From Caballeronia ptereochthonis (GTDB taxonomy: Bacteria > Pseudomonadota > Gammaproteobacteria > Burkholderiales > Burkholderiaceae), in contig NZ_FCOB02000007.1 of NCBI RefSeq assembly GCF_001545075.1, positions 62,001-126,000 of the forward strand: a DNA stretch of 64,000 bases. Reading direction: 5' to 3'. The translations under genes were made by a program, and so were the position numbers. Below, piece by piece: positions 1 to 64,000 of this stretch (the first letter of the stretch is position 1; every line of letters starts with the position of its first letter). The notes beneath the pieces were generated by a model. The model had not been told where the DNA came from and ran no database searches. It worked only from the letters and a program-made list of their open reading frames with translations.

Positions 1-187
1 TCCCGTGCTCGTCAACTACCTTCGCGCGTACCAGATCGCGCATGGCGTCGCGAAGGCGGACGCGTACACGATGACCGTACACGTCATGGTGGTGGTGCTC
101 CTGATCGGTTTCGTCTGCAACCTGCTGGTGAAGCGCGTGCATGACAAGCATCACATGACGGAAGCGCAACTCGCGGCCGGCAACTAA
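1..187 (+). CDS. OFA-type MFS transporter, C-terminal fragment (oxalate/formate antiporter family)
   Basis: Only the last ~61 codons lie in the window; the frame is open to the left edge and stops at TAA 185-187. The fragment carries one clear membrane segment (TVHVMVVVLLIGFVCNLLV) and a basic, His-rich cytoplasmic tail, as at the end of an MFS permease. The family call rests mainly on context: a tiny one-TM companion peptide follows 28 nt later, an arrangement seen with OFA-family transporters, and an NADP-type formate dehydrogenase lies in the same locus. The inferred role is exchange of oxalate and formate, or another small carboxylate, across the inner membrane. The specific substrate cannot be read from this fragment. 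Confidence 0.6.
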   Translation, partial: PVLVNYLRAYQIAHGVAKADAYTMTVHVMVVVLLIGFVCNLLVKRVHDKHHMTEAQLAAGN

Positions 188-215
188 CTCCGTAACGACA
201 CGAAGGAGAATCGCA

Positions 216-341
216 ATGTCGACGCAAACCGCTCATCCAACCAACAAGATGTTACTGGCCGTGTTCTGGCTGTATGCACTGATTCCTCTGACATGGGGTG
301 TCGCCAATACGCTGGTGCAGGCGTTGAAGCTCTTTCATTGA
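216..341 (+). CDS. small membrane subunit of the OFA-type MFS transporter (41 aa)
   Basis: A 41-codon gene starts at ATG 216 after a good ribosome site (GGAG at 205-208) and ends at TGA 339-341. The peptide has a polar N-terminus of about 11 residues and one hydrophobic helix (LLAVFWLYALIPLTWGVANT) ending in LKLFH. It matches the pattern of the MFS transporter small subunits found directly downstream of OFA permeases in proteobacteria. The 28-nt gap from the permease and strong Shine-Dalgarno indicate co-translation. It probably packs against the permease in the inner membrane. The function of these peptides is inferred from gene linkage. Confidence 0.72.
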   Translation: MSTQTAHPTNKMLLAVFWLYALIPLTWGVANTLVQALKLFH

Positions 342-613
342 ACGCGGCGTCGCTCCAGAGGCTGCGCATACGCCACTGAGACAGGACTAGATTCATCGGT
401 GGCAAAGTCATGCGGAACATTCGTGACGGACGCAACCAGGACGCTCAGGTGAATCTCGTCTTTATCACCGCGTGACTTCGTTCGCTCGAACCGGGCGAAC
501 TCACGGTCGACGGCTCGATCAATCTCCGCGCCCCGCAGCAGTATCGTCGATCCCGCGGGACGCCGCGTCTGCAGCGCCCGATGCGGAGTCGCCGAGGCTA
601 CAGGGCGCTCGCG

Positions 614-1534
614 TCATACGTGGCCGAACTCCTGCCTCAGGAATTCCTCCGCGTGCTCGAGCATGAAGTAACGAAACGCTTCAGCGGGCGGCGACAACAC
701 CTTCGAGAGCAAATTCGCCATATGCCAGCGGCGCAACACCGGGGCGCCTTCCACGTCGATGATCGCGATGCGCTCGTTACTCAATTCGAGACCGAGCGTA
801 TGCAGGGACAAGAGGCTGATCCCCATGTTGGCCATCACGGCCTGCTTGATCGTCTCGTTGCCTGACATTTCCATCGTGATATGGGGAGTAAGGCCGTGCC
901 GCTTCCAGTACTCCTCCAGCACCGCGCGCGTGCCGGAACCGGGTTCTCGCACGATGAAGTTATAGCCGGCCAGCGCCTCTGCGGGCACATGCCCAAGTCG
1001 CACGAGGGGATGATCCGGAGCCGCGACGAATACGTGCGGATGCACCGCGAAAGGTTCCGCCCGCGTGGCCATCTCCCTCGATGGGCGTCCCATCACGGCC
1101 AGATCCACTTCGTTGCGCTGCAATTGCTCCACCAGCGTCTGACGGTTGCCGACGGACAGGCTCACCTCCACACCGGGGTGGTCTTGGCAAAAACGCCCGA
1201 GTAGCGGAGGCACGAAATATTGCGCCGTGCTGACCATTCCGATGACGAGCCGACCCGTCTCGACTCTCTTGAAGTGAGCCACCATGTCCTCGGCATCCTT
1301 AAGCGTCGCGAGGACCTTTCGCGCGTAGACCAGGAAATATTCGCCGGTAATGGTCAACGAAACGTTCCTGCCCTCGCGGTCGAAAAGCGGCAGCCCGATC
1401 TGCGTCTCCAGCTCGCGGATCTGCATGGTTACCGCTGGGGGCGTCAGGCTCAGCATGTCGGCTGCGCGCGAAAAACTCAAATGATGCGCGACAGCGACGA
1501 AGACGCGAATTTGCCGGAGTGTCACGCCTTTCAT
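614..1534 (-). CDS. cbbR: CbbR, LysR-type activator of the Calvin cycle operon
   Basis: A 306-residue LysR regulator transcribed divergently from cbbL. The N-terminal winged helix-turn-helix covers residues ~3-62 (TLRQIRVFVAVAHHLSFSRAA, then TPPAVTMQIRELE). An effector domain covers ~90-300, with the GRLVIGMVSTAQYFVPPLL and NFIVREPGSGTRAVLEE signatures of the CbbR/CysB group. CbbR proteins respond to metabolites such as RuBP, PEP or NADPH and switch on cbb transcription. The ATG overlaps the first base of a palindromic element that holds a T-N11-A LysR site, so autorepression together with activation of cbbL is likely. Confidence 0.95.
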   Translation of the reverse strand: MKGVTLRQIRVFVAVAHHLSFSRAADMLSLTPPAVTMQIRELETQIGLPLFDREGRNVSLTITGEYFLVYARKVLATLKDAEDMVAHFKRVETGRLVIGMVSTAQYFVPPLLGRFCQDHPGVEVSLSVGNRQTLVEQLQRNEVDLAVMGRPSREMATRAEPFAVHPHVFVAAPDHPLVRLGHVPAEALAGYNFIVREPGSGTRAVLEEYWKRHGLTPHITMEMSGNETIKQAVMANMGISLLSLHTLGLELSNERIAIIDVEGAPVLRRWHMANLLSKVLSPPAEAFRYFMLEHAEEFLRQEFGHV

Positions 1535-3104
<1,570 letters not shown>

Positions 3105-3154
3105 CACCGCGACCGAGACTTCCCCAACGCTGAATTGCCGCAAGAGAGGACACC

Positions 3155-3574
3155 ATGCGCATTACACAAGGCACCTTTTCCTACCTGCCGGACCTCACGG
3201 ACGAGCAGATCACCAGGCAGCTCGAATACTGCCTGGACAAAGGCTGGGCGGTCGGCATCGAATACACCGACGATCCTCATCCGCGCAATACGTACTGGGA
3301 GATGTTCGGCTTGCCGATGTTCGATCTCCGCGATGCGGCCGGTCTCCTGCTGGAGATCAACAACGCCCGCAAGACGTTTCCCAACCAGTACATCCGCGTC
3401 ACGGCCTTCGACTCGACGCACACGATCGAATCGGTGGTGCTGTCCTTCATCGTCAACCGGCCGGCTCACGAACCGGGTTTTCGGCTGGTGCGGCAGGAAG
3501 ACGAAAGCCGCCGGATCCGCTACTCGATCGAGAGCTATGCGGTTCTGTTCCACCCCGAGGGCGAGCGCTACTAA
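3155..3574 (+). CDS. cbbS: RuBisCO small subunit, form IC
   Basis: 139-residue small subunit that caps the L8 core. It begins [19 protein letters not shown] and contains the conserved [25 protein letters not shown] segment, in two parts around residues 30-55. The C-terminal extension after about residue 110 ([19 protein letters not shown]) is characteristic of red-type (IC/ID) subunits, where it forms a beta-hairpin in the central channel. It lies 50 nt after cbbL with its own AAGAGAGGA-type ribosome site. Confidence 0.97.
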
Positions 3575-3589
3575 ACGAAGGAGAGCCGT

Positions 3590-4498
3590 ATGTCCGCGCC
3601 TGGAACCATGGAGACATTGCCGCCGGCCACGCTGTCCAGCTCGCTGGCGACATCCGGCATCGCCGAATTGCTGACGCAGCTCGATCGCGAGTTGATCGGG
3701 CTGGCGCCGGTCAAATCCCGCATCCGGGACATCGCCGCGCTGCTGCTGGTCGACAAGCTGCGGTCGGCGCGCGGTTTCAGCGCGTGCACGCCCAGCCTGC
3801 ACATGTGTTTTAGCGGCAATCCCGGGACCGGCAAGACCACCGTTGCAATGCGCATGGCGGCGATCCTGCACCGGTTGGGTTATGTGCGCAAGGGACATCT
3901 GGTGTCCGTCACGCGCGACGATCTGGTCGGGCAGTACATCGGACATACCGCACCGAAGACCAAGGAAATCCTCAAGAAGGCGATGGGAGGGGTGCTGTTC
4001 ATCGACGAGGCGTATTACCTCTATCGTCCGGAAAACGAGCGCGACTATGGCCAGGAAGCCATCGAGATACTGCTGCAGGTGATGGAGAACAACCGCGAGG
4101 ACCTGGTCGTGATACTGGCCGGCTACAAGGACCGCATGGACCGGTTCTTCGAGTCCAACCCCGGCATGTCGTCCCGCATCGCGCATCACATCGATTTTCC
4201 CGACTACAACGTTCAGGAGTTGCTACAGATTGCCGACTTGATGCTCGAGTCGATGCAATACCACTTCGATGAAGAGAGCCGGGTCGTATTTGCCCAGTAC
4301 CTCGAACGCCGCATGACATTGCCGCATTTCGCCAACGCCCGAAGCGTGCGCAATGCCCTCGATCGGGCCCGGCTGCGGCATGCGTCGCGGTTGCTGAACG
4401 ATGCGGACACGGTGGCGGACGACGCCGCGCTGACCACCATCACGGCGGCAGATCTGCTCGCCAGTCGCGTGTTCCAAGAGGCAAAAGACAAGGAGTAA
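3590..4498 (+). CDS. cbbX: CbbX, AAA+ red-type RuBisCO activase
   Basis: 302-residue AAA+ ATPase that releases inhibitory sugar phosphates from red-type RuBisCO by pulling on the large-subunit C-terminus. Walker A is GNPGTGKT at residues 76-83 and Walker B is [13 protein letters not shown] at about 133-145. The sensor and arginine-finger region ([14 protein letters not shown]) follows. CbbX proteins are allosterically driven by RuBP. The gene begins 15 nt after cbbS behind GGAGAG, which fits the requirement for an activase matched to form IC RuBisCO. Confidence 0.97.
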
Positions 4499-4501
4499 GA
4501 C

Positions 4502-5266
4502 GTGCAAGCATTGATATTCGACGTCGACGGCACGCTGGCCGATACCGAAGCGGCGCATCGCGAAGCGTTCAACGCGGCCTTTGCCGAGGTTGGCCTGGAT
4601 TGGTACTGGGACGAGGGGTTGTACGCGCGCCTGCTGAATGTAGCCGGCGGCAAGGAGCGCCTGTTGCACTACTGGCGCACCATCGACCCGGAGGAAGCCC
4701 GTGGCCGCGAAGTGAAGGAAACCATCGACGCGGTGCATGCCATCAAGACGCGTCACTATGCCGCGCGTGTCGACGGCGGTGGATTGCCGTTGCGCCCCGG
4801 TATCCACCGGTTGATCGCCGAGGCCGAGGCCGCGGGTGTGCCCATCGCCATCGCGACCACCACCACGCCGGCCAATCTCGATGCGTTGCTGTGCGCGCCA
4901 TTGGGTACGGACTGGCACAAGCGCTTCGCGTCGATTGGCGATGCCGCCACGGCGCCGGTGAAGAAACCGGCGCCGGACGTCTATCACGCCGTGCTGCAGC
5001 AACTCGGTCTGCAAGGTGCCGATTGCCTGGCCGTGGAAGACTCGTGCAACGGCTTGCGTGCGGCGACGGCTGCGGGAATTCCGACCGTCGTCACGACGAC
5101 GCCCTACACGGAGATGCATTGGTTCGATGAAGCGCTCGTCGTCCTGCCCCATCTCGGCGATCCGGAGCAGCCATTGCCCCGGCTTGTGCCGGGCATGGGC
5201 CGACGCTGGGTGGATCTTGCCGCACTTCATCACTGGCACGACGGCGTGCTTGCAAGGGAGAACTGA
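4502..5266 (+). CDS. cbbY: CbbY, HAD-family sugar-bisphosphate phosphatase
   Basis: 254-residue haloacid dehalogenase-type phosphatase with motif [15 protein letters not shown] (Asp7 nucleophile, Asp9 acid/base), motif II around TTTTP, and a motif III/IV region with KKPAPD and AVEDSCNG. CbbY in phototrophs hydrolyses xylulose 1,5-bisphosphate, a misfire inhibitor of RuBisCO, which fits its place next to cbbX. The start codon is GTG at 4502, only 3 nt after the cbbX stop, so translation is probably coupled. A second HAD phosphatase, cbbZ, lies later in the operon but belongs to the phosphoglycolate group. Confidence 0.94.
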
Positions 5267-5267
5267 G

Positions 5268-5966
5268 ATGAGCACCGCACAGATCCGGCTTGCCCCGTCC
5301 ATCCTGTCGGCCGATTTTTCCCGGTTGGGCGATGAGGTGCGCGCCATCGAAGCGGCTGGCGCCGATCTCGTTCATTTCGACGTGATGGATAACCATTACG
5401 TACCGAACCTGACCATCGGCCCCTTGGTTTGCGAGGCGATCCGGCCGCACGTGTCCATTCCCATCGATGTGCACCTGATGGTCGAACCGGTCGACGCGCT
5501 GATTCCGATGTTCGCCAAGGCCGGCGCGAATTTCATCACCTTCCATCCCGAGGCGAGCCGCCATATCGACCGCACGCTGTCGCTGATCCGCGATCACGGT
5601 TGCAAGGCGGGACTCGTGTTCAACCCCGCGACGCCTCTGGACTATCTGAACTACACCCTCGACAAGATCGAAATGGTGCTGCTGATGAGTGTGAATCCCG
5701 GTTTCGGCGGGCAGCATTTCATCGCCGGCACGCTCGACAAGCTGCGCGAGGCCCGCGCCCGCATCGAGCGTCACCGGGAGGACGGCGGCCAGCCCGTCTC
5801 GCTGGAGGTCGACGGCGGCGTGAAGGTCGAGAACATTGCGGAGATCGCGCGCGCCGGCGCCGATACCTTCGTTGCCGGCAGCGCGGTTTTCGGGGCTGCC
5901 GACGCGGACGGCGGCTACCGGACGATCATGCAACGCCTGCGCGCACAAGCTGCAGCGGCGCGCTGA
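5268..5966 (+). CDS. cbbE: ribulose-phosphate 3-epimerase
   Basis: 232-residue TIM-barrel epimerase interconverting ribulose 5-phosphate and xylulose 5-phosphate in the regeneration phase of the cycle. Family signatures are present: [14 protein letters not shown] at the N-terminus, [17 protein letters not shown] with the first metal and catalytic His/Asp, [18 protein letters not shown], and [11 protein letters not shown] with the second catalytic Asp. ATG 5268 begins one base after the cbbY TGA behind AAGGGAGAA, so the two genes are tightly coupled. Confidence 0.96.
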
Positions 5967-6001
5967 CTTCCAGATGATTAAAAGACGATGGGAGACACAT
6001 C

Positions 6002-7078
6002 ATGCCTTTGACCCCGAAGTTCACCCTGACGCAGTTCCTCATTGAAGAACGCCGGCGCCATCCCGAGGCCACAGGCGATTTCAATAGCGTCATCCTCAAT
6101 GTCGCGATGGCTTGCAAGCATATTGCGCGCGCCGTGGCGTTCGGCGCGCTGGGCGGCGTGTACGGCAATGCCGGTGGCGCCGTCAATGTGCAGGGCGAGC
6201 AGCAAAAGACGCTCGATGTACTGAGTAACGACGCCTTTCTGCGCATCAATGAATGGGGTGGACAGCTTGCCGGCATGGCGTCGGAGGAACTGGAGAAGCC
6301 CTATGAAATTCCAGCGCAGTTTCCACGCGGCAAATATCTGCTGGCGTTCGATCCGCTCGATGGCTCATCGAACATCGACGTGAACGTGTCGGTCGGCAGC
6401 ATTTTTTCCGTGCTGCGCGCGCCGGAACGGCTCCATGAGGGCGAAGAAATGGACTTTCTCCAGCCAGGCTGCACCCAGGTCGCCGCCGGCTATGCCATCT
6501 ATGGCCCGACCACCATGCTGGTGCTGACGGTTGGCAACGGCGTCAACGGTTTTACCCTGGATCCGAACCTGTATGAGTTCGTCCTCACGCATCCCGACAT
6601 GCGTGTGCCCGAGGATACGCAGGAATTCGCCATCAACGCGTCCAACAGCCGTTTCTGGGAAGCGCCCATCAAGCGCTATGTGGACGAGTGCCTGGCCGGC
6701 ACGGGCGGGCCGCGCGGCAAGGACTTCAATATGCGATGGATCGCGTCGATGGTTGCCGAAGCGCATCGCATCCTGATGCGCGGAGGCGTCTTCATGTACC
6801 CGCGCGACACCAAGGATCCCAGCAGGGCAGGGCGGTTGCGCCTGCTCTATGAAGCGAACCCGATCGGGTTCGTCATGGAGCAGGCCGGCGGGCGCGCCAG
6901 CACCGGGCGGCAGCCGGTCCTCTCGGTCCAGCCCAGTTCGCTGCACCAGCGCGTCGGCCTGGTGTTCGGCTCGAAAAACGAAGTCGAGCGCATCGAGCGC
7001 TATCACCTCGAACCGCGCCGGGACGATTTTTCGTATCCGCTGTTTAACGAGCGCGGCTTGTTCCGCGCACCTCTCTGA
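6002..7078 (+). CDS. cbbF: fructose-1,6-bisphosphatase, class I
   Basis: 358-residue class I FBPase, releasing phosphate from fructose 1,6-bisphosphate; many CBB homologues also act on sedoheptulose 1,7-bisphosphate. The metal-binding signature [21 protein letters not shown] spans residues ~118-138. The product-binding stretch with MYPRDTKDP and [10 protein letters not shown], followed by EQAGG, lies near residues 260-300. ATG 6002 follows GGGAGA. Part of the cbb operon, 35 nt after cbbE. Confidence 0.96.
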
Positions 7079-7088
7079 GTTCACGGTC

Positions 7089-7973
7089 ATGTCAGAGCGC
7101 CATCCCATTATCGCCATTACCGGTTCTTCGGGCGCCGGTACCACGTCCGTCACGCGGACCTTCGAAAACATCTTCCGCCGCGAAGGCGTGAAGTCGGTGG
7201 TGATCGAAGGCGACAGCTTCCATCGCTACGACCGCCAGCAAATGAAGACCATGCTTGCCGAGGCGGAAAAGACCGGCAATATGAACTTCAGTCATTTCGG
7301 CCCGGAGACCAATCTGTTCGACGAGCTCGAAAATCTGTTCCGCAGTTACGGCGAGTCCGGTACCGGCACGCATCGTCGCTATCTGCACAGCACCGAGGAG
7401 GCTGAACCGTACAAGCAAGAGCCCGGCACGTTCACCGAGTGGCAAGCGTTGCCGGAAGGGACCGATCTGCTGTTCTACGAAGGATTGCACGGCGGCGTGG
7501 TGACCGACAAGGTCAATGTGGCTCGGCATCCCGATCTGCTGATCGGGGTCGTGCCCGTGATCAACCTGGAGTGGATCCAGAAACTGTGGCGCGACAAGAA
7601 GCAGCGCGGTTACTCGACCGAAGCGGTAACCGACATCATCCTGCGCCGCATGCCGGACTATGTGAATTACATTTGCCCGCAGTTCTCCCGCACGCACGTC
7701 AACTTCCAGCGCGTGCCGTGCGTCGATACCTCGAACCCGTTCATCGCGCGGGAAATCCCGTCGCCGGACGAAAGCATGGTGGTGATCCGTTTCGCCAATC
7801 CGAAGGGCATCGACTGCCAGTATCTGCTGAGCATGGTGCACGGCTCCTTCATGTCGCGGGCCAACACCATCGTGGTACCCGGCGGGAAGATGGAACTGGC
7901 CATGCAACTGATTTTCACCCCCTTCGTGCTGCGCATGATGGAGCGCCGCAAGCTCGCGCTGGGCGCCATTTAA
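7089..7973 (+). CDS. cbbP: phosphoribulokinase
   Basis: 294-residue bacterial-type phosphoribulokinase that makes RuBP from ribulose 5-phosphate and ATP, the step committed to CO2 fixation. The P-loop GSSGAGTTS is at residues 12-20, the [11 protein letters not shown] substrate region at ~39-49, and FYEGLHGG near residue 129. The short octameric bacterial form is expected to be NADH-activated. The frame is open upstream inside cbbF, but ATG 7089, about 10 nt after the cbbF stop, gives the normal N-terminus ([12 protein letters not shown]). Confidence 0.97.
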
Positions 7974-7984
7974 GGAGAGCCGCG

Positions 7985-9997
7985 ATGAATGCTCCAGAAC
8001 ATCAACGGATGAAATCGCAATGCGCCAATGCCTTGCGTTTTCTGGCGGCCGACGCCGTCGAGAAGGCCAGGTCGGGACACCCGGGCGCGCCGATGGGCAT
8101 GGCGGAAATCGCCGAGGTGGTGTGGCGGCGGCACTTGCGCCACAACCCGGCCAATCCGAAGTGGATCGACCGTGACCGCTTCGTGCTGTCCAACGGTCAT
8201 GCATCGATGCTGCTGTACGCGTTGCTGCATTTGAGTGGTTACGATCTTCCGATCGCCGAGCTGCAGCGGTTTCGCCAGCTCCATGCCCGCACGCCGGGCC
8301 ATCCGGAGGTGGGCGTCACGCCCGGCGTGGAGACGACCACCGGCCCTCTCGGACAAGGTCTTGGCAATGCGGTGGGGATGGCGCTCGCCGAAAGGCTGCT
8401 GGCCGCCACCTTCAACCGCGATGGTCACACGATCATCGACCACGCGACCTATGTGTTTCTCGGCGATGGCTGCCTGATGGAAGGCATCAGCCACGAAGCA
8501 GCATCGCTGGCCGGCAAGCTCGCGCTCGGCAAACTGATTTGCCTCTATGACGACAACGGCATTTCCATCGATGGCGACACGTCCGGCTGGTTTGCCGACG
8601 ATACGGTCCAGCGCTTTCTCGCGTACGGCTGGCACGTAGCGACCGTGGATGGCCACGACGCCGTGGCCATCGACCGGGCCGTGACTGAAGCCAAGTCAAG
8701 TGAAAAGCCGTCGCTGATCTGTTGCCGCACCGTGATCGGAAAGGGCGCGCCGAACAAGGCGGGAGGACACGACGTGCACGGCGCGCCGCTGGGGGCGCAG
8801 GAGGTCGCCGGCATGCGCGACGCGCTGGGCTGGGTGGCTGCGCCGTTCGACGTGCCGGCCGATATTGCCGACGCGTGGAATGCGCGCGAGCGCGGCGCGC
8901 TGGCAGAGGACGACTGGACTCGACGCTTTGCCCGCTATAGCGCCGCGTACCCCGAGCTGGCCGCCGAACTGCTGCGCCGCTGCGAAGGGACGCTGCCGCC
9001 CGACTACGACGACGGCTTGATGTCCGCCGTGAATGACCGGTCGTCGGCGCTGCATCAGAAGATGGCGACCCGCAAGGCATCGCAACTGGCGCTCGAGCAG
9101 CTCGTCGGCGTGTTACCGGAATTATTCGGCGGCTCGGCTGACCTGAGCGGTTCGAACCTGACCAACGTCAAGGCATCGACCTGGGTCAATCACCACGGCA
9201 CGGGCAACTATCTGAGCTACGGCGTGCGCGAGTTCGGCATGGCTGCGGTGATGAACGGGATCGCACTGCATGGCGGGTTCATCCCTTATGGAGGCACCTT
9301 CCTGACGTTCTCCGACTATTCGCGCAATGCGATTCGCATGGGCGCACTGATGAAGCTGCGCGTCATTCATGTGCTGACGCACGATTCCATCGGGCTGGGC
9401 GAAGATGGCCCGACGCACCAGCCGGTCGAGCACGCGTCGAGCCTGCGGCTGATTCCCGGCAATCGGGTCTGGCGTCCCTGCGATGGCGTGGAAACCGCGA
9501 TCGCATGGCTGGCGGCCGTGCAGCGAACGGACGGGCCGAGCTGCCTCGTGCTGTCCCGACAGGCGCTGACGCCGATGGAACGCAGTGCCGAACAGATCGA
9601 GGACATCAAGCGCGGCGGTTACGTGCTGGGCGACGCGGCCGCGGTCGATGTCGTGCTGATTGCGACCGGTTCCGAAGTGGAGATCGCCGGGCGGGCGGCA
9701 CAGACGCTCGCCGAACGAGGCATTGGCGCGCGCGTGGTGTCGATGCCCTGTGTCGAGCTGTTTTTCGCGCAGGACGCTGGCTATCGTGACGCCGTCCTGC
9801 CGCCCGGCGTGCCGCGCGTCAGCGTGGAAGCCGGCGTGACGTGGTACTGGCGTGGTGTGGTCGGGGAGCGTGGGGCGTCCGTCGGCATCGACAGCTTCGG
9901 CGAATCCGCGCCGGCAGAAGCGCTTTACGAACACTTCGGGCTGACCTCGACTCGCGTTGCGGAAGCGGCCCTGTCGCTGATCGGGAAGCAACAGTGA
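7985..9997 (+). CDS. cbbT: transketolase
   Basis: 670-residue thiamine-diphosphate transketolase of the regeneration phase. The ThDP/Mg motif GDGCLMEG...DDNGISIDG lies near residues 160-200. N-terminal signatures are [27 protein letters not shown], read in two parts at residues ~14-40. The pyrimidine domain carries [17 protein letters not shown] near residue 415 and the [16 protein letters not shown] segment with catalytic His near 475. ATG 7985 follows AAGGAGAG. The stop overlaps the cbbZ start (TGATG), so translational coupling is expected. Confidence 0.97.
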
Positions 9998-10692
9998 TGG
10001 AAAGCAGCCAGGCAACTTGCCGGACCGTGCTCATCGATCTGGACGGCACGTTGGTGGATAGCGCACCGGACATCGTCGCCGCGGCTAACCAGATGCTGGC
10101 CGATCTGCACACTGTGCCGCTGCCGTTCGACACCGTCGCCGGTTTCATCGGCAAGGGCGTGCCGAATCTGGTGCGGCGCTCGCTCGAAGCCGGCGGTCTC
10201 CACGCGACAGCCGATGCGGCGCAGGCCGAAGCGCTGTTCCACCGGCATTACGCGCGGATCAACGGGAGTCTGAGCCGTGTATTTCCCGGCGTGATCGCCG
10301 GTCTGGACGCATTGCGCGCGCAAGGGTACCGGTTGGGCTGCGTGACCAACAAGCCGGAATCGCTTGCCGCGCCGCTGCTTGCGATGACAGGACTCGCGGC
10401 CTACCTCGAAGTAGTGATAGGCGGCGACACCATTGCGCAGATGAAACCCGATCCCGAGCCGGTGCGGCATGCCTGCCGCCTGCTCGGTGCCGACGTGGCC
10501 GGCAGTGTCCTGGTCGGCGATTCGCCGGTCGATGTTGCGACGGCGCGTGGGGCCGGCATACCGATCTATATCGTGCGTTATGGCTACGCGGGACCGGCTG
10601 GGGCAGAAGCGCTGGACTGCGACCATCTGCTGGATTCACTGGAAGATCTGCCGGATATTTTGGCACCGGGCAGGCGAGTATCGGCCGCCTGA
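9997..10692 (+). CDS. cbbZ: phosphoglycolate phosphatase
   Basis: 231-residue HAD phosphatase that removes 2-phosphoglycolate formed by RuBisCO oxygenation. Motif I is [15 protein letters not shown] (residues ~12-26), the motif II threonine is in CVTNKPES, the lysine region is MKPDPEP, and motif IV is [15 protein letters not shown]. It shares one base with the cbbT stop codon. It is the Gph/CbbZ type, distinct from CbbY earlier in the operon. Confidence 0.95.
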
Positions 10693-10723
10693 GGCCGACA
10701 ACAATCGAACGGAGACAAGACCC

Positions 10724-11734
10724 GTGAGTATCAAGGTAGCAATCAATGGTTATGGCCGTATCGGCCGCAATGTCCTGCGTGCCCATTACGAAGACGGCAA
10801 ACGGCATGACATCGAGATCGTGGCGATAAACGATCTCGGCAACGCCGGCACGAATGCCCATCTGACGCAGTACGACACCGCCCACGGAAAATTTCCGGGC
10901 ACGGTCAGCGTCGATGGAGACTGTCTCGTGGTCAACGGCGACAGGATCCGGGTGCTGGCGGTGCGCAATCCCGCCGAGTTGCCTTGGGGCGAACTCGGTG
11001 TCGATGTGGTGATGGAGTGCACCGGACTGTTCACGACCAAGGAAAAGGCGTCGGCTCATCTGATGGCGGGCGCCAAACGGGTGATGATCTCGGCGCCCGG
11101 CGGCAAGGATGTCGACGCCACCGTCGTTTACGGTGTCAATCAGCAGGTACTCCGCGCCGACGACAAGGTCATTTCCAACGCGTCGTGCACCACGAACTGC
11201 CTGGCGCCGCTGGTCAAGCCGTTACACGAAAAGCTGGGTGTCGTGACCGGTCTGATGACGACCATCCATTCGTACACCAACGATCAGGTCTTGACCGACG
11301 TCTATCACGAGGATTTGCGACGCGCCCGCTCGGCCACCATGAGCATGATTCCGACCAAGACCGGTGCGGCCGCGGCTGTCGGCCTGGTACTGCCGGAACT
11401 GAGCGGCAAACTGGACGGTTTCGCGATTCGCGTGCCGACGCTCAATGTATCGCTGGTGGATCTGTCGTTTATTGCTCAACGGGACACCACGGTGGACGAA
11501 GTCAATGCGATCCTGAAGGACGCGTCCGATGGTTCGATGAAAGGCATCCTCGAATACAACACGGCGCCGCTGGTCTCCGCCGACTTCAACCACAACCCGG
11601 CGTCGTCGATCTTCGATGCGACGCTGACCAAGGTGTCGGGCCGGCTGGTGAAGGTATCGAGCTGGTACGACAACGAATGGGGCTTCTCCAACCGCATGCT
11701 GGATACGGCCGTCGCGTTTGCGAACGCGAGCTAG
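10724..11734 (+). CDS. cbbG: glyceraldehyde-3-phosphate dehydrogenase
   Basis: 336-residue type I GAPDH, used reductively here to turn 1,3-bisphosphoglycerate into glyceraldehyde 3-phosphate. Rossmann motif [10 protein letters not shown] is at residues ~7-16; catalytic Cys155 sits in [12 protein letters not shown] and His182 in TTIHSYTND. Asp37 of AINDLGN, the residue that usually favours NAD(H), is retained, although many CBB GAPDHs with Asp here accept either coenzyme. The GTG at 10724 is the start, behind CGGAGAC. Confidence 0.96.
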
Positions 11735-11743
11735 GAGACCGTC

Positions 11744-12961
11744 ATGTCATCTGTCGTTACGCTTGCCGATCTTGCCGCCGAGGATAAGCTGGCGGGGAAG
11801 CGCGTCTTTATCCGCGCCGATCTGAACGTGCCGCAGGACGAGGCGGGCAACATCACGGAAGATACGCGCATTCGCGCGTCGGTGCCTGCCATCGAGCTCT
11901 GCCTGAACGCCGGCGCGGCGGTGATGGTGACCTCCCATCTGGGGCGGCCGGTGGAAGGTGAACTCAAGTCACGCGATTCCCTGACGCCGGTCGCGCAGCG
12001 CCTCTCGGAGCTGCTTGGCCGCGAAGTGGTGCTGGTGCAAGACTGGGTGGACGGCGTGACGGTGGAGCCGGGCCAGGTGGTGCTGCTGGAAAACTGTCGC
12101 GTCAATCCTGGTGAGAAAAAGAACAGCGACGCGCTGGCCCGGAAAATGGCCGGTTTGTGCGATATCTACGTGAACGATGCCTTCGGTACCGCGCACCGCG
12201 CTGAAGCCACCACTCACGGCATCGCCGGCTATGCGCCGGTTGCGTGCGCCGGCCCGCTCCTGGCTGCCGAGATCGCCGCGTTGAGCAAGGCGCTGAGCCA
12301 GCCGGCGCGCCCGCTGGTCGCCATCGTGGCGGGCTCGAAGGTCTCGACCAAGCTGACCATCCTGGAATCACTCGCGAATAAGGTCGACTATCTGATCGTC
12401 GGCGGCGGCATTGCCAATACCTTCATGTTGGCGGCCGGCCTCAAGATCGGCAAATCGTTGGTGGAGAAGGATCTGGTCGCCGATGCAAGGCGCGTCTGCG
12501 ACGCGATGGCTCGGCGTGGCGCGTCCGTGCCGATTCCGGTGGACGTCGTATGCGCGAAAGCGTTCTCGGCCATCGCCGCAGCGGTCGTGAAAGACGTTGC
12601 CCACATCGAAGACGACGACATGATCCTCGATATTGGCCCGAAGACCGCCGCCATGCTGGTCGATCGCCTGAAAGGCGCCGGGACCATCGTGTGGAACGGC
12701 CCGGTCGGCGTGTTCGAGTTCGACCAGTTCGGCAACGGTACCCGAATGCTGGCCCACGCCATCGCCGAATCCCCGGCGTTCTCCATTGCCGGCGGCGGCG
12801 ATACGCTGACTGCCATCGCCAAGTATGACGTTGCCGATCGCGTGAGCTACATCTCCACTGGCGGCGGCGCTTTCCTCGAATTCCTCGAGGGCAAGACGCT
12901 GCCCGCAGTCGACATACTCGAACAGCGTGCTGCCGCGGCACACGACCCGCTCCATCACTAA
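11744..12961 (+). CDS. cbbK: phosphoglycerate kinase
   Basis: 405-residue phosphoglycerate kinase that phosphorylates 3-phosphoglycerate for reduction by CbbG. Hallmarks are [11 protein letters not shown] near the N-terminus, [25 protein letters not shown], the hinge/ATP region [11 protein letters not shown], and the C-terminal GGGDTLTAI and [13 protein letters not shown] loops. It begins 9 nt after cbbG behind TAGGAGA. Confidence 0.97.
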
Positions 12962-12980
12962 TCTTGCTAGGAGTACCATC

Positions 12981-14018
12981 ATGGCCATCATTTCATTGCG
13001 TCAGCTTCTGGATCATGCGGCGGAGTTCGGCTACGGCGTACCGGCGTTCAACGTCAACAATCTGGAACAGATCCAGGCCATCATGGAAGCCGCGCAGGAG
13101 ACCGATAGTCCGGTCATCCTGCAGGCTTCCGCGGGTGCGCGCAAATATGCGGGCGAGGCCTATCTGCGCCACATGGTGCTGGCTGCCGTCGAAACGCACC
13201 CCGACATTCCGATCGTGATGCATCAGGATCATGGCGGCAGCCCGGCCGTATGTCAGGCGTCGATTCGCTCGGGCTTTACCAGCGTGATGATGGACGGCTC
13301 GCTGCGCGAGGACATGAAGACGCCGTCCGACTATGAGTACAACGTCGCCACGACGCGCCGCGTGTGCGAATTCGCACATGCGGTGGGTGTGTCGGTGGAG
13401 GGCGAACTGGGCTGTCTCGGTTCCCTGGAGACCGGCGCCGCCGGCGAGGAAGATGGCTCCGGTGCGGAAGGCACGCTGTCGCACGACATGCTGCTGACCG
13501 ATCCGGCGCAGGCCAAGGACTTCGTCGAACAAACCGGCGTCGATGCACTCGCGATCGCGATCGGCACGAGCCACGGGGCATACAAATTCTCGCGCAAGCC
13601 AACCGGCGATATCCTGGCCATCGACCGCATCCGGGATATCCATCACGCAATTCCGAAGGTCCATCTCGTGATGCACGGCTCGAGTTCCGTACCTCAGGAA
13701 TGGCTCGAGATCATTCGCCAGTACGGCGGCGACATCAAGGAAACCTACGGCGTACCGGTCGAGGAAATCCAGCGCGGCATTCAGAACGGCGTGCGCAAAG
13801 TGAATATCGATACCGATATCCGGCTGGCGATGATGGGTGCGACTCGCAAGTTGCTGGCCGAAGATCGCAGCGAATTCGACCCACGCAAGGCGTTGGCTGC
13901 GGCAAAGAAGGCGGCGAAAGGCATTGTCCGCCTGCGTAATGAGGCGTTCGGTTGTGCCGGACAGGCGTCGAAAATCAAGCCCATTCCGCTCGAGCGCATG
14001 GCGGGGACCTATCAGTAG
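12981..14018 (+). CDS. cbbA: fructose-bisphosphate aldolase, class II
   Basis: 345-residue zinc-dependent class II aldolase condensing DHAP with GAP, or with erythrose 4-phosphate for sedoheptulose bisphosphate. Zinc and catalytic signatures are [12 protein letters not shown] (residues ~79-90), [33 protein letters not shown] and [14 protein letters not shown] 12981 is preceded by TAGGAG. It is the last gene of the cbb operon; hairpins and a terminator follow about 110 nt downstream. Confidence 0.97.
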
Positions 14019-14126
14019 CGCGCTTGCGGATACCGCGAGAAGGGGCACGCAGCAGGACCAGTCATTGGCGACCTGTACATGAAACGATGGAAATTTCGCG
14101 GCTCAAAGATTGCGGGGCACAGGTTA

Positions 14127-14188
14127 AAGGTCTTGGGTAAAGACCTTATGCCGAAGTAAAACGGCCGATCGCAGGATTGGCCGTTTTT
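14127..14188 (+). terminator. cbb operon end: hairpin followed by Rho-independent terminator
   Basis: Two stem-loops lie between the convergent cbbA and formate dehydrogenase genes. The first is AAGGTCTT-GGGTA-AAGACCTT (14127-14147), a perfect 8-bp stem. The second is AACGGCC-N12-GGCCGTT (14160-14185), running into TTTTT at 14184-14188, the usual layout of an intrinsic terminator for the plus strand. Read on the minus strand the same stem is followed by TTTTAC, so it may work in both directions. Confidence 0.85.
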
Positions 14189-14234
14189 GCTTGTCCGCCG
14201 CGCACCCGTAGCAACGAGATACCAACGTCCGCAT

Positions 14235-15395
14235 TCAGGTCAGCCCGTAGGATTTCGCGCCTGTGCCGGCAAGTGCACCCCCGTGAACGATAAGATATTC
14301 CTCGCGAATAGGGGTTCGCTCGAAGTAACTCTGCAGAATTTCCAGCGTGCCAGCCGCATAGCGGGCCTGCGCGGAGAGCGATGTGCCGGAGATGTGTGGC
14401 GTCATCCCGTTGAACGGCATGGTTCGCCACGGATGCTCCGGTGGCGCCGGCTGGGGAAACCAGACATCGCCCGCATAACCCGCAATGTGGCCGGACTCGA
14501 CCGCGCGCACAACGGCGTCACGGTCCACCAGTTTTGCGCGCGCCGTATTGATGAGGTACGCGCCGCGTTTCATTTTCGCAAACATCCTGTCGTTGAACAT
14601 GCCTTCAGTCGACGGATAAAGCGGTATCTGAAGATTGACGAAATCCACTGCGCTCACGAGCGATTCGGCATCAGGGTGAAACGTCAGGCTTAGCTCCTGC
14701 TCGATTTCCGGACTCAGCCGGTGCCGTTGGGTGTAGTGCAGATGCAGCCCGAATGGCTTGAGTCTGCGCAGCACCGCGAGACCGATCCGGCCCGCGCCGA
14801 TCGTGCCGAAATGCATGCCTTCAATGTCGTAGCTGCGCGACACACAGTCGGCGATCAACCAGCCCCCGGCGACGGAGACGTCGTGCGATGGCAGGTAATT
14901 GCGGACGAGCGACAACGCGACCATCACGACGTGTTCCGCCACGCTGACGCTGTTGGAGCCGGTCACCTCGGCGACGGTGATGTCGGCACGCGCGGCCGCT
15001 TCGAGATCGACATGATCGGAACCGATGCCGGCTGTCAACGCAAGCTTCAGCTTCTTCGCCCTGGCAATCCGCTCCTGGGTCAGATAGGCCGGCCAGAACG
15101 GTTGGGAGATGATGATCTCCGCATCGGAAAGATGCTTCTCGAATGTCGAATCCGGCCCGTCCTTGTCGCTCGTCACGATGAATTCGTGGCCGAGCCCTTC
15201 CAGATAGCTGCGCAGACCCAATTCGCCGGACACGCACCCGATGAGTTCACCCGGCCTGAAGCCAAGCGGACCCTTCGGAGTCGGGGTGCTCTGGCCATTG
15301 GCGTAGACGGTGATCGTCGGGATGCTGTCGCGCACGTAGTGCGGCGGATATCCGGTTACGGGATCGGGATAGAGGACACATAAAACTTTCGACAT
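14235..15395 (-). CDS. fdh: formate dehydrogenase, single-subunit, predicted NADP+-dependent
   Basis: 386-residue D-2-hydroxyacid-dehydrogenase-fold enzyme that oxidises formate to CO2 without metal cofactors. Substrate elements include SQPFWPAYLT, the catalytic Arg region TAGIGSDHVDL/TGSNSVSVAEH, and the His in MTPHISGTSLSAQARY. The Rossmann loop GAGRIG is at ~200-205. At the end of beta-2 the sequence is HYTQRHRL, with Gln223 where NAD-specific FDHs have Asp (YTDRHRL). The NADP-specific enzyme of Burkholderia stabilis is the same length and also has Gln223. It is divergent from the Rieske reductase and preceded by AAGGAGC. It could supply both CO2 and NADPH to the cbb pathway. Confidence 0.95.
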   Translation of the reverse strand: MSKVLCVLYPDPVTGYPPHYVRDSIPTITVYANGQSTPTPKGPLGFRPGELIGCVSGELGLRSYLEGLGHEFIVTSDKDGPDSTFEKHLSDAEIIISQPFWPAYLTQERIARAKKLKLALTAGIGSDHVDLEAAARADITVAEVTGSNSVSVAEHVVMVALSLVRNYLPSHDVSVAGGWLIADCVSRSYDIEGMHFGTIGAGRIGLAVLRRLKPFGLHLHYTQRHRLSPEIEQELSLTFHPDAESLVSAVDFVNLQIPLYPSTEGMFNDRMFAKMKRGAYLINTARAKLVDRDAVVRAVESGHIAGYAGDVWFPQPAPPEHPWRTMPFNGMTPHISGTSLSAQARYAAGTLEILQSYFERTPIREEYLIVHGGALAGTGAKSYGLT

Positions 15396-15559
15396 GATGG
15401 TTCTGCTCCTTTCTTGCCGTATGTCTGTTTCGTTTCGTCAGCGTCGTGTTGTCGGCATAACCAACAATATTCGCGAGTGCGGGCAACCTCGTCCTAGTAT
15501 CTGTCTTCTTGCGGGAATGGGACGATAATATTGCTGGGCGGTCAGCCGGGAGTGGTGCA

Positions 15560-17089
15560 ATGTCCGAAAGCTCGTCATCAATTGCGGGAACCGATTTCAC
15601 TCAAGGCATTCCGGCAACGGATATCGCCGATGGCGGCATGGTGACAGGCCATGTCGGCGAAGAACCCGTGTTGCTCGTGCGTCGGGCCGGTGAGTTGTTC
15701 GCTATCGGCGCGACCTGTCCTCACTACGGCGCGCCACTGGCCGACGGCCTGCTGGTCGCAGATACGGTTCGATGTCCGTGGCATCATGCGTCGTTCAGTC
15801 TTCGTACAGGCCAGCTTCTGCGGCCCCCCGCTCAGGACGATCTGAAATGCTGGCGCGTGGAGCAGCGCGACGGCCGGGCTTTTGTATGCGAAGCGCTGCC
15901 TGCGGTACGGCCACCTGAATTGACGGCTGCACAGCTTCCCGGATCGGTGGTGATCATCGGCGGCGGTGCAGCCGGAAACGCGGCGGCCGAAACCTTGCGA
16001 CGAGAAGGCTATCAGGGCCCCGTTACGTTGTTGAGCGCCGATAGCGCGCTGCCTTACGACCGGCCGAATCTGTCGAAGGACTATCTTGCCGGAACCGCGC
16101 AAGCCGCGTGGCTCCCTTTGCGGTCTCCCACGTTCTACACAGATCATCACATCGATGCGCGATGCAACATTCGCGCCGTCAAGCTCGACCCGGCGCAAAA
16201 GACCGTCATGCTTTCGGACGGCAGTCAGGTGACGTACGATGCATTGCTGCTTGCCACTGGCGCCGAACCGGTGCGCCTCACGGTGCCCGGTGCAAACCTG
16301 TCGCACGTGCGCGTGCTTCGCACGCTTGCCGACTGCGATGCCCTGATCGCGCGTCTCGGTACGGCACGCCAATGCGTCGTGGTCGGCGCGGGCTTCATCG
16401 GGCTCGAAGTCGCGGCTTCGTTGCGCACGCGCGGATTGCAGGTGCACGTCGTGACACCCGGCGCCCATCCCATGGAGCGCGTCCTTGGGGAAGCACTGGG
16501 CAAGATGATCAGAACGCTTCATGAGTCGAAGGGAGTCATTTTTCATCTCGGGGCCACGGTTACTGAAATCGAATCGGATCGCGTGAAACTGTCTACCGGC
16601 GAGGTGCTGGGCGCCGATCTGGTCGTGACCGGGATCGGCGTTCGCCCCGAAGTGAGTGTGGCGCAGGAGGCCGGCCTGATAGTCGACCACGGGGTGAGCG
16701 TCGATGAATTTCTGCAGACGAGTGCCCGAGGCGTCTATGCCGCGGGCGATATCGCACGCTGGCCGGACCCGAGAACGGGAGATCGCATCCGTGTCGAACA
16801 CTGGGTCGTGGCAGAGCGGCAGGGTGTGGTTGCCGCGCGAAATATGCTCGGAGCAACGCAGCGCTTCACAGCTATCCCTTTCTTCTGGACCCAGCACTAC
16901 GATACGGCGATCAACTACGTGGGTCACGCGGAGCATTGGGATCGCGTCGACATAGAAGGCGACCCAGGCGCACATGACTGTACGGTAACCTACTGGTACA
17001 AGAATAGGCGGCTCGCGGTAGCCACTGTCGGGCGGGACCTGGATAGTCTGCGAGCAGAGGTTGCGTTCGAGCAGGCCACTCCAGCGTGA
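15560..17089 (+). CDS. Rieske-FAD pyridine nucleotide-disulfide oxidoreductase (AIF-like)
   Basis: 509-residue fusion of an N-terminal Rieske [2Fe-2S] domain (C53-P-H55 and C72-P-W-H75 in CPHYGAPL and CPWHHASF) with a class I FAD/NAD reductase. The FAD site is VVIIGGGAAGNAAAETL near 125-141, the NAD(P) site VVVGAGFIGLEVAASL near 272-287, the second FAD motif GVYAAGDIARW, and a C-terminal reductase domain. Such proteins resemble ferredoxin/rubredoxin reductases and AIF-like proteins. It diverges from fdh across a 164-bp spacer, which suggests shared control. The redox partner is unknown. ATG 15560 is preferred over an in-frame TTG at 15509 because the family N-terminus begins near MSESS. Confidence 0.85.
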   Translation: MSESSSSIAGTDFTQGIPATDIADGGMVTGHVGEEPVLLVRRAGELFAIGATCPHYGAPLADGLLVADTVRCPWHHASFSLRTGQLLRPPAQDDLKCWRVEQRDGRAFVCEALPAVRPPELTAAQLPGSVVIIGGGAAGNAAAETLRREGYQGPVTLLSADSALPYDRPNLSKDYLAGTAQAAWLPLRSPTFYTDHHIDARCNIRAVKLDPAQKTVMLSDGSQVTYDALLLATGAEPVRLTVPGANLSHVRVLRTLADCDALIARLGTARQCVVVGAGFIGLEVAASLRTRGLQVHVVTPGAHPMERVLGEALGKMIRTLHESKGVIFHLGATVTEIESDRVKLSTGEVLGADLVVTGIGVRPEVSVAQEAGLIVDHGVSVDEFLQTSARGVYAAGDIARWPDPRTGDRIRVEHWVVAERQGVVAARNMLGATQRFTAIPFFWTQHYDTAINYVGHAEHWDRVDIEGDPGAHDCTVTYWYKNRRLAVATVGRDLDSLRAEVAFEQATPA

Positions 17090-17221
17090 CCATGTCCGGC
17101 GACAGCGACCGGTGGGCAGTCGCACCTCGAACGAGCGCATCGTGAATCTTCCCGACCTTTTCGACGGCGTCGTTGATTCCGGCGCGGCATCTGCCGTTCA
17201 CTCGCTGACGAGCCGGGCGCG

Positions 17222-17677
17222 TTACCACGCAAGCGGCTGGCGAAACACCTTGCCGCCATAGCCGAGCACCACGTTCTCTACCTCGAACGGCGCTGGCTCC
17301 TTGACTTCGAGGATCAGCGCGACGTTGCCGGGCAGGAGTTCGCTGGAGATGGATTTTGTCAGCCTGCGGTCGAGAACGTCTTCGACCGCACGCCCGGCGA
17401 GCCCCGCGCCCGCGCCGATGGTGAGGCCCGCGAGCACGCCGGCCGGACCGCCAAGCAGGCCGATCAGGCCACCCGTTACCGCGCCGATCACCGTGCCCCA
17501 GAACGACTGCGTGTATTTATGGAGTACGGTCAGCTGGCCCGCGGCGTCGTTCTGCACCATGACGCCGCTCTCGATCTTGAAGCCGACATTGTCCGTCTCG
17601 AAGTTCCTGAAGTCCCGCGCGGCTCTTTCCGCCACGTCCAGGTTCTTGAAGGTCGCGACGACCAGTTCTTGCGCCAT
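17222..17677 (-). CDS. DUF1269-type membrane protein
   Basis: 151 residues. The N-terminus (AQELVVATFKNLDVAERAA) resembles a ferredoxin-like stress-protein fold. The middle (~60-95) is a glycine-rich hydrophobic segment with repeated small-residue motifs (GAVTGGLIGLLGGPAG), typical of DUF1269 proteins. The C-terminus, with LLPGNVALILEVKE, is soluble. It is probably an inner-membrane stress-associated protein; no specific role is known. Transcribed convergently with the Rieske reductase. Confidence 0.75.
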   Translation of the reverse strand: MAQELVVATFKNLDVAERAARDFRNFETDNVGFKIESGVMVQNDAAGQLTVLHKYTQSFWGTVIGAVTGGLIGLLGGPAGVLAGLTIGAGAGLAGRAVEDVLDRRLTKSISSELLPGNVALILEVKEPAPFEVENVVLGYGGKVFRQPLAW

Positions 17678-18064
17678 TTGCCTGCTCCCGTTGCGAATGT
17701 CGGCATCCCCAAAAAATAGTGCGTTGGCGCAATCAACGCCAGATTTGAATCTCCGATTCCAGCTATCGGCCTGGCATCCGAGGATCAGCCAAGCTCCGTC
17801 GAATGCTTTCTGATTGTGTAGCGGCCTTTGTGGCGCTCATGGACAACCCGGATCTTTGCTTTGATCTCTTCACGGTGGCCGTCAGCGGTGCCGCGCGGGT
17901 TTGCCCCTAGATCGCGATAAACAAATGGAATTGCATTACGAGAAAATTTGATTGGATTTCCAACGGATGCGGCCCTATCGTGCGTCAGTCCGATGCGGCA
18001 ATCCGCGCGCTCGCATCGAGAAAACGGCCTCGCCGATAAAACAAAATATCCAGGAGACTTACCC
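17678..18064. other. 387-bp divergent intergenic region, no gene seen
   Basis: This spacer separates the DUF1269 gene (minus) from the MFS gene (plus) and must hold both promoters. It contains an inverted repeat GCGTTG-N7-CAACGC at 17721-17739, about 45 bp upstream of the DUF1269 start, a possible operator. An open frame reads through from 17948 into the MFS gene, but its upstream part has no transporter-like sequence. No other feature was recognised. Confidence 0.5.
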
Positions 18065-19417
18065 ATGGAGCAATCCTCCGCGGTGCCGCGTGTGCCGGAG
18101 TCGGACGCCAGCGGCGCTCAGAACATCGCTTCAAACGACCGGGCTTCGCCAAGAGTGCGGCGAATCCAGCGTACCGCGCTGGCTCTCCTCCTCCTGAGCG
18201 GAGTCATCAATTACATCGATCGCGCAACCCTGTCCATCGCGAATCCGCTGATCCGGCAGGATCTTGGACTTTCGGTCGGGGAAATGGGCCTGCTGCTTTC
18301 CGCATTCCTATGGGCTTATGCGTTTGCGCAACTGCCAGCGGGCGCGTTGGTCGATCGCTTCGGCGCACGCGTCATGCTAACCGTCAGCCTCGCGACATGG
18401 TCGGTGGCGCAAGCGTTCGGCGGCGTCGTGAGCGGCTTCGGCCAGTTCTTCGCCGCTCGCATGGTGCTGGGAATCGGGGAGGCGCCGCAGTTTCCCACGA
18501 GCGCCAAAGTCGTTCGCGACTGGTTCGGCAAGAAGGAGCGTGGCGCTGCAACCGGCATCTGGAACAGTTCGTCGACGCTCGGCACCGCAATCTCGGCGCC
18601 TTTGCTGACGGTCGTAATGTTGACCGTGGGATGGCGATGGATGTTCGGCATCATGGGAATCGCCGGCCTCGTCGTGGCACTGTGTTTCTTTCTCGTGCAT
18701 CGCGACCCGCGTCAGGTCGACTTGACGCAGCGGGAGCGCGCGTATCTGTCTGACGTCGATGGGGAAATCCAGAGTCGTCCGACATGGCGCGAGTGGCGCC
18801 GTCTGTTCGAGTTCGGCACCACGTGGGGCATGCTGCTGGGATTCTTCGGCACGATCTACGTCTTGTGGCTCTACAACGCGTGGTTACCGACGTATTTGCA
18901 AATGGAATTTCACCTGACCATCGCGAAGTCGGGGTGGGTGGCGGCGGTCCCCTATCTCTTCGGCGTGGTGGGGAGTCTTTCTGGCGGAAAGATTTGCGAC
19001 GTTCTCGCTCGGCGAGGGGTCTCGGCGATCAACAGCCGGAAGTACCCGATGGCGGCCTCGCTTTTCGGTGTCGCCGTGTTCACGGTACTGACTGGCCTCA
19101 CGCACAGCGCGACACTGGCAGTCGTATTCATCTCGATCTCGATGTTGCTCCTGTATGTGTCGAGCAGTGCGGCCTGGGCGATGGCATCCGTTGCTGCGCC
19201 TTCCAACTGCACCGCGTCGATCGGCGCCATGCAGAATTTCGGAGGCTACTTCGGCGGCGCGCTGGCACCGGTGATCACGGGCTTCATCGTGCAGCAGACA
19301 CGCTCGTTCCAGCCCGCGCTCTTCGTCGGCGCGGGCGTTGCCGCCGTCGCGGTGATCGGCTATTGGTTGCTCGTGCGCGGCCCGATTCCGCCGGCCGCGC
19401 TTACCCACGACGTGTAA
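18065..19417 (+). CDS. MFS transporter, anion:cation symporter (ACS)-like
   Basis: 450-residue 12-TM major facilitator permease. The loop 2-3 motif is GALVDRFGARVML, and the N-terminal signature NYIDRATLSIANPLIRQDLGL is shared by ACS-family sugar-acid and organic-anion symporters (hexuronate, glucarate, phthalate types). GIGEAPQFPTSAKVVRDWF in TM4-5 is typical of that family. ATG 18065 was chosen over the longer open frame because MEQSSAVPR follows a GGAGAC site. It converges with an Ldh-type dehydrogenase and may import its substrate, perhaps a hydroxy-acid. Confidence 0.85.
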   Translation: MEQSSAVPRVPESDASGAQNIASNDRASPRVRRIQRTALALLLLSGVINYIDRATLSIANPLIRQDLGLSVGEMGLLLSAFLWAYAFAQLPAGALVDRFGARVMLTVSLATWSVAQAFGGVVSGFGQFFAARMVLGIGEAPQFPTSAKVVRDWFGKKERGAATGIWNSSSTLGTAISAPLLTVVMLTVGWRWMFGIMGIAGLVVALCFFLVHRDPRQVDLTQRERAYLSDVDGEIQSRPTWREWRRLFEFGTTWGMLLGFFGTIYVLWLYNAWLPTYLQMEFHLTIAKSGWVAAVPYLFGVVGSLSGGKICDVLARRGVSAINSRKYPMAASLFGVAVFTVLTGLTHSATLAVVFISISMLLLYVSSSAAWAMASVAAPSNCTASIGAMQNFGGYFGGALAPVITGFIVQQTRSFQPALFVGAGVAAVAVIGYWLLVRGPIPPAALTHDV

Positions 19418-19423
19418 CGGCAA

Positions 19424-19462
19424 CACGGCGCCGCCGTGAGCGAGAGTCTGAGGCTCTCGCTC
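19424..19462. terminator. paired hairpins between convergent MFS and Ldh genes
   Basis: Two adjacent perfect stems lie in the 48-bp gap between the two stop codons: CACGGC-GCC-GCCGTG (19424-19438) and GAGCGAGAG-N7-CTCTCGCTC (19438-19462). There is no U-tract on either side, so they may act as a bidirectional pause or mRNA 3'-end structure more than a classic intrinsic terminator. Confidence 0.55.
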
Positions 19463-19465
19463 GGA

Positions 19466-20530
19466 TCAGCCAGGTAGTGCACCAGGAAACCCAAGTTCAT
19501 AGCGCTGCGCGCAGGCTTCAAGTGCCGGGGCGATCGTCGGGTGCAGAGCGACTCCGTCGCGAAGTTGCTCGTGCTTGAGGCTCAGTCCGCGATCGCCCGG
19601 CATCCGCACACCCGACGTTCCGGGGCGCGGCGGATTCTCTCGGCATGCATCGCCGAGCCAGTCCATCTGCCGCACAAACGCGGCGGGACCGCCAAAGGCC
19701 GCCGGATCGTATAACGACAGAAACACGGTGGCGCCCCATCCATCGGCGGGATCGGCCCGGCCGTGACCTGCGAGACCTCCCGTCAGCGCCTCGATCATCA
19801 ACGCTAGCCCGAAGCCCTTATGTCCCCACGTCATGCCGCCGACCGGGAGGATCGATCCCGGAGGCTCAGCGGACAGCACGGCTGGATCGCGGCTGGGCTG
19901 TCCATCCGCATCGAGAAAACATGCCTCCTCGAAGAGTTCTCCCGCTTTATGCCGGCGCGCGGTCATGCCGTTCGTTACGGTCGATGAGGAGATATCGATC
20001 AGAAACGGCGTGCCCGAGGTCGGAATGCCCGCCGCGATCGGATTCGGCGTAAATACGGAGCGCGTGCCGCCATGAGGGGCCACGCTTTGCACCGCCGGGT
20101 CGGAACTGCTGAGCACGATCATGAACCCGTCGGCAGTGGCCTTCTCCAGATAACTGGCAAGACAGGCGATGTGATGACTGCGCCGAATCACCAACGTCGC
20201 GCTCCCATATTCCTTTGCCCTCGGCGCGAGTGTTTCGATGCCACTGAGAACCAGCCACGGGCCAGGAAGACGCCGGCCATCCCACAGAAGGCTGGCGCCC
20301 CGGTCTGAAACGACCTCAGGCTCGCCGGAGCACGTCATCGCGGCGTTTTCAATCTCACGGATATAAGCGGGCAGCAGCGCGAGCCCGTGCGTGTCGTGTC
20401 CCATCAAGTCGCCATCCACAAGCGTTCGGGCGACTGCCAGCGCTTTGACGCCCTCCATTCCGGCCCTGACCAGCAGACGCTGTGCGAAGCCTTGCAGTTC
20501 ATCGGCGGAGTATCGGACTTGTGTATTCAT
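19466..20530 (-). CDS. Ldh family malate/L-lactate/ureidoglycolate-type dehydrogenase
   Basis: 354-residue member of the YlbC/YbiC NAD(P)-dependent 2-hydroxyacid oxidoreductase superfamily, unrelated to classical LDH. Signatures are VDGDLMGHDTHGLALLP near the N-terminus (the catalytic His lies in GHDTHG), RRSHHIACLASY, HGGTRSVFTPNPIAAGIPT, and GHKGFGLALMIEALTGGLAG near the C-terminal third. Substrates in the family include malate, sulfolactate, 2,3-diketogulonate and ureidoglycolate; this one cannot be assigned. The start is taken at the ATG giving MNTQVRYSADEL; the frame is open 25 codons further upstream to 20605, without a convincing ribosome site at either position. Divergent from a LysR gene. 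Confidence 0.82.
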   Translation of the reverse strand: MNTQVRYSADELQGFAQRLLVRAGMEGVKALAVARTLVDGDLMGHDTHGLALLPAYIREIENAAMTCSGEPEVVSDRGASLLWDGRRLPGPWLVLSGIETLAPRAKEYGSATLVIRRSHHIACLASYLEKATADGFMIVLSSSDPAVQSVAPHGGTRSVFTPNPIAAGIPTSGTPFLIDISSSTVTNGMTARRHKAGELFEEACFLDADGQPSRDPAVLSAEPPGSILPVGGMTWGHKGFGLALMIEALTGGLAGHGRADPADGWGATVFLSLYDPAAFGGPAAFVRQMDWLGDACRENPPRPGTSGVRMPGDRGLSLKHEQLRDGVALHPTIAPALEACAQRYELGFPGALPG

Positions 20531-20683
20531 CGTGATCGCGTCAGTAAGGGTGGTGGTTCGAAGCTGTCGGGCGAGTAAAGGCCCGATGCGCTTTGGATTG
20601 TCCATTGAGCTTTTGATAAGCGTCCAATCGAGAGTTGAGTAAAATCAATTCCATCTGGTTATGAGTCTCCGTGCGTTTACCCT

Positions 20684-21628
20684 ATGTCGCAAGATTCGAG
20701 CAACTCCGCTATTCCAGTGCTGACGAAGCTGCGCTTCAGGCATCTCCAGTTGCTCGAACTGCTGGGACGTACGCGCAACCTCCGTATCGCGGCTGAGCAG
20801 ATGCACATCACGCAGCCGGCCGCGACGAAGATCCTGAGCGATCTGGAGGCGATGTTCGGTGCGCCGCTGTTCGAACGGCTACCGCGCGAAATGCGGCCGA
20901 CCGATCTCGGTACGCTCTCGGTCCGCTATGCCGGCACGGCGCTGTCCGGTCTGGGCAAGTTTTCGAACGAGTTCGCGACACTGAAGAATGGCGGCTATGG
21001 TCATCTTACGGTCGGCTTCATTCCGGCTTCCGCCGCACAACTCGTCACCGCGGCTATCAAGGAGATCCAGCGCAGACGCCCGAGACTCATCATCAAGCTG
21101 GTCGAGCAAAGTAGTGATCAGCTCGCGACATGGCTTGAGGAAAGGCGACTCGATGTGATGGTCGGGCGTCCGACAGAGCCACGACACGAAGCGCTTTTCC
21201 ATGTGGTCGATCTATTGGCGGAGCCTGCGCGTACGGTCGTCGGGCAACATCATCCGTTGCTCAAGCGGCGGCGCATGGAAATCACCGACCTGGGCCGGTG
21301 GCCATGGATCTTGTATCCGCAAGGTACCGCCATGCGGCAGCTATTTGAAGAGACGTTCGCGGCGGCTGGGATGATCGCGCCGGTGGGCATCGTGGAAACG
21401 CCCTCGATCTTCTCGACGCTGGAGTTGCTGCAGGCCACCGACATGATCTCCCTTCAACCACAGGCAGCGATGGACAAGTACGTCAAGCATGGCCTTCTAG
21501 GCTACCTGGACGTGCCAATACGGCGGACAATGTCGAATTACAGCGTCATTACGCGAAAAGACGAAGCTACCTCGCAAGCGATGAACGAATTTGTTGCCAT
21601 CCTTTTGGCAATCGCCGCGCAATGCTAG
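20684..21628 (+). CDS. LysR-type transcriptional regulator
   Basis: 314 residues with an HTH at ~16-75 (LRFRHLQLLELLGRTRNLRIAAE, then TQPAATKILSDLEAMFG) and a periplasmic-binding-like effector domain (GHLTVGFIPASAAQLV onward). It belongs to the GbpR/CbeR-like branch that begins with an L-x-R-x-R-H motif. It is transcribed divergently from the Ldh-type dehydrogenase, which together with the convergent MFS transporter is its likely target set. The 153-bp spacer is AT-rich near the LysR start. Confidence 0.88.
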   Translation: MSQDSSNSAIPVLTKLRFRHLQLLELLGRTRNLRIAAEQMHITQPAATKILSDLEAMFGAPLFERLPREMRPTDLGTLSVRYAGTALSGLGKFSNEFATLKNGGYGHLTVGFIPASAAQLVTAAIKEIQRRRPRLIIKLVEQSSDQLATWLEERRLDVMVGRPTEPRHEALFHVVDLLAEPARTVVGQHHPLLKRRRMEITDLGRWPWILYPQGTAMRQLFEETFAAAGMIAPVGIVETPSIFSTLELLQATDMISLQPQAAMDKYVKHGLLGYLDVPIRRTMSNYSVITRKDEATSQAMNEFVAILLAIAAQC

Positions 21629-21675
21629 GTAGTCGACATGACAGTCGTGAGAGGGCGTCTCCCAGTTCCGTAACC

Positions 21676-22080
21676 ACAAGGGCAGCGGCCGCATTCTCTT
21701 TATGTGCTCGGTTCTCCGCCTATTACGGTCTCGTCATCTGGCTGCCGGGTATCCGGCGAAGCACTTCGGCTTGCCGCTCGCGAAGGCGGCGACGTCGACC
21801 GCTGCATCGATTCTCGGCGTACTTTGCAGGCGTCCGATTTTTCGGGCAGTTCGCGGACTGCATCGGCCGAAAGCACACATTCTTCATGTTCAGATGGGCG
21901 CGTTCACCAAGCAGCGTCCACTGTGCCTCCCGCGCCCGCCCTCCGGCGAACGGCCGGCTTGGTCGGCGGTCGTTGAAACGTCGCTCCACGATTGTCTCAA
22001 TGGCCGGCCGAGCGGCTGTCTTTCCGATCCTAATGCGGTGACACGACACCTATCCTCGGTTTCCTGACTGCGGACTTGCT
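21676..22080 (+). pseudogene. decayed MFS transporter
   Basis: MFS-like sequence is scattered over two frames. Frame 1 gives AYYGLVIWLPG (about 21718-21749), frame 3 continues with YPAKHFGLPLAKAATSTAAS (about 21750-21815), frame 1 resumes with YFAGVRFFGQFADCIGRKH (about 21819-21878), and frame 3 then gives QMGAFT. Joined together they read like the first helices and the loop 2-3 motif (G-x-x-x-D-x-x-GR-K) of a major facilitator permease. At least three frameshifts are needed, and no C-terminal half was recognised. The right-hand boundary is uncertain. Confidence 0.5.
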
Positions 22081-22468
22081 GTGCTGGAGTCGACCACCGC
22101 CTGTGCTTCCGACGTGCACGTGCGAAGTCCGTGTCTGCCTCATGCTCCTGCTACTGGACAGGGCTCGAAGGTTGGGAGCGAAGCTGTACCGCGACCTGTT
22201 CGAGGATAGGCGGGATCATGAGCAGAGCTTCGATTGGGTCTGCGATGCTGTAGCCACCGTCACCGACAGTCCCAACGGTTACCAGAGCCGCGCAAGTGGC
22301 GCCGTTGCCTCCTTCACGCGTGGCGCAAGATCGCTGAACTGGCCTGGCGAGCCCGGTGCGTGCGCCATCACTTTGACTGTTTGATAAAAATATTCGCAAA
22401 AACAATGAGTTATGGTCGTTTTTCAGAACTGGGCGTGAGGACGGGCAGCGCGCCATGAATGCGGTAAG
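22081..22468. other. gene-poor stretch between MFS remnant and TA promoter
   Basis: About 390 bp with no recognisable protein in either direction. Short open frames here have skewed composition and no ribosome sites. It is probably the remaining decayed part of the MFS locus or a junction left by insertion of the toxin-antitoxin module. Confidence 0.4.
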
Positions 22469-22514
22469 TTGCAGCTCGGTGGGCAAAATGCCTATAATTG
22501 AGGGGCGTTTTGCC
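22469..22514 (+). promoter_or_regulatory. promoter and overlapping palindromic operator of the Xre-RES module
   Basis: A sigma70-like promoter is visible: TTGCAG (22469-22474), an 18-bp spacer, and a consensus TATAAT -10 (22493-22498). The -10 box sits between the arms of an 11-bp inverted repeat, GGCAAAATGCC (22482-22492) and GGCGTTTTGCC (22504-22514), with 10 of 11 positions matching. A ribosome site (GCGGAGG) and ATG 22528 follow. The geometry suggests autorepression by the antitoxin or the complex. Confidence 0.75.
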
Positions 22515-22527
22515 AAGCGGAGGAATC

Positions 22528-22983
22528 ATGGGAACGATTGCATTTACGCCGACTGGGGCCGGCAACGCGCGACGGGCGGAATATGCACTGCTCGGAGAGC
22601 TGCTGGATGCGCGCGTCCGGGATGACACCGATCTCGCCGGATTGGCGCGCGAGCGCGTGGACATCGACGTGATCGACCGACTCGCCGCGCGAGGACTGAA
22701 AGCCGACGAATTAGTCTTCATCATTCCGCGGCGCACGTTGACGCATCGTCGGCAGCAACACGAACGCCTTTCGACGGAAGAGTCGGATCGCGCAATTCGT
22801 TTGGCCAGGATCGTTGCGCAGGCGAACGCCGCGTTTGGCAGCAACGAAAAGGCCCTGAGTTGGTTGCGCAATCCGCAAAAGCGCTTCGATGGCCGCACCG
22901 CCCTTGAAATGGCCGCAACCGAGCACGGGGCGCGCCTTGTCGAGGACGCACTGGTACAGATTGACGAGGGATACTTCGCCTGA
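22528..22983 (+). CDS. Xre/MbcA/ParS-type antitoxin of a RES system
   Basis: 151-residue antitoxin. The N-terminal half (residues ~10-95) is the Xre-like DNA-binding/dimerisation part, with ERVDIDVIDRLAARGLKADE and IIPRRTLTHRRQQ. The C-terminal ~60 residues form the MbcA/ParS toxin-binding domain (NEKALSWLRNPQKRFDGRTA, then ALEMAATEHGARLVEDAL). ATG 22528 is chosen over an upstream TTG because it follows GGAGG and leaves the operator outside the gene. The stop overlaps the toxin start (TGATG). Confidence 0.9.
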   Translation: MGTIAFTPTGAGNARRAEYALLGELLDARVRDDTDLAGLARERVDIDVIDRLAARGLKADELVFIIPRRTLTHRRQQHERLSTEESDRAIRLARIVAQANAAFGSNEKALSWLRNPQKRFDGRTALEMAATEHGARLVEDALVQIDEGYFA

Positions 22984-23450
22984 TGGTTCTGTGGAGGATC
23001 AGCAACTACGCCGACTTGAAAGGCATAGGGGGGCTGCGTGCGCCCGGTCGTTGGCACTTTGCCGGACGGCCAGTAGTCTATCTGGCCGAACATCCGGCCG
23101 GCGCACTGCTCGAGACGCTTGTTCATCAAGAAATTCGATCCACCGCGGATCTTCCCGAAACGTATCGCCTCCTGCGCGTTGCGGTCAGTGATCAGGTGGC
23201 GATTGCCGAACTGGGCGAGGCCGTCTTACCGGAGAACTGGAGAGAGGACACGTCGTACACACAGTCCGCCGGGAGCGAATGGCTTGAAGGTGGATCAACG
23301 GCATTGCTCAAAGTCCCCAGCGCAGTGATGCCTTTCGCATACAACTACATTCTCAATCCGGCGCATGCCGATATGGCCGATATCAAGATTGAGATGGTGA
23401 TCGACGTGCGGCACGATCCGCGCATATTGCGCTTACTGACGCGTCCGTGA
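22983..23450 (+). CDS. RES-domain NAD+-degrading toxin
   Basis: 155-residue RES-family protein; characterised members deplete NAD+ by phosphorolysis or hydrolysis, halting growth. The RES core is visible: LWRISNYADLKGIGGLRAPG with an early conserved Arg, GRWHFAGRPVVYLAEHPAGA, ALLETLVH with the conserved Glu, and the later serine region STALLKVPSAVMP followed by NYILNPAH. It overlaps the antitoxin stop by one base and is presumably translated with it. Confidence 0.92.
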   Translation: MVLWRISNYADLKGIGGLRAPGRWHFAGRPVVYLAEHPAGALLETLVHQEIRSTADLPETYRLLRVAVSDQVAIAELGEAVLPENWREDTSYTQSAGSEWLEGGSTALLKVPSAVMPFAYNYILNPAHADMADIKIEMVIDVRHDPRILRLLTRP

Positions 23451-23501
23451 GCGGGCTTCGGTGTGACGGTCGTGACGGCACTAGCGAACAATGGACAGGC
23501 G

Positions 23502-23666
23502 ATGAAAATATCCGTCGAACAAGCCAAGGCCATCTATCGAGAAGCGATCGACCCAGTCGCACGCGATGGCGAATCAACGAGCTGGTGGAATGAGGTTGCG
23601 GGCGAGGTCGAGCGGGTCGCCTGTGCGAGAACTGAGCGAGATGCCGCATATGGCATGCGATCATGA
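23502..23666 (+). CDS. small hypothetical protein (54 aa)
   Basis: A short open frame starting MKISVEQAKAIYREAIDPVA with a tryptophan pair (STSWWNEVAGEVERV) and an amphipathic C-terminus. The composition is protein-like and the codon use resembles its neighbours. The in-frame start at 23463 is possible but adds nothing recognisable. It lies between the toxin and a frameshifted acetyltransferase. No function can be assigned; existence as a gene is moderately likely. Confidence 0.45.
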   Translation: MKISVEQAKAIYREAIDPVARDGESTSWWNEVAGEVERVACARTERDAAYGMRS

Positions 23667-23691
23667 GCTCCCCGATCCCAATCTGAGTCTA

Positions 23692-24242
23692 ATGACCACG
23701 TTTCCAACCCTGACAACTTCGCGGCTGTCATTGCGGGAGCTTTTGCCCTGCGACGCACCTTCGCTGTTTGCTGTGCATGGCGACGCGGAAGGCATGCGCT
23801 GGTACGGTACCGATCCAATGACCGATTAGGGGAGGCCGACAAGCTGATTCAGGTGTTTGCTGACTGGTGGCGCAGTGGCTCTGCCGTGCGCTGGGCCGTC
23901 GAGAGACTTTCGGACGGCCTTTTCCTAGGTACGTGCGGTCTCTTCCGATGGAATCGAAATTGGCGAAGCTGCGTCGTCGGCTATGAGTTGGCTCCGTTTG
24001 CGCGTGGCAATGGATACATGAACGAAGCGCTTTCTGCCGCAATCGATTACGGTTTCGACACGATGCAGCTAAACCGCGTCGAAGCCCAGGTTCACCCTCA
24101 AAACGCACCCTTTATACAAACGCTGGAGACGCTGGGCTTTCTCTGTGAAGGGTACCAGCGTCAGGCCGGGTACTGGCGTGGCACCTATCACGATCTCCTG
24201 CAGTTCGCGTTGTTACGTTCTGAATTCCGACGTCGTATCTAA
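23692..24242 (+). pseudogene. GNAT acetyltransferase (RimJ/RimL type) with a single frameshift
   Basis: The first frame reads MTTFPTLTTSRLSLRELLPCDAPSLFAVHG and stops at a TAG after DPMTD (23827-23829). The neighbouring frame then continues seamlessly as LGEADKLIQVFADWWRSGSA, then through VGYELAPFARGNGYMNEALS (the acetyl-CoA-binding region) and NRVEAQVHPQNAPFIQTLETL to the end. One missing base near 23828 restores a protein of about 183 residues with normal GNAT layout. Either a recent inactivation or a sequencing error; everything else looks intact. Confidence 0.8.
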
Positions 24243-24423
24243 CGAACTGGTCAAAGGCCGCACTTGCCGAAGTTCGCGGACGTCACATGGGCTTGGAACT
24301 GCGATTTTCAGTAACCGTCCAGAAGCGGTCACTCCTGAATGCTGTATCGAATGGCCGCTTAGGGTCTACAACAACCGACCGCATCTCACGAGAGTCTGTA
24401 ACGACAGACCCTCCCGGGCCGTT

Positions 24424-24558
24424 CTATGATACCGACCTCGACCTCAATTGCGTTACGGAGTTGACCACAAAAGCCACCAGTACATTGAGAATGAGCGCCA
24501 CGAATCGCACGTTGATGTCCTTGAAGAGCGGCGGCAGGGACGGCAGCATCGTCGCCAG
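24424..24558 (-). pseudogene. possible C-terminal remnant of a membrane transporter
   Basis: On the minus strand the last ~45 codons of an open frame read SNLATMLPSLPPLFKDINVR and then FVALILNVLVAFVVNSVTQ before a basic tail and stop. One good hydrophobic helix with a preceding amphipathic stretch resembles the end of a solute:sodium symporter. Upstream, the frame enters the tandem repeats at 24579-24669 and loses any protein-like character, as if an insertion had removed the body of the gene. The family assignment is weak. Confidence 0.3.
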
Positions 24559-24578
24559 ATTGCTATGTGTGAGTGCGC

Positions 24579-24669
24579 ATTCCACGCAAATCGAGCGGCC
24601 GTTCCACGGCAAAGCGAGCAGGCATTCCACGCGAAGCCGAGCGGAGATTCCACAGCAAGGCGAGCGCTG
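24579..24669. repeat. four imperfect 22-23 bp tandem repeats, IS21-end-like
   Basis: Four copies start at 24579, 24601, 24624 and 24647, with the core (A/G)TTCCACGC-AA-(G/C)CGAGC. The units are ATTCCACGCAAATCGAGCGG, GTTCCACGGCAAAGCGAGCA, ATTCCACGCGAAGCCGAGCG and ATTCCACAGCAAGGCGAGCG, each followed by 2-3 variable bases. Multiple repeats of about this length, related to TTCCACGGCAAAGCGAGCA, occur near the ends of IS21-family elements where the transposase binds. No istA/istB genes lie nearby, so this would be a solo relic. Confidence 0.55.
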
Positions 24670-25037
24670 CGGACGAGGCTGTAGCCCATCAGCAGCAGCG
24701 AAATCAGCACGCCACCGCCATTCAATGCGAAGGACGCGGGGGAGCGCTATGGCATCAATGCGATTTGCACATCCATGCGCGTGGTACCGCGCTGAACGAC
24801 CAGTAGGACGGTTTCGATTCATGGATGCGCTTCTCAAGGTTGCAGAAATAGCGAATCCACCGCTGCGCGCTCTGGACATAATCGCTTCCAGCTTTCGCGA
24901 AGTGGGAATTCGTTGTCGGAAGATTGAATTCTTAATTTTACATAATGAAACTTATCAACATATTTCAAGTGTCAAAGCCAGATACAAATGTCGCGTTTTG
25001 CCATCGATTTTCCCGTGACAGAATCCGAGGTAACCAA

Positions 25038-25910
25038 CTACATCGAATCGATCACATCGAGCAACGCGCGCTTGATCGCATTGCTCGCTCCGGACCAGGC
25101 AATCCCGATTCCCGCCTTATGATCGCGCAGCGCGAGCGGTCGAGCCACGACCTTCGGCGGCAACGCCATCGCCGCGGCCTCGGGAATCACGCCGATGCCG
25201 AGACCCGCCGAAACCAGCGCGAGCATCGTCGAGAACTCGCCGAGCTCCTGCGCAATGTTCAGATCCGCGCCCTCGCGCTTCAACGCCACCAGCATGCCGT
25301 CGTGGAAACCCGGCGCGTATCGCCGCGCGAGCACGAAAGCAGGAAAACCCCGGAGATCAGGCGGATGGATCACCGGCCGCGTGGCGAGCGCGTGATCGTC
25401 GGGAAGCGCGACGACGAACGGTTCCTCGAGCACCACGCGGATCTCCAGGCCGCTGCCGCTCACGGGCAGGCGGATCAGTCCGAAATCCAGCTGATTGTCC
25501 TGGAGCGCGGCAATCTGATCCGGCGTCGGCATATCCTTCAGTTCGAGCGTGATGAGCGGATAGCGCGCATGCATCGCGCGAATCAGCGCCGGCAGCAGCT
25601 TCGGCAGCACCGACGACACGAACGCAATGCGCAACGTGCCGATTTCGCCTCGCGCCGACAGCCGCGCGGTCTGCTCGGCTCGCGCCGCCTGATGCAGCGT
25701 CGCGCGTGCTTCGGGCAGGAAAAGCCTGCCGGTTGCGCTCAGCGTGACCTTGTGACGGTCGCGCTCGAACAGCCGCACATCGAGCTCCTCTTCGAGCGCC
25801 TTGATCTGCATGCTCAGCGCCGGCTGCACGATGCACAGGCGCTGTGCCGCCCGGCCGAAGTGCAGTTCCTCGGCGAGCGCGACAAACGCGCGAAGATGCT
25901 TGAGTTCCAT
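25038..25910 (-). CDS. LysR-type transcriptional regulator
   Basis: 290 residues with a classic HTH at ~1-60 (MELKHLRAFVALAEELHFGR, then RLCIVQPALSMQIKALEEEL) and a substrate-binding domain of the BenM/CatM class (TLRIAFVSSVLPKLLPALIR, EPFVVALPDDHALA). ATG 25910 is selected because it follows GGGAGATTTC; the frame is open nine codons further. It is divergent from the SDR gene and likely controls the 26.0-33.2 kb sugar-acid cluster. Confidence 0.9.
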   Translation of the reverse strand: MELKHLRAFVALAEELHFGRAAQRLCIVQPALSMQIKALEEELDVRLFERDRHKVTLSATGRLFLPEARATLHQAARAEQTARLSARGEIGTLRIAFVSSVLPKLLPALIRAMHARYPLITLELKDMPTPDQIAALQDNQLDFGLIRLPVSGSGLEIRVVLEEPFVVALPDDHALATRPVIHPPDLRGFPAFVLARRYAPGFHDGMLVALKREGADLNIAQELGEFSTMLALVSAGLGIGVIPEAAAMALPPKVVARPLALRDHKAGIGIAWSGASNAIKRALLDVIDSM

Positions 25911-26059
25911 GAAATCTCCCGACCCGCAGGCGCACAAGCCCCGTAATCACAATTCATGATAACAGCGTCATCAAAGACTATTGGCGCGACCGGCGTTATT
26001 CGGGTGAACTAGGCGCATTCGGAGACAAACCGCATCCGCAGCGGGATGCGTCGCTAAAA

Positions 26060-26833
26060 ATGGACGAGACACTGACACTCTTCAGCCTTCAGGGAAAGCG
26101 CGCCCTCATCACCGGCTCCGGGCGCGGCATCGGGCTGGCGCTGGCGCGTGGCCTCGCGGGCGCCGGCGCGGCAATCATCATCAATGATCGCAATGAGCGC
26201 AAGGCAGCCGCTGTCGCGGCCGGCCTGCGCGACGAAGGCTTCGACGTCGGCATCGCGGTATTCGACGTGACCGACCGCGAGCAGGTCATCGCCGCCATCG
26301 GACGGATCGAGAAGGACATCGGCGCAATCGACATTCTCGTCAACAACGCGGGCATCCAGCGCCGCGCGCCGCTCGAAAGCTTCGACGAGCGCGACTGGAA
26401 CGATCTGCTGCGCGTCAATCTCGACGGCGTCTTCCAGGTTTCGCAAGCCGTCGCGCGGCACATGCTGGCGCGCGGGCGCGGCAAGATCATCAACATCGGT
26501 TCGGTGCAGAGCGAACTGGCGCGTCCGGGCATCGCGCCCTACGCGGCGACCAAAGGCGCCATCCGCATGCTCACCAAGGGCATGTGCGCGGAATGGGCGC
26601 GGCGCGGCATTCAGACCAATGCGATCGCGCCCGGCTACTTCGAGACCGATCTCAATCGCGCGCTCGTCGACGATCCGGCCTTCTCGGAGTGGCTCTGCAA
26701 GCGCACGCCGGCGGGCCGCTGGGGCCGCGTCGAGGAACTGTGCGGCGCGGCGGTGTTTCTCGCGTCGCCGGCGTCGGACTTCGTGAACGGACAGACGCTT
26801 TTCGTAGACGGCGGATTGACCAGCGTGGTCTGA
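26060..26833 (+). CDS. SDR oxidoreductase, gluconate 5-dehydrogenase-like
   Basis: 257-residue classical short-chain dehydrogenase: coenzyme loop GSGRGIG (residues ~19-25), NNAG at ~92-95, catalytic Ser in SVQSELARPG and Tyr-x3-Lys in YAATK. The start LFSLQGKRALITG and the ending VNGQTLFVDGGLTSVV are like IdnO/gluconate 5-dehydrogenase. It heads a co-directional run with a beta-propeller protein and a 2-ketoacid reductase, which supports a role in oxidising or reducing a sugar acid. The exact substrate is not determined. Confidence 0.85.
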   Translation: MDETLTLFSLQGKRALITGSGRGIGLALARGLAGAGAAIIINDRNERKAAAVAAGLRDEGFDVGIAVFDVTDREQVIAAIGRIEKDIGAIDILVNNAGIQRRAPLESFDERDWNDLLRVNLDGVFQVSQAVARHMLARGRGKIINIGSVQSELARPGIAPYAATKGAIRMLTKGMCAEWARRGIQTNAIAPGYFETDLNRALVDDPAFSEWLCKRTPAGRWGRVEELCGAAVFLASPASDFVNGQTLFVDGGLTSVV

Positions 26834-26853
26834 GCCTAAAGGAGACAAACGAC

Positions 26854-28044
26854 ATGCGTATATCACTGGCAAGCCGAAGCCGCCGCGTCCGCGCCCTCGC
26901 CGGCCTGACGATTGCCGTCGCGGCATGCGCGTCGCACGCGGCCGACTGGATCGTGTCGGGCAACGACGGCAAGTATCAGCGCGTCGAAGGCCGCGACACG
27001 TACCCGGACGATCCCCGGCCGGACACGTTGACGCTCCTCGACGCAAGCCATTTCCCCCCGCAGGTCAAGGTCCAGGTGGAAGTCGAGAACGGCATCCAGG
27101 GGCCGCCGCAGGCGGTCGCCATCACGCCCGATGCGAGCGTCGCGCTCGTCGGTGCGCCCACGCGCTACGACCATGCGGCGAAAAAGCTGCTGATGGATTC
27201 GTTCGTGCAGGTGGTCGACCTGCAGGCAACGCCGCCCGCCGTGACCCGGCTCGATATCGGCAGCCATCCGCAGGGCATCGCCATCGACAGGAGCGGCCGC
27301 CTCGCGCTCGTCGCGTGTGTCGACGGCAGCGTGGCGGTGCTCGGCATCGACGGAAAGCGCGTGACGCTCGTGGACACGCTGAAGATCGCGCAGAAGCGGC
27401 TCGCCGGTGTGAGCTTCACGCACGACGGCGCGCATGCGCTCGTCGCCTTGCGCGACGAACAGGGCGTCGCCGTGCTCGACATCGCCGATGGCCGCGTGAC
27501 CGATAGCGGCGTGCGTCTTTCCAGCGGCGTCGCGCCCTACACGATCGACGTGTCGAGCGACGGCAAGTGGGCCGTCGTGAGCGATGTCGGGCTGGCCGGC
27601 CTGCCCTCCTACACGGGCAAGCTCGCGGGCGATGCCGACGCGGTGACGCTCATCGACGTCTCGCGCGCGCCGTTCCGCGCGGTTCAGCACGTGACGGTGC
27701 CGTCGCTGCCCGAGGGCGTGGCGATCTCGCCCGACGGCAAATGGATCGGCGTGCAGGCAATGGATGGCTCCAACCTGACGCCCGACAACCCCGGACGCCA
27801 CGCGCGCGGCAAGGTGCTGCTGTTCGCGATTCGCGACGGTCAGGCCGTGAAGGTTGCGGAAGCGCCGGGCGGCGAGGCGGCGCAGGGCATCGTATTCACC
27901 GCGGACAGCAAGACCCTGATCGTCCAGTTCAACGTCGAGAAAGAGCTTGCGTTCTATGCCGTGAACGGCGGTCATCTGCGCGATACCGGGCAACGCATCG
28001 CGCTGACAGGCGGACCCTCGTCGCTGCGCACGACGCCGCGCTGA
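26854..28044 (+). CDS. secreted beta-propeller protein (YncE/lactonase-like)
   Basis: 396 residues with an N-terminal signal peptide (basic RISLASRSRRVRALAG, hydrophobic LTIAVAACASHA, cleavage near ASHA-AD). The mature part shows repeated blade motifs of the type PxGIAI/VxPDGxxALV: QGIAIDRSGRLALVAC, GVSFTHDGAHALVAL, YTIDVSSDGKWAVVSD, EGVAISPDGKWIGVQ, QGIVFTADSKTLIVQF. That is typical of a seven-bladed periplasmic propeller such as YncE or 6-phosphogluconolactonase-like proteins. It may act on a sugar lactone outside the cytoplasm, which is an inference from context. It lies 20 nt after the SDR gene. Confidence 0.8.
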   Translation: MRISLASRSRRVRALAGLTIAVAACASHAADWIVSGNDGKYQRVEGRDTYPDDPRPDTLTLLDASHFPPQVKVQVEVENGIQGPPQAVAITPDASVALVGAPTRYDHAAKKLLMDSFVQVVDLQATPPAVTRLDIGSHPQGIAIDRSGRLALVACVDGSVAVLGIDGKRVTLVDTLKIAQKRLAGVSFTHDGAHALVALRDEQGVAVLDIADGRVTDSGVRLSSGVAPYTIDVSSDGKWAVVSDVGLAGLPSYTGKLAGDADAVTLIDVSRAPFRAVQHVTVPSLPEGVAISPDGKWIGVQAMDGSNLTPDNPGRHARGKVLLFAIRDGQAVKVAEAPGGEAAQGIVFTADSKTLIVQFNVEKELAFYAVNGGHLRDTGQRIALTGGPSSLRTTPR

Positions 28045-28083
28045 CGCCCCGACCAATCAAGCAAAGAGTAACAGGAGAGAAGC

Positions 28084-29076
28084 ATGCGTACGCCCAGCGC
28101 CGCACGCAGGAAGGTGGTCGTCTTTCGAAAACTGCCGGACGATCTGCTCGAACGCATCCAGGCGAAGCACGACGTGACCGTCGCCGACCCGAGACGCGCC
28201 GATGAACTGCCGCGCTTTCGCGATGCCCTCGGCGACGCCGATGGCCTGATCGGCTCGAGCTTCAGACTCGGCGCGGACGAACTCGCACGCGCCCCGCGAC
28301 TGAAGGTGATTTCGAGCATTTCGGTCGGCGTCGACAACTACGACCTCGCGCATCTCAAACAACGCGACATCACACTCTGCCACACGCCCGGCGTGCTGAC
28401 CGAGACGACCGCCGACACGGTGTTCGCGCTGATCATCGCGGCCTCGCGCCGCCTCGTCGAGTTGTCAAACCACGTGCGCGAAGGCCGCTGGACGCGCAAC
28501 ATCGGCGAAGACCTCTTCGGCTGGGACGTGCACGGCAAGACGCTCGGCGTGCTCGGCTTCGGGCGCATCGGCCAGGCGGTGGCACGGCGCGCCGCGCTCG
28601 GCTTCGGCATGCCGGTGCTCTTTCACGATCCGTTCGACGTGCCCGTTCCCCCGATGCTCGCCGGGCACGCGGAGCGCGTAGCGTTCGACGACGTGCTTGA
28701 ACGCGCGGACATCGTCGCGCTGACGCTGCCGCTCTCGGACGACACGCGCGGCCTGATGGACGCGCAGGCGTTCGCGACGATGCAGCCCGGCGCGATCTTC
28801 GTGAACGGCTCGCGCGGCGCGATCGTGCGCGAGGACGCGCTGCTTGCCGCGCTCGATAGCGGCCACCTGCGCGCCGCCGGACTCGATGTGTTCGCCGTCG
28901 AGCCGCTCGCGCAGGATTCACCGCTGCGCACGCATCCGAAAGTCACGCAGCTTCCGCACATCGGATCGGCGACGCATGAAACACGGCGCGCGATGGACGA
29001 ACTCGCGACCGACAACCTGCTGCGCGTGCTCGATGGCGAAGCGCCCATCGCCGCGTTCGATCTCTCGAAGCACTGA
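28084..29076 (+). CDS. D-2-hydroxyacid dehydrogenase, 2-ketogluconate/glyoxylate reductase-like
   Basis: 330 residues with the D-isomer 2-hydroxyacid dehydrogenase fold. The Rossmann loop is GVLGFGRIGQAVARR (~160), the catalytic Arg is in NGSRGAIV, Glu in DVFAVEPL, and His in LPHIGSATHETR. The N-terminal SSISVGVDNYDL and TPGVLTETTADT segments are those of the GhrB/TkrA group, which reduce 2-ketogluconate, hydroxypyruvate and glyoxylate. Its place after a gluconate 5-dehydrogenase-like SDR supports a ketogluconate-type pathway. Confidence 0.87.
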   Translation: MRTPSAARRKVVVFRKLPDDLLERIQAKHDVTVADPRRADELPRFRDALGDADGLIGSSFRLGADELARAPRLKVISSISVGVDNYDLAHLKQRDITLCHTPGVLTETTADTVFALIIAASRRLVELSNHVREGRWTRNIGEDLFGWDVHGKTLGVLGFGRIGQAVARRAALGFGMPVLFHDPFDVPVPPMLAGHAERVAFDDVLERADIVALTLPLSDDTRGLMDAQAFATMQPGAIFVNGSRGAIVREDALLAALDSGHLRAAGLDVFAVEPLAQDSPLRTHPKVTQLPHIGSATHETRRAMDELATDNLLRVLDGEAPIAAFDLSKH

Positions 29077-29083
29077 CCCGACG

Positions 29084-29908
29084 ATGTCGACCATGCCCCA
29101 TTCGATTCCCTCCCTGTGCGGCTCGCTCGCCGGCCAGCCGTTCACCTTCAACGTCAAGGTGCACAACGCGGCCTATCGGGCGCTCGGCGTGGACTACACG
29201 TTCGTCAGCTTCGGCGTGGAGGACGCAGCCGGCGCGATAGCCGCGATGCGCACGCTCGGCATCCGCGGACTGAACGTGACGATGCCGCACAAGCAAGCCG
29301 TAATTCCCCACCTCGACGCGCTCGACGAAACCGCCCGCGAGATCGGCGCGGTCAATACCATCGACAACCGCGACGGGCGTCTCACCGGCTACAACACGGA
29401 CTGCGTCGGTGCGGTGCGCGCGCTCGAAGAGGCGACTCCGCTCGACGGCCGGCGCGTCGCCCTGCTCGGCGCGGGCGGCGCGGCTCGCGCGATCGCCTGG
29501 GGTGTGCGGCGCGCTGGCGCCCGGGTCACCGTGTTCAACCGCACCGCGTCGCGCGGGCAGAAGCTCGCGCACGACTTTGGCCTCGACTTCGGCGGCAATC
29601 CCGGCGACTTCGATCCGCATGCGTTCGATGTCGTCGTGAACGCGACCGCCGCCGGCTTCCGCGCGCCGGAGGTCAATCCGTTGCGCGCCGGGCAGCTTGC
29701 CCCGCATCTCGTCGTGATGGACGCGGCCTTCATCCCGGTTCGCACGAAACTGATCCGCGATGCCGAGGCGCTCGGCTGCCGGGTGGTCGATGGAACGCGG
29801 ATGCTGCTGCATCAGTTCTGCGGACAGATCGAACTGTATACAGGCAAACCGGCCCCGCTCGAGGTGATGAGCGCAGCCTTGCTCGACGAGATCGCGCGAG
29901 TCGGCTAG
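29084..29908 (+). CDS. shikimate/quinate dehydrogenase-like protein with altered substrate motif
   Basis: 274-residue AroE/YdiB-type protein. It retains the catalytic Lys region (LNVTMPHKQAV), NTD of the substrate pocket (GYNTDCVGAV), the NADP loop GAGGAARAIAW and NRTASRG, and the C-terminal GTRMLLHQ. The usual Ser-x-Ser substrate clamp near the N-terminus is replaced by T-F-N (PFTFNVKVHN), so shikimate itself may not be the substrate. It starts 7 nt after the 2-ketoacid reductase. An unusual dehydrogenase for a cyclic or sugar-like hydroxy-acid is possible. Confidence 0.75.
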   Translation: MSTMPHSIPSLCGSLAGQPFTFNVKVHNAAYRALGVDYTFVSFGVEDAAGAIAAMRTLGIRGLNVTMPHKQAVIPHLDALDETAREIGAVNTIDNRDGRLTGYNTDCVGAVRALEEATPLDGRRVALLGAGGAARAIAWGVRRAGARVTVFNRTASRGQKLAHDFGLDFGGNPGDFDPHAFDVVVNATAAGFRAPEVNPLRAGQLAPHLVVMDAAFIPVRTKLIRDAEALGCRVVDGTRMLLHQFCGQIELYTGKPAPLEVMSAALLDEIARVG

Positions 29909-30086
29909 GCCGGCGCGGCTCTGTCTCGACGAAGCAGAGCGTGGCCAGTGCGATCCGGCACCTCGCTACAAGACGGGGGCGGTTCATCGCGTTGAATCTG
30001 GCTGGAGCGGCGCACGCGCCGCCATACAGAACGGGCCGTTGGGATCACAAGGTGATCGAAACGGCATCCACATTGGAAGAGACATC

Positions 30087-31517
30087 ATGAAACACCAGCA
30101 AACCATCGCGGCCGCTCCGAGCGCGGCCCGCGTCGACACCGACGCCGACGCCCGCAAGCAGGACGTTACGACCGCGGACCTGTACCGTGCCGCGTGGGCC
30201 GCCTCGCTTGGCAGCGCGCTCGAATACTACGACTTTGCGCTGTACAACCTCGCGTCGGCGCTGATCTTCGGACCACTGTTCTTCCCGTCGAGCGATCCGA
30301 GCATCGGCCTGATCGCGAGCTTCGGCGCGTACTTCCTCGGCTTCGCGATCCGGCCCGTGGGCGGCATCGTCTTCGGGACGCTCGGCGACCGCTATGGACG
30401 CAAGTTCGTCCTGATGGCGACGATCCTGCTGATGGGCGTCGCGAGCACGCTCATCGGCTTGTTGCCCACCTACGCGAGCGCCGGCATCTGGGCGCCGATT
30501 CTGCTCGTCGGCTGCCGCCTGCTACAGGGACTGGGCGCCGGCGCGGAACAGGCCGGCGCCGCGGTGCTGATGGCCGAGTACGCGCCGGCCAGGCGGCGCG
30601 GATACTTCGCGGCCTTGCCGTTCATGGGCGTGCTGCTCGGAACGGTGATGGCGGCCGCGATCTACTTCGCGCTGGTGCGCGTCGAAGACGTTTCGCAGAG
30701 CTGGCTGTGGCGCGTGCCGTTCCTCCTGAGCGTCGTGATCATCGCGGTGGCGATCTGGATCCGGCTGAAGCTCAAGGAGTCGCCGTCGTTCGCCAAGCTC
30801 GAGGCGCGCCATCAAGTCAACGACAGTCCGCTGAAACACCTCCTCAAGCATTCGAAGCCGACGCTCCTCAAGGTCATCGGCATGCGGATGGCGGAGAACG
30901 GCGGTTCGTCGATCTATCAGTCACTCGCCATCAGCTATATCGCCACGGCAACCGGTCTCAAAGGACCGATCGGCCCGGTCGCGCTGCTGCTGGCGGGCGC
31001 GTCGGGAGCCGTCGTCATTCCGCTGACCGGCATGCTGAGCGACCGGTTCGGACGCATTCCCGTCTATCGCGCGTTCGCGTTGTATCAACTGCTGCTCGCC
31101 TATCCGACCTGGTGGGTGCTGAGCCTCGGCAACGCGACGGCCAGCGTTGCGATGTTGTGCGTCGCCCTGGCCGGTGTCTGGGGCATGTTCGCGACGCAAG
31201 GCGCGCTGCTTCCCGAACTCTTTGGCGCACAGCATCGATACGCCGGCGTCGCGGTGGGGCGCGAAGTGTCGGCAGTCATCGCGGGCGGGGTGGCGCCGCT
31301 CATCGGCGCGTCGATCATTGCCTGGGCGACCGCGCACTGGGGCGGCAGCCAGGGCACCATCCTCGCGTGGATTCCGCTCGCCACCTACGTCGCCCTTCTG
31401 AGCGCGATCGGTGTGGTGACGACGTACTACACGCCGGAAACGCGCGGCCGTGACCTCGATGACTTGCGCGACGCCGCGGAAGTCACGGCGGTGGCGGCCG
31501 ATCGGCCAGGGGCGTGA
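30087..31517 (+). CDS. MFS transporter, metabolite:H+ symporter (MHS) family
   Basis: 476-residue permease of the ShiA/KgtP/ProP type. It has an N-terminal cytoplasmic leader, then AASLGSALEYYDFALYNLAS in TM1, FAIRPVGGIVFGTLGDRYGRK (TM2 to loop 2-3), LLQGLGAGAEQAGAAVLMAEY in TM4 and SDRFGRIPVYR in the second half. ATG 30087 gives the family N-terminus; the open frame begins 16 codons earlier. It sits 178 nt after the AroE-like gene and probably imports the cluster's carboxylate substrate. Confidence 0.88.
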   Translation: MKHQQTIAAAPSAARVDTDADARKQDVTTADLYRAAWAASLGSALEYYDFALYNLASALIFGPLFFPSSDPSIGLIASFGAYFLGFAIRPVGGIVFGTLGDRYGRKFVLMATILLMGVASTLIGLLPTYASAGIWAPILLVGCRLLQGLGAGAEQAGAAVLMAEYAPARRRGYFAALPFMGVLLGTVMAAAIYFALVRVEDVSQSWLWRVPFLLSVVIIAVAIWIRLKLKESPSFAKLEARHQVNDSPLKHLLKHSKPTLLKVIGMRMAENGGSSIYQSLAISYIATATGLKGPIGPVALLLAGASGAVVIPLTGMLSDRFGRIPVYRAFALYQLLLAYPTWWVLSLGNATASVAMLCVALAGVWGMFATQGALLPELFGAQHRYAGVAVGREVSAVIAGGVAPLIGASIIAWATAHWGGSQGTILAWIPLATYVALLSAIGVVTTYYTPETRGRDLDDLRDAAEVTAVAADRPGA

Positions 31518-31600
31518 CGCCAGTCCGCGTCGTCTGCCGGTCCCGGCGCAGTGACGGCTGTTATCGTCGTAATCGTAGATGTGACAATGAGGAAAACGCC

Positions 31601-33235
31601 ATGGCGCATAAAGCCTTCGAGAACTTGCAGCAACTCTTTCCCTCCGCCGGCGACATCCCCGAAGACGCCCGGCTGGGCGCGCCGATCCATCAGCGCGTAT
31701 CGCTCGTCGACGGCGCATTGAAGTCGTGGGACGGCGCCTGCAAGACGGTGCTGTCGCCGGTTTGCGTTCGGCAGGGTTCGGGGGAGCCCGAGCAGGTCGC
31801 GATCGGCAGCTATCCGGTGATGGGCGAAGCCGAAAGCGACGCCGCACTCGATGCCGCCGTGCGCGCCTACGATCACGGCCGCGGCGAATGGCCGACGATG
31901 ACGGTCGGCCAGCGCATCGCGTGCATGCAGGACTTCATCCGTCGCATGGTGGCCGAGCGTCATCAGATCGTGAATCTGATCATGTGGGAAATCGGCAAGA
32001 GTCTCGCCGATTCGCAAAAGGAGTTCGACCGCACCGTCAGCTATATGCGGGACACCATCGCGGCCCTGAAGGAGCAGGACAACAGCAACTCGCGCTTTAC
32101 GATCGCCGAAGGGACGATCGGCCAGATCCGGCGCACGCCGCTCGGCGTCGTACTGTGCATGGGGCCTTACAACTATCCGCTGAACGAGACGTTCGCGACG
32201 CTGATTCCCGCGCTGCTGATGGGCAACACGGTCGTGTTCAAGCCGCCGCAATACGGCACGCTGCTCTTCTACCCGCTGCTCGACGCCTTCCGCGCCGCCT
32301 TCCCGAGAGGCGTGATCAACACGATCTACGCGCCGGGCGCGGTGGTCGTGCCGCACATGCTCGCGTCGGGGAAGATCGACGTGCTTGCGCTGATCGGTTC
32401 CAGCAAGGTCGCGGATCACCTGAAGAAGCAGCACCCGAAGTCGCACCGGCTGCGCGCGATTCTCGGCCTCGACGCGAAGAACGCCGCCATCGTTCTTCCG
32501 GATGCCGACATCGATCTCGCGGTGAAGGAGTGTCTGCTCGGCGCGCTGTCGTTCAACGGCCAGCGCTGCACGGCGCTCAAGATGCTGATGGTGCATCGCT
32601 CGATCGTCGATACGTTTATCGAACGCTTTACCGACGCTCTCGCGAAGCTCAAGGTCGGCATGCCGTGGGAGCCGGGCGTGTCGATCACGCCGCTGCCGGG
32701 CATGCATCGCACGGCCTACCTGACCGAGGCTATCGAGGACGCGAAGGCGAAAGGGGCGCGCGTCGTCAACGAAGGCGGCGGCGTATTCTGCAAGACGCTC
32801 TTCTATCCGGCGGTCGTGTATCCGGTCGAGGAAGGGATGACGCTGTATCGCGAGGAGCAGTTCGGGCCGATCATTCCAATCACGCCGTTCGACGACATCG
32901 CGACGCCGCTGGAGTATGTGATTACCTCCGACCATGGACAGCAGGTCAGCATTTTCGGGACCGATCCGGCGCAGATCGGCGCGCTCATCGATCCGCTCGT
33001 GAATCAGGTGTGCCGCGTGAACCTGAACTGCCAGTGTCAGCGCGGACCCGACGTGTTCCCCTTCGCCGGGCGCAAGGATTCGGCCGAAGGTACGCTCTCC
33101 GTCACCGATGCGCTGCGCGCGTTTTCGATCCGCTCGATGGTCGCCGCCAGGCAGACGGACGAGAGCCGCGCGCTACTCGATGCGATCGTCACCGATCACA
33201 AGTCGAAGTTCGTCAACACGAGGTTTATTTTCTAA
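31601..33235 (+). CDS. aldehyde dehydrogenase, GapN-like (non-phosphorylating GAPDH type)
   Basis: 544-residue aldehyde dehydrogenase of the ALDH11/GapN branch, which in other organisms oxidises glyceraldehyde 3-phosphate directly to 3-phosphoglycerate with NADP+. The Asn region is MGPYNYPLNETF (~187-198), the coenzyme stretch FKPPQYG, and catalytic Cys323 lies in FNGQRCTALK. The usual ELGGK general-base motif reads GLDAKN here, with Gly289 in place of Glu. N-terminal ~60 residues are longer than average. ATG 31601 is chosen for MAHKAFENL; the frame is open to 31514. Last gene of the 26-33 kb cluster. Confidence 0.8.
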   Translation: MAHKAFENLQQLFPSAGDIPEDARLGAPIHQRVSLVDGALKSWDGACKTVLSPVCVRQGSGEPEQVAIGSYPVMGEAESDAALDAAVRAYDHGRGEWPTMTVGQRIACMQDFIRRMVAERHQIVNLIMWEIGKSLADSQKEFDRTVSYMRDTIAALKEQDNSNSRFTIAEGTIGQIRRTPLGVVLCMGPYNYPLNETFATLIPALLMGNTVVFKPPQYGTLLFYPLLDAFRAAFPRGVINTIYAPGAVVVPHMLASGKIDVLALIGSSKVADHLKKQHPKSHRLRAILGLDAKNAAIVLPDADIDLAVKECLLGALSFNGQRCTALKMLMVHRSIVDTFIERFTDALAKLKVGMPWEPGVSITPLPGMHRTAYLTEAIEDAKAKGARVVNEGGGVFCKTLFYPAVVYPVEEGMTLYREEQFGPIIPITPFDDIATPLEYVITSDHGQQVSIFGTDPAQIGALIDPLVNQVCRVNLNCQCQRGPDVFPFAGRKDSAEGTLSVTDALRAFSIRSMVAARQTDESRALLDAIVTDHKSKFVNTRFIF

Positions 33236-33322
33236 GGCTCAACGAGTTGAAAGAACCGCCGCCCAGATCGAGAGAGCGCAGTGGCCCGGCCGAACAAGTC
33301 GTTCCAAAGCATGCGGCAGCGC

Positions 33323-34417
33323 CTATTTGAGCCTGGCGATGCTTCTCGCCGGGTCACGTTCCCGAAGCGCGCCTGCGTCGATCCGTGGGCGCTCGTGAAC
33401 CGCGGCTCCGATACTCGACTCCCTTACAACGAGTTCCGGCTCCGCGAAGTACTGCACCGGCGGTTTTGCATCGCCGTCCGTTTCATCGAGCCTTGCAAGC
33501 AGCGTCCGGCTCGCCATCGTGCCCAGCGTGTCCGCCCCCGCTGACAATGTCGTCAACGGAGGGTTGGTGTGTTCAGCGGCAACGACGTTGTCACATCCGA
33601 CGACAGCCAGCGCCTTGCCTGCACGCTTGCCCATCCGGTCGAGTTCGTGCAGCACGCCGAATGCAACCTGATCGTTATAGCAAACGACGGCCGTCGGCCG
33701 CGGCTTCATGTCGAAGATGGCGCGCACTGCATTCCGGCCCCCGGTCGGCGTCAGCTCCACATCGATGATCCACTCATCGCTGACGGGCAGTCCGTGCTTG
33801 TTCATGGCGGACAAGTAGCCCTGCCGGCGCTGGTTGGCCACGGTGTAGCCTTTTCTGTTTCCGGCAAACGCGATCCGCGTGTGACCCTGCCCGATCAGAT
33901 GCTCGGTCGCCAGCTCGAAGCCGTGCGCGTTATCGACACCGACCGTATCGACATCCGCGCCCATCGGACGCATGACGAGCACGAGCGGTATGCCCCACGA
34001 CCGGATCTCGACGGGCATATCGTCCGGCGTGCCCAGCGCGGGCGACATGATGAGCCCGGCGATGTTCTGCTCGCGCATCGAGCGCAGCACGCGCGTTTGC
34101 GTCTCGACGCTTTCCGCCGTATGCGCCATCAGCGTCGTAAAGCCCGACTGCGCGAGTACCCGCTCGATCGCCACCAGCAGCTCGACGAAGAACGGATTCG
34201 TCAGGTCGTTGATCACCATGCCGATCGTCGTGCTGCGTCGCCCACGCAGATTGGCGGCGCCACGGTTGTACACGTAGCCCAGCGCCCTCGCCGCTTCGCG
34301 CACCTTCTCGGCCGTCTCCGCCTTGATGCGCGGACTCTCCTGCAAGACGAGCGACACCGTCGACTTCGATACGCCGGCCGCGGCGGCGATGTCCTGAATG
34401 GTCGGACCAGATTTCAT
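33323..34417 (-). CDS. LacI family transcriptional regulator
   Basis: 364 residues with an N-terminal LacI HTH (TIQDIAAAAGVSKSTVSLVL) and hinge helix (YNRGAANLRGRRSTTIGMVI), then a type 1 periplasmic-binding effector domain (NDLTNPFFVELLVAIERVL, AGLIMSPALGTP, RIAFAGNRKGYTVANQRRQGY). Start ATG 34417 (MKSGPT) is preferred over 34462, since the longer version would place an operator palindrome inside the coding region. It is divergent from the 34.5-47.5 kb operon and should repress it until a sugar-like inducer binds. Confidence 0.92.
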   Translation of the reverse strand: MKSGPTIQDIAAAAGVSKSTVSLVLQESPRIKAETAEKVREAARALGYVYNRGAANLRGRRSTTIGMVINDLTNPFFVELLVAIERVLAQSGFTTLMAHTAESVETQTRVLRSMREQNIAGLIMSPALGTPDDMPVEIRSWGIPLVLVMRPMGADVDTVGVDNAHGFELATEHLIGQGHTRIAFAGNRKGYTVANQRRQGYLSAMNKHGLPVSDEWIIDVELTPTGGRNAVRAIFDMKPRPTAVVCYNDQVAFGVLHELDRMGKRAGKALAVVGCDNVVAAEHTNPPLTTLSAGADTLGTMASRTLLARLDETDGDAKPPVQYFAEPELVVRESSIGAAVHERPRIDAGALRERDPARSIARLK

Positions 34418-34431
34418 ATTGCTTTGCACAA

Positions 34432-34523
34432 TTGGAACGTTCCAAAAAGTGTTTGACAGCATGATTTGAGTCTACTACAGTTTGTTGGAACGATCCAACG
34501 CTTGAGAATTGGAACGTTCCAAT
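34432..34523. promoter_or_regulatory. divergent promoter with three LacI-type operators
   Basis: Three related palindromes are present: O1 TTGGAACGTTCCAA (34432-34445, perfect), O2 TTGGAACGATCCAA (34485-34498, two mismatched positions) and O3 ATTGGAACGTTCCAAT (34508-34523, perfect 16 bp). A plus-strand promoter, TTGACA (34453-34458) with a 17-bp spacer and TACAGT (34476-34481), lies between O1 and O2. O2 would cover the start site, O3 abuts the ribosome site of the first gene, and O1 lies just outside the lacI-type gene's start. Spacings from O1 are 53 and 77 bp centre to centre, which allows looping. Confidence 0.85.
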
Positions 34524-34533
34524 GGAGAGAGAC

Positions 34534-35553
34534 ATGACGGCAAACATTCGCTGGGCGCTGATCGGCGCCAGCACCATCGCCGACGAATGGATGGTCGACG
34601 CCATCCGGTCGCAAGCTGACGGCGAAATCGCCACGGTCGTCAGTGGCAGCGCGCAGCGTGCGCACGATTTCGCGAAAAAGCACGCCATAGCGGCGCACTC
34701 GACGGATCTCGACGCCGTGCTCGCGGACCCGTCCATCTCGGCTGTCTATATCAGCAGCACCAACGAAAAGCATCTGCCGCAGGCTCTTGCGGCAGCGAAG
34801 GCCGGCAAGCACGTGCTCTGCGAAAAGCCCCTCGCGCTGACCGGGAGCGAGGCCGCGCAAATGATCGAAACGTGCGCGTCGCACAAGGTCCGGCTCGGCA
34901 CGAATCACCATCTGCGCTGCGCGGCGACCCACCGCAAGATGCGTGATCTCATTCGCGCGGGCGCCGTCGGCAAGCCCCTCTTCGTGCGCATCTTTCATGC
35001 GGTCTCGCTGCCGCCGCATCTGCGCGGCTGGCGTATCGAGCGGCCCGATGCGGGCGGCGGAGTCATTCTCGACATCTCCGTTCACGACATCGACACGCTG
35101 CGCTTCCTGCTCGACGACGAACCGGTCGAAGTCAGCGCGATGACCTCGTCGGGAACGATGTCCGCCGCGGGCCTCGCCGATGGCGTGATGGCCATCGTGC
35201 GATTCAAGCGCGGCGTGCTCGCGCAGCTTCACGATGCGTTCACGGTGCCCTATGCGCCCACGGGACTCGAAGTTCACGGCACGTCCGGCTCGCTGTTCGC
35301 AAGGGACGTGATGACGCAACGTCCGATCGGCGAGATCACGCTGCGTACCGCAGACGGCACGCAAGACATCGAAGTCCGGCACCGCGACCTGTATTGCACC
35401 TCCGTCGCGCAATTTCATCGCTCCATTACCGACGGACAGAACCCGGCCGCGACGGGTATCGACGGCTATCGCTCGCTCGTCGCCGCGCTGTCCCTCGTGC
35501 AGTCCGCCGAAGCGGGCGGACACGTGACGGTGCCGTCCCGCTTCGCTGAATAA
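34534..35553 (+). CDS. Gfo/Idh/MocA family oxidoreductase (copy A)
   Basis: 339-residue NAD(P)-dependent sugar-type dehydrogenase. The N-terminal Rossmann domain begins IRWALIGASTIADEWM, followed by AVYISSTNEKH and the EKP motif (LCEKPLAL). The C-terminal domain carries GGGVILDISVHDIDTLRFLL, which holds the HxxD catalytic-type motif. This family oxidises cyclitols, glucosides and deoxysugars. ATG 34534 follows GGAGAGA; an ATG four codons earlier is not preceded by a ribosome site. First gene of the LacI-controlled operon, with a close paralogue at 47753-48769. Confidence 0.9.
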   Translation: MTANIRWALIGASTIADEWMVDAIRSQADGEIATVVSGSAQRAHDFAKKHAIAAHSTDLDAVLADPSISAVYISSTNEKHLPQALAAAKAGKHVLCEKPLALTGSEAAQMIETCASHKVRLGTNHHLRCAATHRKMRDLIRAGAVGKPLFVRIFHAVSLPPHLRGWRIERPDAGGGVILDISVHDIDTLRFLLDDEPVEVSAMTSSGTMSAAGLADGVMAIVRFKRGVLAQLHDAFTVPYAPTGLEVHGTSGSLFARDVMTQRPIGEITLRTADGTQDIEVRHRDLYCTSVAQFHRSITDGQNPAATGIDGYRSLVAALSLVQSAEAGGHVTVPSRFAE

Positions 35554-35572
35554 AAGTTCAAGGAGATTTGCC

Positions 35573-37165
35573 GTGCGTTCCAGCAAGGTTGTTTCATTGG
35601 CTCACGCAGCGAGCCTGATCGGCGATGACGACATCGTCACCGTGAGCTCGTCGAGCGGTCTCGGCTGCCCCGACGCGATGCTCGCCGCGATCGGCGCGCG
35701 CTTCGACGCCGAAGGTCATCCCCGCAATCTGACGATGCTGCATCCCATCGCTGCCGGCGACATGTACGGCATCAAGGGCATCGATCACATCGCGAAGAAA
35801 GGGCTGATTCAGACGGTCATCGCGGGCTCGTTCCCGAGCGGGCCGTCGAGCCTGCCGATGCCCGATATCTGGCATCTCGTCACCGACAACGCGATCCGCG
35901 CATATAACCTGCCGAGCGGCGTGCTGTTCGACATGCATCGCGAAGTCGCGGCGAAGCGCCCCGGCGTGCTGACCAAGGTGGGGCTCGATACCTATGTCGA
36001 CCCCGACCGCCAGGGCGGCGCGATGAACGCGCAGGCAGCCGAGCACCCGATCGTCGAGAAGGTCACGTTCGCGGGCGACGAATGGCTGTACTACAGGAAC
36101 TTCGTGCCGCGCGTCGCCATCGTGCGCGCGACCACCGCCGATGAACGCGGCAACCTGTCGTTCGAACATGAAGGCGCCCTGCTCGGCGGACGCGATCAGG
36201 CGCTTGCCGCGCACAACAACGGCGGCATCGTGATCGCGCAAGTGAAGCGTGTGGTCAAGGCGGGCTCCCTGCATACGCAACAGGTCCACATCCCGTGCAA
36301 TCTCGTCGATTACGTGGTGGTCGATCCCGAACAGAAGCAGACGACGCAGATCGAATACGACCCGGAAATCAGCGGTGAAGTGAAGCTGCCGGACAGCGCG
36401 TTCGCGTTCGCCGAATGGAACGCCGACAAGGTCATCGCGCGCCGGGCCGCAATGGAGCTTGCCCAAGACGATGCGGTGAATCTGGGCTTCGGCATCTCCG
36501 CGAATGTGCCGCGCATTCTGCTCGAAGAGGGCTATCGCGACGATGTGACGTGGGTGATCGAACAGGGCGCGGTGGGCGGCGTGCCGCTGCTGGGTTTTGC
36601 GTTCGGCTGCTCGGGCAATGCCGACGCGATCATGCCGTCGCCGTCGCAATTCGTGTACTTCCAGGGCGGCGGCTTCGACGTATCGCTGCTGTCGTTCCTG
36701 CAAGTGGACCGCTTCGGCAATGTGAACGTGTCGAAGCTGCCGAGCAAGCCTTATCTCACCGCCGGCTGCGGCGGCTTCATCGACATCACGACGCATGCGA
36801 AGCGGATCGTCTTCAGCGGCTATTTCACGGCGGGCGCGAAGATCGAAGTGGGCGACGGGCGTCTCAGGATCGTCAAGGAAGGCAAGAAGAAGTTCATCGC
36901 CGATGTCGATCATGTGACCTTCAGCGGCCGCATCGGACGGCGGCGCAATCAGGAAGCGCTGTACGTCACCGAGCGTTGCGTGATCCGCCTCAGCGATACC
37001 GGTCTCGAAGTGATCGAGATCGCGCCCGGCGTCGATCTGCAAAAGGACGTGCTCGATCAATGCGACATCGAGCTCGCCGTCTCCCCTGCCCTGAAGACGA
37101 TGGATGCGTCGATCTTTACGGACGCGCCGTTCGGCCTCCGTCTGAAGGAGGCCCGTCATGGCTGA
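35573..37165 (+). CDS. acyl-CoA:acetate/3-ketoacid CoA-transferase (family I, fused subunits)
   Basis: 530-residue YdiF/SCOT-like CoA-transferase with alpha and beta parts in one chain. The alpha part begins SSKVVSLAHAASLIGDDDIV; the beta part contains LGFGISANVPRILLEEGY and the catalytic Glu in VIEQGAVGGVPLLG, with the GGGGF-type pocket FQGGGFDVSLLSF. It would transfer CoA from an acyl-CoA to a carboxylic acid, without ATP. Located 19 nt after the Gfo/Idh gene; its end overlaps the next start by 8 nt. Its presence in a carbohydrate operon is unusual. Confidence 0.9.
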   Translation: MRSSKVVSLAHAASLIGDDDIVTVSSSSGLGCPDAMLAAIGARFDAEGHPRNLTMLHPIAAGDMYGIKGIDHIAKKGLIQTVIAGSFPSGPSSLPMPDIWHLVTDNAIRAYNLPSGVLFDMHREVAAKRPGVLTKVGLDTYVDPDRQGGAMNAQAAEHPIVEKVTFAGDEWLYYRNFVPRVAIVRATTADERGNLSFEHEGALLGGRDQALAAHNNGGIVIAQVKRVVKAGSLHTQQVHIPCNLVDYVVVDPEQKQTTQIEYDPEISGEVKLPDSAFAFAEWNADKVIARRAAMELAQDDAVNLGFGISANVPRILLEEGYRDDVTWVIEQGAVGGVPLLGFAFGCSGNADAIMPSPSQFVYFQGGGFDVSLLSFLQVDRFGNVNVSKLPSKPYLTAGCGGFIDITTHAKRIVFSGYFTAGAKIEVGDGRLRIVKEGKKKFIADVDHVTFSGRIGRRRNQEALYVTERCVIRLSDTGLEVIEIAPGVDLQKDVLDQCDIELAVSPALKTMDASIFTDAPFGLRLKEARHG

Positions 37166-37940
37166 TTCGCCGCTCATCCACATCGAGACGAAGAAGGCCG
37201 TCGCGATCGTCACGCTCGATCGCCCGGACAAGCTCAATGCGCTGACGCCGGAGATGCTCGAACAACTCGAAGCCGCCGCGTCACAAATCGAAGCGGATGC
37301 AGGCGTGCGCGCAGTCGTGCTGACGGGCGCGGGCGAACGCGCCTTCTGCGTCGGCGCGGATATCAACCAGTGGTCCGCGCTCGCGCCGCTCGACATGTGG
37401 CGCGTGTGGGTCACGCGCGGCCATCGCATCTTCGACCGCTGGGCTGCGTTACGCGTGCCTGTCGTCGCGGCGATCAACGGCCCGGCGTTCGGCGGCGGCC
37501 TCGAACTGGCCGCGGTTGCCGATGTGCGCGTCGCGGACCCCGCCGCCACCTTCGCGCTTCCCGAAGCCAGCATCGCGACCTGCCCGGGCTGGTCGGGCAC
37601 GCAGCGGCTGGTTTCGCTGATCGGCCCGAGCCACGTGAAGTCGCTCGCGCTCACGGGCAGGCGCATCGACGCGCAACGCGCGTACGGCATCGGACTGATC
37701 GATGAAATCTCCACGCCGAAAGCGTCACTCGCAGCCGCTGTCGCCATCGCTGAAAAGATCGCGACGCTCGCACCGGTCTCCGTGCAGTTGACGAAACAAC
37801 TGATCAACGCCGCTTCGGGATTCGGGGCTGGCGCAACCCTGGAAGCCATGGCAGGCGCGCTGTCCGCAACGACGCACGACGCGCGCGAAGGCATGGCGAG
37901 CTTCCGCGAACGGCGCCCGGCGCAATACGAGGGTCAATGA
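37158..37940 (+). CDS. enoyl-CoA hydratase/isomerase family protein
   Basis: 260-residue crotonase-fold protein. The first oxyanion loop is CVGADINQW near residue 65; the second is NGPAFGGGLELAAVADVRVA near 105-125. LPEASIATCPGWSGTQRLVS follows, where the canonical IPGAGGTQRL has become CPGWSGTQRL; the Glu of LPE is kept. Such proteins hydrate, isomerise or cleave acyl-CoAs. It overlaps the CoA-transferase by 8 nt and is probably its direct partner, acting on the newly formed CoA ester. Confidence 0.9.
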   Translation: MADSPLIHIETKKAVAIVTLDRPDKLNALTPEMLEQLEAAASQIEADAGVRAVVLTGAGERAFCVGADINQWSALAPLDMWRVWVTRGHRIFDRWAALRVPVVAAINGPAFGGGLELAAVADVRVADPAATFALPEASIATCPGWSGTQRLVSLIGPSHVKSLALTGRRIDAQRAYGIGLIDEISTPKASLAAAVAIAEKIATLAPVSVQLTKQLINAASGFGAGATLEAMAGALSATTHDAREGMASFRERRPAQYEGQ

Positions 37941-37941
37941 C

Positions 37942-39483
37942 ATGACGTACAAGACTGCAATTCCCGCTGCAACCGCGCTTCTGACACGCGATAACGCAAC
38001 GGATCATGAGGCCTTCAACGGCCGCATGTACATCAACGGCATGTGGGTCGAGTCCGCCGACGAGCGGCGCTTCGAGCGCCGCAGCCCCGCGCACGGGCAC
38101 GTCGTCAGCACGTTCCCGGAAGCCACGGCCGCTGATGTCGAACAGGCCATCGAGGCTGCCGACTTCGCCTTTCGGAACGGCCAGTGGCCGAAGCTCAAGG
38201 GCGCGGAGCGCGCGCGGATTCTGCTCGCCACAGCCGCTGGCATCGAGGCCCGCGTCGAGAAGATGTCGCTGCTCGAATCGCTCGAAACGGGCAAGCCGCT
38301 TGCTCAGGCGCGCGGCGAAGTGTCGGGCTGCGTCGATCTCTGGCAGTACGCGGCGAGCCTCGCGCGCACGACCAGCGGCGACGCCTACGACACGCTCGGC
38401 GAAGACATGCTCGGCATCGTGCTGCGTCAGCCGATCGGCGTGGTCGGCCTCATCACGCCCTGGAATTTCCCGCTGTGGATTCTCTCGCAGAAGCTGCCGT
38501 TCGCGCTCGCCGCGGGCTGTACCTGCGTGGTCAAGCCAAGCGAACTGACGTCGAGCACGACCGTCATGCTGATGGAGATTCTCGAGGAAGCCGGCGTGCC
38601 TGCTGGCGTCGTCAATGTGGTGACGGGGAAAGGCCCGTCCGTCGGCCAGCCGCTCGCGGAGCACGACGCCATCGACATGCTGTCGTTCACGGGCTCGACC
38701 CGCGTCGGCAGCCTGCTCGGCGGACTCGCGTCGAAGAAGCTGAAGAAGGTCGCGCTCGAACTCGGCGGCAAGAACCCGCAGATCGTTTTCCCCGATTGCG
38801 ACTGGGACGCGATGATCGACGCCGTCGTGTTCGGCGTGTATTTCAACGCCGGCGAGTGCTGCAACAGCGGCAGCCGCGTGCTGGTGCACGAATCGATCGC
38901 GGAGCGATTTGCTCAGGCTGTTGTCGAGCGCGCACGGCAGGTGCCCGTTGGCGACCCGCTGCACCCCGATTGCAAGATCGGCGCGGTCGTCAGCGAGAAC
39001 CAACTGGGCGAGATTCTCGGCAACATCGAGAAAGGCGTTGCCGCGGGGGCGCGGCTGCGTCTGGGCGGCAAGCGTTACGACGCGCAAGGCCTCTATCTCG
39101 AACCGACCATCATCAGCGACGTCAGGCCCGACATGAGCATCGCGCGCGATGAAATCTTCGGCCCCGTGCTCGCGATCATCCCCTTCTCCGATGCGCGGCA
39201 AGCAATCGAGATCGCCAACGACACGGCCTACGGACTGTCCGCCGCCGTCTGGAGCAACGACATCAACACGTGCTTGAGCGTCGCGCGCGGCGTCGACGCG
39301 GGAACCGTGTGGGTCAACACCTTTCTCGACGGCTATCCGGAACTGCCGTTCGGCGGTTTCAAGTCGAGCGGCGTCGGACGCGAGCTCGGCAAGCAGGCCG
39401 TCGAGGACTACACCGAAACGAAAACGATCCAGCTTCATATCGGGGAGCGCAGGAACTGGTGGTTGCCGCGCCCCGCGGCCTGA
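37942..39483 (+). CDS. NAD(P)-dependent aldehyde dehydrogenase (betaine-aldehyde-DH-like)
   Basis: 513-residue ALDH with complete catalytic equipment: TPWNFPLW with the conserved Asn (~173), KPSELTSST, FTGSTRVGSLL, Glu in ALELGGKNPQIV and the Cys pair in FNAGECCNSGSRV. The C-terminal signature is LPFGGFKSSGVGRELGKQA. It begins 1 nt after the hydratase stop. Closest in style to BetB/aminobutyraldehyde dehydrogenases. With the GMC oxidoreductase in the same operon it could carry an alcohol through its aldehyde to an acid. Confidence 0.92.
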   Translation: MTYKTAIPAATALLTRDNATDHEAFNGRMYINGMWVESADERRFERRSPAHGHVVSTFPEATAADVEQAIEAADFAFRNGQWPKLKGAERARILLATAAGIEARVEKMSLLESLETGKPLAQARGEVSGCVDLWQYAASLARTTSGDAYDTLGEDMLGIVLRQPIGVVGLITPWNFPLWILSQKLPFALAAGCTCVVKPSELTSSTTVMLMEILEEAGVPAGVVNVVTGKGPSVGQPLAEHDAIDMLSFTGSTRVGSLLGGLASKKLKKVALELGGKNPQIVFPDCDWDAMIDAVVFGVYFNAGECCNSGSRVLVHESIAERFAQAVVERARQVPVGDPLHPDCKIGAVVSENQLGEILGNIEKGVAAGARLRLGGKRYDAQGLYLEPTIISDVRPDMSIARDEIFGPVLAIIPFSDARQAIEIANDTAYGLSAAVWSNDINTCLSVARGVDAGTVWVNTFLDGYPELPFGGFKSSGVGRELGKQAVEDYTETKTIQLHIGERRNWWLPRPAA

Positions 39484-39573
39484 TCACGAAGCGCCCCAAG
39501 CCACGTCACGGCATATCCGCCGTGCAGTCCACCAGAAAGCCCGTCAAGAGAGCGTTTCATCATGGAGACAGAG

Positions 39574-40830
39574 ATGTTCAAGAAGCGTATTGCCGCAATC
39601 ACAGTGGGTCTCGTTGCCTGCCACGCGATGTCCGCGATCGCCGCCGCCAGCAAGCAGGTGGAAGTCATGCACTGGTGGACTTCCGGCGGTGAAGCCAAGG
39701 CCCTCACCGTTCTCAAGGACGGCCTGAAAACCAAGGGCTACGCATGGAAGGACAGCCCTATCGCGGGCGGCGGCGGCGAGGCTGCGCGCACGGTGCTGAA
39801 GGCGCGCGTCGCATCGGGCAACCCGCCGGATGCGATCCAGATGCTCGGCTTCACGATCCCCGAGTATGCGCAGGAAGACTATCTGCAAAGCCTCGATGCC
39901 GTCGCATCGAAGGAAGGCTGGGACAAGCTCGTGCCCGCGCCGATCCAGAAGTTCTCAAAAGTCGACGGACACTGGGTTGCCGCGCCCGTCGACGTGCATC
40001 GCACCAACTGGATCTGGGCGAACAAGAAGATCTTCGACGAGCTGAAGCTCACGCCGCCAAGGACTTTCGATGAACTCGTCGCCGATGCCGACAAGATCCG
40101 CAAGGCCGGCTATATTCCGCTCGCACACGGCGGCCAGGCATGGCAGGAAGCGACCATCTTCGATAGCGCCGTGATGTCCGCGGGCGGCCCGAAGTTCTAC
40201 CAGCAGGCGCTCGTCAAGCTCGACCCGGGCGCGCTCGGCTCGAAGACGATGGAAAAGGCCTTCGACCAGATGCGCGCGCTGCGCGGCATGGTCGATCCCA
40301 ACTTCCCTGGCCGTGACTGGAACCTCGCCACGTCGATGGTGATCAGCGGCAAGGCTGCGATGCAGATCATGGGCGACTGGGCGAAGGGCGAGTTCGCATC
40401 GGCAGGCAAGCAGCCGAATACCGACTATCTGTGCTTCCAGTATCCGGGCACGGAAGGCGCGTTCATCTTCAACACGGATCAGTTCGCCACCTTCAAGAAG
40501 GGTGACGCCAGCCTGCCGGGTGAATACGCGTTCGCATCGACCATCATGGACCGTGGCGTGCAGGCCAAATTCAACCAGATCAAAGGCTCGATCCCCGCGC
40601 GGCTCGACGTGCCGCAGGACGGCTTCGACGAATGCGGCAAGAAGTCGATGAACGACATGCGCGCCGCGCTCAAGACCGATTCGATGGTCGGCAGCTTCGC
40701 GCACGGACACGCGATGCCGGATGGTCCGAAGAACGCGGTCTATGACGTCGTCACGCACTTCTTCAATTCGAACCAGTCGTCGGCGGACGCCGTGAAGGCG
40801 CTCGTCGCGGCCGTGAAGAACGCGCAGTAA
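39574..40830 (+). CDS. carbohydrate ABC transporter substrate-binding protein
   Basis: 418-residue family 1 extracellular solute-binding protein. The Sec signal peptide is MFKKRIAAITVGLVACHAMS with cleavage near AIAA. The mature protein begins with KQVEVMHWWTSGGEAKAL, the typical sugar-binding N-lobe of the glucose/mannose-type (GtsA/GlcE-like) proteobacterial proteins; ALGSKTMEKAFDQMRALRGM is in the hinge region. ATG 39574 follows GGAGACAGAG; an ATG four codons upstream lacks a site. It delivers the substrate to the permeases encoded next. Confidence 0.92.
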   Translation: MFKKRIAAITVGLVACHAMSAIAAASKQVEVMHWWTSGGEAKALTVLKDGLKTKGYAWKDSPIAGGGGEAARTVLKARVASGNPPDAIQMLGFTIPEYAQEDYLQSLDAVASKEGWDKLVPAPIQKFSKVDGHWVAAPVDVHRTNWIWANKKIFDELKLTPPRTFDELVADADKIRKAGYIPLAHGGQAWQEATIFDSAVMSAGGPKFYQQALVKLDPGALGSKTMEKAFDQMRALRGMVDPNFPGRDWNLATSMVISGKAAMQIMGDWAKGEFASAGKQPNTDYLCFQYPGTEGAFIFNTDQFATFKKGDASLPGEYAFASTIMDRGVQAKFNQIKGSIPARLDVPQDGFDECGKKSMNDMRAALKTDSMVGSFAHGHAMPDGPKNAVYDVVTHFFNSNQSSADAVKALVAAVKNAQ

Positions 40831-40908
40831 GCCAACTGGCCCTCGTGCGGAGCGGCACAAGAACGCCGCTCTCCGCGAGGTCCGTCATCTCCGACGGTAG
40901 GTGTTGCC

Positions 40909-41883
40909 ATGCTCTTGCACAATCGCGCCCAAGCGGCGCCCACGCTCGAAGATCTGAAGAACGGCTCGGGCCAGCGTCCGGCGAACAAGCGATCGACGCT
41001 GCGCAATCGCTTCGAAGCCATCCTGCCGAAGCTCGTCCTCAGCCCGACGTTGATCATCACGCTGATCTTCGTGTACGGATTCATCGTGTGGACCACGCTG
41101 CTTTCGTTCACGCGTTCACGCGCTTTCGCCAACTTCCACTGGGCCGGCCTCCTTCAATATGGCCGCGTGTGGGAACATCCGCGCTGGCATGTGGCGATCG
41201 GCAATCTCGGCATTTATGCGTCGCTTTACGTCGTGCTCTGCATGGCGATCGGCCTCGGCCTCGCGATCCTGCTGGATCAGCGCATTCGCGCCGAAGGCGG
41301 ATTGCGCGCGCTCTTTCTCTATCCGATGGCGCTCTCGTTCATCGTCACCGGTACGGCGTGGAAATGGATCCTCAATCCCGGTCTCGGCCTGACCAAGCTG
41401 TTCCATGACTGGGGATGGACGAGCTTCCAGTTCGACTGGATCATCAACGACGACATGGCCATCTACACCGTCGTCATCGCCGCCGTGTGGCAGGCCTCGG
41501 GCTTCGTGATGGCGATGTTTCTCGCCGGTCTGCGCGGCATCGATCAGGAACAGGTCAAGGCTGCTTCCATCGACGGCGCGCGCATGCCGGCGATCTATCG
41601 CCGCATCATCATTCCGCAGCTGCGGCCCGTGTTCGTCTCCGCGTTCGTGATTCTCGTGCATCTGGCCGTCAAGAGCTATGAGCTCGTCATCGCGTTGACG
41701 GGCGCGGGTCCCGGCTACTCGACCGAGCTGCCGTCGACCTTCATGTACTCGTTCACGTTCACCCGCAACGAGCTCGGCATGGGCGCGGCGAGCGCGGTGA
41801 TGATGCTGTGCACCGTGGCGGCCATCATGGTGCCCTATCTCTATTCCGAAATGCGACCGCGCCGCAAGAGCGCCGGCCACTGA
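40909..41883 (+). CDS. carbohydrate ABC transporter permease (MalF type)
   Basis: 324 residues with six predicted helices, starting KLVLSPTLIITLIFVYGFIV. The EAA coupling loop is EQVKAASIDGARMPAIYRRI, ending with IIIPQLRP. The N-terminal cytoplasmic stretch of ~40 residues is normal for this branch. It lies 78 nt after the binding protein and pairs with the next permease. Confidence 0.92.
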   Translation: MLLHNRAQAAPTLEDLKNGSGQRPANKRSTLRNRFEAILPKLVLSPTLIITLIFVYGFIVWTTLLSFTRSRAFANFHWAGLLQYGRVWEHPRWHVAIGNLGIYASLYVVLCMAIGLGLAILLDQRIRAEGGLRALFLYPMALSFIVTGTAWKWILNPGLGLTKLFHDWGWTSFQFDWIINDDMAIYTVVIAAVWQASGFVMAMFLAGLRGIDQEQVKAASIDGARMPAIYRRIIIPQLRPVFVSAFVILVHLAVKSYELVIALTGAGPGYSTELPSTFMYSFTFTRNELGMGAASAVMMLCTVAAIMVPYLYSEMRPRRKSAGH

Positions 41884-41912
41884 TTCCCCCTATAGCCTCT
41901 CAGGAGACAACG

Positions 41913-42806
41913 ATGGCTACCAAGACATGGGACTCGCCACAGATGGTGGTGGGCAAGCACAACTACGTCTCGCGAATCGTCATCTATTCGCTGCTGGCGA
42001 TCGCAGCCGTGGTCTATCTCGTGCCGCTGCTCGTGATGTTGCTGACTTCGTTCAAGCCGCTTCCCGAAGTGTATTCGGGCAACATCCTCGCGCTGCCGCA
42101 TCAGTGGACGATTGCCGCGTGGGAGAAAGCATGGGGCACGGCCTGCGTGGGACTCGACTGCTCGGGCGTCAAGGGCTTCTTCTGGAATTCATTCCGGATG
42201 GTCTTCGCGGCGGTGGCGGTTTCCACGCTGCTCGGCGCACTGAACGGCTACGTGCTGACCAAGTGGCGCTTCAAGGGCGATAACCTGCTCTTCGGCCTGA
42301 TCCTGTTCGGATGCTTCATCCCGTTCCAGATCGTGCTGATTCCAATGGCGTCGTTTCTCGGCAAGATCGGCCTCGCGCAATCGATCACCGGTCTCGTGTT
42401 CGTGCATGTGGTCTACGGCCTGTGCTTCACGACGCTCTACTTCCGCAACTATTACATCGCGTTTCCGGATGAGCTGGTGAAAGCCGCGATGATCGACGGT
42501 GCGCGCTTCTTTCGCATCTTCTTCCGCATCCTGCTTCCCAACTCGGTGCCGATCATCACGGTGACCGTGATCTGGCAGTTCACGAATATCTGGAACGACT
42601 TCCTGTTCGGCGCTTCGTTCACGACGGGCAGCTCCGCGCCGATCACCGTCGCGCTGAACAACATCGTGAATACGTCGACGGGCGTCAAGGAATACAACGT
42701 CCACATGGCGACGGCCATGATCGCCGCCCTGCCGACGCTGTTCGTCTATATCGTGGGTGGTCGTTATTTCGTTCGCGGTCTGATGGCCGGCTCGGTCAAG
42801 GGGTAA
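41913..42806 (+). CDS. carbohydrate ABC transporter permease (MalG type)
   Basis: 297-residue second permease: SLLAIAAVVYLVPLLVMLLT as TM1 and the EAA loop DELVKAAMIDGARFFRIFFR followed by ILLPNSVPIIT. The C-terminus (GRYFVRGLMAGSVKG) is the family's signature ending. The ATG at 41913 follows AGGAGAC and excludes an unrelated leader in the longer open frame. Forms the heterodimeric channel with the preceding gene product. Confidence 0.93.
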   Translation: MATKTWDSPQMVVGKHNYVSRIVIYSLLAIAAVVYLVPLLVMLLTSFKPLPEVYSGNILALPHQWTIAAWEKAWGTACVGLDCSGVKGFFWNSFRMVFAAVAVSTLLGALNGYVLTKWRFKGDNLLFGLILFGCFIPFQIVLIPMASFLGKIGLAQSITGLVFVHVVYGLCFTTLYFRNYYIAFPDELVKAAMIDGARFFRIFFRILLPNSVPIITVTVIWQFTNIWNDFLFGASFTTGSSAPITVALNNIVNTSTGVKEYNVHMATAMIAALPTLFVYIVGGRYFVRGLMAGSVKG

Positions 42807-42809
42807 ATC

Positions 42810-43916
42810 ATGTCTTCTCTGCACGTATCCAAGGTTCGCAAGGCCTACGGCTCCACTGAAATCCTCAAGGAGATCGACATCGATGTCGACGACGGCGATT
42901 TCCTCGTCCTCGTCGGACCCTCGGGTTGCGGAAAGTCGACGCTGCTTTCGCTGATCGCGGGACTCGACACGCTCTCGGGCGGTGAAATCCGCATCGGCAA
43001 CGACAAGGTCAACGACCTGCATCCGAGCGAGCGCGACATCGCGATGGTGTTCCAGAGCTACGCGCTGTATCCGAACATGACCGTCGGGCAGAACATCAGC
43101 TTCGGTCTGGAAATGCGCAAGATCTCGAAGGGCGAGCGCGAAAAGGCCGTGCAGGATGCCGCGCGCCTGCTGCAGATCGAACATCTGCTCGACCGCCGTC
43201 CGGGCCAGCTTTCGGGCGGTCAGCGTCAGCGCGTCGCGATGGGCCGCGCGCTCGTGCGTCATCCGAAGATCTTTCTGTTCGACGAGCCGCTGTCGAATCT
43301 GGATGCGAAACTGCGCGTCGATATGCGCACCGAGATCAAGAAACTGCATCAGCGCCTCGGCGCGACCATCGTCTATGTCACGCACGACCAGATCGAAGCG
43401 ATGACGCTCGCAACGCGCATCGCCGTGATGAAAGGCGGCGTGCTGCAACAGCTCGGCACGCCCGCCGAGGTCTACAACACGCCGGCGAATACCTTCGTCG
43501 CGACCTTCATGGGCTCGCCGTCGATGAACCTGATTCCCGCGCGCATCGAGCGTGCGAACGGCTCGCTTCAGATTCACGTTGGCGAAGGCCATGGCGCAAT
43601 CGCGCTCGATCTGCCGCCGCAAAGTGCGGCCGTCGATCGCTACATCGGCAAGAAGGTGATCGCTGGTCTGCGCCCCGAGGCGATCGGCGTCGAGAACGAG
43701 CGCGCCGCCGCGGCGCTGCGCACGGTGCCCGTGACGATCAACGTGCTCGAGCCGACAGGCCCCGACACGCTCGCCGTGCTCGATTTCGGCGGCATGGAAG
43801 TATCCGCGCGACTGGGCGCCGACATGCCGCATGCGTCGGGCGAGCGATGCGAGTTGCGCGTCGATCTGTCGAAGCTCGTGCTGTTCGATGCCGATACGGA
43901 ACTCCGGATTTACTGA
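42810..43916 (+). CDS. carbohydrate ABC transporter ATPase (UgpC/MsmK/MalK type)
   Basis: 368 residues: Walker [10 protein letters not shown] (~37-45), Q-loop [16 protein letters not shown], signature [17 protein letters not shown], Walker [17 protein letters not shown]-loop [13 protein letters not shown]-terminal TOBE/regulatory domain (~240-368) is present, with GLRPEAIGV. It begins 3 nt after the MalG-type permease, so the importer genes are complete: binding protein, two permeases, ATPase. Confidence 0.95.
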
Positions 43917-43947
43917 AGCGCGCAGCGCATTGAACGATGGTGCAGCC

Positions 43948-44727
43948 ATGAACAAGTCAGAGGGTAAGTTTTCAAGCGCGCTGGTGACGGGCGCCCGGCG
44001 CGGTATCGGCAGATCGATCTGCGTGGCGCTGGCGCGGCGCGGCTTCGATATCGTGCTGACGGATGTCGTGCACGACGAAGACGCGGATACGACCTGTGCG
44101 CTGGTGCGCGACGAAGGCCAGGACGCACTGTTCATACGGAGCGATCTGAGCGATGTCGAGTCGCACGGGCGTGTCGTCGATGAAGCCGTGCGCTTCAAAG
44201 GCAGTATCGAATGTCTCGTGAACAACGCGGGCATCGGCTCGCCCAGCCGGGGCGATCTGCTGGACGTGTCGCCGCAGGCGTTCGATGCCGTGCTGGGTGT
44301 CAACCTGCGCGGCACGTTCTTCATGACGCAGGCCGTCGCGCGCCATATGGCCTCGGCGACGTCGGGCGTTGCGCGCTCGATCGTCACGGTGTCGTCCGTA
44401 TCGGCGGAAATGGCCTCGCCCGAGCGCGCCGAATACTGCCTGTCTAAATCCGCACTGCCGATGATGACGCGGCTCTTCGCGCTGCGGCTCGCGAGCGCCA
44501 ACGTCGGCGTATTCGAAGTGCGGCCCGGCATCATCCGCACGCCGATGACGGCCGGCGTCGCGCAGAAGTACGAAGCGCGTTTCCGCGAAGGCCTCGTGCC
44601 CGCGGGACGCTGGGGCGAAAGCGACGAAGTTGGCCAGGCCGTCGCGACACTCGCCGACGGCTCGCTGCCCTTCGCGACGGGCAGCGTCGTGAACGTGGAT
44701 GGCGGCCTGTCCATCCCTGCCTTCTGA
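43948..44727 (+). CDS. SDR oxidoreductase, FabG-like 3-ketoacyl reductase family
   Basis: 259-residue short-chain dehydrogenase with coenzyme loop TGARRGIGRSICVALARRG, NNAG near residue 91, catalytic Ser in TVSSVSAEMAS and Tyr-x3-Lys in EYCLSKSAL. It ends PFATGSVVNVDGGLSIPAF. Annotations as 3-ketoacyl-ACP reductase are common for this type but the context is sugar or polyol catabolism. ATG 43948 gives a normal N-terminus 31 nt after the ATPase gene. Confidence 0.87.
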   Translation: MNKSEGKFSSALVTGARRGIGRSICVALARRGFDIVLTDVVHDEDADTTCALVRDEGQDALFIRSDLSDVESHGRVVDEAVRFKGSIECLVNNAGIGSPSRGDLLDVSPQAFDAVLGVNLRGTFFMTQAVARHMASATSGVARSIVTVSSVSAEMASPERAEYCLSKSALPMMTRLFALRLASANVGVFEVRPGIIRTPMTAGVAQKYEARFREGLVPAGRWGESDEVGQAVATLADGSLPFATGSVVNVDGGLSIPAF

Positions 44728-44737
44728 ACCGACTGAC

Positions 44738-46462
44738 ATGAATACGACGACATACGACTATGTGATCGTGGGTGGCGGCTCGGCGGGGTGCGTGCTCGCC
44801 AACCGCCTGAGCGCCGATCCTTCGATCAGGGTGCTTCTGCTCGAAGCAGGCGGCTCCGATCGGCATCCGTTCTTTTCGATGCCGGCGGGCTTCGCGAAGA
44901 TGACGCGCGGCATCGGTTCGTGGGGCTGGTTCACCGTGCCGCAAAAGCATCTCAACAATCGCGTGCTGCGCTTCACGCAAGCGAAGGTGATCGGCGGCGG
45001 CTCGTCCATCAACGCGCAGATCTACACACGTGGTGTCCCGGCAGACTACGACGACTGGGAACAGAAAGCCGGCGCCACGGGCTGGTCTTATCGCGATGTG
45101 CTGCCGTACTTCAGGAAGTCGGAGAACAACCAGCGCTTCGCCAATGAGTATCACAGCTATGGCGGGCCGCTCGGCGTGTCGAACCCGATCAGTCCCTTGC
45201 CGATCTGCGAGGCATTTTTTCAGGCAGGACAGGAGCTGGGTATTCCGTTCAATCCCGACTTCAATGGCGCAAGCCAGGAAGGTCTGGGCTATTACCAGCT
45301 CACGCAGCTGAATGCGCGCCGCTCGTCCGCCGCTGCCGGCTTTATTCGCCCGGTCCTCGGGCGGCCCAACCTGACCGTGTGGATGCAGGCGCGCACGCTT
45401 CGCGTGATCGTCGAAGGCGGCCGCGCAACGGGCGTCGAATACGTGTCCGGCGACAGCCGCGACCCGAAGATCGTGCGTGCGGCGCGGGAAGTGATCGTAG
45501 CGTCGGGGGCGATCGGCTCACCGAAGCTGTTGATGCAGTCGGGCATCGGTCCCGCCGACCACCTCGAGTCCGTCGGCATCGAGCCGGTGCATCATCTTCG
45601 AGGCATCGGCTCGAATCTGCAGGACCATCTCGATCTGTTCGTCATCGCGGAATGCACGGGCGATCACACCTACGACAAGTACAACAAGCTGCACAACGCC
45701 GCGTGGGCCGGGCTGCAATATCTGTTGCTGAAGAAAGGGCCGGTCGCGTCGAGCCTCTTCGAAACGGGCGGCTTCTGGTATGCGGACGGCGACAGGCGCG
45801 ACCGTTCGCCCGATATCCAGTTTCATCTCGGCCTCGGCTCCGGTATCGAGGCAGGCATGGCGAAGCTGAAGAACGCGGGTGTCACGCTGAACACAGCGTA
45901 CCTTCGCCCGCGCTCGCGCGGCACGGTTCGGCTTTCGAGCAGGGACCCAGCCGCCCCGCCGTTGCTCGACCCCAACTACTGGGCCGATCCGCACGATCGC
46001 GACATGGCGATCAAAGGCTTGCGGCTCGCGCGCGACATCATGCGCGCGCCCGCGTTGAAGCGCTACGTGCAAAGCGAGATCCTGCCGGGCCCGGGCGCGA
46101 ACACCGAGCAGGCGTTGTTCGACTACGCCTGCGCGAATGCGAAGACCGATCACCATCCCGTCGGGACGTGCCGCATGGGAGGGCCCGACGACCCGGACAG
46201 CGTCGTCACGCCGGACCTGCGTGTGATCGGGCTCGACGGCCTGCGCGTCGTCGACGCGTCCGTCATGCCTTATCTGCCCTCGTGCAACACCAATGCTCCG
46301 ACGATCATGGTCGCCGAAAAAGCCGCCGACATGATCGTTCAATCCCAGACATCGAGAGGAATCCGTGAAGATCAATCTGCCGACCAAGGAAGGTTCAATC
46401 CAGCCGTACGCGATGCAGCAGCGCAGCGACCGGCGGCCGCCCCCTACCGCGCCGACGTTTGA
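44738..46462 (+). CDS. GMC family FAD oxidoreductase (choline/alcohol dehydrogenase-like)
   Basis: 574-residue flavoprotein with the FAD motif VIVGGGSAGCVLANRL at residues ~9-24, the GMC signature 1 region VIGGGSSINAQIYTRG (~86), signature 2 GAIGSPKLLMQSGIGP and the catalytic His region DHHPVGTCRMGGPDDP. The protein normally ends near NTNAPTIMVAEKAADMIVQ. Here about 38 more residues of low-complexity character run on and overlap the next gene by 98 nt. It probably oxidises a primary or secondary alcohol and passes electrons to quinones or oxygen. Confidence 0.92.
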   Translation: MNTTTYDYVIVGGGSAGCVLANRLSADPSIRVLLLEAGGSDRHPFFSMPAGFAKMTRGIGSWGWFTVPQKHLNNRVLRFTQAKVIGGGSSINAQIYTRGVPADYDDWEQKAGATGWSYRDVLPYFRKSENNQRFANEYHSYGGPLGVSNPISPLPICEAFFQAGQELGIPFNPDFNGASQEGLGYYQLTQLNARRSSAAAGFIRPVLGRPNLTVWMQARTLRVIVEGGRATGVEYVSGDSRDPKIVRAAREVIVASGAIGSPKLLMQSGIGPADHLESVGIEPVHHLRGIGSNLQDHLDLFVIAECTGDHTYDKYNKLHNAAWAGLQYLLLKKGPVASSLFETGGFWYADGDRRDRSPDIQFHLGLGSGIEAGMAKLKNAGVTLNTAYLRPRSRGTVRLSSRDPAAPPLLDPNYWADPHDRDMAIKGLRLARDIMRAPALKRYVQSEILPGPGANTEQALFDYACANAKTDHHPVGTCRMGGPDDPDSVVTPDLRVIGLDGLRVVDASVMPYLPSCNTNAPTIMVAEKAADMIVQSQTSRGIREDQSADQGRFNPAVRDAAAQRPAAAPYRADV

Positions 46463-47543
46463 TCGCATCGCCTATGCGGCGGCGCATGTCGTCGTCGATC
46501 CTTCCCATGCCTATGAGCCCTGGAGCGATGCGCCGCGCGTCGACTGGGACGCCACACTCGAATTCCGCAGCTATCTGTACGGCCTCGGCTTCAAGGTGGC
46601 CGAGGCGATGGACACGGCGCAACGTGGCATGGGCATCGGCTGGACCACGGCAGCAGAGCTGATCCGCCGCAGTATCGCGCATGCGCGCGGCATCCCCGGC
46701 GCGGATCTCGCGTGCGGCGCGGGCACGGATCATCTCGATGGCGGCCGCACGCATACGCTTGCCGACATCATCGATGCGTACGCGGTGCAGTTCGAGGTGG
46801 TCGAATCGGCGGGTGGCCGGCCGATCATGATGGCGAGCCGCGCGCTCTGCGCCACGGCGCAGTCCGCCGACGACTATCAGCGCGTCTATGACGCCGTGAT
46901 CTCCGCCTCGCGCAACAAGGTCGTGCTGCACTGGCTCGGCGATGCATTCGACGCATCGCTCGCGGGTTACTGGGGCAGCCGCGATGTATCGACTGCGATG
47001 ACGACCGTCCTCGACATCATCGCGTGTCATCAAAACAAGATCGAAGGCATCAAGATTTCCCTTCTCAACGCGGACTACGAGCGCGAGCTCAGGTCGCGAC
47101 TTCCCGAAGGCGTCTTGATGTTCACGGGCGACGATTACAACTACGGCGAACTCATTGCCGGAGACGGCACGGGACATTCGCATGCGTTGCTCGGCATCTT
47201 CGACCCGATCGCGCCCGTCGCATCGGCCGCGCTCACGAAGCTCGCTGAAGGCGATCTCGACGGCTATCGCCATTTGATCGACCCGACTGTCGCCCTGTCG
47301 CGCGAATTGTTCGCGGCGCCGACGCAGTACTACAAGGCGGGCGTCGTGTTTCTCGCATGGCTCAACGGTCACCAACGCCACTTCTCGATGGCGGGAGGCA
47401 TGCAGTCGGCGCGATCAGCCGTGCATTACGCGGAGGTATTCAGGAAGGCCGACGTGGCGGGCGTTCTTGTCAGGCCCGAGTTGGCCCATCAGCGCATGAG
47501 TCAATTTCTCGCCTTGAATGCCGGTATCGACAACGGACTATGA
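46365..47543 (+). CDS. DUF993 family protein (dihydrodipicolinate-synthase-like aldolase fold)
   Basis: 392 residues, start GTG 46365 behind GAGAGGAATCC. The N-terminus MKINLPTKEGSIQPYAM and the RIAYAAAHVVVDP and VAEAMDTAQRGMGIGW blocks are typical of DUF993 (PF06187) proteins, a TIM-barrel group related to DHDPS/NAL aldolases. A candidate Schiff-base lysine is in KIEGIKISLLN, near residue 231. It overlaps the GMC gene by 98 nt in another frame. DUF993 has no settled function; a retro-aldol role late in the pathway is plausible. Confidence 0.85.
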   Translation: MKINLPTKEGSIQPYAMQQRSDRRPPPTAPTFDRIAYAAAHVVVDPSHAYEPWSDAPRVDWDATLEFRSYLYGLGFKVAEAMDTAQRGMGIGWTTAAELIRRSIAHARGIPGADLACGAGTDHLDGGRTHTLADIIDAYAVQFEVVESAGGRPIMMASRALCATAQSADDYQRVYDAVISASRNKVVLHWLGDAFDASLAGYWGSRDVSTAMTTVLDIIACHQNKIEGIKISLLNADYERELRSRLPEGVLMFTGDDYNYGELIAGDGTGHSHALLGIFDPIAPVASAALTKLAEGDLDGYRHLIDPTVALSRELFAAPTQYYKAGVVFLAWLNGHQRHFSMAGGMQSARSAVHYAEVFRKADVAGVLVRPELAHQRMSQFLALNAGIDNGL

Positions 47544-47679
47544 AAACAACCCGGACTTCGGATTGGAGACCTGCGAAACGTCATCGGCGCGAGTGTCGCA
47601 GGCAGTGCGATGGAGTGGCGACATTCTTCGCGCCGGAAACGCACGGCATCAGCCTTCGCAGCCAGGACTGACGTCCGTT

Positions 47680-47722
47680 CAGGAGCGACACGCGCATGGC
47701 GTCATGAGCGCTGTCGCTCCTG
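47680..47722. terminator. long interrupted hairpin between convergent operons
   Basis: CAGGAGCGACA (47680-47690) pairs perfectly with TGTCGCTCCTG (47712-47722). Inside it, GCGCATG pairs with CATG-A-GCGC around a GCGT loop, so the whole 43 bases can fold into one stem with two single-base bulges. It lies 137 nt after the DUF993 stop and 30 nt past the end of the opposing gene. No U-tract is present; it may stabilise the 3' ends or act bidirectionally. Confidence 0.6.
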
Positions 47723-47752
47723 ATCCGGTTCACGCTCACCGAAGTCAAGAAG

Positions 47753-48769
47753 TCAGGGCAAGGGCGGCGACTGCATCGTCACGTGTCGGCCCGTTTTCGC
47801 CGCCTCTTCGAGCGCGAGTGCCGTGGCAAGGGACTGGTATCCGTCACGACCGCTGGCCGCGGGCGCTTCGCCCAGCATGATTGCCCGATGGAACTGGGCG
47901 ACGCCGGTGGCGTACAAGTCCGCGTGAGAAATTTCGATGATCTCCTCGCCCCGCGCCGAGCGCAGCATGATCTCGCCGACCGGGCGCTGCGTCATCACGT
48001 CGCGTGCGAACAATGACCCTTCGGAGCCATGCACCTCGAGTCCCGTATGCGCGAACGGTACGGTGAATGCATCGTGGATCTGGGCGAGCATGCCATTGTC
48101 GAAGCGGATGATACCCATCACGCCATCCGCGAGGCCCATCTTGCCCAGGCTTCCCGACGAGGTCATTGCAGTCACTTCGACGGGCTCCGCGTCGAGCAGG
48201 AACCGCAACGTATCGGCGTCATGCACCGAAATGTCGAGCACGACGCCACCGCCGGCGTCTGGCCGCTCGATGCGCCAGCCACGCAGATGAGGCGGCAACG
48301 ATACGGCATGAAAAACACGGGCGAACAGCGGTGTGCCGATAGCGCCGCCGCGAATCAGCTCGCGCAAGCGCCTGTGAGTCGCGGCGCAACGAAGATGATG
48401 GTTGGTGGCCAGGATCACCTGTTTTTCCGCGCACCTGTCGATCATTTCACGGGCATCGGCGGTAGACATCGCGAGCGGCTTTTCACACAGGACGTGCTTG
48501 CCCGCTGACGCGGCTTCGAGTACTTGCTGCAGGTGCTTTTCATTGGTGCTGCTGATGTAGACCGCATCGATCTCCGGGTCCGACAACACCTGTTTCAGGT
48601 CCGCGCTTGCAGTCGGAATGGCGTGCTTCTCCGCGAATCGCTGCGCGCGAGCGAGGTCACCACTGACGACTGCCTCGATGGCGCCGTCAGGCTGGGCGCG
48701 AATCGCGTTGATCATCCATTCCTCGGCAATCGTGCTCGCGCCGATCAAAGCCCACCGAATAGTTGCCAT
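47753..48769 (-). CDS. Gfo/Idh/MocA family oxidoreductase (copy B)
   Basis: 338 residues, very similar throughout to copy A at 34534-35553. Both begin IRWALIGASTIA-(D/E)-EWM and share VYISSTNEKHL, KHVLCEKPLA, NHHLRCAATHR, and a long identical block around PPHLRGWRIERPDAGGG. The catalytic-type region is LDISVHDADTLRFLL. It is the second gene of a minus-strand pair with the DUF1479 gene (57-nt gap) and converges on the LacI-controlled operon. The paralogues probably act on related substrates or stereoisomers. Confidence 0.92.
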   Translation of the reverse strand: MATIRWALIGASTIAEEWMINAIRAQPDGAIEAVVSGDLARAQRFAEKHAIPTASADLKQVLSDPEIDAVYISSTNEKHLQQVLEAASAGKHVLCEKPLAMSTADAREMIDRCAEKQVILATNHHLRCAATHRRLRELIRGGAIGTPLFARVFHAVSLPPHLRGWRIERPDAGGGVVLDISVHDADTLRFLLDAEPVEVTAMTSSGSLGKMGLADGVMGIIRFDNGMLAQIHDAFTVPFAHTGLEVHGSEGSLFARDVMTQRPVGEIMLRSARGEEIIEISHADLYATGVAQFHRAIMLGEAPAASGRDGYQSLATALALEEAAKTGRHVTMQSPPLP

Positions 48770-48826
48770 GCCTCTTCTCCCTTCAGTTTCGATTGATCAC
48801 GACGTAGCAGCTCTCTGGTGGTCGGA

Positions 48827-50074
48827 TCAGAGGCCGAACCCGAGCTGCCGCTTTCCGAGCGTCGTCAGACTGGCTTCGGTGCCACGCCCGACGAAATCGG
48901 TCTCGAAGTTGTCAGCAGGAAAGTCGGGCGGGCTCTCGCCGTCGAGGAATGCCGGCAGTTGCCTTTTGAGGTATTCGTCGTTCTTTGCGCAACCCGGCGC
49001 CGCCGCGATGTACATCACATTGCTGTATCCCTTGCCGCGATGCTCGTCCTCCACCGCATGAATCACATCGCTGTGCCAGAAGACGGTATCGCCGGCCTGC
49101 ATCAGCGGAATGGATGAAAGCGCTTCGTGCAGCGGCGCGTGCCACGTCGGACTGATCGACAGCGCGCGGCCCGGCATCGCGCCGCACAGGTCATCGTCGG
49201 CGACGTCGTCCTGGAGCGCGCGCAGCAGTACATAGACCATTGCATTTGCAATCGGCACCAGCTGCAAGGTCCCGTCGCCCGGCCCCTGCGGCGTGAGCGC
49301 CGTCCATCCCTGGAAGGTGCGGAACATCGAACATACGGTCGGTGACGGAATCTCGCGCGCCTCGGGACGATACGCTGCGTCGAAGGCATCGTACCGGCGC
49401 CAGTCGCCGCTGAATACATGTCGATAGACGCGCCGGAAATTGTCGTCGAGCCATCGTTCGACAGATCCACCATCGCAATGCGGGGAAAGCCCGAGCGACG
49501 CGGAGCCAGGCGGCCGCCGGCGCAGGCGATCCGCATACACCGGAACCTGATCGGGATCGAAGTGAACCCGTCCTTCGCTTTGCCATTTCCACAGCCGGTT
49601 CAGAAACACGCGCGTCTGCGTGAGCTCCGGCGACTGGCGTGCCTCCACCTGCGGGCCGGACCAGTAGATGCCGTAAATCTGCGGCTTGCTCGATGCGAGG
49701 TTGCCGAAATACTTGTCCTCCGCCCGATGCGCGAGCTTCTCGTCCAGACGGTTGCCTTCGACGTAGCCGGCAATCGCTTCGTCCCATCCGGCTGCACGCT
49801 GGGGACCGAAGACGCCGCGCACGATACACGCGCCGCGATCCTTGATCGCCGCGATCGTCTCTTCGCTGACTCGTCGCGCGACGATGTCCGCATATCGAAG
49901 CTCCGGAATCACCGGCTCGCCGCGCCGACGGAGTTCTGCGATCGCTTCCACCTTGCGCCTGATTTCGGCCTCGACCTCCTGAAACACTTCCTTGTATCGG
50001 GGCAAACCTTCGCGAAGTTGCTTTTTCACTGCGCGGATTGCCGCCGGCAGGTCTTGTATATGCAGGGATTCCAC
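48827..50074 (-). CDS. DUF1479 family protein, predicted Fe(II)/2-oxoglutarate-type oxygenase
   Basis: 415 residues resembling YbiU. The N-terminal helix region ([20 protein letters not shown]) precedes a cupin-like oxygenase fold. Putative metal ligands are His and Asp in [13 protein letters not shown] (H-x-D) and a distal His in [18 protein letters not shown]. The middle contains [20 protein letters not shown]. No substrate is established for the family. It starts divergently from an AraC regulator and is followed by the Gfo/Idh/MocA copy B, so the pair may form a side branch that modifies substrate before the main pathway. Confidence 0.85.
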
Positions 50075-50168
50075 AGCGTGTCTCCAGATGTTTTCGAGTG
50101 CCTACAGCTTAGACGCGAGCGCGCTGTCGTTGCGATACAATCGAGACAATCTCTTTGCACTTTCGGTC

Positions 50169-51104
50169 ATGAAGCCCGCTTACGAGCACGTCACGATGGA
50201 TGCCGGCTGTTCGATCCGGGTTTTCCATCGCAAGCTCCCCCGGATACCTTTCGAATGGCATCACCATCCGGAGTACGAGCTCACGCTCACGATGAACAGT
50301 CGTGGAAAGCGCTATATCGGGGACTCGATCGTCGACTATGAAGGCAACGATCTGGTGCTCGTTCCGCCGGATTTGCCGCATACGTGGGCGTCGAACAAGT
50401 CGATCGATTCAACTGCGCCGCAGGTGGCGATCGTGATCTGGTTCAGCGGGGACTGGGCGCGGCGTCTCGCGGACTGCTGCCCCGAGTACGAACCGCTTCG
50501 AAGACTTCTCCGCAGAGGTGCATCCGGGCTCGCCTTCACGCAGGAGGCCGGTGCGACTGTCAGTCAACGGCTCGCCGCGCTGCTGTCGCAATCGCCCAGG
50601 GAGCGCCTGGGCGCCGTGCTCGATGTCCTGTGCGAACTCGCGGAAACGGATGCGGCGCCGCTCGCCTCGCCCAGCGCATTCAACAAGGAACACGCAGGCC
50701 GACCTTCGGGCCACGAACCGGAACGGATCAATCGCGTCCTTGGGGTCATCGATGCCCGGTTCGCAGAGCGCCTGACGCTGCGTGAGCTCGCTGAAGCAGC
50801 GACGCTTTCCGAGCGAACATTGAATCGCTACTTCGTGCAGCATCTGGGCGAGAGCGTCGGCAAATATCTGAACCGCGTTCGCATCGGCCATGCATGCCGG
50901 ATGCTCGCTGATACATCATGGCCGGTGTCCGTTATCGCTTCGCAATCGGGATTTCCAAACGTCGCCAACTTCAACAGGCAATTTCGCGCGGTGAAGGACA
51001 CCACGCCGGCCGCTTACCGCAGGGAGTTTGCCGGGAGGAATCGGGAGCCACATGATCCCTCGTCCTTGGAATCCAGATCACCTTCGCTGGAGAAGCGCCG
51101 GTAG
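50169..51104 (+). CDS. AraC family transcriptional regulator
   Basis: 311 residues with an N-terminal cupin sensor (PFEWHHHPEYELTLTMNSRG, then GNDLVLVPPDLPHTWAS) and a C-terminal double HTH (FAERLTLRELAEAATLSERT, then NRYFVQHLGES; second helix-turn-helix VIASQSGFPNVANFNRQFRA). The ATG at 50169 is selected for the family start MKPAYEHV. A cupin sensor usually binds a sugar or small acid. It is divergent from the DUF1479/dehydrogenase pair, its likely target. Confidence 0.9.
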   Translation: MKPAYEHVTMDAGCSIRVFHRKLPRIPFEWHHHPEYELTLTMNSRGKRYIGDSIVDYEGNDLVLVPPDLPHTWASNKSIDSTAPQVAIVIWFSGDWARRLADCCPEYEPLRRLLRRGASGLAFTQEAGATVSQRLAALLSQSPRERLGAVLDVLCELAETDAAPLASPSAFNKEHAGRPSGHEPERINRVLGVIDARFAERLTLRELAEAATLSERTLNRYFVQHLGESVGKYLNRVRIGHACRMLADTSWPVSVIASQSGFPNVANFNRQFRAVKDTTPAAYRREFAGRNREPHDPSSLESRSPSLEKRR

Positions 51105-51319
51105 GTATCCTTCAGCCCTGCCCGCGCAAACGTGCATCTCGCGACGTCATTCAAGTCCTGTGGGACGGCCGCCTTTCGTTTTTCCCGACTAGCCTGATAG
51201 ACGCCACCGACTGACCTGTTCCTTGTGGCAGGGCCCGGCGCTCCGATGACCTGAGGTTCGAGCTTGCGTTGCTCGCGGATTGCGCGGCAGCCATTGGTAT
51301 CGATGGCCTAAGCGCACAG

Positions 51320-51359
51320 AAAACAGGAATGGAACTTGCCGGGATGAGCTTCATTCCTG
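51320..51359 (-). terminator. Rho-independent terminator of the TRAP operon
   Basis: Read on the minus strand, CAGGAATG pairs perfectly with CATTCCTG (51352-51359 with 51324-51331), with a G-U and an A-T pair extending the stem inward. It is followed by TTTT (complement of 51320-51323). It lies about 18 nt past the TRAP permease stop. Confidence 0.65.
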
Positions 51360-51376
51360 ATTCCTCCGGACAAGGC

Positions 51377-53266
51377 TCAAAGAAAGATGGTCGAGATCGA
51401 GGGAACGAAGGCGATCGCGATCAGCCCGAGAAGCAGCATGCCGAGGTAGATCCAGATCCGTCGGAGCCCGGCCTCCGGCGATACCTCGCCGATGATGCAT
51501 GCGGCGTAATAGCAAAGACCGAACGGTGGCGCGAAGACCCCGAGACCCATCGCCAGCACCACGACCATCGCGTAGTGCACTTCGTTGATGCCGAGTTGAT
51601 GCGCAACCGGAAACAGCAAAGGTCCGAACAACACGATAGCCGGGATGCCTTCGAGCACGCTGCCGAGCACGATGAACGCGACGATCGACACGAGCAGGAA
51701 CCCGATCGCGCCGCCCGGAACCTTCGTCATCATCTCGGCGAGATCATGCGAGAAGCCGGACTGCGTCAGCGCCCAGCCCATCGCGCTCGCCGCGCCGACA
51801 ATGAAAAGGATCGCGCCGGACAGCGCCGCGGTCTGGAGCAGCATCGGCAGGACCGACTTCCACGTCAGCCCGCCGCGATAGATGAGGAGCCCGATCAGGA
51901 GCGAGTACGCTATGCCGATCGTCGAGACCTCGGTCGCGGTCGCGATGCCTTCCACCACCGCGCTTCGGATCAGGAACGGGAGCAGGAGCGCCGGCAATGC
52001 AACGATGAACGTGCGCCGAACCTGCGACCACGGCGCGCGCACGGATCGCGGAATGCTCTCGTCCGTCCTCTCGTCGTGCCCCGCCCGCCACCAGGCGACG
52101 ACGCCCAGTACGAGCGCCAGAACGATGGCAGGCATGATGCCGGCGGTGAAGAGCGCGGCGATCGAGATGCCCGTCACCGAAGCAATCGCGATCAGAACCA
52201 GTGACGGAGGAATCGTCTCACTCATTGCGCCCGAGGCGGCCAGCAGTGACACGAGCTCGCCGTCCGACATCCCGCGCTTGCGCATCTCGGGGAAGAGCAC
52301 AGGCGCGACCGCCGCCATGTCGGCCGTCTTCGAGCCGGAAATGCCGGAAATCAGCAACATCGCGCCGAGCAACACGTAGGACATCCCTCCCCTGACGTGC
52401 CCCAGCAAAGCGGCGAGAAACGCCACCATCACGCGCGCCACGCCGGTGACATGCACCAGTTGCCCGAGCAGCACGAACATCGGCACGGCGAGCAGAATGA
52501 GCGTGCTCATGCCTTCGTCCATGCGCCCGACCACGACGCTCAGCGGCGTCGACGTGGTGGTCAGCAAATAGGCGCTCGTCGCGAGGGCGAAGGCGAAGGC
52601 AATCGGAACACCGGCCATCACGGCCGCACCAAGAACGCCGACGAAGAAGACCAGCAGCGCGCCCTGCCCCATCTCTGCAAGAGGCCCGGCGCCCGCGTAA
52701 CAGCCGAGCGCGGCCAGCCCGACGAGCGCCATCACGCCGATGACGTCGCGCCAGTCATGCCGCATCAGGCGCAAACAGCAACTGATGAGGCCGGCGGCGC
52801 ACCCGACCGGAATGGCCAGCGCCCTGACGGAGCCGGACCAACCGAGCGCGGGCGTTTCCGTGAACGCCTGGTCCTGCACATAGTCGAGCGCGGGGTGCAG
52901 CACCAGTGCGAGAAACGCCGCGCACGCGCCGACCGCCAGCGTGCCCGTCCACGCCTGCGCACGCGGCGACATCTTGGACACGAAGAACGTCAGCCGCATG
53001 TGGCAGGAGCGCTGCAAGGCGAGCGCGCTGCCCAGCATCGCGAGCCACAGGAACAGCACCGACGCGAGTTCGTCCGACCAGATGAGCGGACGATGGAAGA
53101 CCGCACGCGCGACGATGCCGACGAAGAGGATCACGACTTCCGCGACGACCGTGGTCGCCGCGAGCCACTCCACCGCCCGGCGCAACCAGCGTTCGACGGC
53201 GCGCTCCGCCTGGGCGCCCCGCACGAAGGCCGCGCCATGAACTTCGAGCTCGTGCGCGGCGCTCAT
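51377..53266 (-). CDS. TRAP transporter fused membrane protein (DctQ-DctM)
   Basis: 629 residues carrying both TRAP membrane subunits. Residues ~1-175 form the four-helix DctQ part (WLAATTVVAEVVILFVGIVA, IWSDELASVLFLWLAMLGSA). A linker pair of helices leads to the DctM part from ~200 (MAGVPIAFAFALATSAYLL, ISGISGSKTADMAAVAPVLF, then the SGAMSETIPPSLVLIAIASV motif) through to LGVFAPPFGLCYYAAC. The start ATG overlaps the binding-protein stop by four bases (ATGA). It imports a carboxylate-type substrate with Na+. Confidence 0.93.
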   Translation of the reverse strand: MSAAHELEVHGAAFVRGAQAERAVERWLRRAVEWLAATTVVAEVVILFVGIVARAVFHRPLIWSDELASVLFLWLAMLGSALALQRSCHMRLTFFVSKMSPRAQAWTGTLAVGACAAFLALVLHPALDYVQDQAFTETPALGWSGSVRALAIPVGCAAGLISCCLRLMRHDWRDVIGVMALVGLAALGCYAGAGPLAEMGQGALLVFFVGVLGAAVMAGVPIAFAFALATSAYLLTTTSTPLSVVVGRMDEGMSTLILLAVPMFVLLGQLVHVTGVARVMVAFLAALLGHVRGGMSYVLLGAMLLISGISGSKTADMAAVAPVLFPEMRKRGMSDGELVSLLAASGAMSETIPPSLVLIAIASVTGISIAALFTAGIMPAIVLALVLGVVAWWRAGHDERTDESIPRSVRAPWSQVRRTFIVALPALLLPFLIRSAVVEGIATATEVSTIGIAYSLLIGLLIYRGGLTWKSVLPMLLQTAALSGAILFIVGAASAMGWALTQSGFSHDLAEMMTKVPGGAIGFLLVSIVAFIVLGSVLEGIPAIVLFGPLLFPVAHQLGINEVHYAMVVVLAMGLGVFAPPFGLCYYAACIIGEVSPEAGLRRIWIYLGMLLLGLIAIAFVPSISTIFL

Positions 53267-54291
53267 GATATTTTCCCCGTGACCGCCTCGAGCGCGATCC
53301 ACGGGTCAGCGCCGAACTTGTCTTTCCACTGCGCGTAGAACCCGCCCTTCGCGAGCGCATCACGAAACGCCGCCCGGTCCGCCTGCACGAACGTCAGTCC
53401 CTTGGCGGACAGCTGAGTCTGCAGCGAGGCATTCATGCGTACGACGTCTTCGCGCTGCTCCATGCTCGCCCGGTCGAACTCGCGGCGCACGATGGCCTTC
53501 AGGTCGTCGGGCAGCGCCTTGAACGCGCGCGGATTGCCGAGCAGCCAGAACGGATCCCAGATGTGATTGGTCTGGGACACGTATTTCTGCACCTCGTATA
53601 GCTTGCCTGCCTCGATCGTGACGAGGCCGTTCTCCTGCCCGTCGACCAGATGTGTCTGCAGCGCCGTGTAGAGCTCGTTGAAATTGATCGACGTGGGATT
53701 CGCACCGAGCGTCTGAAACAGAGACGTGAACATGGGCGACACGGGAACGCGAATCCGGTATCCGCGCAGATCCTCGGGTGTCTTGATCGGCTTCGTAGCC
53801 GAGGTGATCTGCCTGAACCCGTTATCCGCCGCTTTCGATACGGAGACATAGCCGGTCTTGTCGATCTGCGCGCGGACCATCTTGCCGAGGTCGCCGTCGA
53901 CGCCGCGCCAGACCTGGTCGTAGTCCGTGAACGCGAAGCCCAGGTTGGTGATGGCCGCGAGCGGAATGGTCGTCGACAGCACCGAACCCGCGATGTTCAG
54001 GAACTCGATGCCGCAGGAACGCACCTGTGACAAGAGATCGGTATCGGAACCCAGTTGCGATGCGGGAAAGAACCGGATCTCGAGCCGCCCATTGCTCGCC
54101 TCGCGGATCCGGTCGATCGCCTGCTTGAGTCGCGCATTGATCGGCTGATTGAGGGATTGCCCGGTCGCGAGCTTGTAGGTGAACTCCGCAGCGCGCGCAG
54201 GCCGGGTCCAGATCGACACCAGCGGAAGAGCGGCCGCAGCCTTCAACACCGCGCGTCGCGAGATGCGACGCGGCGAACTCGACGTGCTCAT
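53263..54291 (-). CDS. TRAP transporter substrate-binding protein (DctP family)
   Basis: 342 residues. The N-terminus has a twin-arginine-like leader (PRRISRRAVLKAAAALPLVS) with cleavage near ARAA. Mature features are LKQAIDRIREASNGRLEIRF, FFPASQLGSDTDLLSQV, and the conserved Arg region GYRIRVPVSPMFTSLFQTLG that binds the substrate carboxylate, followed by NELYTALQTHLVDGQENG. Start ATG 54291 (MSTSSSPRR) follows the AGGAGACAGGATC site. First gene of the two-gene TRAP operon, divergent from the LysR gene. Confidence 0.92.
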   Translation of the reverse strand: MSTSSSPRRISRRAVLKAAAALPLVSIWTRPARAAEFTYKLATGQSLNQPINARLKQAIDRIREASNGRLEIRFFPASQLGSDTDLLSQVRSCGIEFLNIAGSVLSTTIPLAAITNLGFAFTDYDQVWRGVDGDLGKMVRAQIDKTGYVSVSKAADNGFRQITSATKPIKTPEDLRGYRIRVPVSPMFTSLFQTLGANPTSINFNELYTALQTHLVDGQENGLVTIEAGKLYEVQKYVSQTNHIWDPFWLLGNPRAFKALPDDLKAIVRREFDRASMEQREDVVRMNASLQTQLSAKGLTFVQADRAAFRDALAKGGFYAQWKDKFGADPWIALEAVTGKIS

Positions 54292-54464
54292 GATCCTGTC
54301 TCCTGTTTTAGTGAACATCCCGCGTCCCGCGCCCCTTTATGGATGAGGCGTCGAGGCACGTCGCGGCGGGCTGTATTCGATTCTTCTGGCCTCGCCGCCT
54401 GCCTTGCGTGAGCAAAATATAAGAGGCTTGTTGGTGAAGAACAATTCAATTATTTTGTGAGACG

Positions 54465-54481
54465 TTGTAGCCAATCTACAA
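54465..54481. promoter_or_regulatory. LysR-type palindrome upstream of the GcvA-like regulator
   Basis: TTGTAG-CCAAT-CTACAA (54465-54481) is a perfect interrupted palindrome containing T-N11-A. It lies 11 bp before the regulator's ATG in the 201-bp spacer shared with the TRAP operon, so it fits an autoregulatory LysR site. The flanking sequence, ACAATTCAATTATTTTGT, is AT-rich and probably holds the promoters. Confidence 0.65.
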
Positions 54482-54492
54482 GGTGACTCTTC

Positions 54493-55407
54493 ATGTATCT
54501 GCCGTTGCGCGCCATCAGTGTCTTCCACGCTGCCGCAAGTTCGGGCAGCATCTCGCGGGCGGCCGCCGAGCTGAACGTCACGCCGTCCGCGGTCAGTCAG
54601 CAGATCCAGTCGCTCGAGACGCATCTGGGCACGGCGTTGATGACGAAGGTCGGACGGGGCGTCGGGTTGACTGAAGCGGGCGAGCGCTACTTCGCGATGA
54701 TCTCCGAAGAGATCGACCGGATCGCCGAAGCGACTCAACGAATGCGAGGATTGCGCTCCGTCACGCTGCTCACGGTGCGCGCCACGCCCACCCTCTCGAC
54801 GAAGTGGCTTCTGCCGCGGCTACGCTCGTTCCTGGACGGTCATCCAGATCTCGAAGTGCGGCTCAACGGAACCAACGAAGTGACCGACTTCGCTCAGGAC
54901 GCGGTCGATATCGAGATCCGTCATGGAAGCGGGCAATGGCCGGGCGTGTACGTCGAAGCGTTGGCCGAGGAGACCTTCTTGCCGGTCTGTTCACCCGCTT
55001 ACTGCGCAGCGGCCAGTCTCGATGCGGCGGACCTGCCGCGCCACCGTCTCATCCACTCCGTGAAGTCCCAGGTCCAGTGGCCATACTGGTTTTCGGCAGC
55101 GCAGACGCCACCGTTCGATCCGGGCCAGCGCGTCCTCTTCGACCGCAGCCACATGGCGATCGACGCCGCCGTCGACGGCATGGGTATCGCACTCGAAAGC
55201 ACGTTGATGATGTGGCGCGAACTGCGTGACGGCACGCTCACGTGCCCGGTCAGGCAACCTCCGGACATCCGCCTGAAGACGCAATGGATCGTTTGCCCGT
55301 ACGAGCATCTGCATAAAAAGAAGGTCACGCTGTTTCTCGACTGGCTGCGCGCGGAGCGTGCGGCCTGGGAAGCGGCGTCGGGCGCGTCCGCCGTGCACGG
55401 ATCATGA
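54493..55407 (+). CDS. LysR-type regulator, GcvA-like
   Basis: 304 residues. The HTH covers ~1-60 (LPLRAISVFHAAASSGSISR, NVTPSAVSQQIQSLETHLG). The effector domain has the GcvA-branch features: TVRATPTLSTKWLLPRLRSF, DLEVRLNGTNEVTDFAQDAVD, IEIRHGSGQWPGV and HRLIHSVKSQ. It stands between the TRAP operon (divergent) and the dehydrogenase operon downstream (same direction), and could control both. Confidence 0.9.
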   Translation: MYLPLRAISVFHAAASSGSISRAAAELNVTPSAVSQQIQSLETHLGTALMTKVGRGVGLTEAGERYFAMISEEIDRIAEATQRMRGLRSVTLLTVRATPTLSTKWLLPRLRSFLDGHPDLEVRLNGTNEVTDFAQDAVDIEIRHGSGQWPGVYVEALAEETFLPVCSPAYCAAASLDAADLPRHRLIHSVKSQVQWPYWFSAAQTPPFDPGQRVLFDRSHMAIDAAVDGMGIALESTLMMWRELRDGTLTCPVRQPPDIRLKTQWIVCPYEHLHKKKVTLFLDWLRAERAAWEAASGASAVHGS

Positions 55408-55581
55408 AGCGTGACTTAAAGATCGGATCGGAAATGTTAATTGTTCTGGTGCAAGCGCCTGACTACACTTGCTCGCAAGAAAGACGCATCGCTGTTCGGC
55501 TTTCGAATCCGACCAAGAGGCGCGTTGCCGCACGCCGGTCATGCGGCCGTGACCCATGATCTCAACCACAAAGGATTGCAA

Positions 55582-56940
55582 ATGAATCTCTCCAGTCTGC
55601 TCCAGGCACGCAATGCTTCCGGGCGTCCGGTTCGCATCGGCCTGATCGGCGCCGGCAAGTTCGGCTCGATGGTCCTGTCGCAAGCACGCCATATCGAAGG
55701 TCTGCATGTGGTGGGCGTCGCCGATCTGGACGTCGGAAAGGCGCGCGCCTCGCTCGCGCGAGTCGGCTGGCCCGAGGCGCAATACGGCGCGAAGACCCTT
55801 GCGGATGCGGTCAGGACCGGCGCGACGTGCGTGCTCGACGATGCCGCCGCCCTCGCCGACTGCGGCGAGATCGAATGCATCATAGAAGCAACCGGCCACC
55901 CGATCGCGGGTGTGCGGCATGCACTCGCCGCGATCGACGGCGGCAAGCATGTCGTCATGGTCAATGTGGAAGCGGACGCCATGTGTGGCCCGCTTCTGGC
56001 AGCACGGGCTCGTGAGCGCGGCCTTGTCTACAGCATGGCGTATGGCGACCAGCCCGCGATCATCTGTGAACTCGTGGACTGGGTCCGCTCCTGCGGCTTC
56101 GAACTCACCTCGGCCGGCAAGGGGATGAACTTCGAGCCGCGCTACCGCTATTCGACGCCGGACACGGTGTGGGGCTTCTTCGGCTGGTCCGAGGAGGAAG
56201 TCGCCAAGGGGGATTTCAATCCCAAGATGTACAACTCTTTCACCGACGGCACCAAAGCGGCGATTGAAATGGCGGCGGTCGCGAACGGCACCGGTCTCGA
56301 CTGCCCGGACAACGGCCTCGCGTTTCCGCCGACCGGCCTGCACGATCTCGCGCGCGTGTTCCGGCCCGCGGCGGACGGCGGACGCCTCGCGCGCAGCGGC
56401 CTTGTCGACATCGCAGCGAGTCAGGAGCCGGACGGCCGCGAAGTGTTCAACAACATTCGGTATGGCGTATTCGTGACGTTCAAGGCACCGAACGAGTATG
56501 CGCGCGCCTGCTTCAAGCAGTACGGTCTGCTGGTCGATCCGTCGGGCTGGTATGGATCGATGTGGCGTCCGTTCCACATGATTGGTCTCGAGACCAGCGT
56601 GAGCGTGCTGTCCGCCGTGCTGCGCGGAGAGGCGACCGGGACATCCAGGGAATTCCGCGGCGACGCCGTCGCAACGGCCAAGCGGGATCTCAAGCCTGGA
56701 GAGATGCTCGATGGCGAGGGCGGCTATGCGGTGTGGGCCAACGCCATTCCCGCAGCGAAAAGCCTGGCGATCGGCGGCTTGCCTATCGGCCTTGCGCACA
56801 ACGTGAAGCTCAAGCGCCCGGTCGCCAAGGACAGCATCGTGCGCTTCGAAGACGTGGAGCTCGAACGCGATCTCGACGTCGTCGCACTGCGCCGCGAAAT
56901 GGAACAAAGCGCGCTCGGCCAGCAAGCCAAGGCGGCGTGA
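55582..56940 (+). CDS. NAD(P)-dependent oxidoreductase with C-terminal SAF domain
   Basis: 452 residues. The Rossmann N-terminus is RIGLIGAGKFGSMVLSQARH, followed by LHVVGVADLDVGKARASL and the ATGHPIAGVRHALAAIDGGK block with HVVMVNVEADAMCG. The middle resembles homoserine-dehydrogenase-like proteins (YSMAYGDQPAIICELVDWV). The C-terminal ~90 residues (KRDLKPGEMLDGEGGYAVW, then the LPIGLAHNVKLKRPVAKDSI block) form an SAF domain. Such proteins occur in sugar-acid catabolic operons, with poorly known reactions. ATG 55582 follows AAAGGATTG; the longer open frame has no family sequence. Confidence 0.85.
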   Translation: MNLSSLLQARNASGRPVRIGLIGAGKFGSMVLSQARHIEGLHVVGVADLDVGKARASLARVGWPEAQYGAKTLADAVRTGATCVLDDAAALADCGEIECIIEATGHPIAGVRHALAAIDGGKHVVMVNVEADAMCGPLLAARARERGLVYSMAYGDQPAIICELVDWVRSCGFELTSAGKGMNFEPRYRYSTPDTVWGFFGWSEEEVAKGDFNPKMYNSFTDGTKAAIEMAAVANGTGLDCPDNGLAFPPTGLHDLARVFRPAADGGRLARSGLVDIAASQEPDGREVFNNIRYGVFVTFKAPNEYARACFKQYGLLVDPSGWYGSMWRPFHMIGLETSVSVLSAVLRGEATGTSREFRGDAVATAKRDLKPGEMLDGEGGYAVWANAIPAAKSLAIGGLPIGLAHNVKLKRPVAKDSIVRFEDVELERDLDVVALRREMEQSALGQQAKAA

Positions 56941-56974
56941 AGCGGACACCATGAAATCGAATGGAGAAGCCCGC

Positions 56975-57295
56975 ATGAAGAGCCAGTCAGGGGTGTCGAC
57001 GCCGTTTGTGGTTATCGCGGAATTCGAAGTGAAGCCCGAATGTCTTTCCGACTTTCTCGCGCTCGCCCGCGATGACGCCCAGCACTCTCTCGCCGACGAA
57101 TCCGGCTGCCGCCAATTCGATATCGTCCGCGTCGAGGATACGACGCCGCGGGTCGTGTTCTATGAGGTGTACGACGATCGCGCGGCTTTCGATGCGCACT
57201 TGCAGACCCCGCACCTGAGTCGCTTTCGTGGGGGCTTTCCGGCGCTGATCGTCGCGGAACGCCCGGTACGCTTCGGCGCACGCGAGCATTCATGA
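56975..57295 (+). CDS. antibiotic biosynthesis monooxygenase (ABM/YgiN-like) domain protein
   Basis: 106 residues forming a single ABM ferredoxin-like fold: PFVVIAEFEVKPECLSDFLA, then DESGCRQFDIVRVED and FYEVYDDRAAFDAHLQTPHL. These small dimeric proteins are quinol monooxygenases or isomerases; in catabolic operons some act on hydroxy-acids. ATG 56975 follows GGAGAAGCCCGC. The stop overlaps the next start (ATGA). Confidence 0.87.
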   Translation: MKSQSGVSTPFVVIAEFEVKPECLSDFLALARDDAQHSLADESGCRQFDIVRVEDTTPRVVFYEVYDDRAAFDAHLQTPHLSRFRGGFPALIVAERPVRFGAREHS

Positions 57296-58185
57296 TGCGG
57301 ACATCCCTCACCGTGGGCTTTCTTGGCACCGGCATCATGGGTTCGCCCATGGTTCGCCGGATCGCCGGAGCCGGATATCGCGTCGCCGCGTGGAACCGCA
57401 CGCGCGACAAGGCGGCGCCGCTCGTCTCGGCGGGCGTCGGAATCGTCGATCAGGCGCGCGACGCCGTATGCGATGCCGACGTCGTGGTCTGCATGCTGAG
57501 TTCGGGGCCGGCGTGCGACAGCCTGCTGCTTGGCGAGCGCGGCATCATCGCGGCCATGCGTGCCGGAAGCGTGCTGATCGTGATGAGCTCGATTCCGGTC
57601 GACACCGCGCAACGCCACGCCCACGCTGCCGCGGCGCACGGCATCGGCTATCTCGACGCGCCCGTATCGGGGGGCGAACGGGGTGCGCAGGATGGGACCC
57701 TCGCGATCATGGCGGGCGGTGATGCCGACGTTTTCGAACGATCGCGCGCATTGCTGCAGACGATGGGTCGTCCAACTCGTATTGGCCCGGCTGGTACGGG
57801 CCAACTCGCGAAGCTCGTCAACCAGATGATGGTCGCGAGCACCATTGCCACCGTCGCGGAGGCGATGCTGCTGGCGGAGCAGGGAGGCGCCGACCCCGCC
57901 CAGGTGCGCGCGGCACTGCTCGGCGGCTTCGCGGACTCGACCATCCTTCGTCAGCATGCCGCCCGCATGATCACGCGCGACTTTACGCCCGGCGGACCGG
58001 CAAAGTATCAGGTCAAGGACACGAAGACCGCGCTCGCCTTTGCTCGAAACGTCGGGCTCAGTCTTCCGGTGCTGGGACTGGTAGACGACCTGTTCTCGGA
58101 TATGGTCGAGCACGGCGATGGCGAACTCGACCATAGTGCGCTGATCCGTGAATTGCGCAGGCGCAATGGCTTGCCCGACTCGTGA
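57292..58185 (+). CDS. beta-hydroxyacid dehydrogenase (GarR/HIBADH family)
   Basis: 297 residues. The dinucleotide loop is VGFLGTGIMGSPMVRRIAGAG (~8-28), the substrate motif DAPVSGGERGAQDGTLAIMA (~118), and catalytic Lys in GTGQLAKLVNQMMVAS (~172). The DFTPGGPAKYQVKDTKTALA block is typical of the family, which acts on tartronate semialdehyde, threonate or 3-hydroxyisobutyrate. Overlaps the ABM gene by 4 nt. A related enzyme lies at 61909-62811. Confidence 0.92.
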   Translation: MMRTSLTVGFLGTGIMGSPMVRRIAGAGYRVAAWNRTRDKAAPLVSAGVGIVDQARDAVCDADVVVCMLSSGPACDSLLLGERGIIAAMRAGSVLIVMSSIPVDTAQRHAHAAAAHGIGYLDAPVSGGERGAQDGTLAIMAGGDADVFERSRALLQTMGRPTRIGPAGTGQLAKLVNQMMVASTIATVAEAMLLAEQGGADPAQVRAALLGGFADSTILRQHAARMITRDFTPGGPAKYQVKDTKTALAFARNVGLSLPVLGLVDDLFSDMVEHGDGELDHSALIRELRRRNGLPDS

Positions 58186-58316
58186 TCGGTCAACTGACAA
58201 GTCGATCGGCGTGTCGCTCATTCACGTGTCCGCGACAAGCGCGATTAGCGCTTTATGACTTCTTGTGTCTCGCCGAGCACGACCGCAGGACCGTGCTTCA
58301 CGCGCTCTCTCCCCGC

Positions 58317-58769
58317 TTAGCCATTGAGGCTGTTTTCAAGCGCATTGAGCTTTTCCACGCGCCGGCGGAAATCCTCGTCGGTTGAGAATTCGGCACCGAG
58401 AAACGCGTCGATGAGATCCGTCGCGAGCCATGCACCGACGATCTGCGCGCCGAGGCACATGACGTTGACATCGTCGTGCTCGACCGACTGATGCGCGGAA
58501 TGCACGTCATGGCACACCGCCGCGCGAATGCCCCTGATCTTGTTCGCTGCAATCGATGCACCGACTCCGGTGCCGCACACCATGATGCCGCGCTCGGCGC
58601 GCGCCGCCAGCACTTCGCTCGTCAGAAGCTGCGCGATGTCCGGAAAGTCGACGGGCGTATCGCTGAAGCCACCGACGTCGATCACTTCGTGTCCCAACGA
58701 TCTGATATGGCCGATCACCGTGGACTTCAACGACCATCCCGCGTGATCCGAACCGATTACGATGCGCAT
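58317..58769 (-). CDS. RpiB/LacA/LacB family sugar-phosphate isomerase
   Basis: 150 residues: MRIVIGSDHAGWSLKSTVIG with active Asp/His, DVGGFSDTPVDFPDIAQ, the CGTGVGASIAANKIRGIRAA phosphate-binding/catalytic loop with Cys65, and HDVHSAHQSVEHDDVNVMCLGA. The family interconverts aldose and ketose phosphates (ribose, allose, tetrose). Last gene of the GntR-controlled minus-strand operon, 69 nt after the binding protein. Such isomerases appear in erythritol, threitol and apionate-type routes. Confidence 0.93.
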   Translation of the reverse strand: MRIVIGSDHAGWSLKSTVIGHIRSLGHEVIDVGGFSDTPVDFPDIAQLLTSEVLAARAERGIMVCGTGVGASIAANKIRGIRAAVCHDVHSAHQSVEHDDVNVMCLGAQIVGAWLATDLIDAFLGAEFSTDEDFRRRVEKLNALENSLNG

Positions 58770-58838
58770 TCCATGCTCCCTTTGTCTTGTTGAACGTCGC
58801 GGCGCGCCACGCGCACGCCTTGGTTGCTTCGATTCTGC

Positions 58839-59633
58839 TCAACGCATCTGAGGAGGCAGATCGTTGCCGTGGTACTTCTTGTAGATGGCGTTGAGCTTGC
58901 CGTTCTTCAGGTTCGCATCGATCCACTCGTTGAGTTTGGCGAGCAACTGCGTTTCGCCTTTTTTCACGCCGACCGCCAGATCGAATACATGCAACACGAC
59001 TTTTTTCTCGAACGGCCGATCGGGCGTCTTCTTCGTGATCTGGTTGACGATGGTGAGGGACGTCGCGATCAGATCGCACTGGCCGCTCACCGCGGCGGTC
59101 ACGTCGGTCGCGTCGTCGTCGTAGCGGGCAACCTGAAAGCCCTTGTCGCGCGAGATCTTCGTCAGCTCGACGTCCTGCGTCGTGCCGCGCGTGACGCAGA
59201 CGGTGCGGCCCTTCAGATCGTCGATGCTCTTGACCGGCACGTCCTTGCGCCCGCCGATGACCGATTCGAGCACCGCGTAAGGCTTCGAGAAATCGATCAC
59301 CTTGGCGCGCTCGGGTGTCACCGACAGTGTGGAGATCGCGATATCCGCCTTGCCGGTCTGCAGATTCGGAATGCGCGTCGCGCCAGTCGTCTGCACGAAA
59401 TCGAGCTTGAGCCCCCAGTCCTTCGCGAGCAGTTGCGCGGTTTCCACGTCCGATCCGATCGGCTTCATGCTCGCGTCCATCATGCCCGAGGGCGGAATGG
59501 CGAGATCGGTCGCGACGCGGATCGATTTCGACTTCGCGATGTCGTCGAGGACATCCGCGTGCACGGCGCCGGCGGCCGCGCCCAGAACACAGGTCGTGAT
59601 CGCGGCAAGGGTGAACTTCCTGCTTGTCATCAT
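58839..59633 (-). CDS. polar amino-acid-type ABC transporter substrate-binding protein
   Basis: 264 residues of SBP family 3. The signal peptide is KFTLAAITTCVLGAAAGAV with cleavage near VHA-DV. The mature part begins IAKSKSIRVATDLAIPPSGM, with RIPNLQTGKADIAISTLSVT and ERAKVIDFSKPY, typical of polar amino-acid binding proteins. Partner genes are the ATPase and two permeases upstream in the same operon. Given the sugar-acid enzymes around it, an opine- or sugar-acid-like ligand is possible. Confidence 0.9.
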   Translation of the reverse strand: MMTSRKFTLAAITTCVLGAAAGAVHADVLDDIAKSKSIRVATDLAIPPSGMMDASMKPIGSDVETAQLLAKDWGLKLDFVQTTGATRIPNLQTGKADIAISTLSVTPERAKVIDFSKPYAVLESVIGGRKDVPVKSIDDLKGRTVCVTRGTTQDVELTKISRDKGFQVARYDDDATDVTAAVSGQCDLIATSLTIVNQITKKTPDRPFEKKVVLHVFDLAVGVKKGETQLLAKLNEWIDANLKNGKLNAIYKKYHGNDLPPQMR

Positions 59634-59692
59634 GATGATGCGGTCTCCTGGTTGATAAGGAATATAGTGGTATGAATGTGTTCAGACGCGCT

Positions 59693-60496
59693 CTAGAGAT
59701 CGCAGTCGAGGAATTGCTGCAATTCGGCCGATCCCGGCGCGCGCATGATCTCCGGGCCGCCGCGTTCCCAGACGCGTCCCTGATGCATGAAAAGCACCTG
59801 ATCCGCGACATTGCGCGCAAAGCCCATTTCGTGCGTCACCATGATCATCGTCATGCCGCCGGCCGCGAGGTCCTCGATGACGCGCAGCACTTCGCCGGTC
59901 AGTTGCGGATCGAGCGCCGAGGTGACTTCATCGAACAGCATGACCTTCGGCTGCATCGCGAGCGAACGCGCAATGGCAGCGCGTTGCTGCTGACCGCCCG
60001 AGAGCTGCTCGGGATAGTGATCGGCCTTGTCCGCAAGTCCCACGCGCTTGATGGCCTCGCGCGCCAGCTCGCGCGTCTCGCGCTTCGGCACGGATTTGGC
60101 CAGACGCGGCGCGAGCGCGATGTTCTGCTCGACCGTCAGATGCGGAAACAGGTTGTATTGCTGAAACACGATGCCGACATCCAGCCGCAGCGCCTTGAGC
60201 GAGACGTTCGGATCGTCCACGCGATGCCCGCACACCGTGATCTCGCCGCGATCGATCTCTTCGAGGCGATTGATGCAGCGCAGGGCCGTGCTCTTGCCGG
60301 AGCCGCTTCGTCCGATGATCACGGTCACCGTGCCGCGACCCACGTCGAAGCTCACGCCATTCAGCACCTGCGTGGCGCCAAAGCGCTTGTGCACGTCCTC
60401 GACCACGACGACCGGATCGGCGGCCTGCGGAAGGATTGCCGAAGCGCCGGCATCGTAAAGCTCGGCCCCCTTGACCGGCTGAGGAAATTCAGTCAT
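59693..60496 (-). CDS. polar amino-acid-type ABC transporter ATPase (GlnQ type)
   Basis: 267 residues: Walker A GRSGSGKST, Q-loop VFQQYNLFPHLTVEQN, signature LSGGQQQRAAIARSLA, Walker B VMLFDEVTSALDPQLT, H-loop MVTHEMGFARNV. An N-terminal extension of ~27 residues precedes VVVVEDVHKRFG. The start overlaps the end of the permease gene (ATGA). Confidence 0.94.
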   Translation of the reverse strand: MTEFPQPVKGAELYDAGASAILPQAADPVVVVEDVHKRFGATQVLNGVSFDVGRGTVTVIIGRSGSGKSTALRCINRLEEIDRGEITVCGHRVDDPNVSLKALRLDVGIVFQQYNLFPHLTVEQNIALAPRLAKSVPKRETRELAREAIKRVGLADKADHYPEQLSGGQQQRAAIARSLAMQPKVMLFDEVTSALDPQLTGEVLRVIEDLAAGGMTMIMVTHEMGFARNVADQVLFMHQGRVWERGGPEIMRAPGSAELQQFLDCDL

Positions 60497-61170
60497 GCGC
60501 GATTGGCCTCCAATTTCAGCGCCCGCGCGAATCCGGTGCGGCGTTCCAGCGAGCGGCTAAGACGCGAGATCGGGTAACACAAACAAAAATAGACCGCGGC
60601 GATGATCAGATAGACGATGAACGGCTGGAACAGCGAGTTATTGATGATCTGCCCGGACCGTGCGAGCTCGACGAAACCCACCACCGATGCGAGCGAGGTG
60701 TTCTTGATGATCTGCACCATGAAGCCGACCGTAGGCGGCGTGGCGATTCTGACGGCCTGCGGGAGAATGACCCGGAACATCCGCTGTGTGCGACCGAGCG
60801 CGAGACACTCCGCAGCTTCCCATTGCGGCTTCGGCACGGACTGGATCGCGCCGCGCCAGATCTCGCCGAGATACGCGCTGACATTGAGCGTGAGCGAAGC
60901 GCCCGCCGCGACGAGCGGTGAAATCGTTACGCCTAAAGTTGGCGATCCGAAATAGGTCACAAACATGACGACCAGAAGCGGCGTTCCCTGTATCAGCTGC
61001 ACGTAGCCGGTTGCGGCCATCCGCACACCTTCGCGCGGCGAAATGCGCGCCAGCGCGACGAGAAAGCCCACCAGTCCGCCGCCGATCAACGCCACCAGCG
61101 AGAGCACGACCGTCCAGAGCGCTCCGTCGATCAGAAACTCGAGGTGAGTGGCGTTCAGATGTCCAGGCAT
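60493..61170 (-). CDS. polar amino-acid-type ABC transporter permease (HisM type)
   Basis: 225 residues, with TM1 GALWTVVLSLVALIGGGLVG, the EAA loop KPQWEAAECLALGRTQRMFR, then VILPQAVRIATPPTVGFMVQ, and IKNTSLASVVGFVELARSGQ. A C-terminal helix ends in SRLSRSLERRTGFARAL. It pairs with the permease upstream at 61198-61878. Confidence 0.93.
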   Translation of the reverse strand: MPGHLNATHLEFLIDGALWTVVLSLVALIGGGLVGFLVALARISPREGVRMAATGYVQLIQGTPLLVVMFVTYFGSPTLGVTISPLVAAGASLTLNVSAYLGEIWRGAIQSVPKPQWEAAECLALGRTQRMFRVILPQAVRIATPPTVGFMVQIIKNTSLASVVGFVELARSGQIINNSLFQPFIVYLIIAAVYFCLCYPISRLSRSLERRTGFARALKLEANRA

Positions 61171-61197
61171 TTCGATATCCGTTGTAGTGACCGTGCG

Positions 61198-61878
61198 TCA
61201 GAGCGGCGTGCCGAGCCTGCGGCGTCGCGGAAACAGCCAGGCGCCCAGTGCCCAGAAGCCGATTCGCATCAGCAGCGACAGCGCCACATAAGCCACCGCG
61301 ACGACGAGATACGTCTCCAGCGGCCGATACGTCTCCGACTGAACGAAGTTCGCCACCGCGGTGAGCTCTTCCGTCGATATCTGCGAGCACACCGACGACG
61401 CGAGCATCATCAGCACGAACTGGCTCGTGAGCGCGGGATAGACGCGCTCCAGGCCCGGCAGCAGGATAACGTGGCAATAGACCTGCAGGCGCGACAGCCC
61501 GAGACATTCGGCCGCCTCGATCTGGCCGCGCTGGATCGAATCGAAGCCCGCGCGCATGATCTCGGCCGCGTACGCGCCCACGTTGATGACCAGCGCGAGG
61601 ATCGCCACGGTGACCGCGGAAAGCCGCAATCCCATGCTCGAGAGACCGAAATAGACCAGGAAGATCTGCACGAGCAACGGCGTGTTGCGGATCGCTTCGA
61701 CATAGCCGCCGCAGAGTGCGGCAAGCCAGCCGATCGAGCTGCGGCGGCCGATCGCACACAAGGTGCCGATGAGAAATCCCAGCATCGTCGCCGCGACCGC
61801 GAGGATCAGCGACAGGAACGCGCCTTCCATCAACTCGGGCCAGTGCTCGAGCACGACAGAGAAATCGAGGTTCGTCAT
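61198..61878 (-). CDS. polar amino-acid-type ABC transporter permease (HisQ type)
   Basis: 226 residues: MEGAFLSLILAVAATMLGFL as TM1, YVEAIRNTPLLVQIFLVYFG, GAYAAEIMRAGFDSIQRGQI, EAAECLGLSRLQVYCHVILL (EAA loop) and SSVCSQISTEELTAVANFVQ. It lies 30 nt after the dehydrogenase gene and 27 nt before the second permease. Confidence 0.93.
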   Translation of the reverse strand: MTNLDFSVVLEHWPELMEGAFLSLILAVAATMLGFLIGTLCAIGRRSSIGWLAALCGGYVEAIRNTPLLVQIFLVYFGLSSMGLRLSAVTVAILALVINVGAYAAEIMRAGFDSIQRGQIEAAECLGLSRLQVYCHVILLPGLERVYPALTSQFVLMMLASSVCSQISTEELTAVANFVQSETYRPLETYLVVAVAYVALSLLMRIGFWALGAWLFPRRRRLGTPL

Positions 61879-61908
61879 GGCGATGAGAGCGAGGTGCGAA
61901 ACAGGCGC

Positions 61909-62811
61909 TTAGCCGGCGCTCTGGCCCGTCATGCGGTCGTACACGCGGAACAACGCCTGATTGCCGTTGCGTCCCTCGCCGTGCGCGACCGCGTCGAGAT
62001 ATTGGTTCGTCACCAGCGCCGATGCCGGCAGCGGCACGTTGAGCGTGTGCGACTGCTCCTGCACGAGACGCAGATCCTTGAGCATCAGATCGATGCGAAA
62101 GCCCGCGGACGCGTCGCCGTCGATCATCGCGGGCCCGAGCTTGTCCATCATCCACGACGCCGCCGAGCCGCCCAGCAGCACCTCGCGCAATTGCTTGAGA
62201 TCCACGCCCGCAGCGCGACCGAGTGCGAGCGCTTCGCAGATCGCCTGGATGTTGATGCCGCAGATGAGCTGGTTGCAGAGCTTCACGGTCTGGCCCGCCC
62301 CGCTCGCACCAACGTGCGTGATCGTGGTGCCCATCGCCTCGAAGAACGGCGACGCCATCTCGAACGCCTGCGCCGTGCCGCCGGCCATGATGGTCAGCGT
62401 GGCGTTCTTCGCGCCGATGGGACCGCCTGACACCGGCGCATCGACGTATTCGATGCCCTGCGCCGCGCACTGCGCATGCATGCGCCGTTCGGCTGCGGGC
62501 GCGATCGTGCTCATGTCGATGATCAGACGCCCCGCCGGCGGATGCGCGAGCAGCCCCTCCTCTCCGAGCACGACCGCTTCCACGTCGGGCGTGTTGGGCA
62601 GCATCGTGATGGCTGCGTCCGCGCCCTGCGCCGCGTCGGCGACACTGCTCGCCGCATGGGCGCCAAGCGCCGCGAGTTCGTCGACTGCTTCACGGCGCAC
62701 GTCGAACACGCGCACGGCGATACCCGCCTTCATCAGATTCAGGGCCATCTCGCGCCCCATGGTACCCAGACCAATGAAACCCGCCGTGCGCGGCGCTGTG
62801 CTCTGTGACAT
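61909..62811 (-). CDS. beta-hydroxyacid dehydrogenase (tartronate semialdehyde reductase-like)
   Basis: 300 residues: TAGFIGLGTMGREMALNLMK at the N-terminus, the DMSTIAPAAERRMHAQ block, DAPVSGGPIGAKNATLTIMA (substrate loop), and catalytic Lys in GAGQTVKLCNQLICG. ATG 62811 (MSQSTAPR) gives the family start, preceded by AGGGGATTCG; the same frame runs on without family resemblance to 63855, through the GntR gene in another frame. It resembles GarR/GlxR. First enzyme gene of the GntR-controlled operon. Confidence 0.93.
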   Translation of the reverse strand: MSQSTAPRTAGFIGLGTMGREMALNLMKAGIAVRVFDVRREAVDELAALGAHAASSVADAAQGADAAITMLPNTPDVEAVVLGEEGLLAHPPAGRLIIDMSTIAPAAERRMHAQCAAQGIEYVDAPVSGGPIGAKNATLTIMAGGTAQAFEMASPFFEAMGTTITHVGASGAGQTVKLCNQLICGINIQAICEALALGRAAGVDLKQLREVLLGGSAASWMMDKLGPAMIDGDASAGFRIDLMLKDLRLVQEQSHTLNVPLPASALVTNQYLDAVAHGEGRNGNQALFRVYDRMTGQSAG

Positions 62812-62867
62812 CGAATCCCCTTTCTGATCTCTTTCAGGAATGGTGAAAGCGCTGGACCGCCCTGCGC

Positions 62868-63593
62868 TCAGGAAGACTTCCATTCGGTTGCGGCCTTGTG
62901 CCGGTACTCGTCGCCGATGCTGAAGTGCTCGCGCAGAATCCGGTCGGCCGCCTCTTCGTCGCGATCGACGATGGCCTGAAAAATCCGCCGATGATCCGCG
63001 ATGACGCGCGACTTGATATCCGGATGCATCTGCACGGTCTCGCGGCGGTTGCGATGTGAATGCATCAGCAACGCGGCGACCGTGCTGTGCAGGTTCATCA
63101 GCGTCTTCGAGCCGCCCGCCTGCACCAGCGCCGCGTGGAATTCGAAATCCGCCTGGCTGCCCAGCTCGAGCTGGTCGACGGTGGCCTCGATCCGATCGAT
63201 CGCGGCGCGCAGGCGCTCGAGGTCGGCGAGCGTCGCGCGGCGGCACGCGAGCCGGATGGACTGGCACTCGATCGCGACGCGCGCCTCCATCACGTCTTCG
63301 ACGACGTCCTTCTCCTGCGCGAGTGCGAAGGCGAAGAACTCCCCGAGCGTGGACACGTCCGGGCGGCGCACGATGGTCCCGATGCGTTCGCGGATCTCGA
63401 CGGCGCCGATCATCGACAGCGCCCGCAGCGCCTCGCGCACCACGGGACGGCTCACGCCGAGCTTCAACGCGAGATCGCGCTCGGGAATGAGCTTGTCGCC
63501 GGGCTGTATGGCACCTTCCAGCAGCAGGTCGCGGAGGAAGGAAAAGACCTTCTCGAAGCCCTTGCTGTCCTCCTCTTGCCGAACGATTTGCAT
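62868..63593 (-). CDS. GntR family regulator, FadR (FCD) subfamily
   Basis: 241 residues: winged HTH at ~12-75 (GFEKVFSFLRDLLLEGAIQP, ERDLALKLGVSRPVVREALR) and a C-terminal all-helical FCD domain with metal-binding His/Asp positions (DFEFHAALVQAGGSKTLMNL, then HRNRRETVQMHPDI and DHRRIFQAIVDRDEEAA). Members usually sense small carboxylates or sugar acids. First gene of the minus-strand operon; two operators lie 11-33 bp upstream of its start. Confidence 0.93.
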   Translation of the reverse strand: MQIVRQEEDSKGFEKVFSFLRDLLLEGAIQPGDKLIPERDLALKLGVSRPVVREALRALSMIGAVEIRERIGTIVRRPDVSTLGEFFAFALAQEKDVVEDVMEARVAIECQSIRLACRRATLADLERLRAAIDRIEATVDQLELGSQADFEFHAALVQAGGSKTLMNLHSTVAALLMHSHRNRRETVQMHPDIKSRVIADHRRIFQAIVDRDEEAADRILREHFSIGDEYRHKAATEWKSS

Positions 63594-63604
63594 GACATCT
63601 CTTG

Positions 63605-63626
63605 CGGTAAAACCGTGGTAAGACCA
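63605..63626. promoter_or_regulatory. two abutting FadR-type GntR operators
   Basis: Two perfect 11-bp palindromes sit back to back: CGGT-AAA-ACCG (63605-63615) and TGGT-AAG-ACCA (63616-63626). Both have the GT-N3-AC core of the FadR-subfamily consensus TNGTNNNACNA; the second matches it at every defined position. They lie just before the GntR gene and its operon, so autoregulation is expected. Confidence 0.8.
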
Positions 63627-63858
63627 GAAGATAAAGGAAGGGATGATCGTTACCTATACGGGCTTTCCCGAAGCGCCGCATCGATCCACGTGGTCCGGGC
63701 CGGCGCTGATCAGGCCGTGCGTAGGCCGTGCGACGCACGCCTTCGGTTTTTACTTGCGGTGAAAGGCATTGATTCGAATGTCCGTTGCTCGCAAGGCCAG
63801 GTCGCCTCACCCGATCAACTCCTTGCGGGCCGGAACAACCGGAGAAACGGCGCAATGG

Positions 63859-64000
63859 TTAGCGCGGCGCCGTCCATCCTTTGTAGTTCCCGACGTTATC
63901 CCGCGTGACCAGCGTCGATGGCATCAGAGTCATCGCCTGGGCGGGCGGCTTGCCATTCATGATGTCGTAGCCGATCGTGACGGCTTGTTGGGCCATCGTG
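63859..64000 (-). CDS. sugar ABC transporter substrate-binding protein, C-terminal fragment (RbsB-like)
   Basis: The last 46 codons before the stop (TTA on the plus strand, 63859-63861) read TMAQQAVTIGYDIMNGKPPA, then MTLMPSTLVTRDNVGNYKGW and a short tail. That is the C-terminus of a type 1 periplasmic sugar-binding protein (ribose/rhamnose/autoinducer-2 class). The gene runs off the right edge. It is co-directional with, and about 265 bp upstream of, the GntR gene, probably the end of a separate sugar importer. Confidence 0.8.
   Translation of the reverse strand, partial: TMAQQAVTIGYDIMNGKPPAQAMTLMPSTLVTRDNVGNYKGWTAPR

Follow-up and report, generated by a model that had tools for sequence, protein, structure and literature searches.

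A candidate LacI-repressed operon for 1,5-anhydrosugar catabolism in Caballeronia ptereochthonis

A co-directional operon of the soil bacterium Caballeronia ptereochthonis, lying on the + strand at positions 34,432 to 47,543 of the window (the 64,000-nucleotide stretch of DNA analyzed here), may well encode a LacI-repressed system for the import and aerobic breakdown of 1,5-anhydro-D-fructose (AF), 1,5-anhydromannitol (AM), and probably 1,5-anhydroglucitol (AG); we hold this reading at about even weight. The assignment to AF and the anhydrohexitols is made because its first gene product, GfoA, matches 1,5-anhydro-D-fructose reductase (AFR) and because the Sinorhizobium meliloti operon that encodes a solved AFR is syntenic. 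The substrate class is the likelier part of the proposal, and we consider it reasonably probable; the exact route is doubtful, its later steps being conjectural.

Gene content, regulation, and conservation of the operon

Open reading frames and a profile scan recovered, in one co-directional run, every gene named in the preliminary description of this region (Table 1), and with them the mixture of sugar import and CoA-ester chemistry that it had remarked on. The profile families include PF01144, PF00378, PF00171, PF01547, PF00732/PF05199, and PF06187 (566 bits), whereas LacI, the permeases, and the ATPase were named by similarity to annotated genes of syntenic loci without a profile scan. Intergenic gaps range between -98 and +78 bases. 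For GfoA, a start at 34,534 is the most probable, given the overlap of the ATG at 34,522 with an operator; the start of the divergent LacI gene was corrected to 34,417. The window operon itself yielded no glycerate kinase, a point against the reading proposed here.

Table 1. Features of the operon and its neighbors (window positions)
Feature	Positions	Strand	Basis
LacI-family repressor, divergent	33323..34417	-	ORF 33323-34462, start reset to MKSGP at 34417; similarity
Operator TTGGAACGTTCCAA, perfect palindrome, beside LacI start	34432..34445	.	Motif search
Operator copy TTGGAACGATCCAA, one mismatch	34485..34498	.	Motif search
Operator TTGGAACGTTCCAA, immediately before GfoA	34509..34522	.	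Motif search; recurs in syntenic loci
GfoA, 1,5-anhydro-D-fructose reductase homologue	34534..35553	+	PDB matches 4koa, 2glx
Family I CoA-transferase, YdiF type, catalytic Glu330	35573..37165	+	PF01144; PDB 2ahu YdiF
Crotonase-fold enoyl-CoA hydratase/dehydratase, Glu116 and Glu136	37158..37940	+	PF00378
Aldehyde dehydrogenase (ALDH)	37942..39483	+	PF00171, 570 bits
ABC importer sugar-binding protein, glucose-like class, family 1	39562..40830	+	PF01547; PDB 4r2b
ABC permease 1	40909..41883	+	ORF; similar to annotated sugar ABC permeases, loci L087-L090 and L092
ABC permease 2	41913..42806	+	ORF, start adjusted; similar to annotated carbohydrate ABC permeases
ABC ATPase	42810..43916	+	ORF; similar to annotated ABC ATPases in syntenic loci
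SDR oxidoreductase, PRK12745 family	43948..44727	+	NCBIfam NF009386
GMC flavoprotein alcohol oxidoreductase; 98-base 3' overlap with DUF993	44738..46462	+	PF00732/PF05199
DUF993 protein, proposed class I aldolase, Lys230	46365..47543	+	PF06187, 566 bits
GfoB, second AFR homologue, separate convergent unit	47753..48769	-	Similarity to GfoA and S. meliloti AFR
Gig2-like (DUF1479/YbiU family), possible Fe/2-oxoglutarate dioxygenase; auxiliary, membership uncertain	48827..50074	-	PF07350, 479 bits
AraC-family regulator paired with Gig2-like gene	49992..51104	+	Family name by reading; start is that of the longest ORF, overlaps Gig2

The catalytic residues that we checked in the operon enzymes are intact. 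The transferase has both the PF01144 match and the catalytic Glu of family I CoA-transferases, and Glu330 is kept in 47/47 homologues at no less than 36% identity. Glu116 and Glu136 of the crotonase-fold protein both occur in 48/48 homologues (at least 40% identity), and the ALDH carries its Cys and Glu motifs. The SDR, which falls in the 3-ketoacyl reductase group by profile scan, scores 343.9 bits against NF009386 (cut-off, 250) and retains Ser-Tyr-Lys in all 37 homologues of at least 50% identity. The GMC protein is choline-dehydrogenase-like, yet it scores under the curated cut-offs.

Three operators were seen in the window, against 0.09 expected. The sequence TTGGAACGTTCCAA is common to this locus and the S. 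meliloti AFR locus, and no further copy with one mismatch or fewer exists in the window's genome. The LacI protein is 80 to 92% identical to those at the equivalent position in Burkholderia-group loci and 43% identical to the LacI of the S. meliloti AFR locus. The operator is present in 18 of the 20 upstream stretches examined, and also in S. meliloti, Rhizobium, Microvirga, Falsochrobactrum, and Peteryoungia loci. A wider locus set yielded 21 loci with matches, among which L043, L073, and L076 look like strays; shuffled sequences predict about two stray matches in that set. Two loci combine LacI with GfoA (L239) or with an AFR homologue (L055) and have no operator within two mismatches, which counts against the proposed reading; L245 has neither LacI nor operator. 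Taken together, the sequences indicate one LacI-repressed regulon with an operator dedicated to the operon, and the earlier proposal of a single LacI-controlled operon is upheld.

The convergent unit downstream was rejected as a part of this regulon, since no LacI operator was found near GfoB-Gig2-AraC. GfoB is 70% identical to GfoA and 56% identical to S. meliloti AFR. The Gig2-like protein matches PhyH weakly (20.8 bits, below the cut-off of 22), and an AraC homologue adjoins Gig2 in 38/40 Burkholderiaceae loci.

The operon is conserved across alpha-, beta-, and gammaproteobacteria. Locus maps were built from tblastn because simple gene calling performed poorly on some high-GC loci. They show that the gene order is no product of chance, for it recurs in Burkholderia-group, Rhizobiales, Variovorax, Leeia, and Motiliproteus loci. 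The Pseudomonas and Acinetobacter versions keep the order with no ABC importer directly in the cluster, an absence that weighs against the proposed reading. A synteny search had been put forward as one check on the preliminary description, and the gene set is indeed co-conserved in other genomes. The S. meliloti AFR operon contains the same CoA-transferase, crotonase, ALDH, importer, SDR, GMC, and DUF993 genes and ends in a glycerate kinase gene. Glycerate kinase lies near 17/88 DUF993 loci, a count that excludes matches below 36% identity (L060 and L085) and includes near relatives, versus 0/40 Gig2 control loci (P = 0.0014), which are 40 of the Gig2 places listed and are shorter, mostly 13 kb versus 21 kb.

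AFR homologues and the likely substrate

The best PDB matches of GfoA are 4koa (393 bits) and 2glx (372 bits), followed by the next best at 116 bits, which places it clearly nearer to AFR than to the remaining solved Gfo/Idh enzymes. The S. meliloti AFR gene product is identical to 4koa at 332/333 positions. The Lys of CEKP and the His of VHD, the catalytic residues of AFR, are retained in GfoA and GfoB and in 31/31 homologues at 44% identity or more. GfoA is a putative NADPH-dependent reductase of AF to AM; its identity to the AFR proteins is only 54% (S. meliloti AFR included), which counts against the AF assignment. Two other assignments were rejected: an inositol pathway (IolG, 160.2 bits; equivalog cut-off, 355) and levoglucosan dehydrogenase (95 bits; cut-off, 650).

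The locus of Sinorhizobium AFR (2glx and 4koa) has the same operon genes, LacI, and operator, and GfoA and GfoB are 54 to 56% identical to the S. meliloti reductase. In gene content and operator, the window operon is a counterpart of an operon whose reductase is already known, a substrate clue that the preliminary description overlooked. It had listed anhydrosugars among its candidate substrates, in keeping with the class that AFR suggests. Its claim of a novel pathway stands in part: no described pathway was found among the matches listed, but the AFR of the syntenic operon has already been characterized and solved, which indicates the substrate class. The publications on the Sinorhizobium locus cover the reductase and a proposed C1 oxygenation of AM, and we found none in which the CoA-transferase, crotonase, or DUF993 protein is given a function.

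AFR and DUF993 also travel together. Of 200 family genomes, six encode AFR, and all six are among the 30 with DUF993 (P = 7e-6). In those six, the two genes share contig and strand, 11.8 to 13.6 kb apart from start to start. Three of the 30, namely, G491, G547, and G559, carry no more than DUF993 fragments or a weak, interrupted match. A class-wide sample, unused for synteny, had DUF993 in 2/369 genomes, one being the window's own.

The same operon logic could serve another substrate, such as a 2-keto-sugar, a cyclitol, or a glycoside fragment, with AF a mere surrogate for AFR. AFR also reduces osones, and Kuehn et al. (2006) reportedly found activity on other 2-keto-sugars. The sugar-binding protein is of a glucose-binding class: it matches PDB 4r2b with 496 bits, a structure reportedly solved with bound glucose and 85 to 89% identical to three rhizobial cluster proteins. 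Moreover, many Actinobacterial loci, mainly of Microbacteriaceae, pair DUF993 with other Gfo proteins (24 to 29% matches) and an AP_endonuc_2-type TIM barrel, with no CoA genes in the flanks examined, which implies that the DUF993 core serves several substrates. Against this alternative, the operator serves this operon alone, and AFR homologues of at least 44% identity occur, in the genomes searched, in those with this cluster type. AFR is present in 28 of the 31 genomes searched behind DUF993 loci of the window-operon type (the other three gave no AFR match, and one genome, G589, has a second AFR far away from DUF993; L012 and L044 were left out of the search). We regard another substrate as unlikely, though deserving of weight. 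Expression data speak for the AF reading: SMc04396, by gene count the binding protein of the S. meliloti importer, is reported to be dextrin induced (PMC4960864), and AF is described as a product of alpha-glucan lyases acting on alpha-glucans (PMC12441222), but the induction could also stem from other sugars in dextrin.

Predicted route and proposed role of DUF993

In the route that we tentatively favor, the ABC importer would bring the anhydrosugar into the cell, GfoA would reduce AF to AM, and the GMC protein and ALDH would oxidize C6 to the carboxylate. The CoA-transferase and crotonase would then act as a CaiB/CaiD-like pair: in carnitine metabolism, CaiB and CaiD dehydrate a 3-hydroxy acid via a transient CoA ester. 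Here the C4 hydroxyl, being beta to the thioester, would be lost. The operon differs in using a family I (YdiF-type) transferase and in its proposed substrate, a sugar acid. Rehydration, a step with no enzyme assigned to it, would open the enol-ether ring to give 2-keto-3-deoxygluconate (KDG). With Lys230 forming a Schiff base, DUF993 would cleave KDG to pyruvate and D-glyceraldehyde; the latter would pass via glycerate and glycerate kinase into glycolysis. The SDR may oxidize AG to AF, a role that is not firm. Stereochemical reasoning suggests that AM would yield D-erythro-KDG, the normal Entner-Doudoroff isomer, and AG another isomer, a difference that would account for the manno configuration of the AFR product. 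The order given in the preliminary description, namely, oxidation, CoA activation, elimination or hydration, and aldol cleavage, is still the best reading.

The aldolase role is suggested by the DUF993 residues. Lys230, His189, Asp256, and Asp257 are invariant in 87/87 homologues. In an alignment with DapA (E = 0.27, with weak whole-profile similarity), Lys230 falls on the Gly-Ile-Lys motif, whose Lys forms the Schiff base, and the GDD motif of the DapA/NAL class I aldolases is also present. In contrast to those enzymes, the Tyr of the DapA YxVP motif is absent, and an invariant LHWLG appears, by reading, to put His189 there. Because this His apparently replaces the catalytic Tyr, we call DUF993 DapA-like and stop short of counting it among the known DapA-family enzymes. 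PDB 4dnh is a solved relative, and no paper found by our literature search names DUF993. Three more CoA-transferase/DUF993 loci occur in the window's genome.

A rather improbable alternative borrows the logic of deoxyribonate oxidation: DUF993 would be a beta-keto-acid cleavage enzyme or a thiolase substitute, the SDR would make a 3-ketoacyl-CoA, and the CoA-transferase would free glycerate from glyceryl-CoA at the end, not activate the substrate. The 3-ketoacyl reductase grouping of the SDR agrees with this, and the published text describes a Klebsiella deoxyribonate cluster with a CoA-transferase and glycerate kinase, for which glyceryl-CoA was proposed (PMC6365646). As presented there, the oxidative deoxyribonate pathways also turn a sugar acid into CoA esters and end in glycerate kinase, but they rely on BKACE or thiolase cleavage and MFS transporters, and the passages available mention neither AFR nor DUF993 (PMC6365646). 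No thiolase or BKACE-type family was found among the operon proteins scanned, on which ground such pathways were rejected. DUF993 retains the DapA-like Lys and GDD motif, and by our reasoning a six-carbon anhydrosugar acid so cut would give C2 and C4 fragments, not glycerate.

For AM, the published fate differs from our route: C1 is oxidized to yield mannose, in an account that names no oxygenase (PMC12441222). If this applies, AM made by AFR would be oxygenated at C1, in Burkholderia perhaps by the Gig2-like protein, and the CoA genes would serve another linked substrate; we give this a slim chance. Gig2-like adjoins GfoB in the window; of the 15 genomes in the 31-genome set that encode it, 8 have it no more than 16 kb from AFR. 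Its E. coli relative ybiU adjoins ybiV-ybiW-ybiY, where YbiW is stated to act on anhydroglucitol phosphate (PMC12441222). Yet none of the 40 Gig2 loci examined has AFR at 44% identity or above, and GfoB-Gig2 has no LacI operator. Neither the window operon proteins scanned nor the annotation of the S. meliloti operon includes an oxygenase for the step. Gig2-like was rejected as the missing oxygenase in rhizobia on the absence of a PF07350 match from five Rhizobiales genomes that carry DUF993 loci of this type and, in four cases, AFR as well, in a search that also left 14 well-known control genomes matchless, though K-12 YbiU scores 515 bits. The anaerobic AG/AM pathway, with a PTS and the glycyl radical enzymes YbiW or PflD, shares the proposed substrates (PMC12441222); it differs in its phosphorylated substrates and oxygen-sensitive radical enzyme, and such families are absent from the operon proteins scanned. 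An ordinary fatty or aromatic acid acyl-CoA operon that merely neighbors a sugar importer is very unlikely, close to negligible: beta-oxidation commonly involves the CoA-transferase, crotonase, and SDR families, but the synteny of importer, AFR, and CoA genes behind a single operator extends from Caballeronia to Rhizobium.

Among the matches listed, judged by titles, abstract openings, and passages, no paper assigns these operon genes. The boldest reading, less likely than not, is an unrecognized aerobic AG/AM/AF pathway in which the CoA-transferase and crotonase would dehydrate a sugar acid as its CoA ester and DUF993 would represent a new aldolase family yielding pyruvate and glyceraldehyde; the three further CoA-transferase/DUF993 loci of this genome and the Actinobacterial DUF993 loci would then encode related pathways for other rare sugars. 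If so, DUF993 would gain a function, CoA thioesters would be seen to dehydrate a sugar acid, and a gap would be filled in how oxygen-breathing bacteria consume AF and its alcohols, a question of catabolism that the operon makes testable in one tractable bacterium.

Gene content of the operon and its probable link to anhydrofructose

The preliminary description had proposed a LacI-controlled operon that joins a sugar importer to CoA-ester chemistry. Open reading frames and family profile scans bore out this gene set, with 11 closely spaced genes encoding, in order, GfoA, a CoA-transferase, a crotonase, an aldehyde dehydrogenase (ALDH), a sugar-binding protein, two permeases, an ATPase, an SDR, a GMC oxidoreductase, and DUF993 (PF06187, a proposed class I aldolase). 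Intergenic gaps range from -98 to +78 bases, and a LacI-family gene is divergent from the operon. GMC and DUF993 share 98 bases, the end of the one reading frame lying within the start of the other; the last residues of GMC may be a late extension.

Coordinates of the features discussed
Feature	Positions	Strand
Operon, 11 genes	34432-47543	+
GfoA	34534-35553	+
Sugar-binding protein	39562-40830	+
GMC-DUF993 overlap	46365-46462	+
GfoB-Gig2-like-AraC unit	47753-51104	
GfoB	47753-48769	-
GfoB-Gig2-like gap	48770-48826	
Gig2-like gene (DUF1479)	48827-50074	-

Among solved structures, GfoA matches best the Sinorhizobium 1,5-anhydro-D-fructose reductases (AFR) 4koa (393 bits) and 2glx (372 bits), the next scoring 116 bits. 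In the Sinorhizobium meliloti record CP090106, a Gfo gene is identical to 4koa at 332 of 333 positions and close to 2glx; GfoA is 54% identical to this AFR, and GfoB, the second homologue in the window, is 56% identical. Conserved synteny with the importer, which had been proposed as the check on this operon, was confirmed in other genomes. The S. meliloti locus reads LacI, AFR, CoA-transferase, crotonase, ALDH, binding protein, two permeases, ATPase, GMC, SDR, GMC, and glycerate kinase, with DUF993 divergent from the operon; it has the same genes as the window plus the second GMC and the glycerate kinase. The record of this locus (L092) is called pSymB; this label is probably wrong, since its 3.72 Mb is roughly the size of the chromosome and it carries a locus elsewhere given chromosomal (SMc) names. 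The likely substrate class of the operon is 1,5-anhydrofructose (AF), 1,5-anhydromannitol (AM), and 1,5-anhydroglucitol (AG).

Among 200 genomes of the family, including the 7.7-Mb genome containing the window, DUF993 occurs in 30 (in three as fragments or a weak interrupted match only) and AFR-level matches (E value of 1e-60 or better) occur in 6. All six also carry DUF993 (P = 7e-6), and in each the two genes share a contig and strand, 11.8 to 13.6 kb apart from start to start. Elsewhere, 28 of the 31 genomes searched behind such DUF993 loci have an AFR match, a count made without an AFR-DUF993 distance criterion and excluding loci L012 and L044; the match was absent from the genomes of L023, L041, and L085. 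One genome (G589) has an additional AFR far from DUF993. The genomes of loci L009, L016, and L019 have a single AFR match, at the place of GfoB, and there LacI and its operators lie immediately before the CoA-transferase (L231, L240, and L241). The downstream, GfoB-type copy is the sole AFR kept in some Burkholderia-group genomes.

A shared LacI operator

The motif TTGGAACGTTCCAA is present three times in the LacI-GfoA gap, twice perfectly and once with a mismatch. At up to two mismatches the window holds three matches versus 0.09 expected, and at up to one mismatch the whole genome has only these three places. It recurs in 18 of 20 upstream stretches of related genomes, adjoining LacI or the first operon gene, and was not found in the other two (L239 and L245). 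It lies upstream of AFR in a Peteryoungia locus and in the LacI-DUF993 gap in S. meliloti, Rhizobium, Microvirga, and Falsochrobactrum loci; through this shared divergent operator, DUF993 would belong to the regulon in rhizobia. A wider scan matched 21 of 119 loci, of which three are apparently strays. Among the 98 without a match are loci ending before LacI, other DUF993 locus types, 4-kb loci, and E. coli, as well as L055, where both LacI and an AFR homologue are present. We read operator, LacI, and operon as one dedicated, conserved regulon. The main text of a LacI regulon survey (PMC4052901), as far as available, does not contain "anhydro"; its supplement or RegPrecise may include this regulon among those for unknown sugars.

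Enzymes, importer, and a proposed route

Catalytic residues, assigned from general family knowledge, are intact in the aligned operon enzymes. Counting loci over an identity limit, with some genomes entered twice via overlapping loci, we found conservation of CoA-transferase Glu330 (47/47), crotonase Glu116 and Glu136 (48/48), the SDR Ser-Tyr-Lys (37/37), AFR Lys and His (31/31), GMC His473 (36/36, with His472 replaced by Tyr in 6), and DUF993 Lys230, His189, Asp256, and Asp257 (87/87). A DUF993 profile search retrieved 4dnh, the structure of a relative to which no function is assigned; DapA enzymes came next, at an E value no better than 0.27. In the aligned part of that match the invariant Lys pairs with the DapA Gly-Ile-Lys, and we read the invariant LHWLG as standing at the place of the DapA catalytic Tyr motif. 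Glycerate kinase (at least 36% identity) lies near 17 of 88 DUF993 rows, the window's own left out, versus 0 of 40 control loci, which were shorter (Fisher P = 0.0014).

As a concrete hypothesis, AF would be reduced to AM, which GMC and ALDH would oxidize to a C6 acid. The CoA-transferase would turn this acid into a thioester, whose acidic C5 hydrogen would allow the crotonase to expel the C4 hydroxyl; water added at C5 of the enol ether would then open the ring to give 2-keto-3-deoxygluconate, a step to which the scheme assigns no enzyme. DUF993 would split this product into pyruvate and D-glyceraldehyde, the latter passing through oxidation and then glycerate kinase. In our hand-worked stereochemistry, AM would lead to the D-erythro isomer (Entner-Doudoroff type) and AG to the L-threo isomer, which would account for a manno-specific reductase. 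The SDR could, at a guess, oxidize AG to AF.

The closest solved relative of the window's binding protein is 4r2b (55% identity), reportedly solved with glucose and 85 to 89% identical to three rhizobial cluster proteins. Among 37 cluster-type entries, position 95 (numbering of the window protein) is Leu in 36 and Met in 1, whereas all 24 related glucose-type proteins (40 to 49% identity) carry Lys there, some genes being entered twice via overlapping loci; many of the 24 adjoin Gig2-like genes. In Pseudomonas binding proteins this Lys is a contact to glucose; position 95 is a possible specificity switch. The Pseudomonas and Acinetobacter versions (L025 to L027) have no ABC importer within the cluster. 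We take AFR to be SMc04400; by gene count from it and from LacI SMc04401, SMc04396 would be the S. meliloti cluster binding protein. In the portions available of each source, SMc04401 is listed as a chromosomal regulator (PMC4560400), smc04396 is dextrin induced (PMC4960864), and alpha-glucan lyases convert such glucans to AF (PMC12441222).

Related loci and significance

In Actinobacteria, mainly Microbacteriaceae, the neighbours of DUF993 are LacI, a distantly related Gfo, and a TIM barrel of the AP_endonuc_2 type, with no CoA-transferase in the flanks fetched; a third arrangement has a CoA-transferase, an acyl-CoA dehydrogenase, and the same type of TIM barrel. The window's genome has three further DUF993 genes (L005, L006, and L007), each near its own family I CoA-transferase, only 40 to 42% identical to the window's, and by our reading with different importers; these are probably sister pathways. 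The pattern fits DUF993 as a cleavage step shared by pathways that start from different substrates. In a tree, the window's DUF993 falls with Burkholderia-group proteins of the same cluster type. A DUF993 protein (43%) is also encoded at 7134-8276 of MT835659.1, a human fecal record named Bacteriophage sp.; a bacterial origin of this DNA is likelier than a phage origin.

The convergent second unit comprises GfoB, the Gig2-like gene, and AraC. The E. coli gene ybiU, of the same Pfam family as the Gig2-like gene (PF07350), adjoins ybiV-ybiW-ybiY, and YbiW acts on anhydroglucitol-6-phosphate according to the portion available of PMC12441222. By analogy, DUF1479 may act aerobically as an oxygenase of anhydrohexitols. 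Of 40 Burkholderiaceae loci, 13 have the Gig2-like gene close to a glucose-type binding protein; in the three inspected (L155, L158, and L164) the next gene is aldo/keto reductase-like, which would fit production of an aldose by the Gig2-like protein. In Caballeronia calidae (L009), a second GMC gene sits between GfoB and the Gig2-like gene, where the window has only 57 bases.

Our literature search found no mention of DUF993 or SMc04400, and the titles, abstract beginnings, and passages among the matches listed held no pathway or gene assignment. As described in the accessible part of PMC12441222, anaerobic AG and AM degradation runs through glycyl radical enzymes, an aerobic Rhizobiaceae route leads from AF via AM to mannose with its oxygenase unidentified, and an analogous oxidative AG pathway is stated as not described. 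Through this operon, that stated gap becomes a few ordinary experiments.
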